Positions 1 to 64,000 of a stretch of 64,000 nt of DNA are shown here, one piece after another. The notes under the pieces are model-generated. The model was not told the DNA's origin, searched no databases, and saw only the letters and a list, made by a program, of their open reading frames with translations. The stretch spans positions 2,232,001 to 2,296,000 of the forward strand of contig NZ_CP096884.1 of NCBI RefSeq assembly GCF_023273855.1, given 5' to 3'. Position 1 is the stretch's first letter. Every line of letters starts with the position of its first letter. The translations under genes were made by a program, and so were the position numbers. The DNA comes from Seonamhaeicola sp. ML3 (GTDB lineage: Bacteria > Bacteroidota > Bacteroidia > Flavobacteriales > Flavobacteriaceae).

Positions 1-707
1 CAAAATCTTACTATGATAATTATGAAGGTGTTGCGTTGCCAGAAATAAGCCATCCTGAAAGACCACATGGAAAAACCACATGGCACGGGTCTGGCGAGTT
101 CAAGAAATACAATAGCTGGGGTAAAAATCCTAATAAAGATGCTGCTTTTGCTGACGATGTACGCCGTCATTATGCGGCATGTGTGAGTTATGCCGATGCC
201 CAAGTAGGCAAAGTACTGGCAGAATTAATACGGACAGGAGCAGATAAGAATACGATTGTTATGTTGTGGGGAGACCACGGGTGGCACCTAGGAGAACATG
301 CTATTTGGGGAAAACATAGTCTGTTCGAGGAGTCCTTACATGCACCTCTTATAATACATTATCCTGGCATGAAGAATAAAGGTGCTAACACCAATGCCAT
401 TGTTGAAACAGTTGATATTTTTCCAACCTTATGTGATTTAGCGGGTATTGAAACGCCTAATTATGCGAAAGGGGAATCAGTTAAAGAGATTTTAGTAGAT
501 CCTGATATGATTGGCCACACTGCGGTAGCATACACTAGTAAAGCTTCAACCATCAGAACATCAACGCACAGGATGACACTTCATAAAGATGGATTTGTGG
601 AATTATATGATCATACCTCTGCAGAAAAAGAAACCAAGAATATTGCTGATGAAAACCCAGAATTAGTTGAGGAGTTAAAGAAAAAGTTAAATAACAAAAT
701 GTATTGA
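1..707 (+). CDS. Sulfatase, S1 family, C-terminal part (5' partial)
   Basis: This is the 3' portion of a formylglycine-type sulfatase. The reading frame is open from the first bases of the window, so the apparent TTG start at 36 is only the first possible start codon inside it; the catalytic Cys and the N-terminal half lie upstream. The visible part has the late S1 core: an Asp-His metal-site motif (GDHGWHLGEH) followed by WGKHSLFEES and APLIIHYPG, then VDIFPTLCDLAGI and a C-terminal subdomain ending in a Lys-rich helix. The GDHGWHLGEH/WGKHSLFE pattern is typical of iduronate-2-sulfatase-like members. In this setting it would desulfate an oligosaccharide in the periplasm or at the cell surface. 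The exact substrate cannot be read from this fragment. Confidence 0.9.
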   Translation, partial: KSYYDNYEGVALPEISHPERPHGKTTWHGSGEFKKYNSWGKNPNKDAAFADDVRRHYAACVSYADAQVGKVLAELIRTGADKNTIVMLWGDHGWHLGEHAIWGKHSLFEESLHAPLIIHYPGMKNKGANTNAIVETVDIFPTLCDLAGIETPNYAKGESVKEILVDPDMIGHTAVAYTSKASTIRTSTHRMTLHKDGFVELYDHTSAEKETKNIADENPELVEELKKKLNNKMY

Positions 708-708
708 T

Positions 709-731
709 TTTGTAAATAAACTTTTTACAAA
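709..731 (+). terminator. Possible stem-loop after the sulfatase gene
   Basis: Two bases after the sulfatase stop codon there is a perfect 8-bp inverted repeat, TTTGTAAA (709-716) and TTTACAAA (724-731), with a 7-base loop. It has no GC-rich core and no T-run behind it, so a role in termination is a weak inference from its position. Confidence 0.3.
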
Positions 732-814
732 GTATAGCATAGTAATTTATAACCTCTAGGAAATATTTTACTAAACTAAAGCTAGTGAATATCAATGTCA
801 ATAAAGAAGTATCT

Positions 815-1711
815 ATGAATTCTTTAAATAAAGCTATAATATTCCTAATTATTTTAATAATACCCTGCGCTCTATTTTCGCAAATTATTCCTTACGATTT
901 AAAATTGGAGTAAAGAGAAAATCCAGAAGGCTTAGATGTCAAAAAAACCGCGTTTTTTCTGGAAATTAAAATCAAACGAAGCTGGGCAGTATCAAAAAAG
1001 TTACCAATTGATTGTATCTACTTCAAAAGAATATATTAAAAAAAATATTGGTGATGTTTACAATTCTAAAAAAGTAAGAAGTGACGAAACTACACAAATA
1101 GTCTACAAGGGCAAGCCTTTGCAACCAGCAAGCGAGTATTACTGGAAAGTAAGGGTTTGGGATAAAAATAATATCCCAAGTTGGAGTAAAACCGTAACAT
1201 TTTCAACGGGTTTATTTTCGGTAACCGAATTTCAACTGCCAAGTTATTTTGGCGCACATTTAAACATGTTTGAACAGTACCATTTTTTTGATGACAAAAA
1301 ACACGATCCTGCACCACTTTTACGTAAAGGTTTCGATGTACAAAAAAGGTAAAACGTGCCAAGGCATACATAAGTGGTATTGGGTATTAAGAGTTTTACA
1401 TCAATAGTAAAAAGATAGGGAATTCCGTTTTAGATCCGGGTTGGACAGATTATAGAAAAACCATTTTATACGCCACACACTAATTACCAACGACGTAAAA
1501 AATGGCGCTAACGTAGCAGGAGTGATGTTAGGGCGTGGCTTTTACGGTATGATGGCTTACGACCACAGGGGATATTATAAAAAAATGGATGGATTGATTG
1601 GTCAGCCAAAATTAATGTGTCGTATAAAGGTAGACTATGAAGATGGCACTTCAAAAGACATTTAAGTGATTTAAGTTGGAAAGTTACAGGAGGGCCTGTG
1701 GTGTACGATGG
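815..1711 (+). pseudogene. Decayed GH78 alpha-L-rhamnosidase (N-terminal remnant)
   Basis: An ATG at 815 opens a signal peptide (hydrophobic stretch, then ALFSQ), followed by the N-terminal beta-sandwich of a GH78 rhamnosidase. Visible pieces are KPRFFWKLKS, YYWKVRVWD, a DPGWTDYRKT segment and GVMLGRGFYGM, all typical of the rhamnosidase N domains and matching the intact GH78 genes at 18829 and 57079. The gene is broken many times: an in-frame TAA at 911, an extra A in the A-run 941-947, a frameshift near 1346, a TAA at 1388, and frameshifts near 1480 and 1663. The catalytic domain is absent; at about 1711 the sequence turns into an isomerase remnant. It cannot make a functional enzyme. Confidence 0.85.
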
Positions 1712-2039
1712 TCCAGCACATTTCGCTATTGCCGAAGGCAGAGTACAGCTAGTGCATTTACCCGTATATCACGGCAAACCAGGAAAAGGTTTATCCATCC
1801 AAATGACCGTACAACATGGTCCAGTGACGTTGTTATCGGTAGTAGAAGGTAAAGACGATGTATTTTTATTAGTCGCAGAAGGCGAATCGGTTGAAGGGCC
1901 AGTGCTTCATATTGGTAATACTAACAGTCGTTACCGTTTTTCTATTGGCGCACGAGCTTTTATGAACGAATGGTCTAAACAAGGTCCATCGCATCATTGT
2001 GCTATTGGTGTGGGGCATATTGCAAATAAGCTTGAGTAA
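1712..2039 (+). pseudogene. Sugar isomerase C-terminal remnant (fucose/arabinose isomerase fold)
   Basis: About 108 codons read without interruption and resemble the C-terminal domain of the L-fucose/L-arabinose isomerase superfamily: an IAEGRV segment, [16 protein letters not shown], then a [19 protein letters not shown] stretch and GVGHIA. The N-terminal two thirds are missing and no start codon belongs to it. It is fused in frame to the rhamnosidase remnant upstream, as expected from a deletion between two formerly separate genes. Before decay, the isomerase would have fed a deoxyhexose or pentose into cytoplasmic catabolism. The family call rests on the GNTNSRY/HHCA/GHIA pattern; the sugar is not assignable. 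Confidence 0.6.
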
Positions 2040-2169
2040 ACCTAAGAGTAGTCAAAATTTGCTAAATTTTTTTACGGTTACTCATGACATTACAGGACAA
2101 TTAAAATGCAAACTTTGGTTAATTTTCCGTCTTAAACCGAAAAAAAGCATTTAATACAGATAATCAGTA

Positions 2170-4551
2170 ATGTCAACAAAATCTAAATCAATTCAATTGC
2201 TACAAAATGCAGTAGTTTTTTTATTCGTAATTCTAAGTAATTCAGCTTTTGCCACCAACCCTAATTGGAAAAACGCCCAATGGATTTGGCAAGAAGATGA
2301 TAGTCCTGCTAATACTTGGATGAGTTTTAGAAAAACAATAGAACTCAATGAAATACCAGAAGAAGTTGAAGCTTACATCTCAGTAGATAGTAAATTTTGG
2401 CTTTGGGTTAATGGCGAAATGGTAATTTTCGAAGGTGGTTTATCCAGAGGGCCAAGTCAAGCTGGAGCGTGGAATCGTAAAGAAAAAATTACACCAGCCA
2501 ACTCTTGGTATGAAACGTTAAACATTCAACCTTATTTAAAAAAAGGAAAAAACACCATAGCTATTTTGGTGTGGTTTTGGGGGCGTGAAACCCACAAAGG
2601 CACTCACATTGACAGTGGAAAAGGCGGTTTGTTATTCTCTTCAGAAATAGGAAATCAACACTTAGTTTCTGATAGCAGCTGGAAAGTATTACAACATACA
2701 GGTTATGACAATACCATAGCGCCAGCAAGTAAGTCTTTAGTGCAATATTCTGTAAAATTTGATGCTAGAGAAGCTTTAAATGATTGGACAGATAAAGCTT
2801 GGTATAGTAAAAATTTTAACGATGCTAATTGGGCAAACGCTTCAGAAAAAGGTCAATTAGGTGTTGCACCTTGGTATAATATTGAAAAGAATATTGTACC
2901 TCATTTAATCAATCATGGTTTACAGAATTATGCAAATCATGAGGAATTGAAATTCCCGTTTGTTAGTGAAGGCACAACCATCATAGCGAGATTGCCGTTC
3001 AATAAGCAAGTAACACCATATCTGGAAATTGAAGCAAAAGCAGGCGATAGTATTTTTATTACTACAGATAACAATAGAAATAAAATCAACGCTATTTATA
3101 TTGCCAAAGACGGACTTCAAAAGTTTGAAAGTTACTCATGGTTTAATGGTCATGAAGTGCAATATACCATTCCTGCAGGCGTAAAAATAAAGGCGTTAAA
3201 ATACAGATGGATGAGTGTTGGCGAAATGGCGGGTAGTTTTAAGATAGACGATCCATTTTACAACCGTTTGTGGGATATGGGTAATAATACGCTTTTTGTT
3301 TGTGCTCGCGATAATTTTATGGATTGTCCAGATCGAGAACGTGCTTTGTGGATTGGCGATGTTGCAGACCAAACTGGTTATTTGTTTTATGCCATGGACG
3401 ATGCTGGACGTCAGCTCTTAAAAAAAGCTATTTTACAGACGGTATATTTTAGTCAGGATGATGTTATTGGCGCTTTAGGCCCATTGCGTGTTCGTGAGTT
3501 GGTTTGCCAGAGTTTACAATTTATTTCGCAAGTGGTTTGGCCTTATTATTTGAATACAGGAGATAAAGAAACCCTTGAAATTGCGTATCCCTATTTATTT
3601 AGGTATTTGGATTTATTTCCTATGAAGGAAAACGGATTTCCAGAATACAGAAAAGGTAAAAGTCCAGATTCTTGGAACTGGCTCGATTGGGGTGTAAAAG
3701 GTACCATAGACCAAGAACCAATACAAATGGCATTTTACTACCTAGCGTTAAGAGAAGCAAAAAAAATGGCAGAAATTTTAGGGAAAGAAGACCATATACA
3801 ATGGTACGATAAACGCATGACTTCCATGAAATCGGCTTACGAAAATGAGTTTTGGAAAGACGGTTTTTACAGTACAAATCCAGAAAAATTTAAAGATGAT
3901 AGGGCCAATGCTATAGCCATTGTTTCTGGTATTGCTAGTCCAGAATATTACAATCAGATTGTTGATAATGTGTTGTTGCCAAATCGTTTTTCTAGTCCAC
4001 ATTTTGAATGGATGGCAGAGGAGGCCATGTTTATAGCAGGTAGACCAAAAGCTTCTTTACAACGTATGAAGGAAATGTACCAAAGCCAAGTAGATAAAAC
4101 TTCAATTTCAACACTTTATGAAAAATTCGGAAATAAAGGTAGTTACAATCATGCTTGGAACGGTTCTAACACCATTTTATCAAAATATGTAGCAGGTGTC
4201 AAACCTACTAAAGTAGCTTGGAGTGAATTTCAAATTATGCCAACATTGGTACATTTCAAAAATATTGAAAAAACCATTCCAACTGTTAAAGGTGATATTG
4301 ATATTGAAATAAATAAAACAGATAAGTCATATCAGTTAAATTTGGAATCGCCTAAAGAGACTATGGCAATTATTGGGGTTCCAAAATCTGAAAAACAAGT
4401 TGTTTCTGTTAAAATAAATGGTAAATCTATTTGGGAGAACGGAAAGTCAAAAAAGAAAATTCCAGGATTAAGTTATGTAGGTGAAGATGATCAATTTTTG
4501 AAATTTAAAGTGTCATCTGGTGCATGGCATTTGAATGCCGAATACAAATAA
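2170..4551 (+). CDS. GH78-like alpha-L-rhamnosidase, exported
   Basis: This is a predicted periplasmic inverting rhamnosidase-type enzyme of 793 residues with a Sec signal peptide (residues 1-29, ending SAFA). The N-terminal half is a jelly-roll/beta-sandwich that starts with AQWIWQ and contains WLWVNGEMV. The (alpha/alpha)6 barrel carries the GH78-type acid motif DCPDRERALWIGD (D385, R389, E390, D397). The candidate base is E651 in TLYEKF, followed by YNHAWNG. The C-terminus is a small beta domain. It lacks the N-terminal fn3-like domain of the canonical GH78 at 18829, so it belongs to a shorter, divergent branch. The gene at 6701 is a close paralogue. It probably removes terminal alpha-L-rhamnose from lyase products; activity on another sugar is possible. 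Confidence 0.8.
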   Translation: MSTKSKSIQLLQNAVVFLFVILSNSAFATNPNWKNAQWIWQEDDSPANTWMSFRKTIELNEIPEEVEAYISVDSKFWLWVNGEMVIFEGGLSRGPSQAGAWNRKEKITPANSWYETLNIQPYLKKGKNTIAILVWFWGRETHKGTHIDSGKGGLLFSSEIGNQHLVSDSSWKVLQHTGYDNTIAPASKSLVQYSVKFDAREALNDWTDKAWYSKNFNDANWANASEKGQLGVAPWYNIEKNIVPHLINHGLQNYANHEELKFPFVSEGTTIIARLPFNKQVTPYLEIEAKAGDSIFITTDNNRNKINAIYIAKDGLQKFESYSWFNGHEVQYTIPAGVKIKALKYRWMSVGEMAGSFKIDDPFYNRLWDMGNNTLFVCARDNFMDCPDRERALWIGDVADQTGYLFYAMDDAGRQLLKKAILQTVYFSQDDVIGALGPLRVRELVCQSLQFISQVVWPYYLNTGDKETLEIAYPYLFRYLDLFPMKENGFPEYRKGKSPDSWNWLDWGVKGTIDQEPIQMAFYYLALREAKKMAEILGKEDHIQWYDKRMTSMKSAYENEFWKDGFYSTNPEKFKDDRANAIAIVSGIASPEYYNQIVDNVLLPNRFSSPHFEWMAEEAMFIAGRPKASLQRMKEMYQSQVDKTSISTLYEKFGNKGSYNHAWNGSNTILSKYVAGVKPTKVAWSEFQIMPTLVHFKNIEKTIPTVKGDIDIEINKTDKSYQLNLESPKETMAIIGVPKSEKQVVSVKINGKSIWENGKSKKKIPGLSYVGEDDQFLKFKVSSGAWHLNAEYK

Positions 4552-4614
4552 TTACAACAACTTAACAAAGTATATAATGCAAACCGTTGCATGTAATCAC
4601 AATAATTTTTAAAT

Positions 4615-5274
4615 ATGACAAAGTATATCGCTTTTATATTAGTGGCGCTGTCATGCCTCCTTGTACAGGCACAAAAAATGACGCCTACCGATTTGAATGC
4701 ATGGACTTTCTGGGGCCAAGGCAGCAAACAAGTCATGAAAAACAATATGTTTTTTATGAAAGAAGACCCATTAAAAAGTAGTGGTGTCATGATTGTAAGT
4801 CCGAAAAGTTACTCCAATAAAGTAACCATAAAATACGATGTTATGACGCTTACACCAGCGTCTGTTTTAGTTGCAATGATGTCAGTTTCAGATATGGGTG
4901 ATTCCAATAATATTTCCCTACCTCACGATTATGACGGCGCTATGGGGCTTTGGATACATGATAAAGAAAGTTATTTCTATGCGTTTAGAAATGCACCTCA
5001 TAACAAGACGCCGTTCATTAGAAAATATCCAGCAATTAAAGGTGAATCACCAGATTTAGTGTCACTAGATAAAAATATCATGCACCCTGGAATTTTTTAT
5101 AGTATAGAAATTGGGCAAGATGAAAATCAAATTTGGTTAAAGGTTGATGGCGAAACTATTTTAAAAACAACAGACAAGAATGCATTAACTGGAGGGCATG
5201 TTGCTTTTCGTATAAGAGGAACAGCTGGAGAATACGCAGCTTGTTTAATTCGTAACCTTGAAATACAAGAGTAA
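4615..5274 (+). CDS. Secreted predicted lectin-fold protein (DUF1961-like)
   Basis: A 219-residue protein with a Sec signal peptide (residues 1-19, ending LVQAQ). The rest is rich in beta strands and shows the alternation expected of a concanavalin A-like sandwich, including LWIHDKESYFYAFRNAPHN, a strand QIWLKVDGETIL and a closing CLIRNLEI. It resembles DUF1961-type proteins seen next to polysaccharide lyases, but I am not certain of the family. It lies 63 bp after a GH78-like gene and directly before a beta-propeller lyase-like gene. It could bind or hydrolyse an oligosaccharide; I cannot identify catalytic residues. Confidence 0.6.
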   Translation: MTKYIAFILVALSCLLVQAQKMTPTDLNAWTFWGQGSKQVMKNNMFFMKEDPLKSSGVMIVSPKSYSNKVTIKYDVMTLTPASVLVAMMSVSDMGDSNNISLPHDYDGAMGLWIHDKESYFYAFRNAPHNKTPFIRKYPAIKGESPDLVSLDKNIMHPGIFYSIEIGQDENQIWLKVDGETILKTTDKNALTGGHVAFRIRGTAGEYAACLIRNLEIQE

Positions 5275-5302
5275 AATAGTCTTTAAACTATTTAATAAAT
5301 CG

Positions 5303-6673
5303 ATGAAATTTTATTATTCAATTTTTCTACTGCTATTTATCATAAATCATGTGTCTTGTCAATCAGAACAAGAACATGTAGATTATTTAGCGAACAATGC
5401 CTTTGGTAATCCTATAGTTGGTAATGCTGGGGAGTATTATAAAGGAATAACTTATATCACGTATCAAGGCGAAAAAGAAGACCCTTATGTGGCTGCTTAT
5501 GACCATAAAAGCAAGAAGTGGATGGGACCTTACAAAGCAGGAACAAGCGTCTTAGGTAAAACTAATTCAAAAAAGATTGATAACCATGGGAGACCAACTT
5601 TAGTTGTTGATAATGAAGGCTATATTCACGTGGCTTTTGGTGGTCATGGGGGTACTAGGGCATTAGGTGAAAATACATTAGGTAACTATAATGGTGGTAA
5701 ACAGATTCATGTAAAGTCTAAAAAACCAATGGATATCAGTGGTTGGGAGGAGGTAGACAATGTTTCGCCTTTTGGAACTTACAGCCAATTTTTAAAAATG
5801 GCAAATGGAGATATCTATTTGTTTTATCGTCATGGAGCGCATCGTAGTAATTGGGTATATCAGGTATCTAAAGATAATGGTCTTACATTTTCTCCAGAGG
5901 TTTCATTTTTAAAAGCGAAACCAGTTTTAGATGATTCAAAGACACCCAATGCATGGGATTCTTGGTATGTCGATTTAAAGGTAGGAACCGATAATGAAAT
6001 TCTAGTATCATACAATTATCATTTATGTAGAAATATAAATAATGTACACATTGGTGAAAGACATCATTGTTATTATATGGTGTTTGATACAGTTAAAAAT
6101 GAATGGAGGAACGTAAAAGGAAACATCCTAAAAATCCCTTTAACAAAAGAATACGCTGATAATATGACCTTAGCCGTAAACACTGGCGATAGATGGAATC
6201 ATTTAGGTAAAGTTGGTTTAAAACACTATGGATATCCACATATTAGCTGGTATGAAGGTGATGATAATGGTTCAAGACATGGAGGGCCTAAGCAATTAAC
6301 AAGCTACCAATGGAATGGTGAAAAATGGATTGGTGGTAACACAAATTTACCTGAAGAGGCTCGTGGAGAAATGCAGATTGATAAAAATAATATTGTAAAC
6401 TATTTGTTAAGTTCTAATGATAAAACTATGGGCGAAATTGCGTGGTGGAAAAGTGATACTAGTTTACGTGATTTTAAGAAAACCGATTTGTTTTATACTA
6501 AAGAAGGAAGCAAATTTTTGTTATCAAAATTTATAAGAAATGCACATAAAGATGCGAGCATTATTGCCACCCAAAAAATAAAAGGTACCAATTATTCTAA
6601 AGTTTATCTTTTGGGAGAAAATGGCCCTGTTACCAGAATAAAAAACGAGGCAGAAATTTTAATGTTAGATTAA
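5303..6673 (+). CDS. BNR-type beta-propeller, probable polysaccharide lyase (PL24/PL25-like)
   Basis: The ATG at 5303 is preferred over an earlier one at 5258, which overlaps the upstream gene, because it starts directly on a signal peptide with a possible lipobox (NHVSC). The 456-residue protein is a predicted seven-bladed propeller of the BNR_4 type, the fold of ulvan lyase families PL24 and PL25. H95 (in NHGRP) and H115 (in FGGHGG) are 20 residues apart. The same spacing occurs in the two other propeller proteins of the window and agrees with the paired active-site histidines known for this lyase fold. Further conserved-looking segments are FYRHGAHRSNW and WYVDLKV. It is expected to cleave at uronic acid residues by beta-elimination. 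Family number and linkage remain open. Confidence 0.7.
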   Translation: MKFYYSIFLLLFIINHVSCQSEQEHVDYLANNAFGNPIVGNAGEYYKGITYITYQGEKEDPYVAAYDHKSKKWMGPYKAGTSVLGKTNSKKIDNHGRPTLVVDNEGYIHVAFGGHGGTRALGENTLGNYNGGKQIHVKSKKPMDISGWEEVDNVSPFGTYSQFLKMANGDIYLFYRHGAHRSNWVYQVSKDNGLTFSPEVSFLKAKPVLDDSKTPNAWDSWYVDLKVGTDNEILVSYNYHLCRNINNVHIGERHHCYYMVFDTVKNEWRNVKGNILKIPLTKEYADNMTLAVNTGDRWNHLGKVGLKHYGYPHISWYEGDDNGSRHGGPKQLTSYQWNGEKWIGGNTNLPEEARGEMQIDKNNIVNYLLSSNDKTMGEIAWWKSDTSLRDFKKTDLFYTKEGSKFLLSKFIRNAHKDASIIATQKIKGTNYSKVYLLGENGPVTRIKNEAEILMLD

Positions 6674-6700
6674 TTCTAACCTAAAATCTAAAGAAAATAG

Positions 6701-9091
6701 ATGTTAAAAAAGATATTGACGATTATTAAAGCTGAATTTAAAAAAAGTATCATCATTTTGGTATTGATTTTACTCACTTCAATTTCTGCAGCTGCAAATT
6801 CAAATAGCTGGGGTAAAGCCCAATGGATTTGGCAAGAAGAAGCAGGCCCCGCCAATACTTGGGTGGCCTTTAGAAAAGAATTCAACCTTAAAGACATTCC
6901 TGAAAACGCATTGGCAAATATTGCTGTAGATACTAAATACTGGCTTTGGGTTAATGGGGAGATGGTCCTTTTTGAAGGCGGTTTAGCTCGAGGAGCTGCA
7001 CCAGATACCAATTATTATGATGAGGTCAATTTAAAATCATATCTAAAGGAAGGCAAAAATACCATTGCTATTTTAGTATGGTATTGGGGTAGAACGCGAA
7101 AAGTACATGACGATAGTGGTAAAGGCGGTTTGTTATTTTATGCCGATTTAGGAAAACAAGTTTTAGAATCTAATACAACTTGGAAAATGAAAGTACACCC
7201 TGCTTACGATTCTAAAAGTGGCGGTGGCGGCGGTAGTGCCAATCGTGTTAATGCTTACAATGTAAAGTTTGATGCCAGAAAAGCTTTGGGAGATTGGTCT
7301 AACCAAGCTTGGTACACGAGTAATTATGATGATAAGGATTGGAACAAACCCATCGTAAAGGGTATTGCAAATAGTAAACCTTGGGGAACTTTAGTAAAAA
7401 GAGCCATTCCACAGTGGAATAATAGAGGTTTGGTAGACTACGTGTCTCTCACACTAAAATCGAATAAAGAGAAGGTTGATTTACCTTTTAAGAACACAAC
7501 AGATTCTTTACTAATAATTCGTGCCAAATTACCTTTCAACCAGCAAATAACGCCCTATTCAAAAGTGAATAGTAACGCTGGTAAAACTATTGTAGCAGAT
7601 ATGGACAATCACTTCAACATGCTAAAGGGAACTTACATTACTAAAGATGGTGTACAGGAATTTGAAAGTTATTCTTGGATTAATGGTCATTTTGTGGAAT
7701 ATTCAATTCCTGCAGGAGTAGAGGTGCTAGAACTAAAATACAGATGGACTGGAGTGGGTGAAATGACTGGTCATTTTGAATGTAGTGACCCTTATTTTTC
7801 CAGACTTTGGTGGATGGCAAGAAATACACTTTACGTTTGTGCGAGAGATGGTTTTATGGACTGTCCAGATAGGGAACGTGGCTTATGGATTGGTGATGTG
7901 GCAGACCAAACAGGAGCTATTTTTTATTCACTTGATGATGCAGGAAGACTACTCTTAAAAAAAGGAATTGACAATACCATTTCCTACAGAAAAGGAGACA
8001 CTATTCAAGGGTTAGCGCCTGGCTTTGGTGCTTACCGTGGAAAAAGTAGTGAACTAACAGGACAAAGTTTACAATACATAGATCAAGGGATTTGGCAGTA
8101 CTACTACAATACAGGAGATAAAGCCACGCTTGAAAATGCTTATCCAGCCGTTTTCAATTATTTAAAGTTATGGGATATGCAAGAAAATGGTTTGCCAAAA
8201 CACAGAAAAGGCTATGCAAATTGGGTAGATTGGGGTATCGATACAGACCCAGTAGCAACAAATGTGGTGTTGTATTTTATGGCCTTAAAGTCAGCTAAAA
8301 AAATGGCAATAGCACTTGGGAAAACTAAAGATCTTGCTTGGTATGATACACGCATTACAAGCATCAAAGCCAATTTTGAAAAAGAATATTGGCAAGGTAA
8401 TCGTTATGGGTCTAAAAATAAAGTCATAGAAGAACGTGTAAGTGCCTTAGCAATTCTAAGTGGATTGGCTAAACAAGAGCATTACAATACTTTAGTTGAT
8501 AGTGTTTTAGTACCAATCAGAAAATCGAGTCCGCATATGGAGTGGATAGCAGAAGAAGCCATAATGTTAACTGGTCAATATGACAAGGGTTTAGAACGCA
8601 TGAAAGTGCGTTATAAAGAACAGGTTAATAAGGAATGGTTAACCACTTTGTATGAAAAATACCTTCCTAAACTGAGAGGAACATACAATCATGCTTGGAA
8701 TGCGCCAAATTATGTATTGTCTAGATACATTGCAGGTATAAAAGCAACAAGTGTTGCTTGGGAAACCTTTGAGGTAAACCCCAACTTTGCACACTTAACA
8801 ACAGTTAAACAAATTGTTCCTTCTGTGAAAGGAGATATCATTTTAGAGGCTAAAAAAACAGAACAGAAATATCAAGTAAGTTTCAACACGCCAGCAAACA
8901 CCAGAGCCACAGTTTACATTCCTAAAGAAGACAAAGTAATTTCAAAAATTTTGGTAAATGGTAAAGAAATCTGGAAAAAAGGAAAATTTAAAAAGAAATT
9001 AAAAGATATTGAACTAGCAAGTGAAGATGACAATTTTATTTGCTTTAAAGTTGAAGCTGGAAACTGGAATTTTAATACAGAATATCAATAA
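6701..9091 (+). CDS. GH78-like alpha-L-rhamnosidase, paralogue of the gene at 2170
   Basis: A 796-residue exported enzyme with an N-terminal hydrophobic signal (to about residue 33). It shares the order and motifs of the gene at 2170: AQWIWQEE, YWLWVNGEMV, the acid motif DCPDRERGLWIGD (D387, R391, E392, D399) and a base candidate E652 in TLYEKY with YNHAWN behind it. It differs by a Gly5-Ser stretch at residues 174-179, in a loop region where the paralogue has none. It starts 27 bp after a propeller gene and is followed 12 bp later by another, so the rhamnosidase-like plus propeller pair occurs twice in a row. It probably acts on the products of the neighbouring lyase; a different specificity from its paralogue is likely but unproven. 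Confidence 0.8.
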   Translation: MLKKILTIIKAEFKKSIIILVLILLTSISAAANSNSWGKAQWIWQEEAGPANTWVAFRKEFNLKDIPENALANIAVDTKYWLWVNGEMVLFEGGLARGAAPDTNYYDEVNLKSYLKEGKNTIAILVWYWGRTRKVHDDSGKGGLLFYADLGKQVLESNTTWKMKVHPAYDSKSGGGGGSANRVNAYNVKFDARKALGDWSNQAWYTSNYDDKDWNKPIVKGIANSKPWGTLVKRAIPQWNNRGLVDYVSLTLKSNKEKVDLPFKNTTDSLLIIRAKLPFNQQITPYSKVNSNAGKTIVADMDNHFNMLKGTYITKDGVQEFESYSWINGHFVEYSIPAGVEVLELKYRWTGVGEMTGHFECSDPYFSRLWWMARNTLYVCARDGFMDCPDRERGLWIGDVADQTGAIFYSLDDAGRLLLKKGIDNTISYRKGDTIQGLAPGFGAYRGKSSELTGQSLQYIDQGIWQYYYNTGDKATLENAYPAVFNYLKLWDMQENGLPKHRKGYANWVDWGIDTDPVATNVVLYFMALKSAKKMAIALGKTKDLAWYDTRITSIKANFEKEYWQGNRYGSKNKVIEERVSALAILSGLAKQEHYNTLVDSVLVPIRKSSPHMEWIAEEAIMLTGQYDKGLERMKVRYKEQVNKEWLTTLYEKYLPKLRGTYNHAWNAPNYVLSRYIAGIKATSVAWETFEVNPNFAHLTTVKQIVPSVKGDIILEAKKTEQKYQVSFNTPANTRATVYIPKEDKVISKILVNGKEIWKKGKFKKKLKDIELASEDDNFICFKVEAGNWNFNTEYQ

Positions 9092-9103
9092 AACAAAAAC
9101 AAA

Positions 9104-10411
9104 ATGCAAAATACACTAAAACACCAATTTTTCTTACTTGTATTCGTATTCATCTGCATACAATCAATAGGGCAGTCTAAAGAAGGATACCTTACCAAAG
9201 ATGGTGCTTGGTGTTGGTTTTCAGATCCAAGAGCAATTCTAGTAGATAATACAATTTATACAGGATGGGTTAAAACGAATGGTACAGTAGAAGCTGGAGT
9301 TTTCGACTTGAACACAAAAAAAATACAATTAAGCGACTTGTATTATAAACTTGAAAGAGACGATCATAATAATCCCGCTTTTACGGTTACAAATTCTGGT
9401 GATATTATTGCTGTGTACACAAGACATGCAAAGAGAGATTTTTTTATCAACAGGTTAAAAGATTATAGGAGTAATACTATTTTTTCAGGTGCTAATTTAC
9501 TGTATCCAGTAAGCAACGAAGAGCTTAATAAATATCCTTTAAATCATGTTACTTATGCCAATCCTTATCGTTTGAAAAATGAAAACAATAGAATTTATTG
9601 TTTTGGACGATGGACAGGTTATAAGCCCAATGTAATGTGGTCTGATGATGATGGGCATAATTGGACAAAAAGTAAGGTTTTTATCACTAATTTTCCTTTT
9701 GATAAAGATAATAGACCGTATGTAAAATACCATTCAGATGGAGAATCTAAAATTCATATTATGTTTACAGATGGGCATCCTAGAAACGAACCTACCAATT
9801 CAGTGTATTACGCATATTATGAAAATGGGGCATTTTACAAAGCCAATGGAGAACAGATTTGTTCCTTAAAAGATATTCCATTTGAGCCAAAAGATGCTTC
9901 TAAAGTATATACTTCTAATCAAAAAGAAGGTCGTGCTTGGATTGCAGATATTGCTCAAGATGGAAATGGAAATCCAGTATTGTTGTATACCAAAAGCCCT
10001 ACTGAAGAAAATCATGAATATTGGTATGCAAAATACACAGAAGAAGGTTGGATAAATAAAAAAATGTGTGATTCAGGAAAATGGTTTCCCAAGACGGAAG
10101 CAGGAAAAGTAGAAAAAGAACCCCATTATTTTGGTGGTTTATCATTGCACCCAGATAACACAAATGTTGTGTACCTTTCTAGACAAATAAAAGGTGTTTT
10201 TGAAATTGAACGTTGGGAAACCAATAACAATGGTAAAAGTTGGGAAAAAGAAGCGATAACAAAAAACTCTACCTTAGATAATGTTCGCCCATATCTTCCT
10301 AGAGGTTTATCAAAAAGTGCTCCTGAAGTGGTTTTATGGATGGAAAATCAAAATTATATCTTTTACAGAAACTACAAAGCATCTATAAAATATTGGATTA
10401 AAGAAAATTAA
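9104..10411 (+). CDS. BNR-type beta-propeller, probable polysaccharide lyase
   Basis: A 435-residue secreted protein with a Sec signal peptide (to about residue 23, SIGQ). Blades are recognisable from repeated strand patterns with Asp-Gly turns, such as SDDDGHNW and LSRQIKGVFEIERW. H88 (in RDDHNNP) and H108 (in YTRH) are 20 residues apart, the same spacing as in the propeller proteins at 5303 and 61527. An Arg/Tyr-rich stretch (KEPHYFGGLS) follows later. This supports a uronate lyase of the PL24/PL25 fold class, although overall sequence is far from the gene at 5303. It lies between a GH78-like gene and a DUF1080 gene with gaps of 12 and 10 bp, so it is almost certainly co-transcribed with them. 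An oligosaccharide dehydratase is an alternative. Confidence 0.65.
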   Translation: MQNTLKHQFFLLVFVFICIQSIGQSKEGYLTKDGAWCWFSDPRAILVDNTIYTGWVKTNGTVEAGVFDLNTKKIQLSDLYYKLERDDHNNPAFTVTNSGDIIAVYTRHAKRDFFINRLKDYRSNTIFSGANLLYPVSNEELNKYPLNHVTYANPYRLKNENNRIYCFGRWTGYKPNVMWSDDDGHNWTKSKVFITNFPFDKDNRPYVKYHSDGESKIHIMFTDGHPRNEPTNSVYYAYYENGAFYKANGEQICSLKDIPFEPKDASKVYTSNQKEGRAWIADIAQDGNGNPVLLYTKSPTEENHEYWYAKYTEEGWINKKMCDSGKWFPKTEAGKVEKEPHYFGGLSLHPDNTNVVYLSRQIKGVFEIERWETNNNGKSWEKEAITKNSTLDNVRPYLPRGLSKSAPEVVLWMENQNYIFYRNYKASIKYWIKEN

Positions 10412-10421
10412 ATAATTTTTT

Positions 10422-11126
10422 ATGAGAACAAAACAACAATTTTTCATTCTGTTCAGTACTATTTTAATTAGTTTGGGAACTCTAGCACAGAACAATCAAA
10501 ATAATAAAAAACAGCTGCTAAATACCGATAAAGAGCCAAAACTGAAAGGTAGAAAATTCAAATCTTTGTTTGATGGAAAAACCTTGAATGGTTGGTCAAC
10601 CCAACAAGGTACTATGAAATTTGAGGTCATTAATGGAGAAATTGTTGGGACTTGTAGTGCAGGGCCAAGTACTTTTTTATGTACTGATAAAGAGTATACT
10701 GATTTTATTTTTACTTGTGAAATGAAATGGGAAGTTGATGGAAATTCGGGTGTTCAAATTCGTTCTCGAATCCGAAAAGACCCTAATAGAAATACTGTAA
10801 TTGGTCCACAAGCAGAAATGGAAGATTTGGCAAAAAAAGGACGTGGTTGGTCAGGCGGTATCTACGGTCAAAATTGTGGAGGTTGGTTTTATCCACTTAA
10901 AGCGCCTGAACATAAACCGTTAAAGGATACTATTGATAGAAGTGGCTGGAACAGATTGACCATTAAAGTAGAAGGGAATGTTTTTAAAACATGGGTAAAC
11001 GGAATTCCTGCTGCACATTGGATTGATGAAGAGAATGAGTTCCCCACCGGTTTTATTGGACTGCAAGTTCATGGAGGAAAACAAGGCGTTATCCATTGGA
11101 GAAACTTAAAAATCAGAGAACTTTAA
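10422..11126 (+). CDS. DUF1080 (3-keto-disaccharide hydrolase domain) secreted protein
   Basis: A 234-residue protein with a signal peptide (residues 1-22, TLAQ) and one DUF1080/PF06439 domain of concanavalin A-like fold. It shows the family hallmarks: FKSLFDGKTLNGWS near residue 46, NSGVQIRSR, GGIYG, WNRLTIKVEGNVFKTWVNG and a closing FIGLQVHGGKQGVIHWRNLK. Members of this family have been linked to cleavage of 3-keto-glycosides and often sit in glycan degradation loci. No 3-dehydrogenase (GFO/IDH/MocA type) is present in the window, so a keto-sugar role is uncertain, and a sugar-binding or other hydrolase role is possible. It follows the propeller gene after 10 bp. Confidence 0.85.
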   Translation: MRTKQQFFILFSTILISLGTLAQNNQNNKKQLLNTDKEPKLKGRKFKSLFDGKTLNGWSTQQGTMKFEVINGEIVGTCSAGPSTFLCTDKEYTDFIFTCEMKWEVDGNSGVQIRSRIRKDPNRNTVIGPQAEMEDLAKKGRGWSGGIYGQNCGGWFYPLKAPEHKPLKDTIDRSGWNRLTIKVEGNVFKTWVNGIPAAHWIDEENEFPTGFIGLQVHGGKQGVIHWRNLKIREL

Positions 11127-11193
11127 AATGAATCTAAGTTGTTCTACAGGAAATAAACAAATGTTTTTAGGTGAAAAGACTAAAGCTAAATCA

Positions 11194-13125
11194 ATGAATA
11201 CATCATTGATTTTGTTGTTTTTAATATTTTTTTCAATTCATTACTCTACATCAGCACAACGTAATTTTTTAGCAACATCTTATACTCAAGAGGAGCTTAA
11301 AGAAATGCTGGTTATGAATCAAAAGTGGGTAGAGTATCCAGATTATAACAATCGAGAAGCCTGGAACAATTTGTTAGGAAATCATAAAGTAAGTTTGATT
11401 GAAAAGGGAGAAGAATACCTAGATTACGAATGGCAAGTAGTTAAAGCAACCGATTACCTAGATTACTCCAGAACGGGCAATCGTCAAACCATGCAAGACC
11501 CCTATTTTGATAATCAAGATGCGATTGGCACTTTAATTTTAGCCGAATTAGCAGAAGGGAAAGGACGTTTTTTAGACCAAATTATCGATGGTGTTTTTAT
11601 GAATTGCGAGATGACCTCTTGGGTGTTATCGGCACATTTTAAAATTTCAGCCAAGGAAGTTAAAAACCATTTCCCCGATATAAACGAAAACTTAATTGGA
11701 TTGTATTCTTCGCAAACCGGAGCTTTGTTATCTTGGGCACATTATTTTTTTAAAAATGAATTTGATAAGGTCAATCCACTTATTGCAGAGCGTATTCAAT
11801 TTGAAGTAAAAAAGCGCATTTTAGAGCCTTACATGGATATGAACTATTGGTGGACAGCACTTCCTCCTTATGCCAAAAACAAACCAAAAGTAAACAACTG
11901 GAATCCTTGGTGTAATGCCAATGTGCTACAATGTTTTATGTTGATGGAAAACGATAAAGAGAAATTGGCTGAAGCCGTATATCGTTCCATGCAGTCTATA
12001 GACATGTTTATCAACGAAGATAAAGATGGAGCTTGCGACGAGGGTCCTGGGTATTGGGGTGTTGCCGCAGGAAAAATGTTCGATTATTTGGATTTGTTGG
12101 AAAAATTGACCTCTGGGAAGGTTTCTATTTTTGACAAACCCGAACTAAAAGCAATGGCAGAATATGTTTATCGCGCCAATGTTGGTAAAGGTTGGGTAGT
12201 TAATTTTTCAGATGCGTCAGCAAAAGCAAAAGGAAATCCGTATTTTATTTATGCTTTTGGAAAAGCAGTTGCAAGTCAAGATATGATGAATTTTGCAGCT
12301 TACCTAAAGAAACAAAACCCAGAAACGACGATAGCTTACAAAAGAGATATAGATAGGGCCTTGAGAAGTGCAACCATTTCCAAAGCATTAGAAAGTATAA
12401 CACCTGTTTTTAAAGTCCCTGAGTATTCTTGGTATCCGAAAACAGAATACTGTTTTATGAGTAATAAAGAAGAAGGGCTTTTTATAGCAGCTAAAGGCGG
12501 GTACAATCTCGAAAATCATAACCACAATGATGTTGGGTCATTTATGTTTTATGTAAATGCAACCCCTATGTTTATAGATACAGGAGTTGGTCCTTATACT
12601 GCCAAAACCTTTGGGCCAGACCGCTATTCCATTTGGACCATGCAAAGTAACTACCACAATGTGCCATTAATCAATGGAGTTGCACAAAGTCCAGGAGCAA
12701 TTTTCAAAGCCACCAACACACATTTTAATAAAAACAAAAAGACATTTACTACCGATATTTCTAAAGCATATCCAGAAAGTGCTGAGGTTACGTCATGGAT
12801 ACGTAACTATCAACTAAAAAAAGATGGGCTAACTATAAATGATAAATTTTCATTATCGGAAACACTAGCTCCAAATCAATTAAACTTCATGACATGGGGT
12901 AAAGTTAACATAGATAATCCTGGTAAAGTTTCAATTCAAATTGATGAAGAAAAAGTAGAGTTATTTTATGATGAACAAGAATTCTCTGTAGCTTTAGAAC
13001 CGATTGCTCTAAATGAAAAAAAGTTGAGTGGTGTTTGGGGAGCAACCATTTACAGGCTTTCTTTTACTGCAAAGTCATTACAAAAAGAAGGCGAATATAC
13101 GTTTCAAATTAAAAAGACCAAATGA
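11194..13125 (+). CDS. Heparinase II/III-like polysaccharide lyase
   Basis: The start at ATG 11194 is chosen over the ATG at 11128 because it opens on a signal peptide (ending STSAQ); the protein is then 643 residues. An (alpha/alpha) toroid fills residues 30-400 (WWTALPPYAKNK, WNPWCNANV, DEGPGYWGVAAGKMFDYL). A beta-sandwich with the heparinase II/III signature follows: ENHNHNDVGSFMFY around H442, then a YHNVPLING stretch. Enzymes of this fold break uronic acid linkages in sulfated or acidic polysaccharides by beta-elimination, and some are assigned to ulvan-active families. The exact PL family cannot be read here. The stop codon overlaps the start of the following sulfatase gene (ATGA), so the two are translationally coupled. 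Confidence 0.8.
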   Translation: MNTSLILLFLIFFSIHYSTSAQRNFLATSYTQEELKEMLVMNQKWVEYPDYNNREAWNNLLGNHKVSLIEKGEEYLDYEWQVVKATDYLDYSRTGNRQTMQDPYFDNQDAIGTLILAELAEGKGRFLDQIIDGVFMNCEMTSWVLSAHFKISAKEVKNHFPDINENLIGLYSSQTGALLSWAHYFFKNEFDKVNPLIAERIQFEVKKRILEPYMDMNYWWTALPPYAKNKPKVNNWNPWCNANVLQCFMLMENDKEKLAEAVYRSMQSIDMFINEDKDGACDEGPGYWGVAAGKMFDYLDLLEKLTSGKVSIFDKPELKAMAEYVYRANVGKGWVVNFSDASAKAKGNPYFIYAFGKAVASQDMMNFAAYLKKQNPETTIAYKRDIDRALRSATISKALESITPVFKVPEYSWYPKTEYCFMSNKEEGLFIAAKGGYNLENHNHNDVGSFMFYVNATPMFIDTGVGPYTAKTFGPDRYSIWTMQSNYHNVPLINGVAQSPGAIFKATNTHFNKNKKTFTTDISKAYPESAEVTSWIRNYQLKKDGLTINDKFSLSETLAPNQLNFMTWGKVNIDNPGKVSIQIDEEKVELFYDEQEFSVALEPIALNEKKLSGVWGATIYRLSFTAKSLQKEGEYTFQIKKTK

Positions 13126-14672
13126 AAAAAATAATAGCTGTTTTAGTATTGAGTTTCATGTTTATTGTTGTTAAAGCACAAGAAACTGACAACAAAAAAA
13201 TGAATGTGGTGTTTATTTTAGCCGATGATTTAGGTTGGGCAGATGTAACACTATATGGCAAAACAAAACTATACGAAACACCAAATTTAGAACGATTGGC
13301 TGCTCGTGGCATAATGTTTACTCGTGCATATGCTGCTAGTCCCTTATGTTCGCCAACAAGAGCCAGTATTTTAACTGGGCAAACACCCGCCAGAACAGGA
13401 ATTACCTCACCTGCGGCACATCAACCTAAAGTAGAATTAAAAGCATCAGTACCTTCAAAAGCCGCTCCAGATTCTAAATCAGTTGCTTGCAAACCAGTAA
13501 CACGATTGGATACCATTATTCCAACGCTTGGTAAATTACTAAAGGCTGATGGTTACAATACTGCTCATTTTGGGAAATGGCATTTGGGTAGAGAGCCCTA
13601 CACACCTCTTCAGCATGGATTCCATGTAGATATCCCACATTGGCCAGGACCAGGTCCTGCTGGTAGTTTTGTTGCGCCTTGGAAATACCCAAATTTTAAG
13701 GCCAATTATGAAAATGAACATATTGAAGATAGAATGGCAGATGAAGCTATTAACTGGTTACGTTCTATAGATTTAAATGAGCCATTTTTCATGAATTATT
13801 GGCAATTTTCAGTACATGCCCCTTTTGATGCTAAAGAAAGTTTGATAAAATATTACCAAACTAAAATCGATTTCACAGACTTACAACATTCGCCAACCTA
13901 CGCAGCTATGGTGCATTCTTTAGACCAAGCAGTTGGGCGACTTTTAGATGAAATAGACAGGTTAGGTATTAGTGATAGAACCGCCATAGTTTTCTTTAGT
14001 GATAATGGAGGAAACATGTATAATGGAATCCGAGAAACAACACAATCAGGAGAAGAATTTATTACAGAACCCACAAGCAATCGTCCTTTGCGAGGAGGTA
14101 AAGCCACTATTTATGAAGGAGGAACAAGAGTGCCTTGTATTGTGGCATGGCCAAAAATTACAGAAGCAGGAACAACATCAGATGTGATGATTCAATCAAC
14201 GGATTTTTACCCAACAATATTGAATCAACTAGGAATCCAATTCCCTAAAAAACACAAAATTGATGGTGTAGATATTACAAAAGCATTACAGGGAGAAAAC
14301 CAAGATAGAGGACCAATCATTACCTATTTTCCGCATCAACCAAAAATACCAAATTGGTTACCGCCATCAGTTTCTGTACATCAAGGCGATTGGAAACTCA
14401 TTAGAGTATTTTATAACGGAAAAGATTTTGCACACCAATACTTCTTATATAACTTAAAACAAGATATCGGAGAGTTGCATAACCTTGCAGAAAAGCATCC
14501 AGAAAAAGTAAAACAACTAGATGCCATAATTGAAGCGCATCTACAAGATGCTAATGCTGTTTTACCCATTATAAATCCTACATTCGACCAAGAAAAATAT
14601 CATCCTGAAACCGTAGGTATTCAAAAAGGTGGTTTACGGGTAGCTAAAAGAATTGATAGAACTAAAAATTAG
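13122..14672 (+). CDS. Sulfatase, S1 family, exported
   Basis: A 516-residue formylglycine sulfatase with a Sec signal peptide (residues 1-19, VVKA). ADDLGWADV gives the first metal ligands. The maturation motif is LCSPTRASILTG with C76 as the residue converted to formylglycine, so it fits the C-x-P-x-R rule. HFGKWHLG and a later FFSDNGG motif complete the active site. The C-terminal subdomain begins around WKLIRVFYNG. It overlaps the heparinase-like gene by 4 bp and is followed 3 bp later by a CBM9/PKD gene. It should remove sulfate esters from lyase products; the position attacked is not predictable. No maturing enzyme is encoded in the window. Confidence 0.93.
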   Translation: MKKIIAVLVLSFMFIVVKAQETDNKKMNVVFILADDLGWADVTLYGKTKLYETPNLERLAARGIMFTRAYAASPLCSPTRASILTGQTPARTGITSPAAHQPKVELKASVPSKAAPDSKSVACKPVTRLDTIIPTLGKLLKADGYNTAHFGKWHLGREPYTPLQHGFHVDIPHWPGPGPAGSFVAPWKYPNFKANYENEHIEDRMADEAINWLRSIDLNEPFFMNYWQFSVHAPFDAKESLIKYYQTKIDFTDLQHSPTYAAMVHSLDQAVGRLLDEIDRLGISDRTAIVFFSDNGGNMYNGIRETTQSGEEFITEPTSNRPLRGGKATIYEGGTRVPCIVAWPKITEAGTTSDVMIQSTDFYPTILNQLGIQFPKKHKIDGVDITKALQGENQDRGPIITYFPHQPKIPNWLPPSVSVHQGDWKLIRVFYNGKDFAHQYFLYNLKQDIGELHNLAEKHPEKVKQLDAIIEAHLQDANAVLPIINPTFDQEKYHPETVGIQKGGLRVAKRIDRTKN

Positions 14673-14675
14673 GAA

Positions 14676-15764
14676 ATGCGTATACTATTTTGTTTTGTGT
14701 TAGTGGTGGTTTTTGGTTTGGGTTTTATTACATGTAATGCCCAATCCAATCGAGATACGATTTACCCAATCTTTCAATTCCCACAACACAAAATGCCTCG
14801 AATAGATGGCGATTTTTCCGATTGGAATCTGGTTCCAGAAACCTATGCCATTGGCTTAGGCCAAATGAAGGAAGCTATCAATGGCAATGGCTTTAATCTG
14901 GATAAAAACGATTTAGATATTTCAGTTAAAGTAGGATGGGTAAAAAATTTGAACCGATTATATTTTTATGTTGAAGTTTTTGATGATTTCTGGGAATTTG
15001 AACAGCTTGATATTAGACAAGATATTTTTGAATTAGTAGTAGATGCCGATGTTTCTGGAGGCAATTTTATTAAAAAATGGAATGCCAACAAAAAACATAT
15101 TCCTATTGAAGAATTACACTTTAGAGGTCATGGTGCACACGCACAAAACTACCACGTTTTTATACCTGCTGTAAATAAAGATTGGGCCATGGTTTGGGGT
15201 AATACGCCTTGGATTAAAGACTTTCCTTATGCCAACGCAGCCTATCTACATAATTTAAAACAGGGTAAATCAGGTACACTCAAAATGGAATTTTGGATTA
15301 CACCATTCGATTATGCTGCTATTGAGGGTATCCATCGTTCCGCTGTTTCAACGCTCAAGGAAAATGAAATTATTGCTATGTCTTGGAGTATTATCGATTA
15401 TGATAATGATAATAAAGAAAGAAAGGATTTTACAAGTCTTTCGCATAATATTAATATGATTCATGATGGCGATTTTATGAATGCGTTTAGATTAATGCCA
15501 TTGATTGAGGAATTAGCACCAGGGCTTCAAGCCAATTGGTCTTTTGTTGAAGTGGATAGAGATAGACGTGTTTTCGCTTTTAAAGATGAATCTGTCGGTG
15601 ATGTTAAAAAATGGACTTGGGATTTTGGGGATGGAACAACTTCCAATGAACAAAATCCGGTGCATCAATATAGTTCTGCCGACCATTGGACGGTGGTGCT
15701 TGCTGTTGAAAACAAAGATGGTAAATCTATACGCTCTAAAGTTTGGGATGTAGTTACAAAATAG
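14676..15764 (+). CDS. Secreted CBM9-like protein with PKD domain
   Basis: A 362-residue protein with an N-terminal signal (to about residue 23, CNAQ). Residues 35-270 look like a CBM9/DOMON-type beta-sandwich: PRIDGDFSDWN opens it, RLYFYVEVFDDFWEF is a typical strand pair, and an IFELVVDADVSGG strand follows. The last 75 residues form a PKD domain with the hallmark WDFGDGTTS and a HQY...WTVVLAV closing pattern. No catalytic residues are apparent, so it is probably a carbohydrate-binding protein at the cell surface or periplasm. It lies 3 bp behind a sulfatase and 12 bp before the amidohydrolase fusion. PKD domains usually serve as spacers. Confidence 0.75.
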   Translation: MRILFCFVLVVVFGLGFITCNAQSNRDTIYPIFQFPQHKMPRIDGDFSDWNLVPETYAIGLGQMKEAINGNGFNLDKNDLDISVKVGWVKNLNRLYFYVEVFDDFWEFEQLDIRQDIFELVVDADVSGGNFIKKWNANKKHIPIEELHFRGHGAHAQNYHVFIPAVNKDWAMVWGNTPWIKDFPYANAAYLHNLKQGKSGTLKMEFWITPFDYAAIEGIHRSAVSTLKENEIIAMSWSIIDYDNDNKERKDFTSLSHNINMIHDGDFMNAFRLMPLIEELAPGLQANWSFVEVDRDRRVFAFKDESVGDVKKWTWDFGDGTTSNEQNPVHQYSSADHWTVVLAVENKDGKSIRSKVWDVVTK

Positions 15765-15776
15765 ATAGAATGTTTT

Positions 15777-17564
15777 ATGACGATTAATTTAAAAGGATAT
15801 ATTTTTTTTCTTTCGTTTATGGCGCTTGTTGCATCCGCTTTGGGTCAAAACAATACTGCTCGAATAGATGCGCATATTCATTTGTACGATACGAATCGTG
15901 AAGGAAGTTATACATTCCTAAATAACAAGAAAAAAGAAGTTAAACCAGATTTATTTCGTCCGCATTTACAAAAAGAATTTTTAGAGGTAGCCAATTCATC
16001 AGGGTTTAACTACGCATATCTCGTTGAAGCAAGCGCTAGAAGAGAAGATAATTTTTGGTTGTCTAAAATAGCTAGCGAATCAAACCATATACTTGGGTTT
16101 ACAGTAAACTTAAATCCTTTGGATACGAATTTTAAAAGTGATTTAGATTCCTTAAAAAAGAATCCAAAGTTTAGAGGTGTTCGTCCAAGATATAAAGGTT
16201 TAGATTTTTCAAATCCTGAAGTTTTAAAACAGTTAAAAGAATTAGACAAACGTAATTTAGTACTCGAAGTTAATGGGTTAAAACATGTAGCAATCATCGC
16301 TAAAAAACACCCAAACATGCATATTGTAATCAATCATTTTGGAGGTGGGAAATTAAAAGACGGCATATTGCAAAATGAAGAAAATTACAAAAAAGCACTT
16401 CAAGAAGTGGCTTCTTTTCCAAATGTATTTATGAAGATTTCTGCACTTCATACCCTTTCTGGGAAAAATAAAGCTCCAAAAAAACTAAAATATTACAACC
16501 CTTTATTAGATGCTAATCTTGAGGCTTTTGGTCCAAATAGAGTGTTGTTTGGTAGCAATTGGCCTTTATCAAGTTTACGAGGAAACTACAATAATGCAGT
16601 TCAAATTTTAGAAGCATATTGTAAATCTCGAAACGATTTGAGCGAAGAACAGTTGTTTTTTAATAATGTGAGGAAAGCTTATGGATTGATAAATCCTATC
16701 ATTCCCACTTTTATGGAATTAAGCAATAATGAACTTCGTTTAAAATTAGATTTAACAAGAGGAGGAGCTATTGCTTATATCTCTAAATCAGATGTGGATA
16801 GAAATATTGTAAACGTTCACGACGAAGGCAGATACATTCAGCAATCGTATTATGGAGGTAAGATTATCAACAGACAAAGTGAAGGCCAAAAAAAAGCTTG
16901 GTCTCCTTGGTCTTGGAATCCTATTCAGGTTGGAGATTGTTATCGCAACCGAGCAGAAATTTTAGAATACAAGCAAGAAGGAAATACGCTGTATGTAAAA
17001 TGTGTTCCTATGCTTTGGGATATGAAAAACAAAGCAGCAGAAGCCATTATGGAGCAATGGACAACTTTAGAAGGTAATGTCATTAAAGTTCAAAACAAAT
17101 TGACTTGCCATAGGACAGATACCATTTATGGAGAAGGAAAAACGCACAACCAAGAGTTGCCAGCAGTGTATCCAATATCAGCCTTAAATAATTTGTATTC
17201 CTATTTTGGAGACAAGCCTTTCACAGGAGAACCAGTTAATAATCCAAAAGTAGTCAACCTACGAAGTGGTTTTTGGGGCAAATACAAAAACAATAAAGTT
17301 ACAGAAAGTTGGATGGCATTTGTAAATGATGATTTATGGGGAATGGGAGTATATTCTCCAAAATGTACCAACTTTTTAGCGGGTATGGCTAAAGACCCAG
17401 GTTACGAAGCGCATGATAGTGCAACTTCGTATATGGCTCCAATTCATCCTGCAACATTGAATAAAAATACGGTGTATGAGTTTGATTATTACTTAATTGT
17501 AGGAGAATTGAATGACATTAGAAACGATATTTACGATTTAAAAAAATCAATAAAAACGGAATAA
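15777..17564 (+). CDS. Exported amidohydrolase (lactonase-like) fused to an unknown C-terminal domain
   Basis: A 595-residue protein with a Sec signal peptide (residues 1-24, ALGQ). Residues 28-305 form an amidohydrolase-2 type TIM barrel, as in sugar lactonases: DAHIHL (H33, H35), an INHFGG segment (H187) and FGSNWP (N261). The last position is often Asp (GSDWP) in lactonases. Residues 310-595 form a second, beta-rich domain with no family I recognise, featuring GRYIQQSYYGG, WSPWSWNPIQ, GDCYRNRAE and a DDLWGMGVYSP segment. Neighbours are a CBM9/PKD protein and a GH88 glucuronidase, so a sugar acid lactone or a modified glycan is a plausible substrate. An exported location is unusual for a lactonase. 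The function of the second domain is unknown. Confidence 0.7.
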   Translation: MTINLKGYIFFLSFMALVASALGQNNTARIDAHIHLYDTNREGSYTFLNNKKKEVKPDLFRPHLQKEFLEVANSSGFNYAYLVEASARREDNFWLSKIASESNHILGFTVNLNPLDTNFKSDLDSLKKNPKFRGVRPRYKGLDFSNPEVLKQLKELDKRNLVLEVNGLKHVAIIAKKHPNMHIVINHFGGGKLKDGILQNEENYKKALQEVASFPNVFMKISALHTLSGKNKAPKKLKYYNPLLDANLEAFGPNRVLFGSNWPLSSLRGNYNNAVQILEAYCKSRNDLSEEQLFFNNVRKAYGLINPIIPTFMELSNNELRLKLDLTRGGAIAYISKSDVDRNIVNVHDEGRYIQQSYYGGKIINRQSEGQKKAWSPWSWNPIQVGDCYRNRAEILEYKQEGNTLYVKCVPMLWDMKNKAAEAIMEQWTTLEGNVIKVQNKLTCHRTDTIYGEGKTHNQELPAVYPISALNNLYSYFGDKPFTGEPVNNPKVVNLRSGFWGKYKNNKVTESWMAFVNDDLWGMGVYSPKCTNFLAGMAKDPGYEAHDSATSYMAPIHPATLNKNTVYEFDYYLIVGELNDIRNDIYDLKKSIKTE

Positions 17565-17600
17565 AAAACAAACAAAAGATAAAGATTGAAAACATATAAA

Positions 17601-18767
17601 ATGAAGAAACTAATCATAGTATTTTCGATTATGGTAGGATTGAGTTCTTGTAAAAAAAACCAAGATTTTAATATCGATGCAGCCTTAAAAAAAGCTGAAA
17701 AACAATTTTCGGTGCTATTAGATTCATCCTATGCCGAAAATAAAATACCAAGGAGTCTTGATGAACATGGGGAAATAGATTGGGCAAAACGAAAAATGGA
17801 TTGGACGCAAGGTTTTTTTCCAGGTGCTTGTTGGAAATTATATGAGCATACGCAAGATGCAAAATGGAAAGAAGGCGCACACCATTTTCAAAACCTTTTC
17901 GTCGATGCCAAAGATATTAACACAACCCACGATTTGGGCTTTATGTTTTATTGTTCTTTTGGTGAAGGTTATAAATTAACCAAAAATGAAGATTATAAAA
18001 GAGTGGTTATCGATGCCTCAGAATCATTAATTTCTCGCTATGATTCTATAGTGGCTTGTATTAAAAGTTGGGATTTTGGTAAAGATAGATGGACGTTTCC
18101 AGTAATTATAGACAACATGTTGAATTTAGAAATGCTATTTGAAGCTTCAATTTTAACAGGAGATGACAAGTATAAAAATATAGCTATTAATCACGCCAAT
18201 ACAACACTGAAAAATCATTTTAGAGATGATTATAGTACTTGGCACGTGGTAGATTACAATCCAGAAGATGGGTCTGTATTCAAAAAATTAACACATCAAG
18301 GTTTACATAACGAGAGCAGTTGGGCAAGAGGGCAATCTTGGGCGTTATATGGTTATACGATGTGTTATCGTTATACAAAAGACCCTAAATATTTAGAGCA
18401 AGCCAAAAATATTGCTGCATTCGTTAAATCAAATTTACCAGAAGATTTTGTGCCAATTTGGGATTTTGATGCAAAAGATGAAGCCATTATGCACAAAGAC
18501 GCATCTGCTGCAGCTGTTTATACTTCTGCATATTTAGAATTATATGGCTACACCAAAAACGCAACATATAAAGAGTTGGCAGAAAATATTTTAAAGTCTT
18601 TAAGTTCTGATAACTATTTTTCTGAATATGGTAAAAATGGCGGATTTATATTAGAGCATAGCGTAGGTAATTTTCCTAGAAATGGCGAGATTGATGTGCC
18701 AATCAATTATGCAGATTACTATTATTTGGAAGCGCTTTTACGTTTAAAACATATTAATGAAGAATAA
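17601..18767 (+). CDS. GH88 unsaturated glucuronyl hydrolase, lipoprotein
   Basis: ATG 17601 is preferred to the TTG at 17586 because it begins directly at a lipoprotein signal (MVGLSSC, C17). The 388-residue protein is an (alpha/alpha)6 barrel with GH88 features: DWTQGFFPG, THDLGF with D111, IDNMLNL with D171, SSWARGQSWALYGY and PIWDFDA...KDASAAA. D111 and D171 correspond to the two catalytic aspartates of the family. It removes the 4,5-unsaturated uronic acid left by lyases at the non-reducing end of oligosaccharides, working by vinyl-ether hydration. Its presence is the strongest sign that true lyases are encoded here. GH105 is the close alternative, but the motifs favour GH88. Confidence 0.9.
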   Translation: MKKLIIVFSIMVGLSSCKKNQDFNIDAALKKAEKQFSVLLDSSYAENKIPRSLDEHGEIDWAKRKMDWTQGFFPGACWKLYEHTQDAKWKEGAHHFQNLFVDAKDINTTHDLGFMFYCSFGEGYKLTKNEDYKRVVIDASESLISRYDSIVACIKSWDFGKDRWTFPVIIDNMLNLEMLFEASILTGDDKYKNIAINHANTTLKNHFRDDYSTWHVVDYNPEDGSVFKKLTHQGLHNESSWARGQSWALYGYTMCYRYTKDPKYLEQAKNIAAFVKSNLPEDFVPIWDFDAKDEAIMHKDASAAAVYTSAYLELYGYTKNATYKELAENILKSLSSDNYFSEYGKNGGFILEHSVGNFPRNGEIDVPINYADYYYLEALLRLKHINEE

Positions 18768-18828
18768 AATTGAAGGTATTAGAATATTCAAGAACTATCA
18801 ATTTTTAAATATGGTATCATAAAAACCA

Positions 18829-21576
18829 ATGAGAATTAACATCATATGCATAGCACTTTTGCAATGTCTGCTCTTAGGCTGTAATGAAATATCCAAAAAT
18901 ACAGTTCAAGTTCCAGAGCAATTGCGAGTTTCTGAAGGATTTCAAAATCCTTTAGGTTTTTATGATGCTACACCTTCATTTTCGTGGAAATTATCACAAA
19001 CTGTTAAAAATCAGATAGCATATAAAATTGTTGTAGCTTCAAAACCTGAATTGTTACCAAATCAACCAGATATTTGGAATTCAGGTAAGGTCACCTCAAA
19101 TCAATCTACTTTTGTAAAATATGAGGGAAAAACTTTAAAATCTAGACAAAACGTATTTTGGCAAGTTCAATATTGGGATGAAAATGATAACCTATCAAGT
19201 TGGAGTGAAACAGCTCAAATTGAAATGGGTTTACTATCTAATACTGATTGGAAAGCCAAATGGGTAAAGATTCCAGACCCAAAAGAATGGGAAACTACTC
19301 AATATGGTACACGATTATTCAGACCACAATATTTAAGAAACGATTTTAAATTAGATGCTGAAGTAAAAAAAGCACGATTATATATTACTTCAAAAGGCGT
19401 ATTTCAAGCACAAATTAATGGACAAAAAATTGAAAATGATGTGTTAACTCCAGGTTGGACACCTTATCACAAGCGTATTGAAACCCTAACCTATGATGTT
19501 ACTGAAAATTTACAGAATGATAAAAATTCCATAGGGATTATCCTCGCTGAAGGATGGCATTCAGGAAGATTTGGACCTCGAAGAAGATGGGACACTGTAG
19601 TTGCTCCTCCTCAAGTAATTTGTCAGTTAGAAATTGAAGATATTAAAGGAAATATAAAAACAATAGTCTCTGATAAAAATTGGAAAGCCACTAGAAAAGG
19701 GTCTATTAGAACATCAGGATTGTATGATGGTGAAGTGTATGATGCAAATTTTGAAATGCCAAATTGGAGTCAACCTAATTTTGATGACAGTTCTTGGGAA
19801 ACTGTGGAAACTGAAGACATCAATCCGAAAATCCAATTATTTCCTAAAAAGCATGCGCCCCTAAAAAATAAAATGGAGTTACAACCTGTTGAATTGATTC
19901 AAACAGAAGATAATTCAGTTTTATTCGATTTTGGTCAGAATATGGTTGGTGTTGTGCAGCTCAATATTCCCCTTAAAAGAGGCGATACCATTAAGCTAAG
20001 ACATGGTGAAATGTTGGATGCTAATGGTGAATTGTTCACGAAAAATTTAGGTTCTGCAAAATCTGTAGATTATTACATCGCGAAAGAAAATAAAGTAGTT
20101 ACTTGGCAACCTACATTTACCTTTCACGGTTTTCGTTATGTAGAGTTAAGTGGATTTAATTCAGCTTTCAAACCAGAAAAATCTTGGGTAACAGGATTGG
20201 TTCAGTATTCCGATTTTGAAATGCAAGGTCAATTCAAGTCTTCACACCCTAAACTCAACCAATTACATAGCAATATTCAATGGGGATTACGAGGAAACTT
20301 TTTTGATATACCTTTAGATTGTCCGCAGCGCAGTGAACGTTTGGGTTGGACAGGCGATGCGCAAGTGTTTATTCCTACTTCGCTATTCTTATCGGAAACC
20401 CATGCCTTTTGGTCTGCTTGGTTAGCAAGTATGCGCGAAGAACAATTTACCAACGGCGGTGTACCTGTGGTTGTGCCAAACTTTACCGGGAAATTTGCAC
20501 AAGCAGGTTGGTCTGATGCTTGTACCATTGTACCATGGGAGTTGTATTTTAGAACAGGTGACCTTGGCGTTTTAGAAGATAATTATGCCATGATGAAACG
20601 TTGGTGTGATTATCATACTTCAGAAGCAACAAACCATTTAAGCCACATGTCTACAGTTGGCGATTGGTTGCAGCCCTATTCTCAACAAAAAGATGACAGA
20701 AGAGGCGATACCCCGAATACCCTAATTTCTACAGCATTTTATGCGCAGTCTGTTAAATTAACTATGAAAGCCGCTAAAATTCTAGGTTTCAATGAAGATA
20801 AAAAGTATTATGAGCAACTTTTAGACTCAATTTCTATAGCTTTTGAAAACGAATATTTCAATAATGAAGGTAAAATAGAACAACCTTATACACCAACTCA
20901 AACAGGTTACTTATTGGCTTTAGGATTTGATATTTTATCTGAAGAAATAGCAAATAAGGCTATTCATCATTTGCTTAAAGAAATTGAAAATACCGATAAT
21001 CATCTAAGAACAGGGTTTATAGGCACGCCTTTACTAGCACCAGTTTTAGATAAAACAGGTCATACTGATAAATTGTTTGAAATTTTATTTAAAGAAACCT
21101 ATCCTTCGTGGTTTTACAGCATCAATCAAGGAGCTACCACAATGTGGGAACGTTGGGATGGATACACTCACGATAATGGTTTTGCAGATAGAGCCTTGTC
21201 CTTTAATCATTATGCTTATGGCGCAATTGGGCAATGGATGTACGAGCGAATTGCAGGTATTTCACCTTTAGAAGCAGGCTATAAAAAGATACTTTTTGCA
21301 CCTATGCCTCACTTAAAGTTAAATGAAGCTTCAGGGAGTTATGAATCACAATATGGAAAAATTACGTCTAATTGGAAGTTTGAGGGTAGCGATTTTATCT
21401 ACAATATTAGCATACCACCCAACACGTCAGCAAAAGTTATACTTCCATTTTTTAGCGATACAGCAAATTTGACTCTAAATGGTCAAACTCCTGTATTTGA
21501 TAAAGAAAAAAACACTGTAGTTATCGATGATTTAATCAGTGGAGACTATAAAATTATATATAAAAACGCGAGATAA
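18829..21576 (+). CDS. GH78 alpha-L-rhamnosidase, lipoprotein
   Basis: A 915-residue canonical GH78. The lipoprotein signal ends LLLGC (C18). Domains in order: fn3-like N domain (about 35-135, with PSFSWKL and VFWQVQYWD), rhamnosidase N domain (about 170-335, GWTPYHKRIETL, EGWHSGRFG), a further beta domain with FDFGQNMVGVVQL, the (alpha/alpha)6 catalytic barrel (about 475-810) and a C-terminal beta domain. The catalytic motif DCPQRSERLGWTGD gives D497, R501, E503 (acid) and D510; E774 in MWERWDGY is the base. It inverts and releases terminal alpha-L-rhamnose. It follows the GH88 gene by 61 bp and is only 2 bp from the GH106 gene behind it. Confidence 0.93.
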   Translation: MRINIICIALLQCLLLGCNEISKNTVQVPEQLRVSEGFQNPLGFYDATPSFSWKLSQTVKNQIAYKIVVASKPELLPNQPDIWNSGKVTSNQSTFVKYEGKTLKSRQNVFWQVQYWDENDNLSSWSETAQIEMGLLSNTDWKAKWVKIPDPKEWETTQYGTRLFRPQYLRNDFKLDAEVKKARLYITSKGVFQAQINGQKIENDVLTPGWTPYHKRIETLTYDVTENLQNDKNSIGIILAEGWHSGRFGPRRRWDTVVAPPQVICQLEIEDIKGNIKTIVSDKNWKATRKGSIRTSGLYDGEVYDANFEMPNWSQPNFDDSSWETVETEDINPKIQLFPKKHAPLKNKMELQPVELIQTEDNSVLFDFGQNMVGVVQLNIPLKRGDTIKLRHGEMLDANGELFTKNLGSAKSVDYYIAKENKVVTWQPTFTFHGFRYVELSGFNSAFKPEKSWVTGLVQYSDFEMQGQFKSSHPKLNQLHSNIQWGLRGNFFDIPLDCPQRSERLGWTGDAQVFIPTSLFLSETHAFWSAWLASMREEQFTNGGVPVVVPNFTGKFAQAGWSDACTIVPWELYFRTGDLGVLEDNYAMMKRWCDYHTSEATNHLSHMSTVGDWLQPYSQQKDDRRGDTPNTLISTAFYAQSVKLTMKAAKILGFNEDKKYYEQLLDSISIAFENEYFNNEGKIEQPYTPTQTGYLLALGFDILSEEIANKAIHHLLKEIENTDNHLRTGFIGTPLLAPVLDKTGHTDKLFEILFKETYPSWFYSINQGATTMWERWDGYTHDNGFADRALSFNHYAYGAIGQWMYERIAGISPLEAGYKKILFAPMPHLKLNEASGSYESQYGKITSNWKFEGSDFIYNISIPPNTSAKVILPFFSDTANLTLNGQTPVFDKEKNTVVIDDLISGDYKIIYKNAR

Positions 21577-21578
21577 AT

Positions 21579-24500
21579 ATGAAATATAAACTGAGTTTAG
21601 TTTTAATAATATACTGCTTTGTTTTTGGTGTAACAAAATCCAATGCACAAGAAAATGAAAATTCTTCTATTGAACAAAACTTCAAAAATCCTCCAGCTTC
21701 AGTTAAGCCTCGTACTTGGATGCACGCCATAGATGGAAACATGAGTAAGGAAGGTCTGACTAAAGACTTAGAGGCGATGCAACGTGTGGGTATTGGTGGT
21801 ATTTTATTATTCAATATCGACCAAAAAATTCCAGATGGAAAAATAAAATATGGCTCACCTGAACATCACGAAATGTTAAAACATGCAGCAGCAGAATGTG
21901 AGCGTTTAGGCTTGAGTTTTGGAATACATAATTGCGATGGTTGGTCTTCAAGTGGTGGTCCTTGGATTACACCAGAACAAAGTATGAAAATGCTGGTTTG
22001 GAGCGAACTTCAAGTAAAAGGAGATCAATTAAATGTAAAGTTACCACAACCCACGAAAAGGGAAGACTACTACAAAGATGTTGCTGTTTTAGCGTATCCT
22101 TCACTACCTTCTGAATTAGATGATGCTTCCAATAAGCCTATCATTACATCATCAGTACTAAATGCAAAAACAGAAGGTTTAGTTGATAATTTACTTGATG
22201 GTAGATTAGTACTTCCTAAAAAGAAAAATGCACTTCCTTGGTTACAGTATGAGTATCCAGAGGTAAAGACGATTCGTTCGGTTTTAATCGTCTGTAACCA
22301 ACGTGACCCAATTGCTACACTGCAAGTCTCTAATGATGGTATTAATTTTACAGCGGTTCGAGAACTTTATACAGTACGTACAGGAAAAAGAGAGTGGACT
22401 ATTAATGATAGTTTTGAGGCTGTAACGTCAAAGTACTTTAGAATAACGTTTAACCAAACAATGTCTTTGCAAGAAGCCCGTTTATCCAATACGCAAAGCA
22501 TTCACAATGTCATGGGGCGTATTAGTATGGGACGTACAGAAGACTCGAATTTGACACCTATTGGACAACCTGAAAAGTCTATGGTTATTGATAAAAGCAG
22601 TATCATAAACTTAACGTCACACCTAAAACCTGATGGTTCATTGCAAGCAAAATTACCAAAAGGTGACTGGACGATAATGCGTTTTGGTTATACATCAACA
22701 GGAGCGTTTAATAATCCTGCTTCAGATGCTGGTAGAGGTTTAGAATGTGATAAATTTAGCAAACTAGCTTTTAAAACTCATTACGATGCTTTTGTTAAAA
22801 AAGTAATTGAGAACACCAAAAAAATAGCACCAAATGCAATGCAATATGCAGAGATAGACAGCTACGAAATGGGTGGACAAAATTGGACTGATAATTATGA
22901 GCATTTATTCAAAGAAAAATATGGGTATAATTTAATAGATGTTTTACCTCTTTATGCAGGGCGTTTTGTGGAAAGTCATGAGGTTTCTGATGCTATACTT
23001 TGGGATGTACGTCAATTCAACTGTCATTTAATGGCAGAGAATTACTTTGGTTATTTTGCGGAGTTGTGTAAACAAGATGGTATTAAAAGTTATATAGAAC
23101 CTTATGGTTTTGGACCACTCAATGATTTAGATGTTGGTGCCAAAGCAGATATTAATATGGGCGAATTCTGGATGGGTCGCGAAATGACTATGGTTCAGTC
23201 TGCGGTATCTGCCTCGCATATTTACGGTAAAAATGTGACCTCAGCAGAATCCTTTACATCAAATCCACAGATTAACTGGAAAGGGCATCCTGCACTAGCA
23301 AAAACTTCAGGTGATTTGGCTTGGGTATATGGTGTCAACGAATTTATGTTTCATCGTTTTACGCATCAAGCCAACCCAAATGTTGCTCCTGGAATGACCA
23401 TGGGTAGATGGGGTTTTCATTTTGATAGAGTTCAACCTTGGTGGGATAATGCAGGAAAAGCTTGGTTTACCTATATGATGCGTGGACAGTACTTGTTACG
23501 TCAAGGAGTTCCTGTATCCGATTTTTTAGTTTTTATTGGCGGTGGTTCTCCAAACTCAGTGTATTTGCGTAAAGATTTTGAACCCGAAATTCCAGTAGGA
23601 ACAAACTTTGATTGTACCAATGCTGATGTACTTTTCAATCGTGTAAAGATTAAAAATAAAACCTTAGTACTTCCCGAAGGTACAACTTATAAGAGTTTAG
23701 TACTTAAAAATTCTAAAAAATTAAGTCTGTCGAGTTTAAAACGGATTTATGAAATAGCAAAAACGGGAGTTCCTGTAATTGGCGAATTACCTGAGCAATC
23801 AGCAGGCTATTTCAATACTGCTGAAGAGAAAGCTGAGTTTTCAAAAATTGCAGCGGCCTTTAAAGCCTTACCAAATGTATATGCTGGTTTTTCTTGGGAA
23901 AAAATGATGAATAAAGAAAAGATTGTCAGTGATTTTACTATTGAAGGTCGAGATGATATACCTTTTATTCATCGAAAAGAAGAGAAGATGGATATGTACT
24001 TTTTCTTCAACCCAAATGACTCAAAGCAACTGTTTGAATGTAATTTTAATATTGAAGGGAAAATTCCAGAACTATGGAATCCGATGAATGGTGAAATTAT
24101 TAAAACGGCTCAGTTTAAACATCAAAATGGTAAAACCAAAGTTTGGATTCATTTGGAGGCTGAAGAATCTGTATTTGTGGTATTTAAAGAAGCGTCAGTA
24201 GGTGTACCTACAATTACAGATATTGATAAAATTTCATCGGCATCTTATGTATTAACTTCTACGAATGCATTGCAAGAAGAAAAACCAGGAGAAACTATAG
24301 ACCTAACTTTTGAAGATGATTGGAGTGTTATTTTTCCAAGCCTAAATTCCGAAGAAAAACGTTTCAAATTCCCAGAATTGATAGATTTATCGAAACATGA
24401 TGTTGAAGACATAAAATATTATTCTGGAACTGCTGTTTATGAAAACGAATTTAAAATTAGTAGAAAACAACTGGCTAAAAATACAATGTATACCTTAGAT

Positions 24501-24866
24501 TTAGGAGAAGTAGCCATAGCAGGAAAAGTTACTGTAAATGGAACTGATTTAGGAGTAGTTTGGAAAGCACCTTTTGAAATAGATATTACTTCGGTATTGA
24601 AAAAAGGTATCAATACTATAAAAATAGAAGTGAGCAACCAATGGACAAATCGACTTATTGGTGATGAACAATATCCAAATGAAACTGGATTTAACAGAAA
24701 AGCTGAAGTGATGCCAGATTGGTTTTTAAACAACGAGCCAGCACCTTTAAAAAAGCGTTCTACGTTTACAATTACCAATTTTTACGGACGTGATAAAACC
24801 TTACTATCAGCAGGTTTAATCGGACCAATTACAATAAAAACAACCAAGAAAACAACTATAAAATAG
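21579..24866 (+). CDS. GH106-like alpha-L-rhamnosidase (first copy)
   Basis: A 1095-residue enzyme with a Sec signal (residues 1-23, SNAQ). The TIM-barrel start is RTWMHAIDGNMSKEGLTKDL, typical of GH106, followed by IHNCDGWSSSGGPW. Two glutamates fit the catalytic pair of the family: E430 in DSYEMGGQNW and E557 in SAESFTS, 127 residues apart. The middle contains a discoidin-like insertion (about 185-305) and a C-terminal galactose-binding-like beta-sandwich (VNGTDLGVVWKAPFEIDIT). GH106 enzymes are inverting, calcium-dependent alpha-L-rhamnosidases, known from pectin (rhamnogalacturonan) degradation. The gene is 2 bp after the GH78 and 47 bp before a second GH106, so all are co-transcribed. 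Family confidence is high; linkage is not known. Confidence 0.88.
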   Translation: MKYKLSLVLIIYCFVFGVTKSNAQENENSSIEQNFKNPPASVKPRTWMHAIDGNMSKEGLTKDLEAMQRVGIGGILLFNIDQKIPDGKIKYGSPEHHEMLKHAAAECERLGLSFGIHNCDGWSSSGGPWITPEQSMKMLVWSELQVKGDQLNVKLPQPTKREDYYKDVAVLAYPSLPSELDDASNKPIITSSVLNAKTEGLVDNLLDGRLVLPKKKNALPWLQYEYPEVKTIRSVLIVCNQRDPIATLQVSNDGINFTAVRELYTVRTGKREWTINDSFEAVTSKYFRITFNQTMSLQEARLSNTQSIHNVMGRISMGRTEDSNLTPIGQPEKSMVIDKSSIINLTSHLKPDGSLQAKLPKGDWTIMRFGYTSTGAFNNPASDAGRGLECDKFSKLAFKTHYDAFVKKVIENTKKIAPNAMQYAEIDSYEMGGQNWTDNYEHLFKEKYGYNLIDVLPLYAGRFVESHEVSDAILWDVRQFNCHLMAENYFGYFAELCKQDGIKSYIEPYGFGPLNDLDVGAKADINMGEFWMGREMTMVQSAVSASHIYGKNVTSAESFTSNPQINWKGHPALAKTSGDLAWVYGVNEFMFHRFTHQANPNVAPGMTMGRWGFHFDRVQPWWDNAGKAWFTYMMRGQYLLRQGVPVSDFLVFIGGGSPNSVYLRKDFEPEIPVGTNFDCTNADVLFNRVKIKNKTLVLPEGTTYKSLVLKNSKKLSLSSLKRIYEIAKTGVPVIGELPEQSAGYFNTAEEKAEFSKIAAAFKALPNVYAGFSWEKMMNKEKIVSDFTIEGRDDIPFIHRKEEKMDMYFFFNPNDSKQLFECNFNIEGKIPELWNPMNGEIIKTAQFKHQNGKTKVWIHLEAEESVFVVFKEASVGVPTITDIDKISSASYVLTSTNALQEEKPGETIDLTFEDDWSVIFPSLNSEEKRFKFPELIDLSKHDVEDIKYYSGTAVYENEFKISRKQLAKNTMYTLDLGEVAIAGKVTVNGTDLGVVWKAPFEIDITSVLKKGINTIKIEVSNQWTNRLIGDEQYPNETGFNRKAEVMPDWFLNNEPAPLKKRSTFTITNFYGRDKTLLSAGLIGPITIKTTKKTTIK

Positions 24867-24913
24867 TTTTAACTAAACCTATTGAAACAGACACTATAAA
24901 ACTAACTTTACTC

Positions 24914-27900
24914 ATGAAAAAAATGTCAACTTATCAACCAAAATTATTGTTGCTTCTAGTATTTGTTCTACTATGTTCATGTAATGAATCAAAGAGTCAA
25001 CAAATTTCAGAACAGAAATTCGAAGTCATCAAATCGGATTTCGTTACGCCTTCCGAAGAAAATACCATTTGGTGTTATTGGTATTGGATAAATGATGATA
25101 TCTCAAAAGATGGTATTACCAAAGATTTACTGGCCATGAAAAAAGCTGGAATTGGTGGTGCCTTAATAGGCAATATCAATCCTGCACATAAAGATGGAAA
25201 AGTCCCGATGTTGAGCGAAGATTGGTGGAGTCACATGGTGCATGCTGTTGTAGAAGGCAAGCGTATTGGGGTAGATATTGGTATTTTCAATTGTCCTGGT
25301 TGGAGTCAAAGTGGTGGGCCATGGGTAGATTATACCAAGGCGATGCGTTATTTAACTTTTAGTGAAACTATGGTTTCAGGAGGTAAAGCATTAACATTAT
25401 CATTAAAAAAGCCAAAAGAAAAGTTTCAAGACACCCACACTTTTGCGTTCAAATCTTCAGATGTTGAAAAAAGAAGCACACAATTTATTCCTACAAAAAT
25501 TACTGCTAACTGGAGCGATGTTGATATAAGTGTTTTGTCTGATGGCAATAAGGAAGCAGATACCAGCTTTAAACTAAAGAAAGGAAAACCTTTAGAAATT
25601 AGTTTTGACCTTGCTGAACCGATTACAGCACGTTCTATAACTATTATTCCAAGTAGAGCGTTTAAATGTAATATGAGTTTATTTGCTGTGATTGATGGTA
25701 AAGAGAAATTAGTAAAAGAATTTCAGTTTGACCGTTTTCGCATTACACCAAATGTAGCGTCAATCGAAACAGGCGATTTCGCAACGGTTTTACCAGAAAC
25801 GAAAGCCGATAAATTCATTCTAAAATGCACTAATTTTAGAGATAAAAGAGGTGGATATGGTTTTGCTGAAATCAACATCTCTGAAGCTCCTGTACTGGAT
25901 AAATACATAGAGAAACAATTGGGTAAAATGCATTCCACACCAAAACCTGATTGGGATACCTACATTTTTGGAAGACAAGAAGAACTAAAAGACAAGAGTT
26001 TTACGATTAACCCAGATGGGGTTATCGATTTGAGTGATAAATTGGATGAAAATGGCGTTCTAAATTGGGATGCACCAGAGGGGAATTGGACGATTATGAG
26101 AATGGGAATGACCCCAACAGGTACAAAAAATGCACCGGCTGCACCTCAAGGTGTTGGTTATGAAATTGATAAAATGAATAGCGGTTTGGCACAATATCAT
26201 TTTGATAATTTTGTAGGTGAATTTTTAAAGCGTATTCCAGAAGAAAGCAAATCAGCTTTTAAATATGTTGTAGCAGATAGTTACGAACAAGGTTCTCAAA
26301 ACTGGACAGATGGTTATGAAGTAAAGTTCAAAGAAAAATACGGATACGACCCTATTCCATTTTTACCAGTGTTGTCTGGTAGAATTGTAGGAAGTGTGGA
26401 ACTATCCGAACGTTTTCTTTGGGATTTACGTCGTTCTATTGCCGATGATGTGGCTTACGAATATGTAGGAGGTCTTAAAAAAGCAAGTAACAAACACAAT
26501 TTAAAAACTTGGCTAGAGAATTATGGACATTGGGGTTTTCCTAGTGAATTTATGATGTATGGTGGCCAGTCGGATTTAGTTGCTGGCGAGTTTTGGAATG
26601 AAGGAACATTGGGTAATATCGAATGTAAAGCTTCCTCTTCTACAGCACATACGTATGGTAAACCAATTACTTCTGCTGAAGCATTTACCTCATCTAGAAG
26701 AGCCTATTTAAGGCATCCTGAAATGCTTAAAAAACGAGGCGATTGGGCATTAACCGAAGGTATCAATCATTTTGTACTGCATTTGTACATTCAACAACCA
26801 GATGATAATAGAAAACCAGGAATGAATGCTTGGTTTGGTACAGAATTCAATCGTCACAACACTTGGTTTAGTCAAGCAGATAGCTATTTTGATTATTTAC
26901 GTCGTTGTCAACACTTATTGCAACAAGGTAAATACGTAGCTGATGTTTGTTATTTTATTGGGGAAGATGCTCCTATTATGACTGGAGGTAGATTACCAGA
27001 AATTCCAAAAGGGTATTCCTACGATTATATAAATGCAGAAGTCATTATAGACAGACTTTCTGTTAAAGATGGTCGTTTTGTATTGCCAGATGGTATGAGT
27101 TATAAAGTAATGGTATTACCACCTTTTAAAACCATGCGTCCAGAACTATTGACCAAGTTGGAACAATTAGTTGCGCAAGGAGGAACAATTTTAGGACAAA
27201 AACCAGAAAAATCACCAAGTTTAACAAATTATCCTACATCTGATGAAATAGTAAACGATTTGGCAAGTAAAATGTGGAATGCCAATTATGTCGATGGCAA
27301 AATGAAAGCAACCTATGGAAAAGGAAAAATTTGGGATGGTTATGAGCTAGCTGAAGTTTTTTCAGAACTAAATTTAGCTAAAGACCTTGATGTTCCAGCA
27401 GATACGCCCATACTTTGGATACACAGAAACATGCCAGGTATGGATGTTTATTTCATATCAAACCAAAGTGATGACAAACTAGACATAGCACCTGTTTTTA
27501 GAACCGATAAAGGTTTAAAACCACAATTATGGAATGCCCTAACCGGAGAAATTAGAGACTTGCCAGAGTATGAAATAACTCCAACTGGAATTAAAGTACC
27601 ACTACAATTTGAAGGAGCGCAAAGTTGGTTTGTTGTTTTTAATAAGGAAGCCAAAACCGATAAAGCATCTAATTTCCCAGAATACAAACCGCTAGTAACA
27701 TTAGATAAAGACTTTAATGTCGATTTTCAAAATAAAGAGATAGGACCAAAAGAAACCCTTTTGTTTAACAAACTACAAGATTGGTCAACTTCAGATAATG
27801 AACAGATAAAATTCTATTCAGGTACAGCAAAATATACCAAAACCTTTACAATTGAAGAACTTCCTGAGAATCAAGAAATGTATATCAATTTAGGAAACGT

Positions 27901-28171
27901 ATCAGTGATGGCGAAAGTGAAATTAAATGGAAAAGCTATTGGAGGTGTATGGATGGCACCTTACCGATTAAATATTTCAGAAGCTATCAAAAAAGGGGAA
28001 AACAAACTAGAAATAGAAGTCGTAAACTTATGGCGTAATCAATTGATTAGAGATAAATCTCGTGCAGAAGACGAAAAGTACACTTGGATAGTTATCGATA
28101 AAATCACACCTGAATCTCCATTGCAAAAATCAGGTTTGATGGGGCCTGTTGTAATTGAAACTTTTAAGTAA
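24914..28171 (+). CDS. GH106-like alpha-L-rhamnosidase (second copy), lipoprotein
   Basis: A 1085-residue paralogue of the preceding gene. It has a lipoprotein signal ending LLCSC. The barrel begins with CYWYWINDDISKDGITKDL and IFNCPGWSQSGGPW. The catalytic pair is E458 in DSYEQGSQNW and E589 in SAEAFTS, 131 residues apart. A discoidin-like region lies around residues 190-330, and the C-terminal beta-sandwich contains VKLNGKAIGGVWMAPYRL. The sequence is well diverged from the first copy, so the two probably cleave different rhamnosidic linkages. The gene is the last intact one before a 670-bp stretch of sulfatase pseudogenes. Confidence 0.87.
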   Translation: MKKMSTYQPKLLLLLVFVLLCSCNESKSQQISEQKFEVIKSDFVTPSEENTIWCYWYWINDDISKDGITKDLLAMKKAGIGGALIGNINPAHKDGKVPMLSEDWWSHMVHAVVEGKRIGVDIGIFNCPGWSQSGGPWVDYTKAMRYLTFSETMVSGGKALTLSLKKPKEKFQDTHTFAFKSSDVEKRSTQFIPTKITANWSDVDISVLSDGNKEADTSFKLKKGKPLEISFDLAEPITARSITIIPSRAFKCNMSLFAVIDGKEKLVKEFQFDRFRITPNVASIETGDFATVLPETKADKFILKCTNFRDKRGGYGFAEINISEAPVLDKYIEKQLGKMHSTPKPDWDTYIFGRQEELKDKSFTINPDGVIDLSDKLDENGVLNWDAPEGNWTIMRMGMTPTGTKNAPAAPQGVGYEIDKMNSGLAQYHFDNFVGEFLKRIPEESKSAFKYVVADSYEQGSQNWTDGYEVKFKEKYGYDPIPFLPVLSGRIVGSVELSERFLWDLRRSIADDVAYEYVGGLKKASNKHNLKTWLENYGHWGFPSEFMMYGGQSDLVAGEFWNEGTLGNIECKASSSTAHTYGKPITSAEAFTSSRRAYLRHPEMLKKRGDWALTEGINHFVLHLYIQQPDDNRKPGMNAWFGTEFNRHNTWFSQADSYFDYLRRCQHLLQQGKYVADVCYFIGEDAPIMTGGRLPEIPKGYSYDYINAEVIIDRLSVKDGRFVLPDGMSYKVMVLPPFKTMRPELLTKLEQLVAQGGTILGQKPEKSPSLTNYPTSDEIVNDLASKMWNANYVDGKMKATYGKGKIWDGYELAEVFSELNLAKDLDVPADTPILWIHRNMPGMDVYFISNQSDDKLDIAPVFRTDKGLKPQLWNALTGEIRDLPEYEITPTGIKVPLQFEGAQSWFVVFNKEAKTDKASNFPEYKPLVTLDKDFNVDFQNKEIGPKETLLFNKLQDWSTSDNEQIKFYSGTAKYTKTFTIEELPENQEMYINLGNVSVMAKVKLNGKAIGGVWMAPYRLNISEAIKKGENKLEIEVVNLWRNQLIRDKSRAEDEKYTWIVIDKITPESPLQKSGLMGPVVIETFK

Positions 28172-28185
28172 GAATCAATCAAAAG

Positions 28186-28345
28186 ATGAAACATTTTATC
28201 ATAGTATTGTGTGCATTACAATTAATATCTTGTAAGGTCCTATCAAGAAAGAAAAACAGAAGTAAAAAAGTAGCAAATGTAGTTTTTATTTTAACTGATT
28301 AATGGAGGGCTCAAGACCTTGGTTTTGCAGGGAACATTCAAGTTA
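28186..28345 (+). pseudogene. Sulfatase N-terminal remnant
   Basis: ATG 28186 starts a lipoprotein signal (LQLISC) followed by VANVVFILTD, the opening strand of an S1 sulfatase. At codon 39 (28300-28302) a TAA replaces the second Asp codon, after which the frame continues WRAQDLGFAGN, as in iduronate-2-sulfatase-like enzymes. Similarity fades soon afterwards and no catalytic Cys segment is present. It is a dead fragment located 14 bp after the GH106 stop codon, where an intact sulfatase gene of the same operon once stood. Confidence 0.75.
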
Positions 28346-28450
28346 TAGCGCCTGTTACATCAATAAGTTTTTCTAATTCATTATTAATTTTTGTCACCTA
28401 TTTTATAGATTTTATTGTCATAACATTAAGTATCAAATATAACCGTGAGA
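28346..28450 (+). other. Short AT-rich spacer between two pseudogenes
   Basis: This stretch connects the two sulfatase remnants. I see no coding signal, no convincing promoter and no repeat in it. Confidence 0.4.
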
Positions 28451-28824
28451 ATGACATTAATAGTAATTATTGGTACGATGCTAATAGTATTTTATAGTTC
28501 CTGTTATAATCAACCTAAAACTAAGAGTAAGCCAAATATCTTAATATAAAACATTGATGATATGAGGTGGAAAGATGTTGGTTTTTGGGAAGTGAATATT
28601 ACGAAATGCCAAATATAAAAGCACTTTCCGCCAAAGGTATGGTATTTACTAATGGTTATGCAGCATCCGAAAATTGTGCACGCAGTAGAGCTTATTTAAT
28701 AACTGAACTTTGGATTCCGCGGCACTATATTTAAATGGTAAATTCTTCCGAAAGAGGAGAGTCCAAAGACCGTAAATTCATGCCAACACCTAATAACACT
28801 ATATTGACACCTGAATACAAATAA
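28451..28824 (+). pseudogene. Second sulfatase remnant, decayed relative of the gene at 39829
   Basis: ATG 28451 begins a lipoprotein signal (VFYSSC) and then NIDDMRWKDVGF, PNIKALSAKGMVFTNGYAA, SENCARSRAYL and VNSSERGESKDRKFM. These match the N-terminal 125 residues of the intact sulfatase at 39829 nearly position by position. Damage includes an in-frame TAA after ILI (about 28547), loss of one base at the Met codon in GFMGSEYY, a stop inside HGIY, and Pro changed to Arg in the C-x-P-x-R motif (NCARSRA). The last two thirds of the gene are gone and the GH2 gene starts 18 bp behind. It is a truncated, inactive duplicate. Confidence 0.85.
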
Positions 28825-28842
28825 TAAAATAAGACTAAAAAA

Positions 28843-34838
<5,996 letters not shown>

Positions 34839-34884
34839 AAATTAATTTATGGGAAAAACTCATATAAAATATTTGAGTACATTG

Positions 34885-34920
34885 CGTGAAATAAACAGGA
34901 GATAGAAAAATTATTTCACG
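34885..34920 (+). promoter_or_regulatory. 10-bp perfect inverted repeat upstream of a sulfatase gene
   Basis: In the 132-bp gap before the sulfatase at 34971, CGTGAAATAA (34885-34894) is repeated inverted as TTATTTCACG (34911-34920) with a 16-base loop. There is no T-run behind it, so it is more likely a regulator-binding site or an mRNA hairpin than a terminator. The gap is one of the larger ones in the forward gene run, which makes an internal promoter plausible. Confidence 0.4.
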
Positions 34921-34970
34921 TGTATATGTGTCCAAATACTTAAATAATACATTAAAAGTAAATCACGGTA

Positions 34971-36422
34971 ATGAAACTATTGAAATTATCACAATTAGTT
35001 ATACTAATCTTCTTTTTAACAGGATTAGTAAGTTGTAAAACAAAACAAAAAGACGAAAATCAGAAACAACAACAATCGCAAGAAGTAGCCACAAAACCGA
35101 ACATCATTTTTATTTTGGCAGACGATTTAGGTTATGGCGATGTGGGGTTTAATGGACAAGATAAAATCAAAACTCCTAATATTGATAAGCTAGCTGCAAA
35201 CGGAATGATTTTTAACAATCATTACACAGGGTCTTCAGTTTGTGGGCCTTCGCGTGCAGTGCTAATGACAGGAAAGCATACAGGACACAGTACAGTAAGA
35301 GGTAACCCACGATGGACAGCAAGTGGTACTCCGGTAGATATTAATGCAGAAGATGTTACTGTTGCAGAAGAATTAAAACGAGCAGGTTATACTACAGGAA
35401 TTGTTGGCAAATGGGGTTTAGCAGAAAACTTAAAAGAAGGTGTACCCAACAAACAAGGATTTGATTATTTCTACGGATTCAATCAGCACTCTCCTGCACA
35501 TCATTATTACCCGAAAAGTATTTTTGAAAACGAGAAGAGAATTACTTTAGATGGTAATAATCCTCAAACTAAAGAAGGGCAACATATTCATTATTTAATA
35601 ACAGAAAAAGCAACAGAATTTATTGATAAAAACCATAAAGAACCTTTCTTTTTGTATTTGTCTTATACGATTCCGCATTTTGAATTAACCATTCTTGAAA
35701 AAGAAAAAGAGCAATATAAGAATTTAGGCTGGCCAAAAAGAAAGATGAAACCAGGGCATTATCGTCATGACGAAGATGGACACATTACTTATGCAGCGAT
35801 GGTTTCTACTATGGATAGAGATATTGGAAACCTTGTGAGGCAATTGGAACATTTAGGTGTAGCCGATAACACTTTAATTGTATTTACTAGTGATAATGGA
35901 CACGAATACGATGATTTAAAAAATGAATTTTTCAACAGTAATGGCCATTTTCAAGGGCATAAACGCGATTTATACGAAGGTGGAATTCACACGCCTTTTG
36001 TAGCCTATTGGCCAAATACAATTAAACCAGGATCAACAACCAATCATATATCTGCCTTTTGGGATTTTTTACCAACTGCATGCGAATTGGCAGGTATAAA
36101 ACCTTCTGATAAAATTGATGGTGTTTCTTATGCGCCTACACTTTTAGGAAATGAAAATCAGCAGCAAAAACACGATTATTTGTATTGGGAGTTCAATGAA
36201 AGACAAGGACCAATACAAGCCGTAAGACAAAACAAATGGAAAGCAGTAAAGTTTGATAAAAAACCTGTTGAGCTTTACAACTTAAATGAGGATATAAGCG
36301 AGCAAAATAATATCGCAGAACAGCATCCTGAAAAAGCCAAGGAGTTACTTAATCTTATCAACAATTCTAGAACAGTGCATCCAGAGTTTCCTTTAATTAA
36401 GAAGACTTTAAAAAGGAAATAA
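34971..36422 (+). CDS. Sulfatase, S1 family, lipoprotein
   Basis: A 483-residue formylglycine sulfatase with a lipoprotein signal (GLVSC, C22). Motifs in order are ILADDLGYGDVG for metal binding, VCGPSRAVLMTGKH with C91 as the residue to be converted, GIVGKWGL and FTSDNGHEYD. The last differs from the usual DNGG and is seen in arylsulfatase A-like enzymes. The C-terminal subdomain includes QNKWKAVKFDKKPVELYNL. A Gln/Lys-rich linker after the lipid Cys (residues 23-41) would hold it away from the membrane. It lies between the LacZ-like gene and a third GH106 gene. Confidence 0.93.
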   Translation: MKLLKLSQLVILIFFLTGLVSCKTKQKDENQKQQQSQEVATKPNIIFILADDLGYGDVGFNGQDKIKTPNIDKLAANGMIFNNHYTGSSVCGPSRAVLMTGKHTGHSTVRGNPRWTASGTPVDINAEDVTVAEELKRAGYTTGIVGKWGLAENLKEGVPNKQGFDYFYGFNQHSPAHHYYPKSIFENEKRITLDGNNPQTKEGQHIHYLITEKATEFIDKNHKEPFFLYLSYTIPHFELTILEKEKEQYKNLGWPKRKMKPGHYRHDEDGHITYAAMVSTMDRDIGNLVRQLEHLGVADNTLIVFTSDNGHEYDDLKNEFFNSNGHFQGHKRDLYEGGIHTPFVAYWPNTIKPGSTTNHISAFWDFLPTACELAGIKPSDKIDGVSYAPTLLGNENQQQKHDYLYWEFNERQGPIQAVRQNKWKAVKFDKKPVELYNLNEDISEQNNIAEQHPEKAKELLNLINNSRTVHPEFPLIKKTLKRK

Positions 36423-36544
36423 AAAGATATCTGAAATTTTAATAATTGACACTATACTTATGATTAATTCTAAATTTTTCTTCTAATTTATGTTTAGTCG
36501 GTCAAACAATAATGGAGAATTTAATCCTTCAAAAACGAATTAAA

Positions 36545-39500
36545 ATGATGCATAAGAGGTGTTTTTTTGCTTTCCTATTTTTGTTTTTATTGATTGGTGT
36601 ACAATCGCAAAATCTACCACAATTAAAAGAAACATTTAAGAATCCAGCAGACCAATATAAGCCACTGTGTTTGTGGTACTGGTTAAGTGGTGAAGTTACC
36701 AAAAGTGGTATTACCAAAGATCTTGAAGCAATGAAAACAGCAGGATTGCGAGGTGCTATTCTATTTGACTTGGGAGGTCATATTTCAGATGCTGGTAAAA
36801 ACTTGTTGTTTAGTGAGGAGTGGAACACGCTTTTTAAGCACACACTAAAAGAGGCAGAACGTTTACATTTAGATATTGGGTTGCACAATTCTCCTGGATG
36901 GTCTGGTTCAGGTGGTACTTGGGTTGATGTTGAAAACTCTATGAAAACTACAGTTCATTTTTTAAAAGAAATTCAAGGGGGTACAGCTGTAGATATTATA
37001 TTAGAAAAACCAAAGCACTATAAATCGTTTTATAAAGATATTGCAGTCTATGCTATTAAAGGGCATCATTTAAAAACATTATCAGAACAAGAAATTTCAG
37101 GAGCAGGAAAAGGAGAAGATTGGGCAAAACTCATCAGCGATTCTTCCAAAAAATTATCTGCTATTAATACAAAAGATATTATTGACTTGACCAATCACTT
37201 CAATAATGATCAATTGGTTTGGAATGCACCAAAAGGTGAATGGACAGTTTTAAGAATAGGCTTTACAAGCACAGGCACAAAAAATCGAACGGCGCGTAGA
37301 GTTTTTGGCTCAGGATTAGAACCCGATAAATTTGATGCTAAAGCCATTACTAAAGCTTTTTACGATGGAGTTTCTGGCAATGCGATAGCATTAGAGAAAG
37401 CTAGTGGTTCTACTGTTATTAAAGATATTTTTATGGATAGCTGGGAAATTGGTTATCAAAACTGGAGCGAGGTGTTACCAGAAGCATTTAAAAAGCGAAG
37501 AGGGTATAGTATGCAAAAATACCTTCCTGTTTTAGCAGGTTTCGTAGTAGAATCTCCAGAAATATCAAGACGTTTTCTTTGGGATTGTCGCTTAACTTTC
37601 GGTGAACTTATTGTAGATGTGTATGCTAAAACCATGCGTAATTTATCAAATAAATATGATAAAAAGTTTATGGTAGAACCTTATCGAACAGGAGGCTTTC
37701 ATTCTTTTGATTACGGTGAAGAAACTGATGTTGTAGTTAGTGAGTTCTGGAAAGGTGGTCACAATTTCGAGCGTATTAAAAGTGTAGCATCCATTGCACA
37801 TGCCAAAGGTGTTAAAGAACATAGAAGTGAAACCTTTACGACAAATTATTTCAATGGTGGTTGGCGAGACCACCCCTGGCAATATAAACAAATAGGCGAT
37901 AAAGCATTTTGTTCAGGTGTTAACAGTATGGCATTTCATTCTTATGCACATCAACCTTATCCAGATAATATTGCACCAGGAATGAGTATGGGGCGTTGGG
38001 GAGCTATGATAAGCAGAAAGCAAACCTGGTGGCCAATGGCACCTGCGTACATGCAATACTTGTCAAGATGTCAATATTTATTACGAACAGGAGATTTTGT
38101 GGCAGATGTGCTATTTGTAACACATGAACACTTACCTAATCCAGATATAAAAACGTATCCAGAACTTAAAAAAGCTGGCTATGATTACGATATTATAAGT
38201 CCGTCGTTCTTTATAAAAAATGCTGTTGTAAAAAATGAAAAAGTCGTGTTGCCAGGAGGAACAGCATACAAATTAGTGGTGTTTCCAGATACTCAATTTG
38301 TAACACCAGAGTTTATGAAAAGTATTGATAAAATAGTTAGGAAAGGTGTGCAAACTATTGGTTACAATTATAAAAAATCGCCTAGTTTGGTAAACTATCC
38401 TGATGCTGATAATTTGGTAAAATCGTATAATGATAAATTAATAGTTGATAGTGAAAATGGGACATTATTAAATTATTATTTAGCAAAAAGGCCTTTAGAG
38501 GTTCTGAAAAGGTTGTCTGTTAAAAAAGATTTTGAAGTAAAAAATGCAATTCCTGCAGATGCAGAAATCAATTTCATTCATCACAAAATTTCAGATAATG
38601 ATGTTTATTTTGTGTCAAATTCAACACCAAAACGAGTGCGTGGTAATTTCCGTTTTAGAGTAGCAAAAGGAAAACCTTCACTTTGGAATCCTGTAAATGG
38701 AGAAACTCAAGAGTTGCTTGTGTTCACACAAAACGATGGTGTAACAAGTATTCAACTAGAATTAGAACCTAAGCAATCTTTCTTTGTAGTGTTTGATATG
38801 AATACAGTTCAAAGTACTCGTTTTAAATCGATTACTTCTAATCGATCTGTTCAAGAATCAACGAAGCCAAAATTAGAACTTGAAAAAGTAGTTCGAGGAA
38901 AAATATTTAATCCAGACCCAAAGCACAATCAAAACATTACAGAAGAATTAAAAACTCAACAAAATGGCAACAGCCTTTCAGTTGAAAAAATACCTGGAGA
39001 AGGAAAACTGGTTATTGCTCACTATAAAATAAATAACGAAATGCAATACTATATGCGTTGGGCAAAAGAAGGGTTACATTTAGATGCTGGTAATGCTGAA
39101 GCTATAGCGCTCGGAGTAAAAATAGAAATAAACGATAGCAAGCCAGAGTTACATGCAAACACATCAGGAAAATTTACTATTGAAGAAGAAAGTGGAGATG
39201 AAATAAATGTTATTGTGCCAGACTATAAAAATGAACTGGAATTAACTTCACCTTGGCAAGTTACTTTTGAACAAGGTAAAGGGCTTGAAAAGACATCTAT
39301 TGTTTTAGATACTTTAATGAATTTATCAAAGCATACCAATTTTAATGTAAAGCATTACTCAGGAATTATTACTTACAAGTCAAACTTTAATGTATCTAAA
39401 AAATTTCTTAAGAAAAATAGAGGTATTGATTTGGTGTTGGAGCATATAGCTAATATTGCAACAGTTGAGGTAAACGGTATTGATTGTGGAACTGTTTGGG

Positions 39501-39817
39501 CAAAACCTTATGCTGTAAATATTGCTAAAGCTTTACAAAAAGGGGAAAATAAAATTGTAATCAAAGTTGCAAACTCTTGGTCTAATCGATTGATTGGCGA
39601 TGAATATTTTCCAACAGAACTAGAGGAAAATGCAGAAGGCGCAACAATTGGTTCTATTCCAAATTGGGTTCGAGAAGGAAAGATAGAAAACCGACCACAG
39701 AAGAAACGTGTTGCATTTACTTCAAATCGGTTTTACACAAAAGAAGACCCGCTTCCAGCATCTGGTTTGTTTGGTAAAGTGCTGTTAAAAAAATGGGTGG
39801 CAAAGAAAATTAAATAA
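36545..39817 (+). CDS. GH106-like enzyme (third copy), divergent
   Basis: ATG 36545 is preferred to 36512 because it starts at a compact signal peptide (ending GVQSQ); the protein is then 1090 residues. The barrel opens with LCLWYWLSGEVTKSGITKDL and contains LHNSPGWSGSGGTW. The catalytic pair is present but altered in context: Glu 301 in DSWEIGYQNW (DSYE in the other two copies) and Glu 429 in RSETFTT (SAE in the others). It lacks the discoidin-like insertion of the other copies. It carries instead an extra region of about 100 residues before the C-terminal sandwich (VEVNGIDCGTVWAKPYAV). It is probably a glycosidase of the GH106 superfamily, though rhamnose specificity is less certain than for the other two. 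Confidence 0.78.
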   Translation: MMHKRCFFAFLFLFLLIGVQSQNLPQLKETFKNPADQYKPLCLWYWLSGEVTKSGITKDLEAMKTAGLRGAILFDLGGHISDAGKNLLFSEEWNTLFKHTLKEAERLHLDIGLHNSPGWSGSGGTWVDVENSMKTTVHFLKEIQGGTAVDIILEKPKHYKSFYKDIAVYAIKGHHLKTLSEQEISGAGKGEDWAKLISDSSKKLSAINTKDIIDLTNHFNNDQLVWNAPKGEWTVLRIGFTSTGTKNRTARRVFGSGLEPDKFDAKAITKAFYDGVSGNAIALEKASGSTVIKDIFMDSWEIGYQNWSEVLPEAFKKRRGYSMQKYLPVLAGFVVESPEISRRFLWDCRLTFGELIVDVYAKTMRNLSNKYDKKFMVEPYRTGGFHSFDYGEETDVVVSEFWKGGHNFERIKSVASIAHAKGVKEHRSETFTTNYFNGGWRDHPWQYKQIGDKAFCSGVNSMAFHSYAHQPYPDNIAPGMSMGRWGAMISRKQTWWPMAPAYMQYLSRCQYLLRTGDFVADVLFVTHEHLPNPDIKTYPELKKAGYDYDIISPSFFIKNAVVKNEKVVLPGGTAYKLVVFPDTQFVTPEFMKSIDKIVRKGVQTIGYNYKKSPSLVNYPDADNLVKSYNDKLIVDSENGTLLNYYLAKRPLEVLKRLSVKKDFEVKNAIPADAEINFIHHKISDNDVYFVSNSTPKRVRGNFRFRVAKGKPSLWNPVNGETQELLVFTQNDGVTSIQLELEPKQSFFVVFDMNTVQSTRFKSITSNRSVQESTKPKLELEKVVRGKIFNPDPKHNQNITEELKTQQNGNSLSVEKIPGEGKLVIAHYKINNEMQYYMRWAKEGLHLDAGNAEAIALGVKIEINDSKPELHANTSGKFTIEEESGDEINVIVPDYKNELELTSPWQVTFEQGKGLEKTSIVLDTLMNLSKHTNFNVKHYSGIITYKSNFNVSKKFLKKNRGIDLVLEHIANIATVEVNGIDCGTVWAKPYAVNIAKALQKGENKIVIKVANSWSNRLIGDEYFPTELEENAEGATIGSIPNWVREGKIENRPQKKRVAFTSNRFYTKEDPLPASGLFGKVLLKKWVAKKIK

Positions 39818-39828
39818 AATTTAAAAAT

Positions 39829-41238
39829 ATGAGAATACATGTAGCAACTATCATTTCAGCTTTTATGTTAACCACACTAAGTAATTGTAATGGTCAAACC
39901 CAAAAAAAAGAAACAGCTAAACCAAATATTATAATTATAAATATAGATGATATGGGTTGGCGAGATGTTGGTTTTATGGGTAGCGAATATTACAAAACAC
40001 CAAATATAGACGCACTTTCTAAAGAGGGCATTGTGTTTACAAATGGTTATGCAGCATCCGCAAATTGTGCGCCAAGTAGAGCTTGTTTAATGACTGGGCT
40101 ATGGACGACGCGTCATGGTATTTATACCGTTAATTCTTCTGAAAGGGGACAATCAAAAGACCGAAAACTAATTCCAACAAAAAACACAACATTATTGGCG
40201 CCGAAATTTACTGTAATCCCTGAAGTTTTAAAAAACAATGGCTATACCACTTGTCATGCAGGTAAATGGCACTTGACTCATAATCCACTTGAAGATGGGT
40301 TTGATGTAAATATTGGTGGAAGCCATGCAGGACATCCAACAAGCTATAATCCACCTTATAAAAACGTAAAAATTCAAAAAGGGAAAAGCGAATATCTAAC
40401 CGATTTGGTCATGGAAAACGCTATAAAATTTGTGGATACTATTTCGTCTCCATTCTTTTTATACTATTCACCTTATGCAGTTCATACCCCAATAATGCCT
40501 GTGGATAGCTTATTACCAAAGTATCGAGACAAAACACCTTGGAAAGGTCAGAAAAACATCAATTACGCTACTATGGTCGATAATTTAGATAGAAATATTG
40601 GCTTGCTCATCAAAACATTAAAAGACAAACATCTTTTTGATAATACATTAATTGTATTTACCTCAGATAATGGTGGTTTGTACGGTATTACCAAACAAAA
40701 ACCGTTACGAGCTGGAAAAGGTAGTTATTATGAAGGTGGAATTAGAGAACCATTTTTCTTTGTTTATAATGGCAAAATTAAATCCAACACAAAAAGCGAA
40801 GTACCAATTACCAATCTAGATATCTTCCCAACAATTTTGAAATATGCAGGAGTTGAAGAAACCCAACTTGAATTGGATGGTCATAATTTATCTTCGGTAT
40901 TAGAAGGAAAAACAGAAACGCTTGAGCGACCATTGTTTTGGCATTTCCCTATTTATTTACAGGCATACAATAAAAAAGATAATGAAAATAGAGACCCTTT
41001 GTTTAGAACACGCCCGGGCTCTGTTATTAGAAAAGGAAATTGGAAATTGCACTATTATTTTGAAGATAATGGTATAGAATTGTACAATTTAGCTGAAGAT
41101 ATTGGAGAATTAAACAATGTAGCATCTGCAAACCCAAGCAAAAAAGATGAGTTATTAACCGACTTGAAAAATTGGTGGAAACAAACCAATGCGCCAATAC
41201 CAACAGAATTGAATCCTGAATATATTAACCAAAAATAA
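39829..41238 (+). CDS. Sulfatase, S1 family, lipoprotein
   Basis: A 469-residue sulfatase with a lipoprotein signal (TLSNC, C20). NIDDMGWRDVGFMGS supplies metal ligands, NCAPSRACLMTG holds C80 for formylglycine formation, and HAGKWHL and FTSDNGGLYG complete the site. The C-terminal part includes KGNWKLHYYFEDNGIELYNL. A decayed duplicate of its first 125 codons is at 28451. It is 11 bp behind the GH106-like gene and 20 bp before the GH3 gene, so it belongs to the same transcript. Which sulfate position it attacks is unknown. Confidence 0.93.
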   Translation: MRIHVATIISAFMLTTLSNCNGQTQKKETAKPNIIIINIDDMGWRDVGFMGSEYYKTPNIDALSKEGIVFTNGYAASANCAPSRACLMTGLWTTRHGIYTVNSSERGQSKDRKLIPTKNTTLLAPKFTVIPEVLKNNGYTTCHAGKWHLTHNPLEDGFDVNIGGSHAGHPTSYNPPYKNVKIQKGKSEYLTDLVMENAIKFVDTISSPFFLYYSPYAVHTPIMPVDSLLPKYRDKTPWKGQKNINYATMVDNLDRNIGLLIKTLKDKHLFDNTLIVFTSDNGGLYGITKQKPLRAGKGSYYEGGIREPFFFVYNGKIKSNTKSEVPITNLDIFPTILKYAGVEETQLELDGHNLSSVLEGKTETLERPLFWHFPIYLQAYNKKDNENRDPLFRTRPGSVIRKGNWKLHYYFEDNGIELYNLAEDIGELNNVASANPSKKDELLTDLKNWWKQTNAPIPTELNPEYINQK

Positions 41239-41258
41239 TCTTACATTAATCAACAAAA

Positions 41259-43535
41259 ATGAATTTTTTATATAACAACTATAAACGTGTTTTATCAATT
41301 GTATTGATGATAATCCCTTACATAATTATTGCACAGGAATTTGCCTATAAAGATGCTTCTTTACCCATAGAAGACAGGGTAAATGATCTACTTAGTAGAA
41401 TGACTGTAGAAGAAAAAGTTGGACAGATGTTGATGTTTGGTGCACCAAGAGTTGCGCGAAAGGGTAAAGATGGGTCGTTGGTCATCACCGATTGGGGTAA
41501 ACTATACTTTACAAATGGTTTAGGTGGTTTAAAGTTTCCTTTTAAGTCAGCAAATCCGGAAGAATCAGCAAGACTAAATAACGAACTTCAAAAAAAGATT
41601 ATAGCATCCAACCGCTTTGGAATACCAACATTATTTGTTGGAGAAGCTTATAATGGTGTTGATGCCAGAGGATGTACACGTTTTGGTCGTCCACTTAATT
41701 TAGCGGCTTCTTGGAATGTTAATTTAACGCACGATGTATGGAGTACTATTGGTCGCGAATCCCGTTTACGTGGTTGGCACATGGTCCATTCACCTGTTGG
41801 AGATATTGCACGTGATCCTCGTTTTGGAAGAATGAGTGAAGGGTATGGAGAAGATACTTTTTTAACCACAGAAATGTTGGTAGCTGCTGTAACTGGAGTG
41901 CAAGGAGATTATAATAAAACAAAACCAAATACTACTCATATTGGGGCAGTAGTTAAACATTTTGCAGGGTATAGCCAAGTTGTTGGTGGACGAAATTTTG
42001 CTGCTGTAGAGGTTTCTCCTCGTGTTTTACGAGATGAACTGTTGCCTCCATTTAAAGCTGCTGTGCAAAGAGGTCATGCACTAGCAATAATGCCTTCTCA
42101 TGGTGATATTAATGGGGTGGCTAGTCATGGAAACCCTTGGTTATTAACAGATTTGTTACGAAAACAATGGGGTTTTAACGGTTATGTAGTCTCAGATGCT
42201 TACGATGTAGGTCGTTTAAACTTTTTGATGAAAGTTGCCGAAAATATTGAGGAAGCTGTGAAATTGGGTTTGAAAGCAGGTGTAGATTTAGATTTGTACA
42301 GTGAAGATGTCTACGAACTTTTACCAGAAATGGTAAAGAAAGATCCTAGTTTAATGCCTTACATAAATAGAGCAGCAGGAGATATGTTGCGTACAAAATT
42401 TATTATGGGGCTATTTGAAAATCCTTATATCGATGTAAATGAAACCAAAAAAGAAGTACGTTCAAAAGCTAATCTTGATTTAGCTAAAAAGATGGATGAG
42501 GAGTCCTTAATCTTATTAAAAAACGAAAATGAAATACTGCCGCTAGATAAAAAAGAAAGTAAAAAAATAGCTTTAATTGGTCCTTTGTTAGGAGAAAAAA
42601 CCCTCAATACGTTCAAAAATATAGCTGGTAATGAAATAACTTTTGTTGCAGAAAAGGGATACGAATTAACCAATAGAAATAAAAAGAGACCAGAACTTAC
42701 ACCAAGAAATGATGAGGCGTTAGATAAAATGGTAGCACTAGCTAAAGATGCAGATGTATCGATTCTTTTTGTAGGAGGAGATCGTTTTACTGCTCAGGAG
42801 GCTACTTTTTTCAAGTGGGTTATTGGAGATCGTGCAACCATAGAACCTGTGGGAGTGCAAGATGAATTTATACAACGAGTAAAGGCTTTAGGAAAACCAG
42901 TTATTGTAGTGTTAAAACACAGAAGAACGTTATCGTTTAATGTCATTAATAACAATGCTGACGTGGTTTTAGATTGTTGGGAAATGACCGAATTCGGGGA
43001 TGAATTAGTCGCTAAAGCGCTCTTTGGGGAGTTTTCGCCTTCTGGTAAATTACCTGTTACCGTACCACGCACAATTGGTCAAATTCCTTATCACTATAGC
43101 ATGAAGGAAATCAGTTTCTTTAAAGATTATCTGTTCTTAGAATCTGGTCCTTTATATCCATTTGGGTATGGTTTAAGTTATGCAAAGTTCTCGTATTCAG
43201 AACCTAAATTATCAAGTGATGTCTTAGAGCGTGATGGAACAATACAAGTAAGTGTAGATGTTACGAATACAGGAAAGGTAAACGCAAAAGAAGTGGTGCA
43301 AATGTATGTAAAAGATATGTTTGGTTCTGTATTACGCCCTGATAAGGAACTGAAAGGTTTTAACAAGATTGAATTAAAACCTGGAGAAACAAAAACAGTT
43401 CAATTTACAATTACTCCAGATATGTTAGTTTTTACAGGAGTAGAAATGAAACCGATTCTAGAAGCCGGAGATTACGAAGTTATGGTGGGAACATCGTCTC
43501 AAGAATATAAAAAAGTGTCGTTTCGTTTAAAATAG
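41259..43535 (+). CDS. GH3 beta-glycosidase, exported
   Basis: A 758-residue GH3 enzyme with a Sec signal peptide (to about residue 26, IIAQ). The N-terminal TIM barrel starts LLSRMTVEEKVGQMLMFG and has HSPVGDIARDPRFGRMSEG and GAVVKHFAGY. D313 in VVSDAYDVGRLN is the nucleophile. The alpha/beta sandwich domain includes LALIGPLLG-like and SGKLPVTVPRTIGQIPYHY segments. A C-terminal fibronectin III-like domain (YPFGYGLSY, then VTNTGKVNAKEVVQMYV) closes the protein. It would release beta-linked xylose or glucose from the non-reducing end; xylose would fit an ulvan-type substrate. The RhaT-like gene follows after 41 bp. Confidence 0.9.
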   Translation: MNFLYNNYKRVLSIVLMIIPYIIIAQEFAYKDASLPIEDRVNDLLSRMTVEEKVGQMLMFGAPRVARKGKDGSLVITDWGKLYFTNGLGGLKFPFKSANPEESARLNNELQKKIIASNRFGIPTLFVGEAYNGVDARGCTRFGRPLNLAASWNVNLTHDVWSTIGRESRLRGWHMVHSPVGDIARDPRFGRMSEGYGEDTFLTTEMLVAAVTGVQGDYNKTKPNTTHIGAVVKHFAGYSQVVGGRNFAAVEVSPRVLRDELLPPFKAAVQRGHALAIMPSHGDINGVASHGNPWLLTDLLRKQWGFNGYVVSDAYDVGRLNFLMKVAENIEEAVKLGLKAGVDLDLYSEDVYELLPEMVKKDPSLMPYINRAAGDMLRTKFIMGLFENPYIDVNETKKEVRSKANLDLAKKMDEESLILLKNENEILPLDKKESKKIALIGPLLGEKTLNTFKNIAGNEITFVAEKGYELTNRNKKRPELTPRNDEALDKMVALAKDADVSILFVGGDRFTAQEATFFKWVIGDRATIEPVGVQDEFIQRVKALGKPVIVVLKHRRTLSFNVINNNADVVLDCWEMTEFGDELVAKALFGEFSPSGKLPVTVPRTIGQIPYHYSMKEISFFKDYLFLESGPLYPFGYGLSYAKFSYSEPKLSSDVLERDGTIQVSVDVTNTGKVNAKEVVQMYVKDMFGSVLRPDKELKGFNKIELKPGETKTVQFTITPDMLVFTGVEMKPILEAGDYEVMVGTSSQEYKKVSFRLK

Positions 43536-43576
43536 TACCATTCAAAAAATAAGATTAGAATTTAAAATATAAAGAT

Positions 43577-44629
43577 ATGCAAGCACTATTAGGAGTAATA
43601 TTTCATTCTTTAGGAGGCGTAGCAGCAGGTAGCTTTTACATGCCCTATAATAAAGTTAAAGGTTGGTCTTGGGAAACCTACTGGATGGTTGGGGGTGTTA
43701 TGTCTTGGTTAATTGTACCTCCAATAGCAGCCTGTTTAACAGTACCTGGTTTTTTAGATATTATTGCGGCTAGTTCGTCTACCATTTTAGGAGTTACCTT
43801 TTTAATGGGTTTACTATGGGGTGTTGGTGGTTTGTCTTATGGTTTGGGTGTTCGATATCTAGGCATGTCTTTAGGTAACTCTGTTGTACTCGGATTTTGT
43901 GCTGCATTTGGAGCTATTGTACCTTCTATTTATTACAATTTTAATCCAGAAGAAGGTAAAACATCGTTTACAGAGATGATAAGTTCAACAGGAGGTCAGG
44001 TTGTTCTCTTAGGTGTTTTGGTATGTTTAATAGGCATTGCAGTCTGTGGTAAAGCAGGAATGCTAAAAGAAGGCGAACTATCTGAAGAGGAGAAAAAGAA
44101 AAGTGTCGCAGAATTCAATCTCGTTAAAGGATTAATTGTTGCGGTACTTTCAGGTATTTTAAGTTCCTTTTTTAGTTTTGGAATAGAAGCTGGAAAACCA
44201 TTGGCCGATGCTGCTGTAGCTGCAGGTTATGACCATTTGTTTGCAAATAATGTGACGTTTGTGGTAATTCTATGGGGTGGTTTAGCCACTAATTTTGTGT
44301 GGACTAGCTATTTGAGTTTAAAAAATAAAGCCTATAAAGATTTTACCAATAAAGAAACTCCTATTTCTAAAAACTTACTATTTTCTGCTTTGGCGGGAAT
44401 CATCTGGTTTTTACAGTTTTTCTTTTATGGTATGGGTGAAAGCAAATTGGGTAATGGCGCCAGTTCATGGATTTTACACATGTCTACCATTATTTTAACG
44501 GCAAATTTTTGGGGTATTTATCGTAAAGAATGGCATGGTGTTGCCAAAAAAACCAAGTTTACCATTACTGCTGGGATTATAGTTATTTTGCTATCTGTTG
44601 TTTTAGTAGGAATAGGGAATTCATTATAA
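43577..44629 (+). CDS. rhaT: L-rhamnose permease (RhaT family)
   Basis: A 350-residue inner-membrane protein with ten predicted hydrophobic segments. It opens with LLGVIFHSLGGVAAGSFYMP and WSWETYWMVGG, the signature of the L-rhamnose-proton symporter family. SYGLGVRYLGMSLGNSVVLG and GEFSPSG-free, fully hydrophobic later helices agree. It should import free L-rhamnose released by the GH78 and GH106 enzymes, directly linking the PUL to rhamnose catabolism. It is the last forward gene before the convergent kinase gene. The 67-bp gap between the two stop codons holds no clear terminator. Confidence 0.9.
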   Translation: MQALLGVIFHSLGGVAAGSFYMPYNKVKGWSWETYWMVGGVMSWLIVPPIAACLTVPGFLDIIAASSSTILGVTFLMGLLWGVGGLSYGLGVRYLGMSLGNSVVLGFCAAFGAIVPSIYYNFNPEEGKTSFTEMISSTGGQVVLLGVLVCLIGIAVCGKAGMLKEGELSEEEKKKSVAEFNLVKGLIVAVLSGILSSFFSFGIEAGKPLADAAVAAGYDHLFANNVTFVVILWGGLATNFVWTSYLSLKNKAYKDFTNKETPISKNLLFSALAGIIWFLQFFFYGMGESKLGNGASSWILHMSTIILTANFWGIYRKEWHGVAKKTKFTITAGIIVILLSVVLVGIGNSL

Positions 44630-44696
44630 AACTCTCCGAGAAGTTTGGTTTTGCATAGGTAAAAGTATAGTTATATAAATAGTCCGTTCGACTAGA

Positions 44697-46055
44697 CTAG
44701 AACGAGTTTAGGGTTAAAGTAAAAACTGTTTCTTTTTTTGGAATAGATTTTACCATTAAAGAACCTTGATGGAGTTGCATAATGTGTTTTGAAAGACTTA
44801 GGCCAATACCTGTGCCGTTCTCTTTGTTGGTGTAAAAAGGAGTGAAAATTTTGTGAATATCTTCTTCTAGAATACCCATACCATTATCTTTTACAAGTAT
44901 TTCAATATTCCCTAAAGTATTTTTAATGCCTTCTAGCTTAATAATAGCGTTAGGAAATTCATCTAAAGCATCAACAGCATTTTTGGTTAAATTTAAAAGC
45001 ACTTGTTTAATTTGGTGCTCGTCTGCAAAAATCTCAAGGTCTGAAGGTGTTGTATTCGTTTGAAATTTGATGTTCTTACACTTGGGGTCTTCTTGAAAAA
45101 TTACAATTGTTCTTTTAAACAATTCAGGTACTTTAATAATTGTTTTATTGGGTTTTGGGATTTTAGTAAGGGCTCTATACCCAGTGACAAACTCCTTTAA
45201 ACTTTTGCTTTGCTCATGTATAACTGATAATCCTTGATTTAATTTTTTTAAATCCGAAGCTTTTATTACACTAGTTTGTGTAGTATCCTTTTCAGTTGTA
45301 AGCATTTTAGACAAGCTTTCAGAAATAGATGTAATAGGTGCTAAGGCGTTCATAATCTCGTGACTCATTACTTTTATTAAACCCATCCAAGAATCAACTT
45401 GTTTTGTATCTAATTCATTATAGATATTTTGGATGCTCACCAATAAAACTGAGACTTCTTTAATTTCTACCAGTTTTGCTGTTATTTTTAGTTCAGCAGT
45501 TGTGCGTTCATTGGTTAGAGAGATTAACTGCTGTTCAAATGGTTTTAAATTCGAAATCAGATTATATAGCCTTATATTAACTTTTTTTAGTTGTTTAATA
45601 TGGGTAAGTACATTACAATTTAGAAGTTGTTTTACACTTTCATTAGCAAACAAAATATGTCCGTAAAGATTTACAGACAATATACCCACATTGGTACATG
45701 ATAGTAAAGTCTTATAATATTGTTCTTGCACTTGAGTATTGTACCTTTCTTCTTTAATGATGTTATTTACTCTGTTTAAACCATTATTTAACTGATTTAA
45801 AATAGTATTATTAGTATCTTCAGAAAAACTCACAGTGGTATCAGAATTTTCTAAAGCATTAAAAAAGAATGTTAGTTTTCGGTTGGTGGTATTAAAAAAA
45901 TTTATAATTGATATTGTCTGTAAACTTAATATCACACCAAGTAAAATTGCAATTCCAATTTGATTTTTTAAAATGGACAAAGCTAGTGCTAAACAAGTAA
46001 TTAGTATTAAAAGTATTCTTATAAATGTTTTTACGTATAGGTTTTTAGAAAGCAT
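44697..46055 (-). CDS. Sensor histidine kinase (NtrB/NtrY type)
   Basis: A 452-residue membrane kinase. Two transmembrane helices lie at about residues 9-29 and 33-53 with almost no periplasmic loop, so a membrane or cytoplasmic signal is likely. A PAS-like region follows (about 115-215, VGILSVNLYGHILFANES). The dimerisation and phosphoacceptor helix is VMSHEIMNALAPI with H232. The ATPase domain has LLNLTKNAVDAL (N box), VKDNGMGI and GTGIGLSLSKHIM (G boxes). Its gene starts 13 bp behind the sigma54-type regulator, so the two form an operon and a two-component pair. The likely target is the divergent efflux operon. Confidence 0.92.
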   Translation of the reverse strand: MLSKNLYVKTFIRILLILITCLALALSILKNQIGIAILLGVILSLQTISIINFFNTTNRKLTFFFNALENSDTTVSFSEDTNNTILNQLNNGLNRVNNIIKEERYNTQVQEQYYKTLLSCTNVGILSVNLYGHILFANESVKQLLNCNVLTHIKQLKKVNIRLYNLISNLKPFEQQLISLTNERTTAELKITAKLVEIKEVSVLLVSIQNIYNELDTKQVDSWMGLIKVMSHEIMNALAPITSISESLSKMLTTEKDTTQTSVIKASDLKKLNQGLSVIHEQSKSLKEFVTGYRALTKIPKPNKTIIKVPELFKRTIVIFQEDPKCKNIKFQTNTTPSDLEIFADEHQIKQVLLNLTKNAVDALDEFPNAIIKLEGIKNTLGNIEILVKDNGMGILEEDIHKIFTPFYTNKENGTGIGLSLSKHIMQLHQGSLMVKSIPKKETVFTLTLNSF

Positions 46056-46068
46056 TTAAAGGCAAAGT

Positions 46069-47436
46069 TTATATTTTGAAACGTTTTGTTTTATTGTATA
46101 GCGTTTGTCGTGTAATACCTAGCTGTTCAGCTGTGCTACTAAAGTTACCATTATGCTTTTTAAGTGCATTTATTATCATATTTTTTTCCATTTCGTCAAT
46201 AGTCATATCTACGGTATTGAAGGATTTTGTTTTATGATGGTTAAGCATAAAATCATTTACCGTTAGTTCATTATTCTCGCTCAAAATAACACAGCGCTCT
46301 ATGGTATGTTGTAGTTCTCGTATGTTTCCTGGCCAATGGTGTTTAAGTAGTTTTTTCTTTATGGGCGCATGTAGTTTTAGTCCTTTTTTATCATACTTAT
46401 GGGCATATTTGTTTAGAAAATAATCTGCTATTTCAATCACATCATTGGCACGTTCTCTAAGTGGAGGTATTTCAATGTGTATGGTGTTAATTCGATATAA
46501 TAAATCTTCTCTAAAAGTTCCTTCTTCTACCATTTTATATAAGTTGCAATTGGTTGCACAAATAAGTCGAACATCAATTGGTATAACTTTATTAGAACCA
46601 ACTCGTACTATTTGTTTTTCTTGAATTACTTTAAGAAGTTTAGCTTGTAATTGTAATGGTAAGTTGCCGATTTCATCTAAAAAAATAGTGCCTTTGTGGG
46701 CAATTTCAAATTTTCCTATCCTATCGTTTTTGGCATCTGTAAAAGCACCTTTAACATGTCCAAAAAGTTCGCTTTCAAATAAACTTTCTGTTAAAGCACT
46801 TACATCTACATTAATTAAAATTTCTTGATTTTGTAGAGATTGACGGTGTATTGCTTTTGCAAAAAGTTCCTTTCCGGTACCATTTTCTCCTGTTATTAAA
46901 ACAGATGCCTTTGTTTTTGCTACTTTTTTAGTAATGTTTAAAACAGATTTTAAAGCAGGAGAGTTGCCAATAATATCATGCTGGGTGTCATTAATAAGTT
47001 GTTTTAAGTGCTTTTCATTTTGTTCAAGTAGACGTAATTTTTTTTGTGATTTTCCTAATTGAAAAGCCGAGTGAATTGTAGCTAAAATTTTCTCATTATC
47101 CCATGGTTTTAAAACGAAATCTACAGCACCTTCTTTTAGAGTATTAACAGCTAGTTCTACGTCTCCAAAAGCTGTCATCATAATTACAGATGTGTCTGGA
47201 ATAATATCTTTTAATTTTCTAAGCCAAAAGAACCCTTCGTTTCCTGTGTTAACTCTAGACGAAAAATTCATGTCTAAAAGCACAACATCATACGTTTTTA
47301 AGTCTTTAACAGAGGTAATGCCATTAGGATTTTGAAGTGTGGTTACTGTTTTATAAACATCTTGTAATAGTAACTCAAGTGCACTTAAGATTCCTTTATT
47401 ATCATCTATTATAAGTATTTTTCCTAGTAGTTTCAC
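46069..47436 (-). CDS. Sigma54-dependent response regulator (NtrC family)
   Basis: A 455-residue regulator starting at GTG 47436, since no ATG is near. The receiver domain has D55 in VVLLDMNF as phosphorylation site and a conserved K110 (VLKPW). The AAA+ domain (about 155-385) has Walker A GENGTGKE (183-190), Walker B FLDE (252-255) and the loop that contacts sigma54, here GAFTDA (230-235) in place of the usual GAFTGA, a variant that I believe is common in Bacteroidota. The C-terminal Fis-type helix-turn-helix includes ITRQTLYNK. It activates promoters read by sigma54 RNA polymerase. A matching promoter lies in the divergent intergenic region. Confidence 0.94.
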   Translation of the reverse strand: MKLLGKILIIDDNKGILSALELLLQDVYKTVTTLQNPNGITSVKDLKTYDVVLLDMNFSSRVNTGNEGFFWLRKLKDIIPDTSVIMMTAFGDVELAVNTLKEGAVDFVLKPWDNEKILATIHSAFQLGKSQKKLRLLEQNEKHLKQLINDTQHDIIGNSPALKSVLNITKKVAKTKASVLITGENGTGKELFAKAIHRQSLQNQEILINVDVSALTESLFESELFGHVKGAFTDAKNDRIGKFEIAHKGTIFLDEIGNLPLQLQAKLLKVIQEKQIVRVGSNKVIPIDVRLICATNCNLYKMVEEGTFREDLLYRINTIHIEIPPLRERANDVIEIADYFLNKYAHKYDKKGLKLHAPIKKKLLKHHWPGNIRELQHTIERCVILSENNELTVNDFMLNHHKTKSFNTVDMTIDEMEKNMIINALKKHNGNFSSTAEQLGITRQTLYNKTKRFKI

Positions 47437-47486
47437 AGATTAGCATCTTTCCTTCAAAGCTACAAAGAAGTAGTTTTTATAAAAAT

Positions 47487-47511
47487 AAAGTGTAAAACAT
47501 TTTTACACTTT
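47487..47511 (+). promoter_or_regulatory. Perfect inverted repeat, likely enhancer site of the sigma54 regulator
   Basis: AAAGTGTAAAA (47487-47497) and TTTTACACTTT (47501-47511) are perfect 11-bp inverted arms around CAT. The centre is about 107 bp upstream of the transcription start expected from the sigma54 promoter at 47581, the usual distance for an upstream activating site bound by a Fis-type helix-turn-helix dimer. It is also 51-75 bp from the regulator's own start codon, so autoregulation is possible. Function is inferred from symmetry and position. Confidence 0.65.
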
Positions 47512-47580
47512 TATTAAAAAAATTTTACATTATTCATTTGGTTTTACTTTCAATTAATTGTTTTACAGAAGGTTATGGTT

Positions 47581-47596
47581 TGGCATGCAAGTAGCA
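47581..47596 (+). promoter_or_regulatory. Sigma54 (-24/-12) promoter of the efflux operon
   Basis: TGGCATGCAAGTAGCA fits the consensus TGGCACG-N4-TTGCA in 10 of 12 fixed positions, with the obligatory GG and GC dinucleotides at the exact spacing. The predicted start of transcription is near 47606, about 15 bases before the ATG at 47621. It sits next to the gene of a sigma54 activator, which makes a chance match unlikely. Confidence 0.7.
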
Positions 47597-47620
47597 CTAG
47601 AAAGTGCAAAATATTTATCA

Positions 47621-48952
47621 ATGCGAAATGCTTCTCTAACTTTTATAATCTGTATTGCTTTTTTTAAACTAAGTGATGCGCAAAAATTATGGACTTTAGA
47701 GGAATGTATTATTTACGCTTGCAAACATAATTTAGAACAAAAAATAACCACTTTAAATTCAGAAATAGATAAAGAAATTTATAAACAATCAAAAAGAGAC
47801 TTTTTACCTAGTTTTAGTGCAGTATCAAATGTAAATAGACGTTTTGGTAGATACGTAGACCCTAACAATAACAACATTTTAAATACAGCTACCTCTTCAA
47901 ATACTTATGGAGTTGTGGCGTCGTTAAATTTATTCAATAATTTTAAAAAATGGCATGAAAGGTCACAAAGAAAGTTGTTGTATCATGCTGGTTTAGCTAA
48001 TGTTTTACAAAAAAAGTATAGCCTAGCTTTTCAAGTTATGGATGCTTTTTATTTGGTTGTTTTTAGAGAAGTTTTAGTAGAAATAGCAAAAGATAATCTT
48101 AAAATTTCTAAAAAGAATTATCAGCTAATTGCTTCTAAAGTTAAATTAGGACTGTTGGCAAAAGCAGACTTATACGAGGTAGAGTCACAGATACAGACCA
48201 ACGAATTAGAGATTGTACAGGCAGAAAACAACTTAGAAGAGGCTACTTTAAGTTTGCTTCAAATTATGAATCTTGAGACAGATACTATAAAGTTAAAATT
48301 AGAGTTGGATTCTTATGATGTTGAAAATAAATTATTTGTATCCGATATTTACGCTAAAGCGCTTCTGTTTTTGCCCAATATTAAACGTCACGAATTATAT
48401 GTTGATGCTTCAGAAAAGCAACTTTCTATAATAAAGAGCGAGCTTTATCCCTCCTTATCTTTAAATGCTGGTTTGCGAACAGGGTATTTTGAAACCAGTG
48501 TTGACGAGAATGGGGATATAACCCCTTTCTTAGACCAACTATCAAACAATGCTTCAAAAACTATTGGGGTATCACTTCGAATTCCTTTAAGTAATAGGTG
48601 GTCAAAGCATGCGGATATTAATGTTGCAAAGCTAAATATTCAAAAGGAAAAAAAAATTTTAGAACAAAAGAAGCAGGAGATTTATAAGGAAATTCAAAAA
48701 ACAATTCAGAAACATACATCACTTTTAGTAGAGCAAGAAGAAAATGATTCTAATTTAAAATCCAAATATTTGGAGTTCACTTTTGCTCAAAAAAAATTTG
48801 ACAAAGGACTGGTAACTATATACCAATTAGAGCAAGTAAAAAACAATTTAGCACAGGCCAAAACTGAAAAAACAAGAATTAATTTACAATTGGCATATCA
48901 AAAAAAGGCCTTAGATTTTTACTGTGGTATTGCAGTTTTTCCTTTTGAATAA
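47621..48952 (+). CDS. TolC-family outer membrane efflux protein
   Basis: ATG 47621 is chosen because it begins directly at a signal peptide (ending LSDAQ) and because a sigma54 promoter covers the upstream in-frame TTG at 47558; the protein is then 443 residues. It starts the mature part with LWTLEECIIYACKHNLEQK, typical of TolC homologues, and shows two long coiled-coil helical hairpins (about 155-215 and 345-420). LFNNFKKWHERSQRK and VSLRIPLSNRW are strands of the beta barrel. It forms the outer-membrane channel for the ABC exporter encoded next. The membrane fusion gene starts 8 bp behind its stop codon. Confidence 0.92.
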   Translation: MRNASLTFIICIAFFKLSDAQKLWTLEECIIYACKHNLEQKITTLNSEIDKEIYKQSKRDFLPSFSAVSNVNRRFGRYVDPNNNNILNTATSSNTYGVVASLNLFNNFKKWHERSQRKLLYHAGLANVLQKKYSLAFQVMDAFYLVVFREVLVEIAKDNLKISKKNYQLIASKVKLGLLAKADLYEVESQIQTNELEIVQAENNLEEATLSLLQIMNLETDTIKLKLELDSYDVENKLFVSDIYAKALLFLPNIKRHELYVDASEKQLSIIKSELYPSLSLNAGLRTGYFETSVDENGDITPFLDQLSNNASKTIGVSLRIPLSNRWSKHADINVAKLNIQKEKKILEQKKQEIYKEIQKTIQKHTSLLVEQEENDSNLKSKYLEFTFAQKKFDKGLVTIYQLEQVKNNLAQAKTEKTRINLQLAYQKKALDFYCGIAVFPFE

Positions 48953-48959
48953 CATAAAT

Positions 48960-50210
48960 ATGGATACCAAAATAGAACGAAAAAAACGAATAAAGCCAAA
49001 ACATATAATTTTTTGGGGATTAATTGTGGTTTTGTTAACAATTATAGGAAAGAATTTTTTTGTTGTGACATCTTCTAAAACTCAAGTTCATACAAAAGAT
49101 ATTACGATTAGTTATGTAAAACAAGGAGCTTTCAGCGATTATATCACTATTAATAGTGTAGTAAAACCAATAACTACCGTATATCTAGATGCTTATGAAA
49201 GTGGTAGGGTAGTAAGTAAATATATTGAAGAAGGAAGTATGGTAAAACAAGGCGATATTATTGTGAAACTAGAAAATAGAGAGCTTTATGAACGTATACT
49301 GGTAAGTGAAAATAACTTAGCAATTAAACAGAACAACCTTAGAGAAACCAAAATAAATTTTGAGTCACAGCGTGTTTTAAGTCAAAAAGATTTAATCGAG
49401 GCTAAATATAGGGTTATTAAGGCTAATAGAACTTTTGAGCAAAATGCATCGTTGTACAAGGATGAATTAATTTCTAGAGAAACGTATTTACAGTCGAAAG
49501 AAGAACGAGATTTAGCAACTAAACGTTACGAAGTCTTTAAATTTAAAACCCAACAAGATTCTTTATTAAGTGTTACAGGTATAAAAGAGCTAGATAACGA
49601 TTTAATTCGTATGAAAAAGACGTTGGCTATGGTTTACGAGAGAATAGAACACCTTAATGTAAAAGCAACAATTGATGGACAACTAGGCATGTTAGATGCC
49701 GAGGTTGGCCAAAGTATAGCCCAAGGACAACCCATAGGACAAATACATGATTTAACAAGTTTTAAGGTTCAAGCAAGTATAGATGAACATTATATAGATA
49801 GAGTAACAAGAAATATTGTTGGAGTTTTAGAGCGAGATGGAGACACCTATACGCTTGAGGTAAAAAAAATCTATCCAGAAGTTAGAGATGGGCAATTTAA
49901 AATTGATTTAGTTTTTGAGGACAAACTACCCAATACAATTAGAGCTGGACAAAGTTATTTTATTCGATTGGAATTAGGCACGCCAACAAGTGCTACATTT
50001 ATAGATAAAGGAAGTTTTTTTAATGACACTGGAGGACAATGGATTTATGTGGTTGATGCTTCAGGGAATTTTGCTACCAAACGCTCCATAAAAATTGGGA
50101 GACAAAATCCTCAGTATTTCGAAGTTATAGAAGGTTTGAGAAAAGGAGAGCAAGTAATAACCTCAAGTTACAAATATTTAGAAGATAGTAAAACACTTAT
50201 TTTAAACTAA
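48960..50210 (+). CDS. HlyD/MacA-type membrane fusion protein
   Basis: A 416-residue periplasmic adaptor. ATG 48960 is preferred over 48924, which lies inside the TolC gene. It has a cytoplasmic Lys/Arg-rich start, one transmembrane helix (about residues 16-36), a lipoyl-like half domain (VVSKYIEEGSMVKQGDIIVKL), a coiled-coil hairpin (about 105-190), the second lipoyl half (GQLGMLDAEVGQSIAQGQPIG) and beta-barrel and membrane-proximal domains (IRAGQSYFIRLELG, ITSSYKYLEDS). It connects the inner-membrane ABC permease to TolC. The ATPase gene follows after 6 bp. Confidence 0.92.
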   Translation: MDTKIERKKRIKPKHIIFWGLIVVLLTIIGKNFFVVTSSKTQVHTKDITISYVKQGAFSDYITINSVVKPITTVYLDAYESGRVVSKYIEEGSMVKQGDIIVKLENRELYERILVSENNLAIKQNNLRETKINFESQRVLSQKDLIEAKYRVIKANRTFEQNASLYKDELISRETYLQSKEERDLATKRYEVFKFKTQQDSLLSVTGIKELDNDLIRMKKTLAMVYERIEHLNVKATIDGQLGMLDAEVGQSIAQGQPIGQIHDLTSFKVQASIDEHYIDRVTRNIVGVLERDGDTYTLEVKKIYPEVRDGQFKIDLVFEDKLPNTIRAGQSYFIRLELGTPTSATFIDKGSFFNDTGGQWIYVVDASGNFATKRSIKIGRQNPQYFEVIEGLRKGEQVITSSYKYLEDSKTLILN

Positions 50211-50216
50211 TAAAGG

Positions 50217-50891
50217 ATGATACAACTAAACAATCTAACCAAAATTTTTAGAACAGAAGACATTGAAACCAAAGCACTGAATAATATAAATATTCAAGTT
50301 GAAAAAGGCGAGTTTATAGCTATTATGGGACCTTCAGGATGTGGAAAATCTACGCTTTTAAATATTTTAGGTTTAATAGATACACCATCAAATGGAAGCT
50401 ATCAATTTAATAATAAAGAAGTAGGTAACTTAAAAGAGAAAGACCTCACTAAAGAAAGAACTGGAAACATTGGTTTTATATTTCAAAGTTTCAATTTAAT
50501 AGATGGTTTAACAGTTTACGAAAATGTTGAACTGCCATTAACATATATGAATATGAAACCCAAAGAGCGAAAAGAAAAAGTAAAAGCTGTTTTAAAGCGT
50601 ATGAAAATAGACCATCGTTCTAACCATTTTCCACAACAATTATCTGGTGGGCAACAGCAACGTGTAGCCATTGCAAGAGCAGTTGTTGCAGAGCCAAAAT
50701 TATTATTAGCAGATGAACCTACAGGTAATTTAGATTCTAAAAATGGTACAGAAGTGATGAGTTTACTAACTGAATTGAGTAAAGAAGGGGCCACTATAAT
50801 TATGGTTACACACTCTGAAAGCGATGCTAATTATGCACATAGAATAATAAATCTTTTCGATGGAAAAATCGTAATGGAAACAAGTAACTAG
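50217..50891 (+). CDS. ABC transporter ATPase (MacB/LolD type)
   Basis: A 224-residue ATPase with Walker A GPSGCGKST (38-46), Q-loop IFQSFNLIDGLT, signature LSGGQQQR (142-149), Walker B LLLADEP (162-168) and H199 in MVTHSE. Size and sequence are typical of the MacB/LolD/FtsE group, which couples with FtsX-fold permeases and drives mechanotransmission rather than transport across the inner membrane. The AAAGG just before the ATG is one of the few Shine-Dalgarno-like sites in the window. It works with the permease encoded 33 bp downstream. Confidence 0.95.
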   Translation: MIQLNNLTKIFRTEDIETKALNNINIQVEKGEFIAIMGPSGCGKSTLLNILGLIDTPSNGSYQFNNKEVGNLKEKDLTKERTGNIGFIFQSFNLIDGLTVYENVELPLTYMNMKPKERKEKVKAVLKRMKIDHRSNHFPQQLSGGQQQRVAIARAVVAEPKLLLADEPTGNLDSKNGTEVMSLLTELSKEGATIIMVTHSESDANYAHRIINLFDGKIVMETSN

Positions 50892-50924
50892 TTACAAATA
50901 CTCAATTTATAAAAGCAAGCTAAA

Positions 50925-53360
50925 ATGAACTTTATCAAACTAAAGATTTTCTATCGCAATTTAAAACGAGATAAACTTATTTCAATTATCAATGCTGTTG
51001 GTTTAATAGTGGGTATGGTTAGTGCGCTATTTATTCTTGAATATGTGTATTACCAAAAAAGCTACGACAATCATCATTTAAATGGAGAAGATATTTACCG
51101 TGTAGCTTATAATCGTTATGAAAATGATAAAGTATTATGGGAAACTGCCAACTCTTTCCCCCCAACGGGCGAATGGTTAAAAGCGCATTATAGCGATGTA
51201 GTAAATCACACCAGAATTACACCTAAACACGAAATCACAATAAGTTATGAAAATATTTCAAAGGCTAGAGTGATTTATTCCGAAGACAGAACATATTACG
51301 CGACAGCTTCTTTTTTTGAAGTGTTTACAATTCCAATGATAATTGGAGAACAGGATGCCTTAAAAGCACCCAATACGGTAGCTATATCAAATACAGCTTC
51401 AAAACGATATTTTGGAGAAGAGGTAAATCCTATTGGAAAATCAATAAAAGTTAATGGTACAGAAGACTATACAGTTACTGCTGTTTATGAAAGGATGCCG
51501 GAAAATTCGATTTTAAAAACCGACTTTTTATTTTCTATGGAAACGCTTTACAAGCAAAGTCCAAGGATTAGAAATAGTTGGGGGTATGATTATGGTACTA
51601 CCTTCATTCAATTAAAACCTGATAGTGATTATAAAACTATAGAGAAAGTTGCACTTCCAGAAATGATAGCCACAAACTATAAGAAAAGACTTGATGCGCA
51701 AAACAGAAGAGATGTATATTATTTACAACCATTGCAAAGTATTCATTTGAATTCTAATATTGAATACGAGACAGAACCTCCGGTTAATGGGAAAATAATA
51801 GACATCTTATTTGGGTTCTCCATTTTTCTTTTGATTATAGCATGGATAAATTTTATTAATCTAACCACGGCACGTTCCATAGAAAGAGCGAACGAAGTGG
51901 GGGTTAAAAAAATTAACGGAGCAACCAAAATACAATTATTAGTGCAGTTTTTAAGCGAGGCTTTTCTTTTTAATATACTATGTTTAGTAGTAACTATTAT
52001 TTTATTTTACGCGCTAAACCCTTCATTTAAAGCAATTACAAAAATTGGAGATTTTCACCTGTTTGAACACCATAACTTCTTAACAACTTTTACAATTCTA
52101 TTTGTTCTAGGAATTATTGCTTCCTGTATATATCCAGCAATTGTATTACAATCTTATAAGCCAGTAACCGTTCTAAAAGGCAATTTTAAGAATAAAAGAG
52201 AGGGTGTAATTTTTAGGAAATTATTGGTAACCCTTCAATTTGTAATTTCTGTAATCTTACTCTGCGGTACATTTATCGCTTACAAGCAGGCAACATTTTT
52301 AATGGAAAAAGATATGGGTATTAATTACGAACAGAGTGTTGTTGTTAAAGCGCCTAAAACTGGAGAAAAGCAAAGCCAATTGCGCAATAAAATTCTCTTA
52401 ATGAAAAATGATTTAAAGCAATTACCCGAAGTAAGAGATTTTACATTTACATCAGATATACCGGGACAAGAAATTCAACATTGGTTTGGATGCCGAAGAA
52501 AAGGGACTGATGCTTCTAAGAATCACGCGTTTTTTCAGTTATCTGTAGATGACCAATTCATTGATTTTTTCGATGTGAAACTATTAGCAGGTAGACCATT
52601 TAGAAAAGGAGAGCGTGAAAATGCTAATAAAAGTATCATAATGAATAAAAAAGCCATGGAGCGTTTAGGCTTTAAATCTCCAGAGGAAGCAGTTGATAGT
52701 TATGTGGTTAATAGAGGGGGAGAGTATAAAATTGTAGGTGTAACGGAAGATTTCCATTATTATTCAATAAAGAATGAGCCAGTACCAACTGTAATTAGAC
52801 TTACAGATAGGCATAAAGCATTTTTGATTTTAAAAGTGAACTCAAAAAATGATTATAGCTCAGAAATTTCAACAAAAATTAAGACTATTTTTAATAGCTA
52901 TTTTCCAGAACAACCTTTCGATTATTTGATTTTAGAAAATAAAATAGAGCAAAATTTAAAGCCTGATAGAACTTTTTTATTTGTTTTTGGTTTGTTTTCT
53001 GTTCTAGCTATAATCATTGCAATTATTGGTTTTATGGGGCTGATTTTAATCACTATAAATCATCGTGTAAAGGAAATTGGTGTAAGAAAGGTATTGGGTG
53101 CTAAATTTAAAAGTGTTTATAGACTTTTAACTAAAGAAGTAATTGGGCAAGTTGTAATTGGTGTTCTAATCGCCATACCTTTGGCATGGTATGGCTATAA
53201 ACATTGGTTTTTAGATACTTATATAGATAGTATTGAGTTACGGGTATGGATGTTTTTGGTCCCGGTAGTCCTGTTACTACTTATCATCTTGTCGGTAATC
53301 TATTTAATAACTTTAAAAGCATACAAAATGACAATGTCAGAAGTATTACAAAATGAGTAA
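50925..53360 (+). CDS. FtsX/MacB-type ABC permease with two FtsX domains
   Basis: An 811-residue inner-membrane protein in the two-module arrangement usual for Bacteroidota. A first transmembrane helix (about 20-42) is followed by a large periplasmic MacB-PCD domain, three helices around residues 285-420, another helix near 430-450, a second periplasmic domain (about 465-670) and three C-terminal helices. NEVGVKKINGATKIQLL and KEIGVRKVLGAKFKSVY are the paired FtsX motifs. With the neighbouring ATPase, adaptor and TolC protein it forms a tripartite exporter; substrates of such systems include antibiotics, peptides, lipoproteins and siderophores. The gene overlaps or abuts the lectin-like gene behind it. 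Confidence 0.92.
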   Translation: MNFIKLKIFYRNLKRDKLISIINAVGLIVGMVSALFILEYVYYQKSYDNHHLNGEDIYRVAYNRYENDKVLWETANSFPPTGEWLKAHYSDVVNHTRITPKHEITISYENISKARVIYSEDRTYYATASFFEVFTIPMIIGEQDALKAPNTVAISNTASKRYFGEEVNPIGKSIKVNGTEDYTVTAVYERMPENSILKTDFLFSMETLYKQSPRIRNSWGYDYGTTFIQLKPDSDYKTIEKVALPEMIATNYKKRLDAQNRRDVYYLQPLQSIHLNSNIEYETEPPVNGKIIDILFGFSIFLLIIAWINFINLTTARSIERANEVGVKKINGATKIQLLVQFLSEAFLFNILCLVVTIILFYALNPSFKAITKIGDFHLFEHHNFLTTFTILFVLGIIASCIYPAIVLQSYKPVTVLKGNFKNKREGVIFRKLLVTLQFVISVILLCGTFIAYKQATFLMEKDMGINYEQSVVVKAPKTGEKQSQLRNKILLMKNDLKQLPEVRDFTFTSDIPGQEIQHWFGCRRKGTDASKNHAFFQLSVDDQFIDFFDVKLLAGRPFRKGERENANKSIIMNKKAMERLGFKSPEEAVDSYVVNRGGEYKIVGVTEDFHYYSIKNEPVPTVIRLTDRHKAFLILKVNSKNDYSSEISTKIKTIFNSYFPEQPFDYLILENKIEQNLKPDRTFLFVFGLFSVLAIIIAIIGFMGLILITINHRVKEIGVRKVLGAKFKSVYRLLTKEVIGQVVIGVLIAIPLAWYGYKHWFLDTYIDSIELRVWMFLVPVVLLLLIILSVIYLITLKAYKMTMSEVLQNE

Positions 53361-53388
53361 GGTTTTTAAAATATTTAAAAATAATCAA

Positions 53389-53955
53389 ATGAAAACAAAA
53401 GCAAAAAAAGCACTTGTATTAACAATTTTTCAATTAAGTATGTATATAACTTTTGGTCAATGTGCTAGCCCTTCCAACATACACTCGTTTACATATAAAG
53501 GCAAAACATATGAAATAATAAAAGAGAATAAAACTTGGGTCGAAGCATCTGCATGTGCCAAAAAACGAGGTGGTATTTTGGTGGAAATTAATGATACTGA
53601 TGAGCAAAATGCTATTTATTCAGAATTGGTTTCTAAAGCTCATATAAATAATAACAACACTATTGCACAAGATGGAGGTGGAGGTGCTTATGTTTGGATT
53701 GGGGCGAACGATTTTGCTACTGAAGGTAGTTGGGTTTGGGATGGTAATAATGATAAAAAAGTAACACTGTTTTGGGTTGGAGACCGGTCAGGAAACGCCA
53801 TTGATGGGCTTTTTAATAATTGGGGGGATGAACCAGATGATTATGGTGGACAAGATGCACTTGGTTTGTCTTTAAATGGTTGGCCTTTAGGAGAAGCTGG
53901 ACAGTGGAATGATGTAGACCATAATAATGAGTTGTACTTTGTTATTGAGTATTAA
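53389..53955 (+). CDS. Secreted C-type-lectin-like domain protein
   Basis: ATG 53389 is preferred to 53353, which overlaps the permease, because it opens at a signal peptide (ending ITFGQ); the protein is 188 residues. Nearly the whole mature chain is one C-type lectin fold: WVEASACAKKRGGILVEIND, WIGANDFATEGSWVWDG, NNWGDEPDDYGGQDAL and WNDVDHNNELYFVIEY. The EPD and WND segments correspond to the calcium and sugar binding sites (EPN and WND) of calcium-dependent lectins. The disulfide cysteines of animal lectins are mostly absent. It is encoded directly behind an ABC exporter permease and is likely part of that operon. A sugar-binding or adhesion role is inferred; EPN-type sites prefer mannose or glucose-like sugars. 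Confidence 0.82.
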   Translation: MKTKAKKALVLTIFQLSMYITFGQCASPSNIHSFTYKGKTYEIIKENKTWVEASACAKKRGGILVEINDTDEQNAIYSELVSKAHINNNNTIAQDGGGGAYVWIGANDFATEGSWVWDGNNDKKVTLFWVGDRSGNAIDGLFNNWGDEPDDYGGQDALGLSLNGWPLGEAGQWNDVDHNNELYFVIEY

Positions 53956-54009
53956 TTAAGTTTTAATATAAGATTTTCATATGGATTTTTAAAGCTATAA
54001 CTTAATTAA
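53952..54009 (+). terminator. Long inverted repeat after the lectin-like gene
   Basis: TTAATTAAGTT (53952-53962, overlapping the stop codon) and AACTTAATTAA (53999-54009) form perfect 11-bp arms around a 36-base AT-rich loop. Its place at the end of the efflux operon suggests a role in transcript ending, but it has no GC stem or T-run. Confidence 0.3.
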
Positions 54010-54089
54010 ATAGTACAGGCCAGTGCAGGATAATCAACCTCCTATTGTTTTATACTTTCATAAAAAAAACTATAGTTGATTTAAAAGCA

Positions 54090-55550
54090 ATGATATATCA
54101 AACAACAAAAAGCTGTCTTTTAATTTTCGTAATTTTAATCTGTTTTTCCTGTAAGCAAAAAACTTCAGGAGTTGAGGTTGTAGAACAAAAACCAAATCTA
54201 CTTTTCATTTTTGCAGACCAATACAGGCAAGCGTCTTTAGGATTCTTAAAAGAAGACCCAGTACACACACCAAATATAGACCAATTGGCTGAAGAAGGTG
54301 TTTTTTTTAGTGAAGCCGTAGCCAATAATCCATTGTGTAGCCCTTATAGAGCTATGTTAATTACAGGGCGATATTCACTATCAACGGGTGTAGTAGAGAA
54401 TTGTAACTCTCAAAGAACAGAATTTGGAAATTATTTAAAGAAAGATGAAATCTGTATTTCTGATGTTTTGGTTAATAATGGTTATAGTGCAGGTTATGTA
54501 GGTAAATGGCATTTAGATGGGCCAGAGCCAACACCACCTGATGTAAAACGTGTTTGGGATACGTGGTGTCCACCAGACCGCAGACACGGTTTTTCTTTTT
54601 GGTATGCTTATGGAACACACAACAGACATAATGCACCTTATTATTGGTCCACCAATGCCAAAGAGGATGAAAAAACATACATCAAAAAATGGTCTGCAGA
54701 ACATGAGGCTGATGTTATTATGGACTATTTAGATAACAATGAAAATCAGCGAAAAGCAGAAGAACCATTTGCTTTATTTTGGTCTATTAATCCACCCCAC
54801 ACACCATTTACACAAGTGCCTGAGCGTTACAAAAAACGTTATGAAGGGTTGGATTATAAAGACGTATTAAATCGTCCAAATGTTCAGTTCACAGACAATC
54901 ACGAATTAAAACGAGGAGATAAAGGTGTTGAAAAACGTTTGAATCAAGCCAAAGATTATTTTGCGTCTGTTAATGGTGTAGATGACCAAATTGGTCGTGT
55001 TATTCAAAAACTAAAAGAAAAAGGACTGTATGAAAATACTATTATTGTATTTTCTGCCGATCACGGTGAAATGTTAGGAAGTCAAGGATTGATGCATAAA
55101 AATGTATGGTTTAAAGAAGCTTACAGGATTCCTTTAATTGTTCATTATCCGAAAAAAATAAAACCCAAAACAGAAGATTTGTTGATTTCTGTACCAGATT
55201 ATATGCCAACACTGTTAGGGTTGATGAATTTAAAGACTGAAATTCCAGATGCTGTTGAAGGTGTAGATTATTCCAATCTGTTTTTCGATAAGGAAGTCAA
55301 TCGTCCAAAAAAACAGTTATATTTTGGAGGAAAAAGTTTCGCGTCAAAGGGTGATGCTCGAGGTTTTAGAACCAAAGACTATACATATGCTGTGGTAAAA
55401 GGAGAACATAATGAAAAGTTTCATTATCTCTATCATGATGCTAAAGACCCATGTCAAATGACTAATATTTGGGGTGAAAATCCAGAGCTAGACAAAAAAA
55501 TGGAAACGGAATTAGCAGAATTGCTAAACTCTATGAACGACCCTTGGTAA
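54090..55550 (+). CDS. Sulfatase, S1 family, lipoprotein
   Basis: ATG 54090 is preferred to 54045 because it starts at a lipoprotein signal (LICFSC, C21); the protein is 486 residues. It has IFADQYRQASLG, where the usual Asp-Asp metal pair reads Asp-Gln, as in several S1 subfamilies. LCSPYRAMLITG follows with C83 as the formylglycine precursor, then VGKWHLDGPE, SINPPHTPF and FSADHGEMLGSQGL with KNVWFKE, a pattern shared with the partial sulfatase at the window start. It is followed 15 bp later by the enolase-superfamily gene. It would act on sulfated oligosaccharides outside the cytoplasm. Confidence 0.93.
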   Translation: MIYQTTKSCLLIFVILICFSCKQKTSGVEVVEQKPNLLFIFADQYRQASLGFLKEDPVHTPNIDQLAEEGVFFSEAVANNPLCSPYRAMLITGRYSLSTGVVENCNSQRTEFGNYLKKDEICISDVLVNNGYSAGYVGKWHLDGPEPTPPDVKRVWDTWCPPDRRHGFSFWYAYGTHNRHNAPYYWSTNAKEDEKTYIKKWSAEHEADVIMDYLDNNENQRKAEEPFALFWSINPPHTPFTQVPERYKKRYEGLDYKDVLNRPNVQFTDNHELKRGDKGVEKRLNQAKDYFASVNGVDDQIGRVIQKLKEKGLYENTIIVFSADHGEMLGSQGLMHKNVWFKEAYRIPLIVHYPKKIKPKTEDLLISVPDYMPTLLGLMNLKTEIPDAVEGVDYSNLFFDKEVNRPKKQLYFGGKSFASKGDARGFRTKDYTYAVVKGEHNEKFHYLYHDAKDPCQMTNIWGENPELDKKMETELAELLNSMNDPW

Positions 55551-55565
55551 ACGGGAACATTACAA

Positions 55566-56789
55566 ATGAAAACTAATCGTCGAAATTTTATAAAAGGTAT
55601 CTCTAGTCTAGGCTTGTACAGTTTATCTTATCCTTTACTGTCATCGTGCATTAGTAATAAAGATGTATTGACTGCAAAAATCACTGGGATTGAATTTTTT
55701 CAGTACAACATTAATATTCCACGTTATTTTTCTTTTGGTACATGGTTAAATCGTCAACACATTTTTATGAAAATAAGTGCTGGAGATTACTATGGCTGGT
55801 CTGAAATTCCTGCTTCAAGAAATAATCCCGATATCGATTTGAGTCCTTGGGTAAATTATGTGAAACAATTCAAGGGTTTAAGTATTGTAGAGGCACAAAA
55901 GTTATTGCAATCGCAACAAGTAAAAGGCTCAAAAACGTCTTTTAAACATTTGGAATTGATGGATATGGGCTTACTCGATTTGGCTGGTCGTTTGCAAAAT
56001 AAGCCTTCAATTGAATTGTTAGGTTTGCATAAAAAAGAAGCGGTTCCTGGCTTGTATTGTATTTTACATAAAGATGAAGAAAAAGTACGTGAAGAAGCTC
56101 AAAAAAGTGTAAAGCAAAATCTTGGGCATCACATGAAATTTAAAATGTATGGTGATGTTGAGGTTGATTTAAAGTTACTTCGAATTATTCGCGAGGTTTT
56201 AGGTGAAGATGCAGTAGTGATTTCTGATGTCAATAAAGGCTATAAAAAATGGAAATCGCTTGAAGAATTAGCTGAGATTCTGAACACTTTTAGAGAAAAT
56301 GGACTTAATGCTATTGAAGACCCTGCACCATTAACCACAGAACAATGGATTGCATTACAAAATATGACAGGAGATTTAGACTTAATTCCAGATGCACCTA
56401 TGCGACCAGCTTGGAATGGTGTAAATAAACTTCAAAAAGGTATGGGTAGAATTATCAATCTTCATCCTTCTACTATGGGGAGTTTTAGCCATACTGCACT
56501 GTTTGCAAATAAAGTAGAAGACATTGGAGCAAAAGTAATGATAGGTGATGATAGTTTGGTAGGACCTGCATGTACCGCGTGGCAACAAATAGCTATTGGA
56601 GCCGGAGCCACTTGGGTTGAGGCTATTGAGAAAGAAGAAGATTCTAAAGAGTATGTGGAATGTGTACTAAAATCTTCCACTACAAAACGAAGTGATGGTT
56701 ATTATAAAATGGATTCGAAACCAGGTTTTGGTTTAGAGCTTGATGAAAAAAGATTGAGAACTATCTGTTCACATTTTATCGAGGTTTAA
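55566..56789 (+). CDS. Exported enolase-superfamily (mandelate racemase-like) protein
   Basis: A 407-residue protein beginning MKTNRRNFIKG, a twin-arginine-like signal, followed by a hydrophobic stretch and a lipobox-like LLSSC (C28). The rest is an enolase-superfamily member: a capping domain (about 40-160) and an (alpha/beta) barrel with K191 and K193 (KFK), D221 (ISDVNKGY), E251 (IEDPAP) and D276 (IPDAPM) as base and metal ligands, then a HPSTMG segment. Family members abstract a proton next to a carboxylate, as in sugar acid dehydratases and epimerases. A substrate such as rhamnonate or a uronate is plausible here. Export is unusual because most relatives are cytoplasmic. Confidence 0.78.
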   Translation: MKTNRRNFIKGISSLGLYSLSYPLLSSCISNKDVLTAKITGIEFFQYNINIPRYFSFGTWLNRQHIFMKISAGDYYGWSEIPASRNNPDIDLSPWVNYVKQFKGLSIVEAQKLLQSQQVKGSKTSFKHLELMDMGLLDLAGRLQNKPSIELLGLHKKEAVPGLYCILHKDEEKVREEAQKSVKQNLGHHMKFKMYGDVEVDLKLLRIIREVLGEDAVVISDVNKGYKKWKSLEELAEILNTFRENGLNAIEDPAPLTTEQWIALQNMTGDLDLIPDAPMRPAWNGVNKLQKGMGRIINLHPSTMGSFSHTALFANKVEDIGAKVMIGDDSLVGPACTAWQQIAIGAGATWVEAIEKEEDSKEYVECVLKSSTTKRSDGYYKMDSKPGFGLELDEKRLRTICSHFIEV

Positions 56790-56803
56790 CTCAATAACTC
56801 AAA

Positions 56804-56929
56804 TCATTCGGCTCTACATAGCTCAATATCCTTAAACTGAATGTGTGCTGTTACATCTCCAGAATCTCCAGAGCCATAAGTACTATAGCGCGTAATAACG
56901 TTGTCTTTAGTATGATTGTGTTCAATATA
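56804..56929 (-). pseudogene. Small antisense remnant of a beta-sandwich C-terminus
   Basis: On the minus strand about 40 codons read VYIEHNHTKDNV, ITRYSTYGSGDSGDV and AHIQFKDIELCRAE before a TGA (56804-56806). The FKDIEL ending is like the last strand of DUF1080 or related lectin-fold domains. Stops lie just upstream in this frame (near 56930 and beyond) and there is no start codon, so it is probably a fragment of a lost gene transcribed in the opposite direction. The rest of the 289-bp gap (56790-57078) shows no other feature. Confidence 0.35.
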
Positions 56930-57078
56930 TACTTCTTATATTCAAAGTTATAACTATTAAATAGACTCACTATCGTATGCTGTCTAGTTTTAGTTGAATC
57001 TTACATGATGGTACAGGACGATATTTGGGCATCTTTATTATACTTTTCCAACGTTAATCCTTAAACAAAAATTATAGA

Positions 57079-59931
57079 ATGAAAATGCGACACATATACC
57101 TTGCGCTATTATTTGTAATAATAGTATCATGTAATGAAAAACATGAATCCGAAAGTACTCTGGTTTTTAATAAAGTAATGGTTGATTCCAAAGTAAATCC
57201 GCAAACCATTGAGAGTGAAACTCCGGTTTTTTCATGGGTCGTAAATGCCGAAGGTTTTAACAAGACGCAGACGGCATATCATATTTTAGTAGCCTCTTCC
57301 GAAGAAAAATTAAACGAAAATGATGCTGATATTTGGAATTCTGGAGAAGTAAAAAGTAACCAGTCTGCGCATGTAAAGTTTGAAGGGAAAACACTAGAAG
57401 CCCTTAAAAAGTATTATTGGAAAGTAAAGATTTGGGATGAAAATGGTGCTTCGTCTTCGTGGTCTGATATTAATTCGTTTGAAATGGGATTGATGAATCA
57501 AAGCAATTGGGGAGAAGCCAAATGGATTACCTTAAATGAAGATACCAGAACTTCAGAATACCGTTTTAGAGATTACAAAACAGGTAAAATGGATAAGCCT
57601 GAACCAGTGGATGGTTTTCCTGCAAGTTATTTTAGAAAGGAACTTAACGTAGAAAAAGATATTGAAAATGCTCAAGTTTATATCTGTGGATTGGGGTATT
57701 ACGAACTGTTTTTAAACGGGGAAAAGGTGGGCGACCATGTGTTGGACCCTGCACCATCAAATTACGATAAGCAAGCCTATTATGTGAATTATGATATTAC
57801 AGACGATTTAAAATCTGGTAAAAACGCCTTCGGAATTAACTTAGGTAACGGTTTTTACGGTCAAAGTATTTCTTGGAAGCGCGACCCCGAATCTGATAGG
57901 GATTTGGCTTACGGTCCACCTACAGTGCGTTGTTTGGTGAAGTTAAAATATACCGATGGCTCAGAAGCTGATTTTGTTACAGATGCCTCTTGGAAAGAAT
58001 CTACTGGCCCTATTGTGTTTAACAATATTTATGGCGGTGATACCTATGATGCCAGATTTGAAATTGGTGATTGGGCAACAGTAGGGTACAACGATTCAAA
58101 TTGGGGACAAGCAAAAGAAGCTTCACCAAAGGTGCAAAAGATTAGTGCACAACAAATTCCACCAATAAAAAAGCTTCAAGAATTGGAACCTCAAAAGGTC
58201 TTTAAAGGTGCTGATGGAGAATGGATTGTAGATTTCGGACAAAACATTGCGGGTTGGATTAAATTGAATGTAAAAGAGAAAGAAGGACAACTTATTGAAG
58301 TGATTACCACTGAAGCCTTATTGACTGATGGAAGTGATATCTTTCTGGGTTCTACTGGTGGTGGTGCTAATGGAATGCCTCAGTTGTATGAGTACATCTG
58401 TAAAGGAAGTGAGCTAGAATCCTGGGAACCTAAGTTTAGTTATCACGGTTTTAAATATGCCAAAATTAAAGGTGTTTCTACTATACCAGATGCAAATATG
58501 ATTAAAGCGGTTTTAGTGGCAACGGATATTCAAGAAAAGGGTAGTTTTACCTCTTCGGATGACTTGCTAAACAAAATGCACAGTATTAGTAAATGGACGA
58601 TTGTTGATAATATTCACGGTATCCCAGAAGATTGTCCACACCGCGAAAAATGCGGTTGGTTAGGTGATGCACACGCATTTTGTGAGTATGCATTGTATAA
58701 CTACGATATGTACGATTTCTATAAAAAATATATGGAAGATATCCGCACCCAAATGCGACCAACAAAAGGGCATAATAATCCGGAATTGAAATTTCCGGTG
58801 CCTACAATGATTGCCCCTGGAAAGCGAACTTCAACTTATGCAAAAATAGATTGGGGTGTAGCTACCATGTATTTACCATGGTACAATTATAAGTTTTATG
58901 GTGATGACGACATCGTGAAAGAATATTACGATGCCATGAAAGGCTTAACAGATTTTTATTTAAACTATAAAGGAGACAACGGCATCATGCAAGATGGTAT
59001 GGGCGATTGGTGTCCACCACTTTGGGACAGAAAAAGGAATCCAAGTGCTATGGAATGCGACCCAATTATTTCGGCAAACGCTTATTTTTATGATGTGTTA
59101 GGAATTATGGAGCGATTTGCTAAAATGAACAACGATGCAGAGTATGAAGCAAAAATGAAGCAAGAGAAAGAAGCCTTGAAAACTGCGTTTAATAAGGAGT
59201 TCTTAGTTGAAATCCCGGGCACAAATAACAAATGGTATCAAAGTCAGACTGCTACCGTTCAAGCATTACAATTTGGAATTGTCCCCGAGAACGACATTGA
59301 AACGGTGGTAAACGGATTGGTGCATAATATAGTTGAAGTAAAAGGCGGTCATCACTCTACAGGAATTCATGGCAACAGATATATTTATACGGTGTTGTCT
59401 AAATATGGAAAAGCAGATTTAGCCTATGAGTTATTAACCACACCAGATTTCCCGAGTCAGACTTATGTCATGAATTCTGGTTTTACCACATGGCCAGAAC
59501 GCCAGTTTGTTTGGGAAGACATGGTAGGCCCCAGTAACTCCCTAAACCATCCCATGCATACTGGTTTTGCAACGTATTTTTATGAGAGTTTAGGAGGCAT
59601 ACAAACATCTACAGAAAACACTGGTTTTAAGGAATTTGTTGTTAACCCACAATTTCCATCTCAACTAACAAGTACAATAGTAGAAGTGCCAACGCCTTAT
59701 GGAACTATACAGAATGCTTGGGAAGTTGAAAACAATACGTTCAAGATGAATCTTAAGGTGCCATTTAATACCAAAGCTACATTAGTTTTAAGTCAAGACG
59801 AATTAGAATCATTAGTGATTAATGGAAAATCATTCCCTGATGCACAAAGTGAATATGGTTTAGATATTGAAGGTAATTCGAATGTGATTTTAGGGTCAGG
59901 AGATTATAACATTGTTTATTCAAAATCTTAA
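57079..59931 (+). CDS. GH78 alpha-L-rhamnosidase, lipoprotein
   Basis: A 950-residue GH78 with lipoprotein signal ending IIVSC. It has an fn3-like N domain (about 30-140, VFSWVVNAEG, YYWKVKIWDENG), the rhamnosidase N domain (about 190-350, GLGYYELFLNGEKVGD, GGDTYDARFE), a domain with VDFGQNIAGWIKL, the catalytic barrel (about 500-830) and a C-terminal beta domain. The catalytic motif is DCPHREKCGWLGD: D518, R522, E523 (acid) and D530. E807 in TWPERQFVW is the base. Sequence differs clearly from the GH78 at 18829, so a different rhamnosidic linkage is likely. It starts a new group after the 289-bp gap, where a promoter may lie. Confidence 0.92.
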   Translation: MKMRHIYLALLFVIIVSCNEKHESESTLVFNKVMVDSKVNPQTIESETPVFSWVVNAEGFNKTQTAYHILVASSEEKLNENDADIWNSGEVKSNQSAHVKFEGKTLEALKKYYWKVKIWDENGASSSWSDINSFEMGLMNQSNWGEAKWITLNEDTRTSEYRFRDYKTGKMDKPEPVDGFPASYFRKELNVEKDIENAQVYICGLGYYELFLNGEKVGDHVLDPAPSNYDKQAYYVNYDITDDLKSGKNAFGINLGNGFYGQSISWKRDPESDRDLAYGPPTVRCLVKLKYTDGSEADFVTDASWKESTGPIVFNNIYGGDTYDARFEIGDWATVGYNDSNWGQAKEASPKVQKISAQQIPPIKKLQELEPQKVFKGADGEWIVDFGQNIAGWIKLNVKEKEGQLIEVITTEALLTDGSDIFLGSTGGGANGMPQLYEYICKGSELESWEPKFSYHGFKYAKIKGVSTIPDANMIKAVLVATDIQEKGSFTSSDDLLNKMHSISKWTIVDNIHGIPEDCPHREKCGWLGDAHAFCEYALYNYDMYDFYKKYMEDIRTQMRPTKGHNNPELKFPVPTMIAPGKRTSTYAKIDWGVATMYLPWYNYKFYGDDDIVKEYYDAMKGLTDFYLNYKGDNGIMQDGMGDWCPPLWDRKRNPSAMECDPIISANAYFYDVLGIMERFAKMNNDAEYEAKMKQEKEALKTAFNKEFLVEIPGTNNKWYQSQTATVQALQFGIVPENDIETVVNGLVHNIVEVKGGHHSTGIHGNRYIYTVLSKYGKADLAYELLTTPDFPSQTYVMNSGFTTWPERQFVWEDMVGPSNSLNHPMHTGFATYFYESLGGIQTSTENTGFKEFVVNPQFPSQLTSTIVEVPTPYGTIQNAWEVENNTFKMNLKVPFNTKATLVLSQDELESLVINGKSFPDAQSEYGLDIEGNSNVILGSGDYNIVYSKS

Positions 59932-60000
59932 CTCTACAATTTTATGATGTTGGAGTGTTTTGAGCCAATCATATAAACTGTTGAAGTTGATATATTGTTA

Positions 60001-61512
60001 ATGAAATCATTTAAACCCATATTACTTATTGTTTTTATCATTTCCTTTTTTGGATGTGCTCCTGACATGGAATTTAAAAACATAGACAAGTCTAGAGTCA
60101 TTATTCTAGCTGATATGGGTAATGAACCAGATGAGGTTCAGCAAATGTTACACATGTTGATGTGTTCAAACACCTTCGATTTGGAAGGTCTTATAGCGGT
60201 TTCTAGTCCGTTTCGAGGATTGAATCATCCCAATCCAGAGTATCAAACACTTAAGCCTGAATTGTTTCATGAGCTTATAGATGCCTATGAAAAGGTGCTA
60301 CCCAATTTAAAGTTTCATGCAAAAGGATGGCATGACCCACAGTATTTAAGAAATATTGTTGTGGTTGGTCAACCTGACAATAGGCGTATAGGTATTGGTG
60401 ACGGAAAAAGTACCGAAGGTTCTAATTTGATAATTCAAGCTTTAGATAAGGACGATGAAAGACCCATTCATATCATTTGTAATGGAGGCGCTGGTACCAT
60501 TGCTCAAGCACTTTTAGATTATAAGAATACCCATAGCGAAGCCGAATTGGAATCTGCTATAAAGAAGCTTTACATATTTGAAAACGCAGGACAAAGTACA
60601 CTTGGTGCTTGGACCTGCAGAGAGTTTCCAGAGATTCATTGGATTAGGAGTATTTACCAAACCAAAGCCTATGGCGGACCTTGGGCGCATGACTTAGGCC
60701 CTCATCATTGGAAACCCTTTGATTACACTGCCAAAGGACAAGACGATTGGGCGAATGTGCATGTTAGGACAGGACATGGGCCACTAGGGGAATTGTATCC
60801 AGTAAGAGCCTATATTAACGAAAATGCCTATTTCACTGAAGCATTACCTAATTTTATAGAAGGAGGCGGAACCATCCCTTGGATGCGTTTTGTGTCCACA
60901 GGACTTACAGACCCAACACAGCAAACTTGGGGCGGTTGGAGTGGAAGATATACCCTTGGAAAAGTGGAGAATATTCCAGCTCGATTCGATTTTGTTGCTA
61001 ACGAGGAAGCTCAATTTAAGCCCTGGGCCATGTATACCGATGCTAAAGACATCTGGACAGACCCTGAAACCGGCAAACAATATGCCGATAAAAATGCAGG
61101 TATCTTCAGATGGCGACAAGCCATGTGGAATGACTTTAAAGCGCGAATGGATTGGTGTGTAAAGCCCTTTGAAGAAACAAACCATTACCCTAAGGCGGTT
61201 ATCAATAATGATGAAAGTGATGCTATTATTTTTCTAGAAAGCAAAACAGGCGAAACTTTAAATTTTGATGCGTCAAAGTCTACAGACCCAGACAACGATA
61301 GTTTAAGATTTAACTGGTTTATGTATTCAGAAGCAGGAGATAACCCAAATAGTAAAGCGTTGCAAATTAAAAATGCTTCAGCAAACAAGATAGTGTTTGA
61401 AATTCCCGAAGACGCGCAAGGGAAGGAATTGCACCTGATACTTGAAGTTTGGGATGATAACATAATTGTTCCTTTAGTTGATTATAGACGTGTGATAATT
61501 AAGGTTAATTAA
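60001..61512 (+). CDS. DUF1593 (Sde182-type, nucleoside hydrolase-like) lipoprotein
   Basis: ATG 60001 is preferred to the TTG at 59995. The 503-residue protein has a lipoprotein signal (ISFFGC, C19). Its N-terminal domain opens RVIILADMGNEPDEVQQML, the aspartate-rich calcium-site start of nucleoside-hydrolase-like proteins of the DUF1593/Sde182 family, with ICNGGAGTIAQALLDY later. The last 100 residues form a PKD/cadherin-like sandwich with LNFDASKSTDPDND. The family was first noted in cellulose-degrading marine bacteria as a binding protein, and its enzymatic activity is not established. In this setting it may hydrolyse an N- or O-glycosidic bond in a polysaccharide fragment. Confidence 0.82.
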   Translation: MKSFKPILLIVFIISFFGCAPDMEFKNIDKSRVIILADMGNEPDEVQQMLHMLMCSNTFDLEGLIAVSSPFRGLNHPNPEYQTLKPELFHELIDAYEKVLPNLKFHAKGWHDPQYLRNIVVVGQPDNRRIGIGDGKSTEGSNLIIQALDKDDERPIHIICNGGAGTIAQALLDYKNTHSEAELESAIKKLYIFENAGQSTLGAWTCREFPEIHWIRSIYQTKAYGGPWAHDLGPHHWKPFDYTAKGQDDWANVHVRTGHGPLGELYPVRAYINENAYFTEALPNFIEGGGTIPWMRFVSTGLTDPTQQTWGGWSGRYTLGKVENIPARFDFVANEEAQFKPWAMYTDAKDIWTDPETGKQYADKNAGIFRWRQAMWNDFKARMDWCVKPFEETNHYPKAVINNDESDAIIFLESKTGETLNFDASKSTDPDNDSLRFNWFMYSEAGDNPNSKALQIKNASANKIVFEIPEDAQGKELHLILEVWDDNIIVPLVDYRRVIIKVN

Positions 61513-61526
61513 GAAATGAATTTACT

Positions 61527-62924
61527 GTGAAGAGATATGTGATTTATGGTTTAGTTGGCGTTTTATTTTTGTTGTGGAACTCATGCAAACATCAAGCAAA
61601 AACTGAAGTAGTTTCTTCTGAATTAATTGAAGAAAATATAAAAGAACCCACCATTGTTGAGCAAATAACTGTGGATTCTGTCTGGACTGCCAATGGCGTT
61701 GCTTTCGATTTAAAAACGGTCGGGAACCAACAGTATGTCGCTTATTTTGATAGAGATAGAATGATGACTGTTGCCTCTAGACAATTGGATAGCGATGAAT
61801 GGGTTAAAAAAACCTTACCTAACCAATTGATTTGGGATTCTCATAATTATGTGAGTTTGGGTATAGATGAAATGGGATACATACATGTAAGTGGCAACAT
61901 GCACGTAGACCCATTGGCTTATTTTAAAAGTGAAAAACCATGGGATATCAAAACCATGGTAGCATTGAATACTATGGTGGGCGATGATGAAACAAGAGTG
62001 ACCTATCCTAAGTTCTTTAATGATAAATCTGGAAAACTACTGTTTTCATATAGGTCGGGGAGCTGCGGAAACGGTAATATTTTAATCAATCAATTTTTGC
62101 CAGAGGAACAACAATGGAAACGTTACTTAAATAAACCGCTTTTTGAAGGGGTTGAAAAAGATGATGATAGAGCTGCCTATCACAAGTGGATTAAAGATTC
62201 TAAAGGCGATTTTCACTTTCTTTGGATGTGGCGCTGGACCCCAAAAGTCGAAACCAGCCATAATTTAGCCTATGCAAAAACTTCCGATTTGGTGAATTGG
62301 GTGAATGGTGCAGGTGAAACTGTAGAATTACCGTTTAAACCCGAGGATGAAGCGGTGATGGTTGATGCAACACCATCAAAAGGTGGTTTACACAACAGTA
62401 GGTATAAATTATTTTTAACCCCTCAAGATGAACCCATAGTTGGCTATATCAAATACGATGAACAAGGATTGACGCAATTATATCTAGCAAAATTGGTAGA
62501 AGGAAAGTGGATTTCTAAGCAAATATCAAACTGGGATTTCAGATGGCAATTTATTGATGGAGGAGCCTTCATGACCATTGGAGGAAAGTTCGATTTTGTG
62601 GGTGTTTCCAATGATAACATTTTGGCAATCGACTGGGAAACTGAAAAGGGAGAATCGGGTCGATACACGATAGATTTAGAAACTTTGGAGCATTTAAGTG
62701 GAACAGCTGAAATTAAGCTTAAATACCCCAAAGATTTAAAAAGGCCTTTGACCAAAAGAGAAGGTATGCTTCTGAGAATGGCTTACGATAAGGGCAAATC
62801 CAATCAAGAAAATATAAAATATGTATTGAAATGGGAAGCCAAACATGGAGGCTTTAGGCAGCATGCCCCTGAGGTCATTCCTGAAGGGCCAATAAGTGAA
62901 TTAATACTACTAAAAATACAATGA
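61527..62924 (+). CDS. BNR-type beta-propeller lipoprotein, probable polysaccharide lyase
   Basis: A 465-residue protein from a GTG start; no ATG is available, and the GTG opens directly on a lipoprotein signal (LLWNSC). It is a BNR_4-type propeller with H106 in DSHNYVSLG and H126 in GNMHVDP, 20 residues apart, the same spacing as in the propellers at 5303 and 9104. Other conserved-looking parts are LFSYRSGSCGNGN, FHFLWMWRWTP and SHNLAYAKT. This set of His, Arg and Tyr-rich loops supports uronate beta-elimination. It is preceded by the DUF1593 gene and followed 143 bp later by the double DUF1080 gene. Dehydratase activity on oligosaccharides is an alternative. Confidence 0.68.
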   Translation: MKRYVIYGLVGVLFLLWNSCKHQAKTEVVSSELIEENIKEPTIVEQITVDSVWTANGVAFDLKTVGNQQYVAYFDRDRMMTVASRQLDSDEWVKKTLPNQLIWDSHNYVSLGIDEMGYIHVSGNMHVDPLAYFKSEKPWDIKTMVALNTMVGDDETRVTYPKFFNDKSGKLLFSYRSGSCGNGNILINQFLPEEQQWKRYLNKPLFEGVEKDDDRAAYHKWIKDSKGDFHFLWMWRWTPKVETSHNLAYAKTSDLVNWVNGAGETVELPFKPEDEAVMVDATPSKGGLHNSRYKLFLTPQDEPIVGYIKYDEQGLTQLYLAKLVEGKWISKQISNWDFRWQFIDGGAFMTIGGKFDFVGVSNDNILAIDWETEKGESGRYTIDLETLEHLSGTAEIKLKYPKDLKRPLTKREGMLLRMAYDKGKSNQENIKYVLKWEAKHGGFRQHAPEVIPEGPISELILLKIQ

Positions 62925-63067
62925 AATTAAGTAGCTTTATGCGCTTTTATGGAACTAAATCAGCAAATTTCTGTTATATCTATGAACCATCAGGTTATTA
63001 ATTCATAATAATGGCTTCTATCGAATAACGTAAAAAACTAAATATTAAATAAATAAAAATTAATTAA

Positions 63068-64000
63068 ATGAAAAATGTTTTTGTAGGCTTACTTTTATTA
63101 AGCATTGTATCATCTTGTAAGGTTGAAAAGAGTGATTTTGTACCGCTTTTTAATGGCAAAGACCTAGAAGGTTGGGAAGTGAAAAATGGCACTGCACCTT
63201 TTACTGTTGAGGATGGTGTCATTGTTGGAACTTATGTAGGAAATACACCAAATACGTTTCTGTGTACCAAAGAATCATATTCAGATTTTATTCTCACATT
63301 TGAAAGCTATCTGGAAGATGATGCGAATTCTGGAGTGATGTTCAGAGCTCAGAGCAGACCGGACTACATGAATGGCAGGGTGCATGGTTATCAAATGGAA
63401 ATGGATCCGTCTAAGCGAAAATGGACGGGTGGTATTTATGATGAGGCTAGAAGAAAATGGATATACAATCTTGAGCGAAATCCAGAAGCAAAAAATGCAT
63501 TCAAACTCAACGAATGGAATACATTTCGAATTGAAGCAATCGGAAACAACCTCAGAGTTTGGGTCAATGGAGTACAAACCGCAGACTTAGTTGATGATGT
63601 GGATGATTCTGGATTTATCGGGCTACAGGTGCATTCTATAGGAAAGAAAAAGGAGATTGAAGGCAGGCAGGTGAAATTCAAAAATATCAAAATATGCACA
63701 ACGAATTTAGAGCAGAACCGAAAGGTAATTGAAACACCTATTGTCCAAAATAGTTACCTCACCAATCAGCTTTCCGAAAGAGAAATAGCAGAAGGCTGGA
63801 AACTCCTTTGGGATGGTAAAACAACTGAAGGTTGGAGAGGCGCTAAACTGGATGCATTTCCCGAAGAAGGTTGGTCTATTGAAGATGGCATGCTAATTGT
63901 AGCGGATGCAGGAGGAGAAGAGTCTGAAAATGGCGGCGATATTGTAACTATTAAAGAGTATTCAAACTTTGAGTTGCAAGTAGATTTCCTGTTGACCGAA
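63068..64000 (+). CDS. Two-domain DUF1080 lipoprotein (3' partial)
   Basis: The frame is open from ATG 63068 to the window end (311 codons). A lipoprotein signal (IVSSC, C17) leads into a full DUF1080 domain: FVPLFNGKDLEGWEVKNG, SGVMFRAQSRP, GGIYDEARR, WNTFRIEAIGNNLRVWVNG and FIGLQVHSIG. After a linker, a second domain begins (GWKLLWDGKTTEGWRG near residue 248) and runs off the end. Two DUF1080 domains in one chain are a known arrangement in Bacteroidota and Planctomycetes. It is likely to work on 3-keto-glycosides or related products at the cell surface. The gene was not bounded by a stop codon inside the window. Confidence 0.85.
   Translation, partial: MKNVFVGLLLLSIVSSCKVEKSDFVPLFNGKDLEGWEVKNGTAPFTVEDGVIVGTYVGNTPNTFLCTKESYSDFILTFESYLEDDANSGVMFRAQSRPDYMNGRVHGYQMEMDPSKRKWTGGIYDEARRKWIYNLERNPEAKNAFKLNEWNTFRIEAIGNNLRVWVNGVQTADLVDDVDDSGFIGLQVHSIGKKKEIEGRQVKFKNIKICTTNLEQNRKVIETPIVQNSYLTNQLSEREIAEGWKLLWDGKTTEGWRGAKLDAFPEEGWSIEDGMLIVADAGGEESENGGDIVTIKEYSNFELQVDFLLTE

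Follow-up and report, generated by a model that had tools for sequence, protein, structure and literature searches.

What controls the exporter operon that diverges from an NtrC-type regulator in Seonamhaeicola sp. ML3, and how far does that control reach? The window, by which we mean the whole 64,000-nt stretch analysed here (NZ_CP096884.1, positions 2,232,001-2,296,000, forward strand, of a 3.47-Mb genome), was credited in a preliminary description with a complete sigma54 control region that drives an exporter-lectin operon from a single palindromic enhancer. Comparison with relatives indicates that the control region is genuine, that its conservation reaches much further than had been claimed, and that the larger finding is a predicted sigma54-type regulon of expandable permease arrays. 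The region likely belongs to a sigma54-dependent two-component export system of Flavobacteriaceae, with a permease regulon that would share a common core. Its features are listed by position in the window.

44697..46055, minus strand: sensor histidine kinase, 452 aa (Pfam HATPase_c), with a hydrophobic N-terminus
46069..47436, minus strand: NtrC-type response regulator with REC, Sigma54_activat AAA+ and Fis HTH domains (Pfam), GTG start
47455..47462, minus strand: candidate housekeeping -7 element TAGCTTTG (TAnnTTTG), found by eye, that would serve leftward transcription of regulator and kinase
47487..47511, no strand: extended palindrome with core 47491-47507 (TGTAAAACATTTTTACA), operator O1, from pattern search and orthologue comparison
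47513..47529, no strand: operator O2 ATTAAAAAAATTTTACA, 22 bp beyond O1, with a decayed left half and 8 of the 10 fixed positions kept
47551..47563, no strand: IHF-like site CAATTAATTGTTT, one mismatch against the consensus YAANNNNTTGATW
47581..47596, plus strand: -24/-12 promoter TGGCATGCAAGTAGCA, expected start ~47606-47607, from consensus match and orthologue comparison
47621..48952, plus strand: TolC-family outer-membrane protein, 443 aa (Pfam OEP)
48960..50210, plus strand: HlyD-family periplasmic adaptor of 416 aa (HlyD_3 in Pfam; DarC is the best NCBIfam match, below cut-off)
50217..50891, plus strand: ABC ATPase, 224 aa (Pfam ABC_tran; best NCBIfam match DarD, below cut-off)
50925..53360, plus strand: duplicated MacB_PCD/FtsX permease, 811 aa, ADOP-like, the sole permease of the operon (Pfam, NCBIfam)
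53389..53955, plus strand: C-type lectin-domain protein, 28 bp past the permease (Pfam Lectin_C)

The -7 consensus TAnnTTTG is that given in the available part of PMC9723704. The gene arrangement is as the preliminary description had it, with regulator and kinase diverging from the TolC/HlyD/ABC operon and the domains borne out by Pfam. The regulator carries the full NtrC-type set (REC, sigma54 AAA+ and Fis HTH) and is one of three proteins in the genome with strong sigma54-activator matches; rpoN is present in one copy. The operon holds the complete part list of a MacAB-TolC-type system, comprising TolC, adaptor, ATPase and a MacB_PCD+FtsX permease. It sits in a polysaccharide-type locus (39829-44629 and 54045-59931) with a RhaT symporter and with sulfatase-like and glycosidase-like ORFs recognised by eye.

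At E ≤ 1e-150, 61 of the 397 family genomes, from 45 of 237 genera, have an orthologue of the regulator. The locus seems accessory within the genus, because G213 and G374, other genomes of the window's genus, have no regulator match at this threshold. In 17/17 orthologous loci of ~14 kb each, the kinase and regulator genes are accompanied by TolC, HlyD, the ATPase and one or more MacB-type permeases, and the lectin is found in 0/17. Judged by this gene content, the lectin is a local addition, incidental to the conserved exporter unit. The earlier exporter-lectin unit, with the lectin as a conserved operon member, finds no support, and the conserved further part is instead a family of ~800-aa permeases. 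A close relative has, past its only permease, a 93-aa fragment that is 59% identical to the window permease (L046:11354), possibly the remnant of a larger permease array.

Upstream of the operon, AAAGTGTAAAA-CAT-TTTTACACTTT at 47487-47511 is indeed a perfect palindrome, with two 11-bp arms around a 3-bp spacer, and its centre at 47499 lies ~107 bp before the predicted start at ~47606, as had been claimed. Searched as a 23-bp pattern with at most three mismatches, it occurs once in the window against 0.03 expected from shuffles. The perfect copy is unique in the 3.47-Mb genome, where three other places match with three mismatches. The reported 10-of-12 agreement of the -24/-12 element at 47581-47596 with the consensus was likewise recovered, with the GG-N10-GC spacing kept. 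By itself this match is at chance level, with five places of at most two mismatches found against 5.46 expected, and judging the motif by its own score was given up. The reading is rescued by the relatives, because operators precede GGCAY-N5-TNG in all 59 readable orthologous regions.

Readable intergenic regions were obtained for 59 of the 61 orthologues; G037 and G390, in which the regulator lies at a contig end, were dropped. The preliminary description had named absence of the palindrome and the -24/-12 motif before orthologous operons as grounds for refutation; the sigma54 reading survives this check, with operators and a -24-type element ahead of the TolC orthologue in 59/59. The operators form a pair of the TGT-N11-ACA type, 17 bp each and exactly 22 bp apart (consensus TGTNNAANNNTTNNACA, with 8-10 of the 10 fixed positions matched in each operator). 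This shared consensus does not extend to the outer bases of the palindrome in the window. The palindrome itself therefore stands, while as the enhancer unit it is replaced, by orthologue comparison, with the tandem pair of 17-bp operators. The preliminary description had only the first of these and had missed O2, the IHF-like site and the non-conservation of the lectin.

Promoter anchors were picked by a score that weights the TGG, T and G of the -24/-12 element, so that the values of 59/59 for GG, for G and for T are partly by construction; the C is present in 21/59. The -24 reads TGGCAY with a single CGGCAT, and, measured from the start of O2, its T comes at 79-82 bp in 58/59 loci and at 68 bp in the window. 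At -12, a T is followed by A (31), C (15) or G (13) and never T, then by G, then by T (30), C (21) or A (8); the textbook TTGC is found in 0/59 TolC promoters. The -12 C is missing from 38/59 TolC promoters and from 40/43 of the other sites described below (two opposite-strand echoes included). Likely sigma54 promoters with GC at -12 occur in the same genome before grpE (TGGCAGTACTTTTGCC, TTGC, L063:13510-13720) and groES (TGGCACATTTTTAGCA, TAGC, L064:10500-10800), both of which are targets of the sigma54 motif SM4 in F. psychrophilum according to the available part of PMC9723704.

In 40/59 TolC promoters, a further TGGCAYA follows the first at a distance of exactly 23 bp, at the expected start. 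It was rejected as a general promoter part; it occurs in 0/41 other regulon sites and is absent from the window, where only GCA is left at 47604-47610. Between operators and promoter, 36/59 TolC promoters have an IHF-like site with at most one mismatch to the IHF consensus, compared with 0.94 on average in shuffles.

The window copy departs from this common plan. Its O1 is perfect, the left half of O2 is lost, the IHF-like site contains a single mismatch and the start-site TGGCAYA is gone. The operator-promoter distance is ~12 bp, one helical turn, shorter than in the other 58 and is the single outlier; alignment with three 81%-identical relatives places a gap between O2 and the promoter. Left out of the training set, the window promoter receives a score of 46, below all of the other 58, the lowest of which reaches 49.9, and the reversed sequence of 334 kb of the relatives' loci gives no match above 24. 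Opposite-strand echoes in the array loci, which arise because the operator pairs are palindromic, score 24-41 in 13 cases, close below the window's value. The distance from the O1 start to the -24 is 90 bp in the window. Since this shorter distance matches a second spacing class of other regulon sites, the promoter, though partly degenerate, is probably functional. The "complete" control region of the preliminary description is not the most complete copy (half of O2 lost, start-site TGGCAYA absent, distance outlying). The window carries a reduced or minimal form of the predicted regulon, with one permease.

The arrangement was sought genome-wide as a strict pattern, O1-5-O2-(50 to 75)-TGGCAY, in 58 regulator-positive genomes (G271 was left out together with G037 and G390) and in 58 regulator-negative family genomes taken in listing order, 50 of them at least 90% complete, a set that includes some genomes with paralogous regulators and some small ones. 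It occurs in 49/58 of the former and 0/58 of the latter, and the reversed pattern in none of either set (n = 58 each); the reversed control and the regulator-negative genomes rule out chance matches as the source of the extra sites. Nine of the 58 regulator-positive genomes, the window's own among them, are without the strict pattern. The 92 strict sites comprise 49 at a TolC promoter and 43 others, with further sites in 21/58 genomes. All 43 were read, and two opposite-strand echoes (L139 and L158, both plus strand) were dropped, leaving 41.

Behind 37 of these 41 sites, the first gene within 200 bp is an ORF of 769-830 aa, and all 37 carry MacB_PCD and FtsX. One site (L138) precedes an ABC ATPase gene, identified by sequence, two precede a DUF2807 protein and one (L159) has no fitting gene behind it. 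The -24 lies 101-104 bp from the O1 start in 31/41 and 90-93 bp in 10/41. The two classes differ by roughly one helical turn, which is what a need for regulator and polymerase to sit on the same face of the DNA would predict. T and G at -12 are present in 38/43 of the other sites (echoes included), which were found without the -12, save that the candidate with T and G was preferred where two TGGCAY lay in range. MacB_PCD matches have a median of 14 per genome with the regulator against 4 without (58 each, kinship ignored, three counts of at least 43), or 3.2 against 1.4 per Mb, again with kinship ignored. Outside the family, regulators at E ≤ 1e-150 were found in five genomes of a 295-genome class sample, at six loci. 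In G602 and G654, similar operators and TGGCAT are seen by eye before an HlyD-first operon, ~23 bp apart in G654 and with a degenerate second operator in G602; the other four loci show no clear operator pair by eye.

Permease arrays stand behind one TolC-HlyD-ATPase set in relatives such as G377 (L164-L169) and G018 (L170-L173). The six array genomes were hand-chosen, five of them for many sites or matches, and are not typical for that reason. Rows of permease-size ORFs past the operon number 40 in G377, 27 in G018, 14 in G350, 8 each in G357 and G075 and 1 in G044, with further promoters of regulon type inside four of the six loci. Interspersed with the permeases are DUF2807 proteins (three cases scanned) and alpha/beta hydrolases (two cases). 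All five large arrays end with an ORF of ~221 aa, and the two that were scanned are both ABC_tran; a second ATPase-size ORF at the array ends weakens the notion of one ATPase for all.

Permease identity within an array is low, with medians of ~30-34%. In a conservation profile of 98 permeases from six relatives together with that of the window, the best-conserved stretches include window residues 301-340 and 701-740 (2.6-3.1 bits), which we take to resemble the coupling, ATPase-contacting segments of FtsX/MacB. Residues 61-300 and 461-680, presumably periplasmic, are mostly lower (1.0-2.2 bits). The ADOP model TIGR03434 matches 38/38 permeases (37 site-led and the window's); for the window permease it is the best NCBIfam match, at 237.8 bits, below the family cut-off of 622.3 bits.

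The regulator has the loop GAFTDA, the exact GAFTGA being absent, and G[AS]FTD[AS] is found in 27/27 orthologous loci (window included) and in 11/11 paralogues read. On this evidence GAFTDA is a variant loop, by which inactivity is not proven, and it might go with the unusual -12 element. The eleven paralogous regulators (L035-L045, with divergent operons) are 47-50% identical and have a different HTH. Their operators, of the TGTTCG..CGAACA or TGTATC..GNACA types, are spaced by 22 bp in 10/11 and 21 bp in 1/11; in 11/11 the -24 is found at 90-92 or 100-102 bp. Because the paralogues keep the geometry and change the letters, the spacing looks like a family rule and the operator letters appear tied to the regulator HTH.

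For the kinase, the preliminary description proposed two close helices and no sizeable periplasmic domain. A sizeable outside domain is lacking in 18/18 kinases (hydropathy and sequence, first 120 residues each), and the proposal is consistent with all of them; two separate segments are resolved by the hydropathy script in 11/18, and the other 7, the window's included, show one hydrophobic stretch. Sequence comparison supplies the operators, their spacing, the promoter, the genes that follow the sites and the restriction of sites to genomes with the regulator; for the working of the system we infer a mechanism in which this membrane kinase, with almost no outside part, would sense a membrane disturbance or the state of a transporter from within the membrane and phosphorylate the NtrC-type regulator. 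Two regulator dimers bound to the tandem operators 22 bp apart would seed an AAA+ ring, an IHF-type protein would bend the DNA between operators and promoter, and the ring would open a sigma54 polymerase poised at the -24/-12 element. The resulting transcript would encode the TolC channel, the HlyD adaptor, the ATPase and the MacB/FtsX-type permease. In relatives, the same regulator may drive further promoters for more permeases, an extra ATPase and DUF2807 proteins, which suggests that one channel-adaptor-ATPase core probably serves interchangeable permeases. Counting against this account are the variant loop of the regulator, the -12 C absent from most sites, the partly degenerate window copy with echo scores close to its own, the second ATPase-size ORF of the large arrays, the site with no fitting gene (L159) and the nine regulator-positive genomes in which the strict pattern is missing. 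By analogy, envelope stress or a membrane-active or toxic compound is the most likely trigger, because the available parts of the literature place DUF2807 in the Toastrack domain of PSP/Lia envelope-stress systems (PMC11237479) and describe FtsX-type transporters beside such kinases in antimicrobial peptide sensing in Firmicutes (PMC5985334, PMC3023708).

In its fullest form, this reading has a single sigma54-switched TolC-HlyD-ATPase core common to tens of interchangeable permeases with diverged periplasmic domains, arrayed and dispersed, under the same enhancer; we advance it tentatively, as a plausible account. If true, it would describe a modular exporter repertoire and tell which ATPase and signal serve 'orphan' ADOP-type permeases. 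ADOP proteins are named as permeases without neighbouring ATPases, and regulation could be as proposed while the permeases use their own or another ATPase or act as ATP-independent sensors, with no shared core. The ~221-aa ORF at the far end of each of the five large arrays and the extra site that drives an ATPase gene would fit such an arrangement. We nevertheless consider it unlikely, given that G377 has two confirmed ATPase genes for 40 permease-size ORFs and that the best-conserved parts of the permeases include segments that resemble ATPase-contacting ones. A BceRS-AB-like detoxification loop, in which the permease itself would detect a peptide or antibiotic and pass the signal on to the kinase while extra permeases serve as sensors or pumps for other compounds, deserves serious if guarded consideration. 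BceAB modules are not known to include TolC or HlyD, and in the window the permease is a duplicated MacB/FtsX protein of 811 aa and the regulator is of the sigma54 type. In favour of such a loop are the kinase without a sizeable outside domain, DUF2807 behind two regulon sites, an FtsX-type permease beside a two-component system, as in BceAB (PMC5985334, PMC3023708), and the predicted sigma54 control of COG0577 permeases in Bacteroidia (PMC12316311). The loop is compatible with the main reading of a sigma54-dependent two-component export system and differs from it in the signal.

The remaining alternatives concern the purpose of the operon and the owner of the operators. Export of a self-made product, like that of the darobactin exporter DarBCD, is suggested by the Dar models that are the best NCBIfam matches of adaptor and ATPase; all scores are, however, below the curated cut-offs (DarB 128.3/700, DarC 183.5/450, DarD 290.6/375 bits) and the operon's own genes include no biosynthesis gene, which makes this quite improbable. 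Service to the surrounding polysaccharide-degradation locus, with its sulfatases, rhamnose symporter and lectin, would account for the adjoining RhaT and sulfatase-like ORFs (by eye) and for a lectin 28 bp downstream. It is very unlikely, as G044, with an 81% identical regulator, has the operon and neither RhaT nor lectin in its 15-kb locus, and as the lectin is missing from all 17 orthologous loci. Finally, the pairing of operators and regulator is drawn from sequence comparison, and the operators could belong to another regulator with the NtrC-type gene a bystander. This is hardly credible when the strict site occurs in 0/58 regulator-negative genomes and when the regulator's paralogues share the geometry while their operator letters differ with the HTH.

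In Bacteroidota, duplicated FtsX-type permeases form large families that are reported as being of unknown function; PMC11573002 counts 28 and 33 copies of an 'acidobacterial duplicated orphan permease' in two Dyadobacter genomes. A shared enhancer code now links permeases related to such orphan families to one regulator and a single set of channel, adaptor and ATPase, and through this link their partner, signal and function become directly testable. According to PMC12316311, COG0577 permeases of Bacteroidia are predicted to be under sigma54 control, and its accessible sections claim to be first in connecting sigma54 with an ABC system of this type; neither the window-type regulator nor its operators appear in those sections. 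Our searches of open-licence papers turned up no description of the regulon or of the permease arrays. The promoter code predicts targets in other regulator-bearing genomes.

Among known systems, the NtrC/AtoC/ZraR activators share the REC-AAA-Fis architecture of the window regulator, and NtrC-type sigma54 systems have tandem upstream operators, an IHF-like site and a -24 element, as in the window promoter. The window system differs from these activators in its GAFTDA loop, in a TolC-promoter -12 of T[ACG]G with the C often missing and in having an exporter as target. The SM4 motif of Flavobacterium psychrophilum represents -24/-12 promoters in the same family as the window organism, with one operon tested by mutagenesis; unlike the window operon, its targets in Table 2 of PMC9723704, a selection in an article available in part, are chaperones, gliding genes and others. 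BceRS-BceAB also combines a kinase without a sizeable outside domain with an FtsX-type transporter, whereas the window system is tripartite and has a sigma54-type regulator. The darobactin exporter DarBCD provides the best NCBIfam matches of adaptor and ATPase, all below the curated cut-offs. MacAB-TolC, of the type VII ABC exporters, has the same TolC, HlyD-type adaptor, ATPase and MacB_PCD/FtsX permease. In contrast to MacB proper, the ATPase and permease of the window are separate genes rather than fused, and in contrast to MacAB-TolC the permease is a duplicated ~800-aa form, with up to 40 permease-size genes per core in relatives. Unlike the orphan ADOP proteins of TIGR03434, the permeases described here are tied to an ATPase and a regulator.
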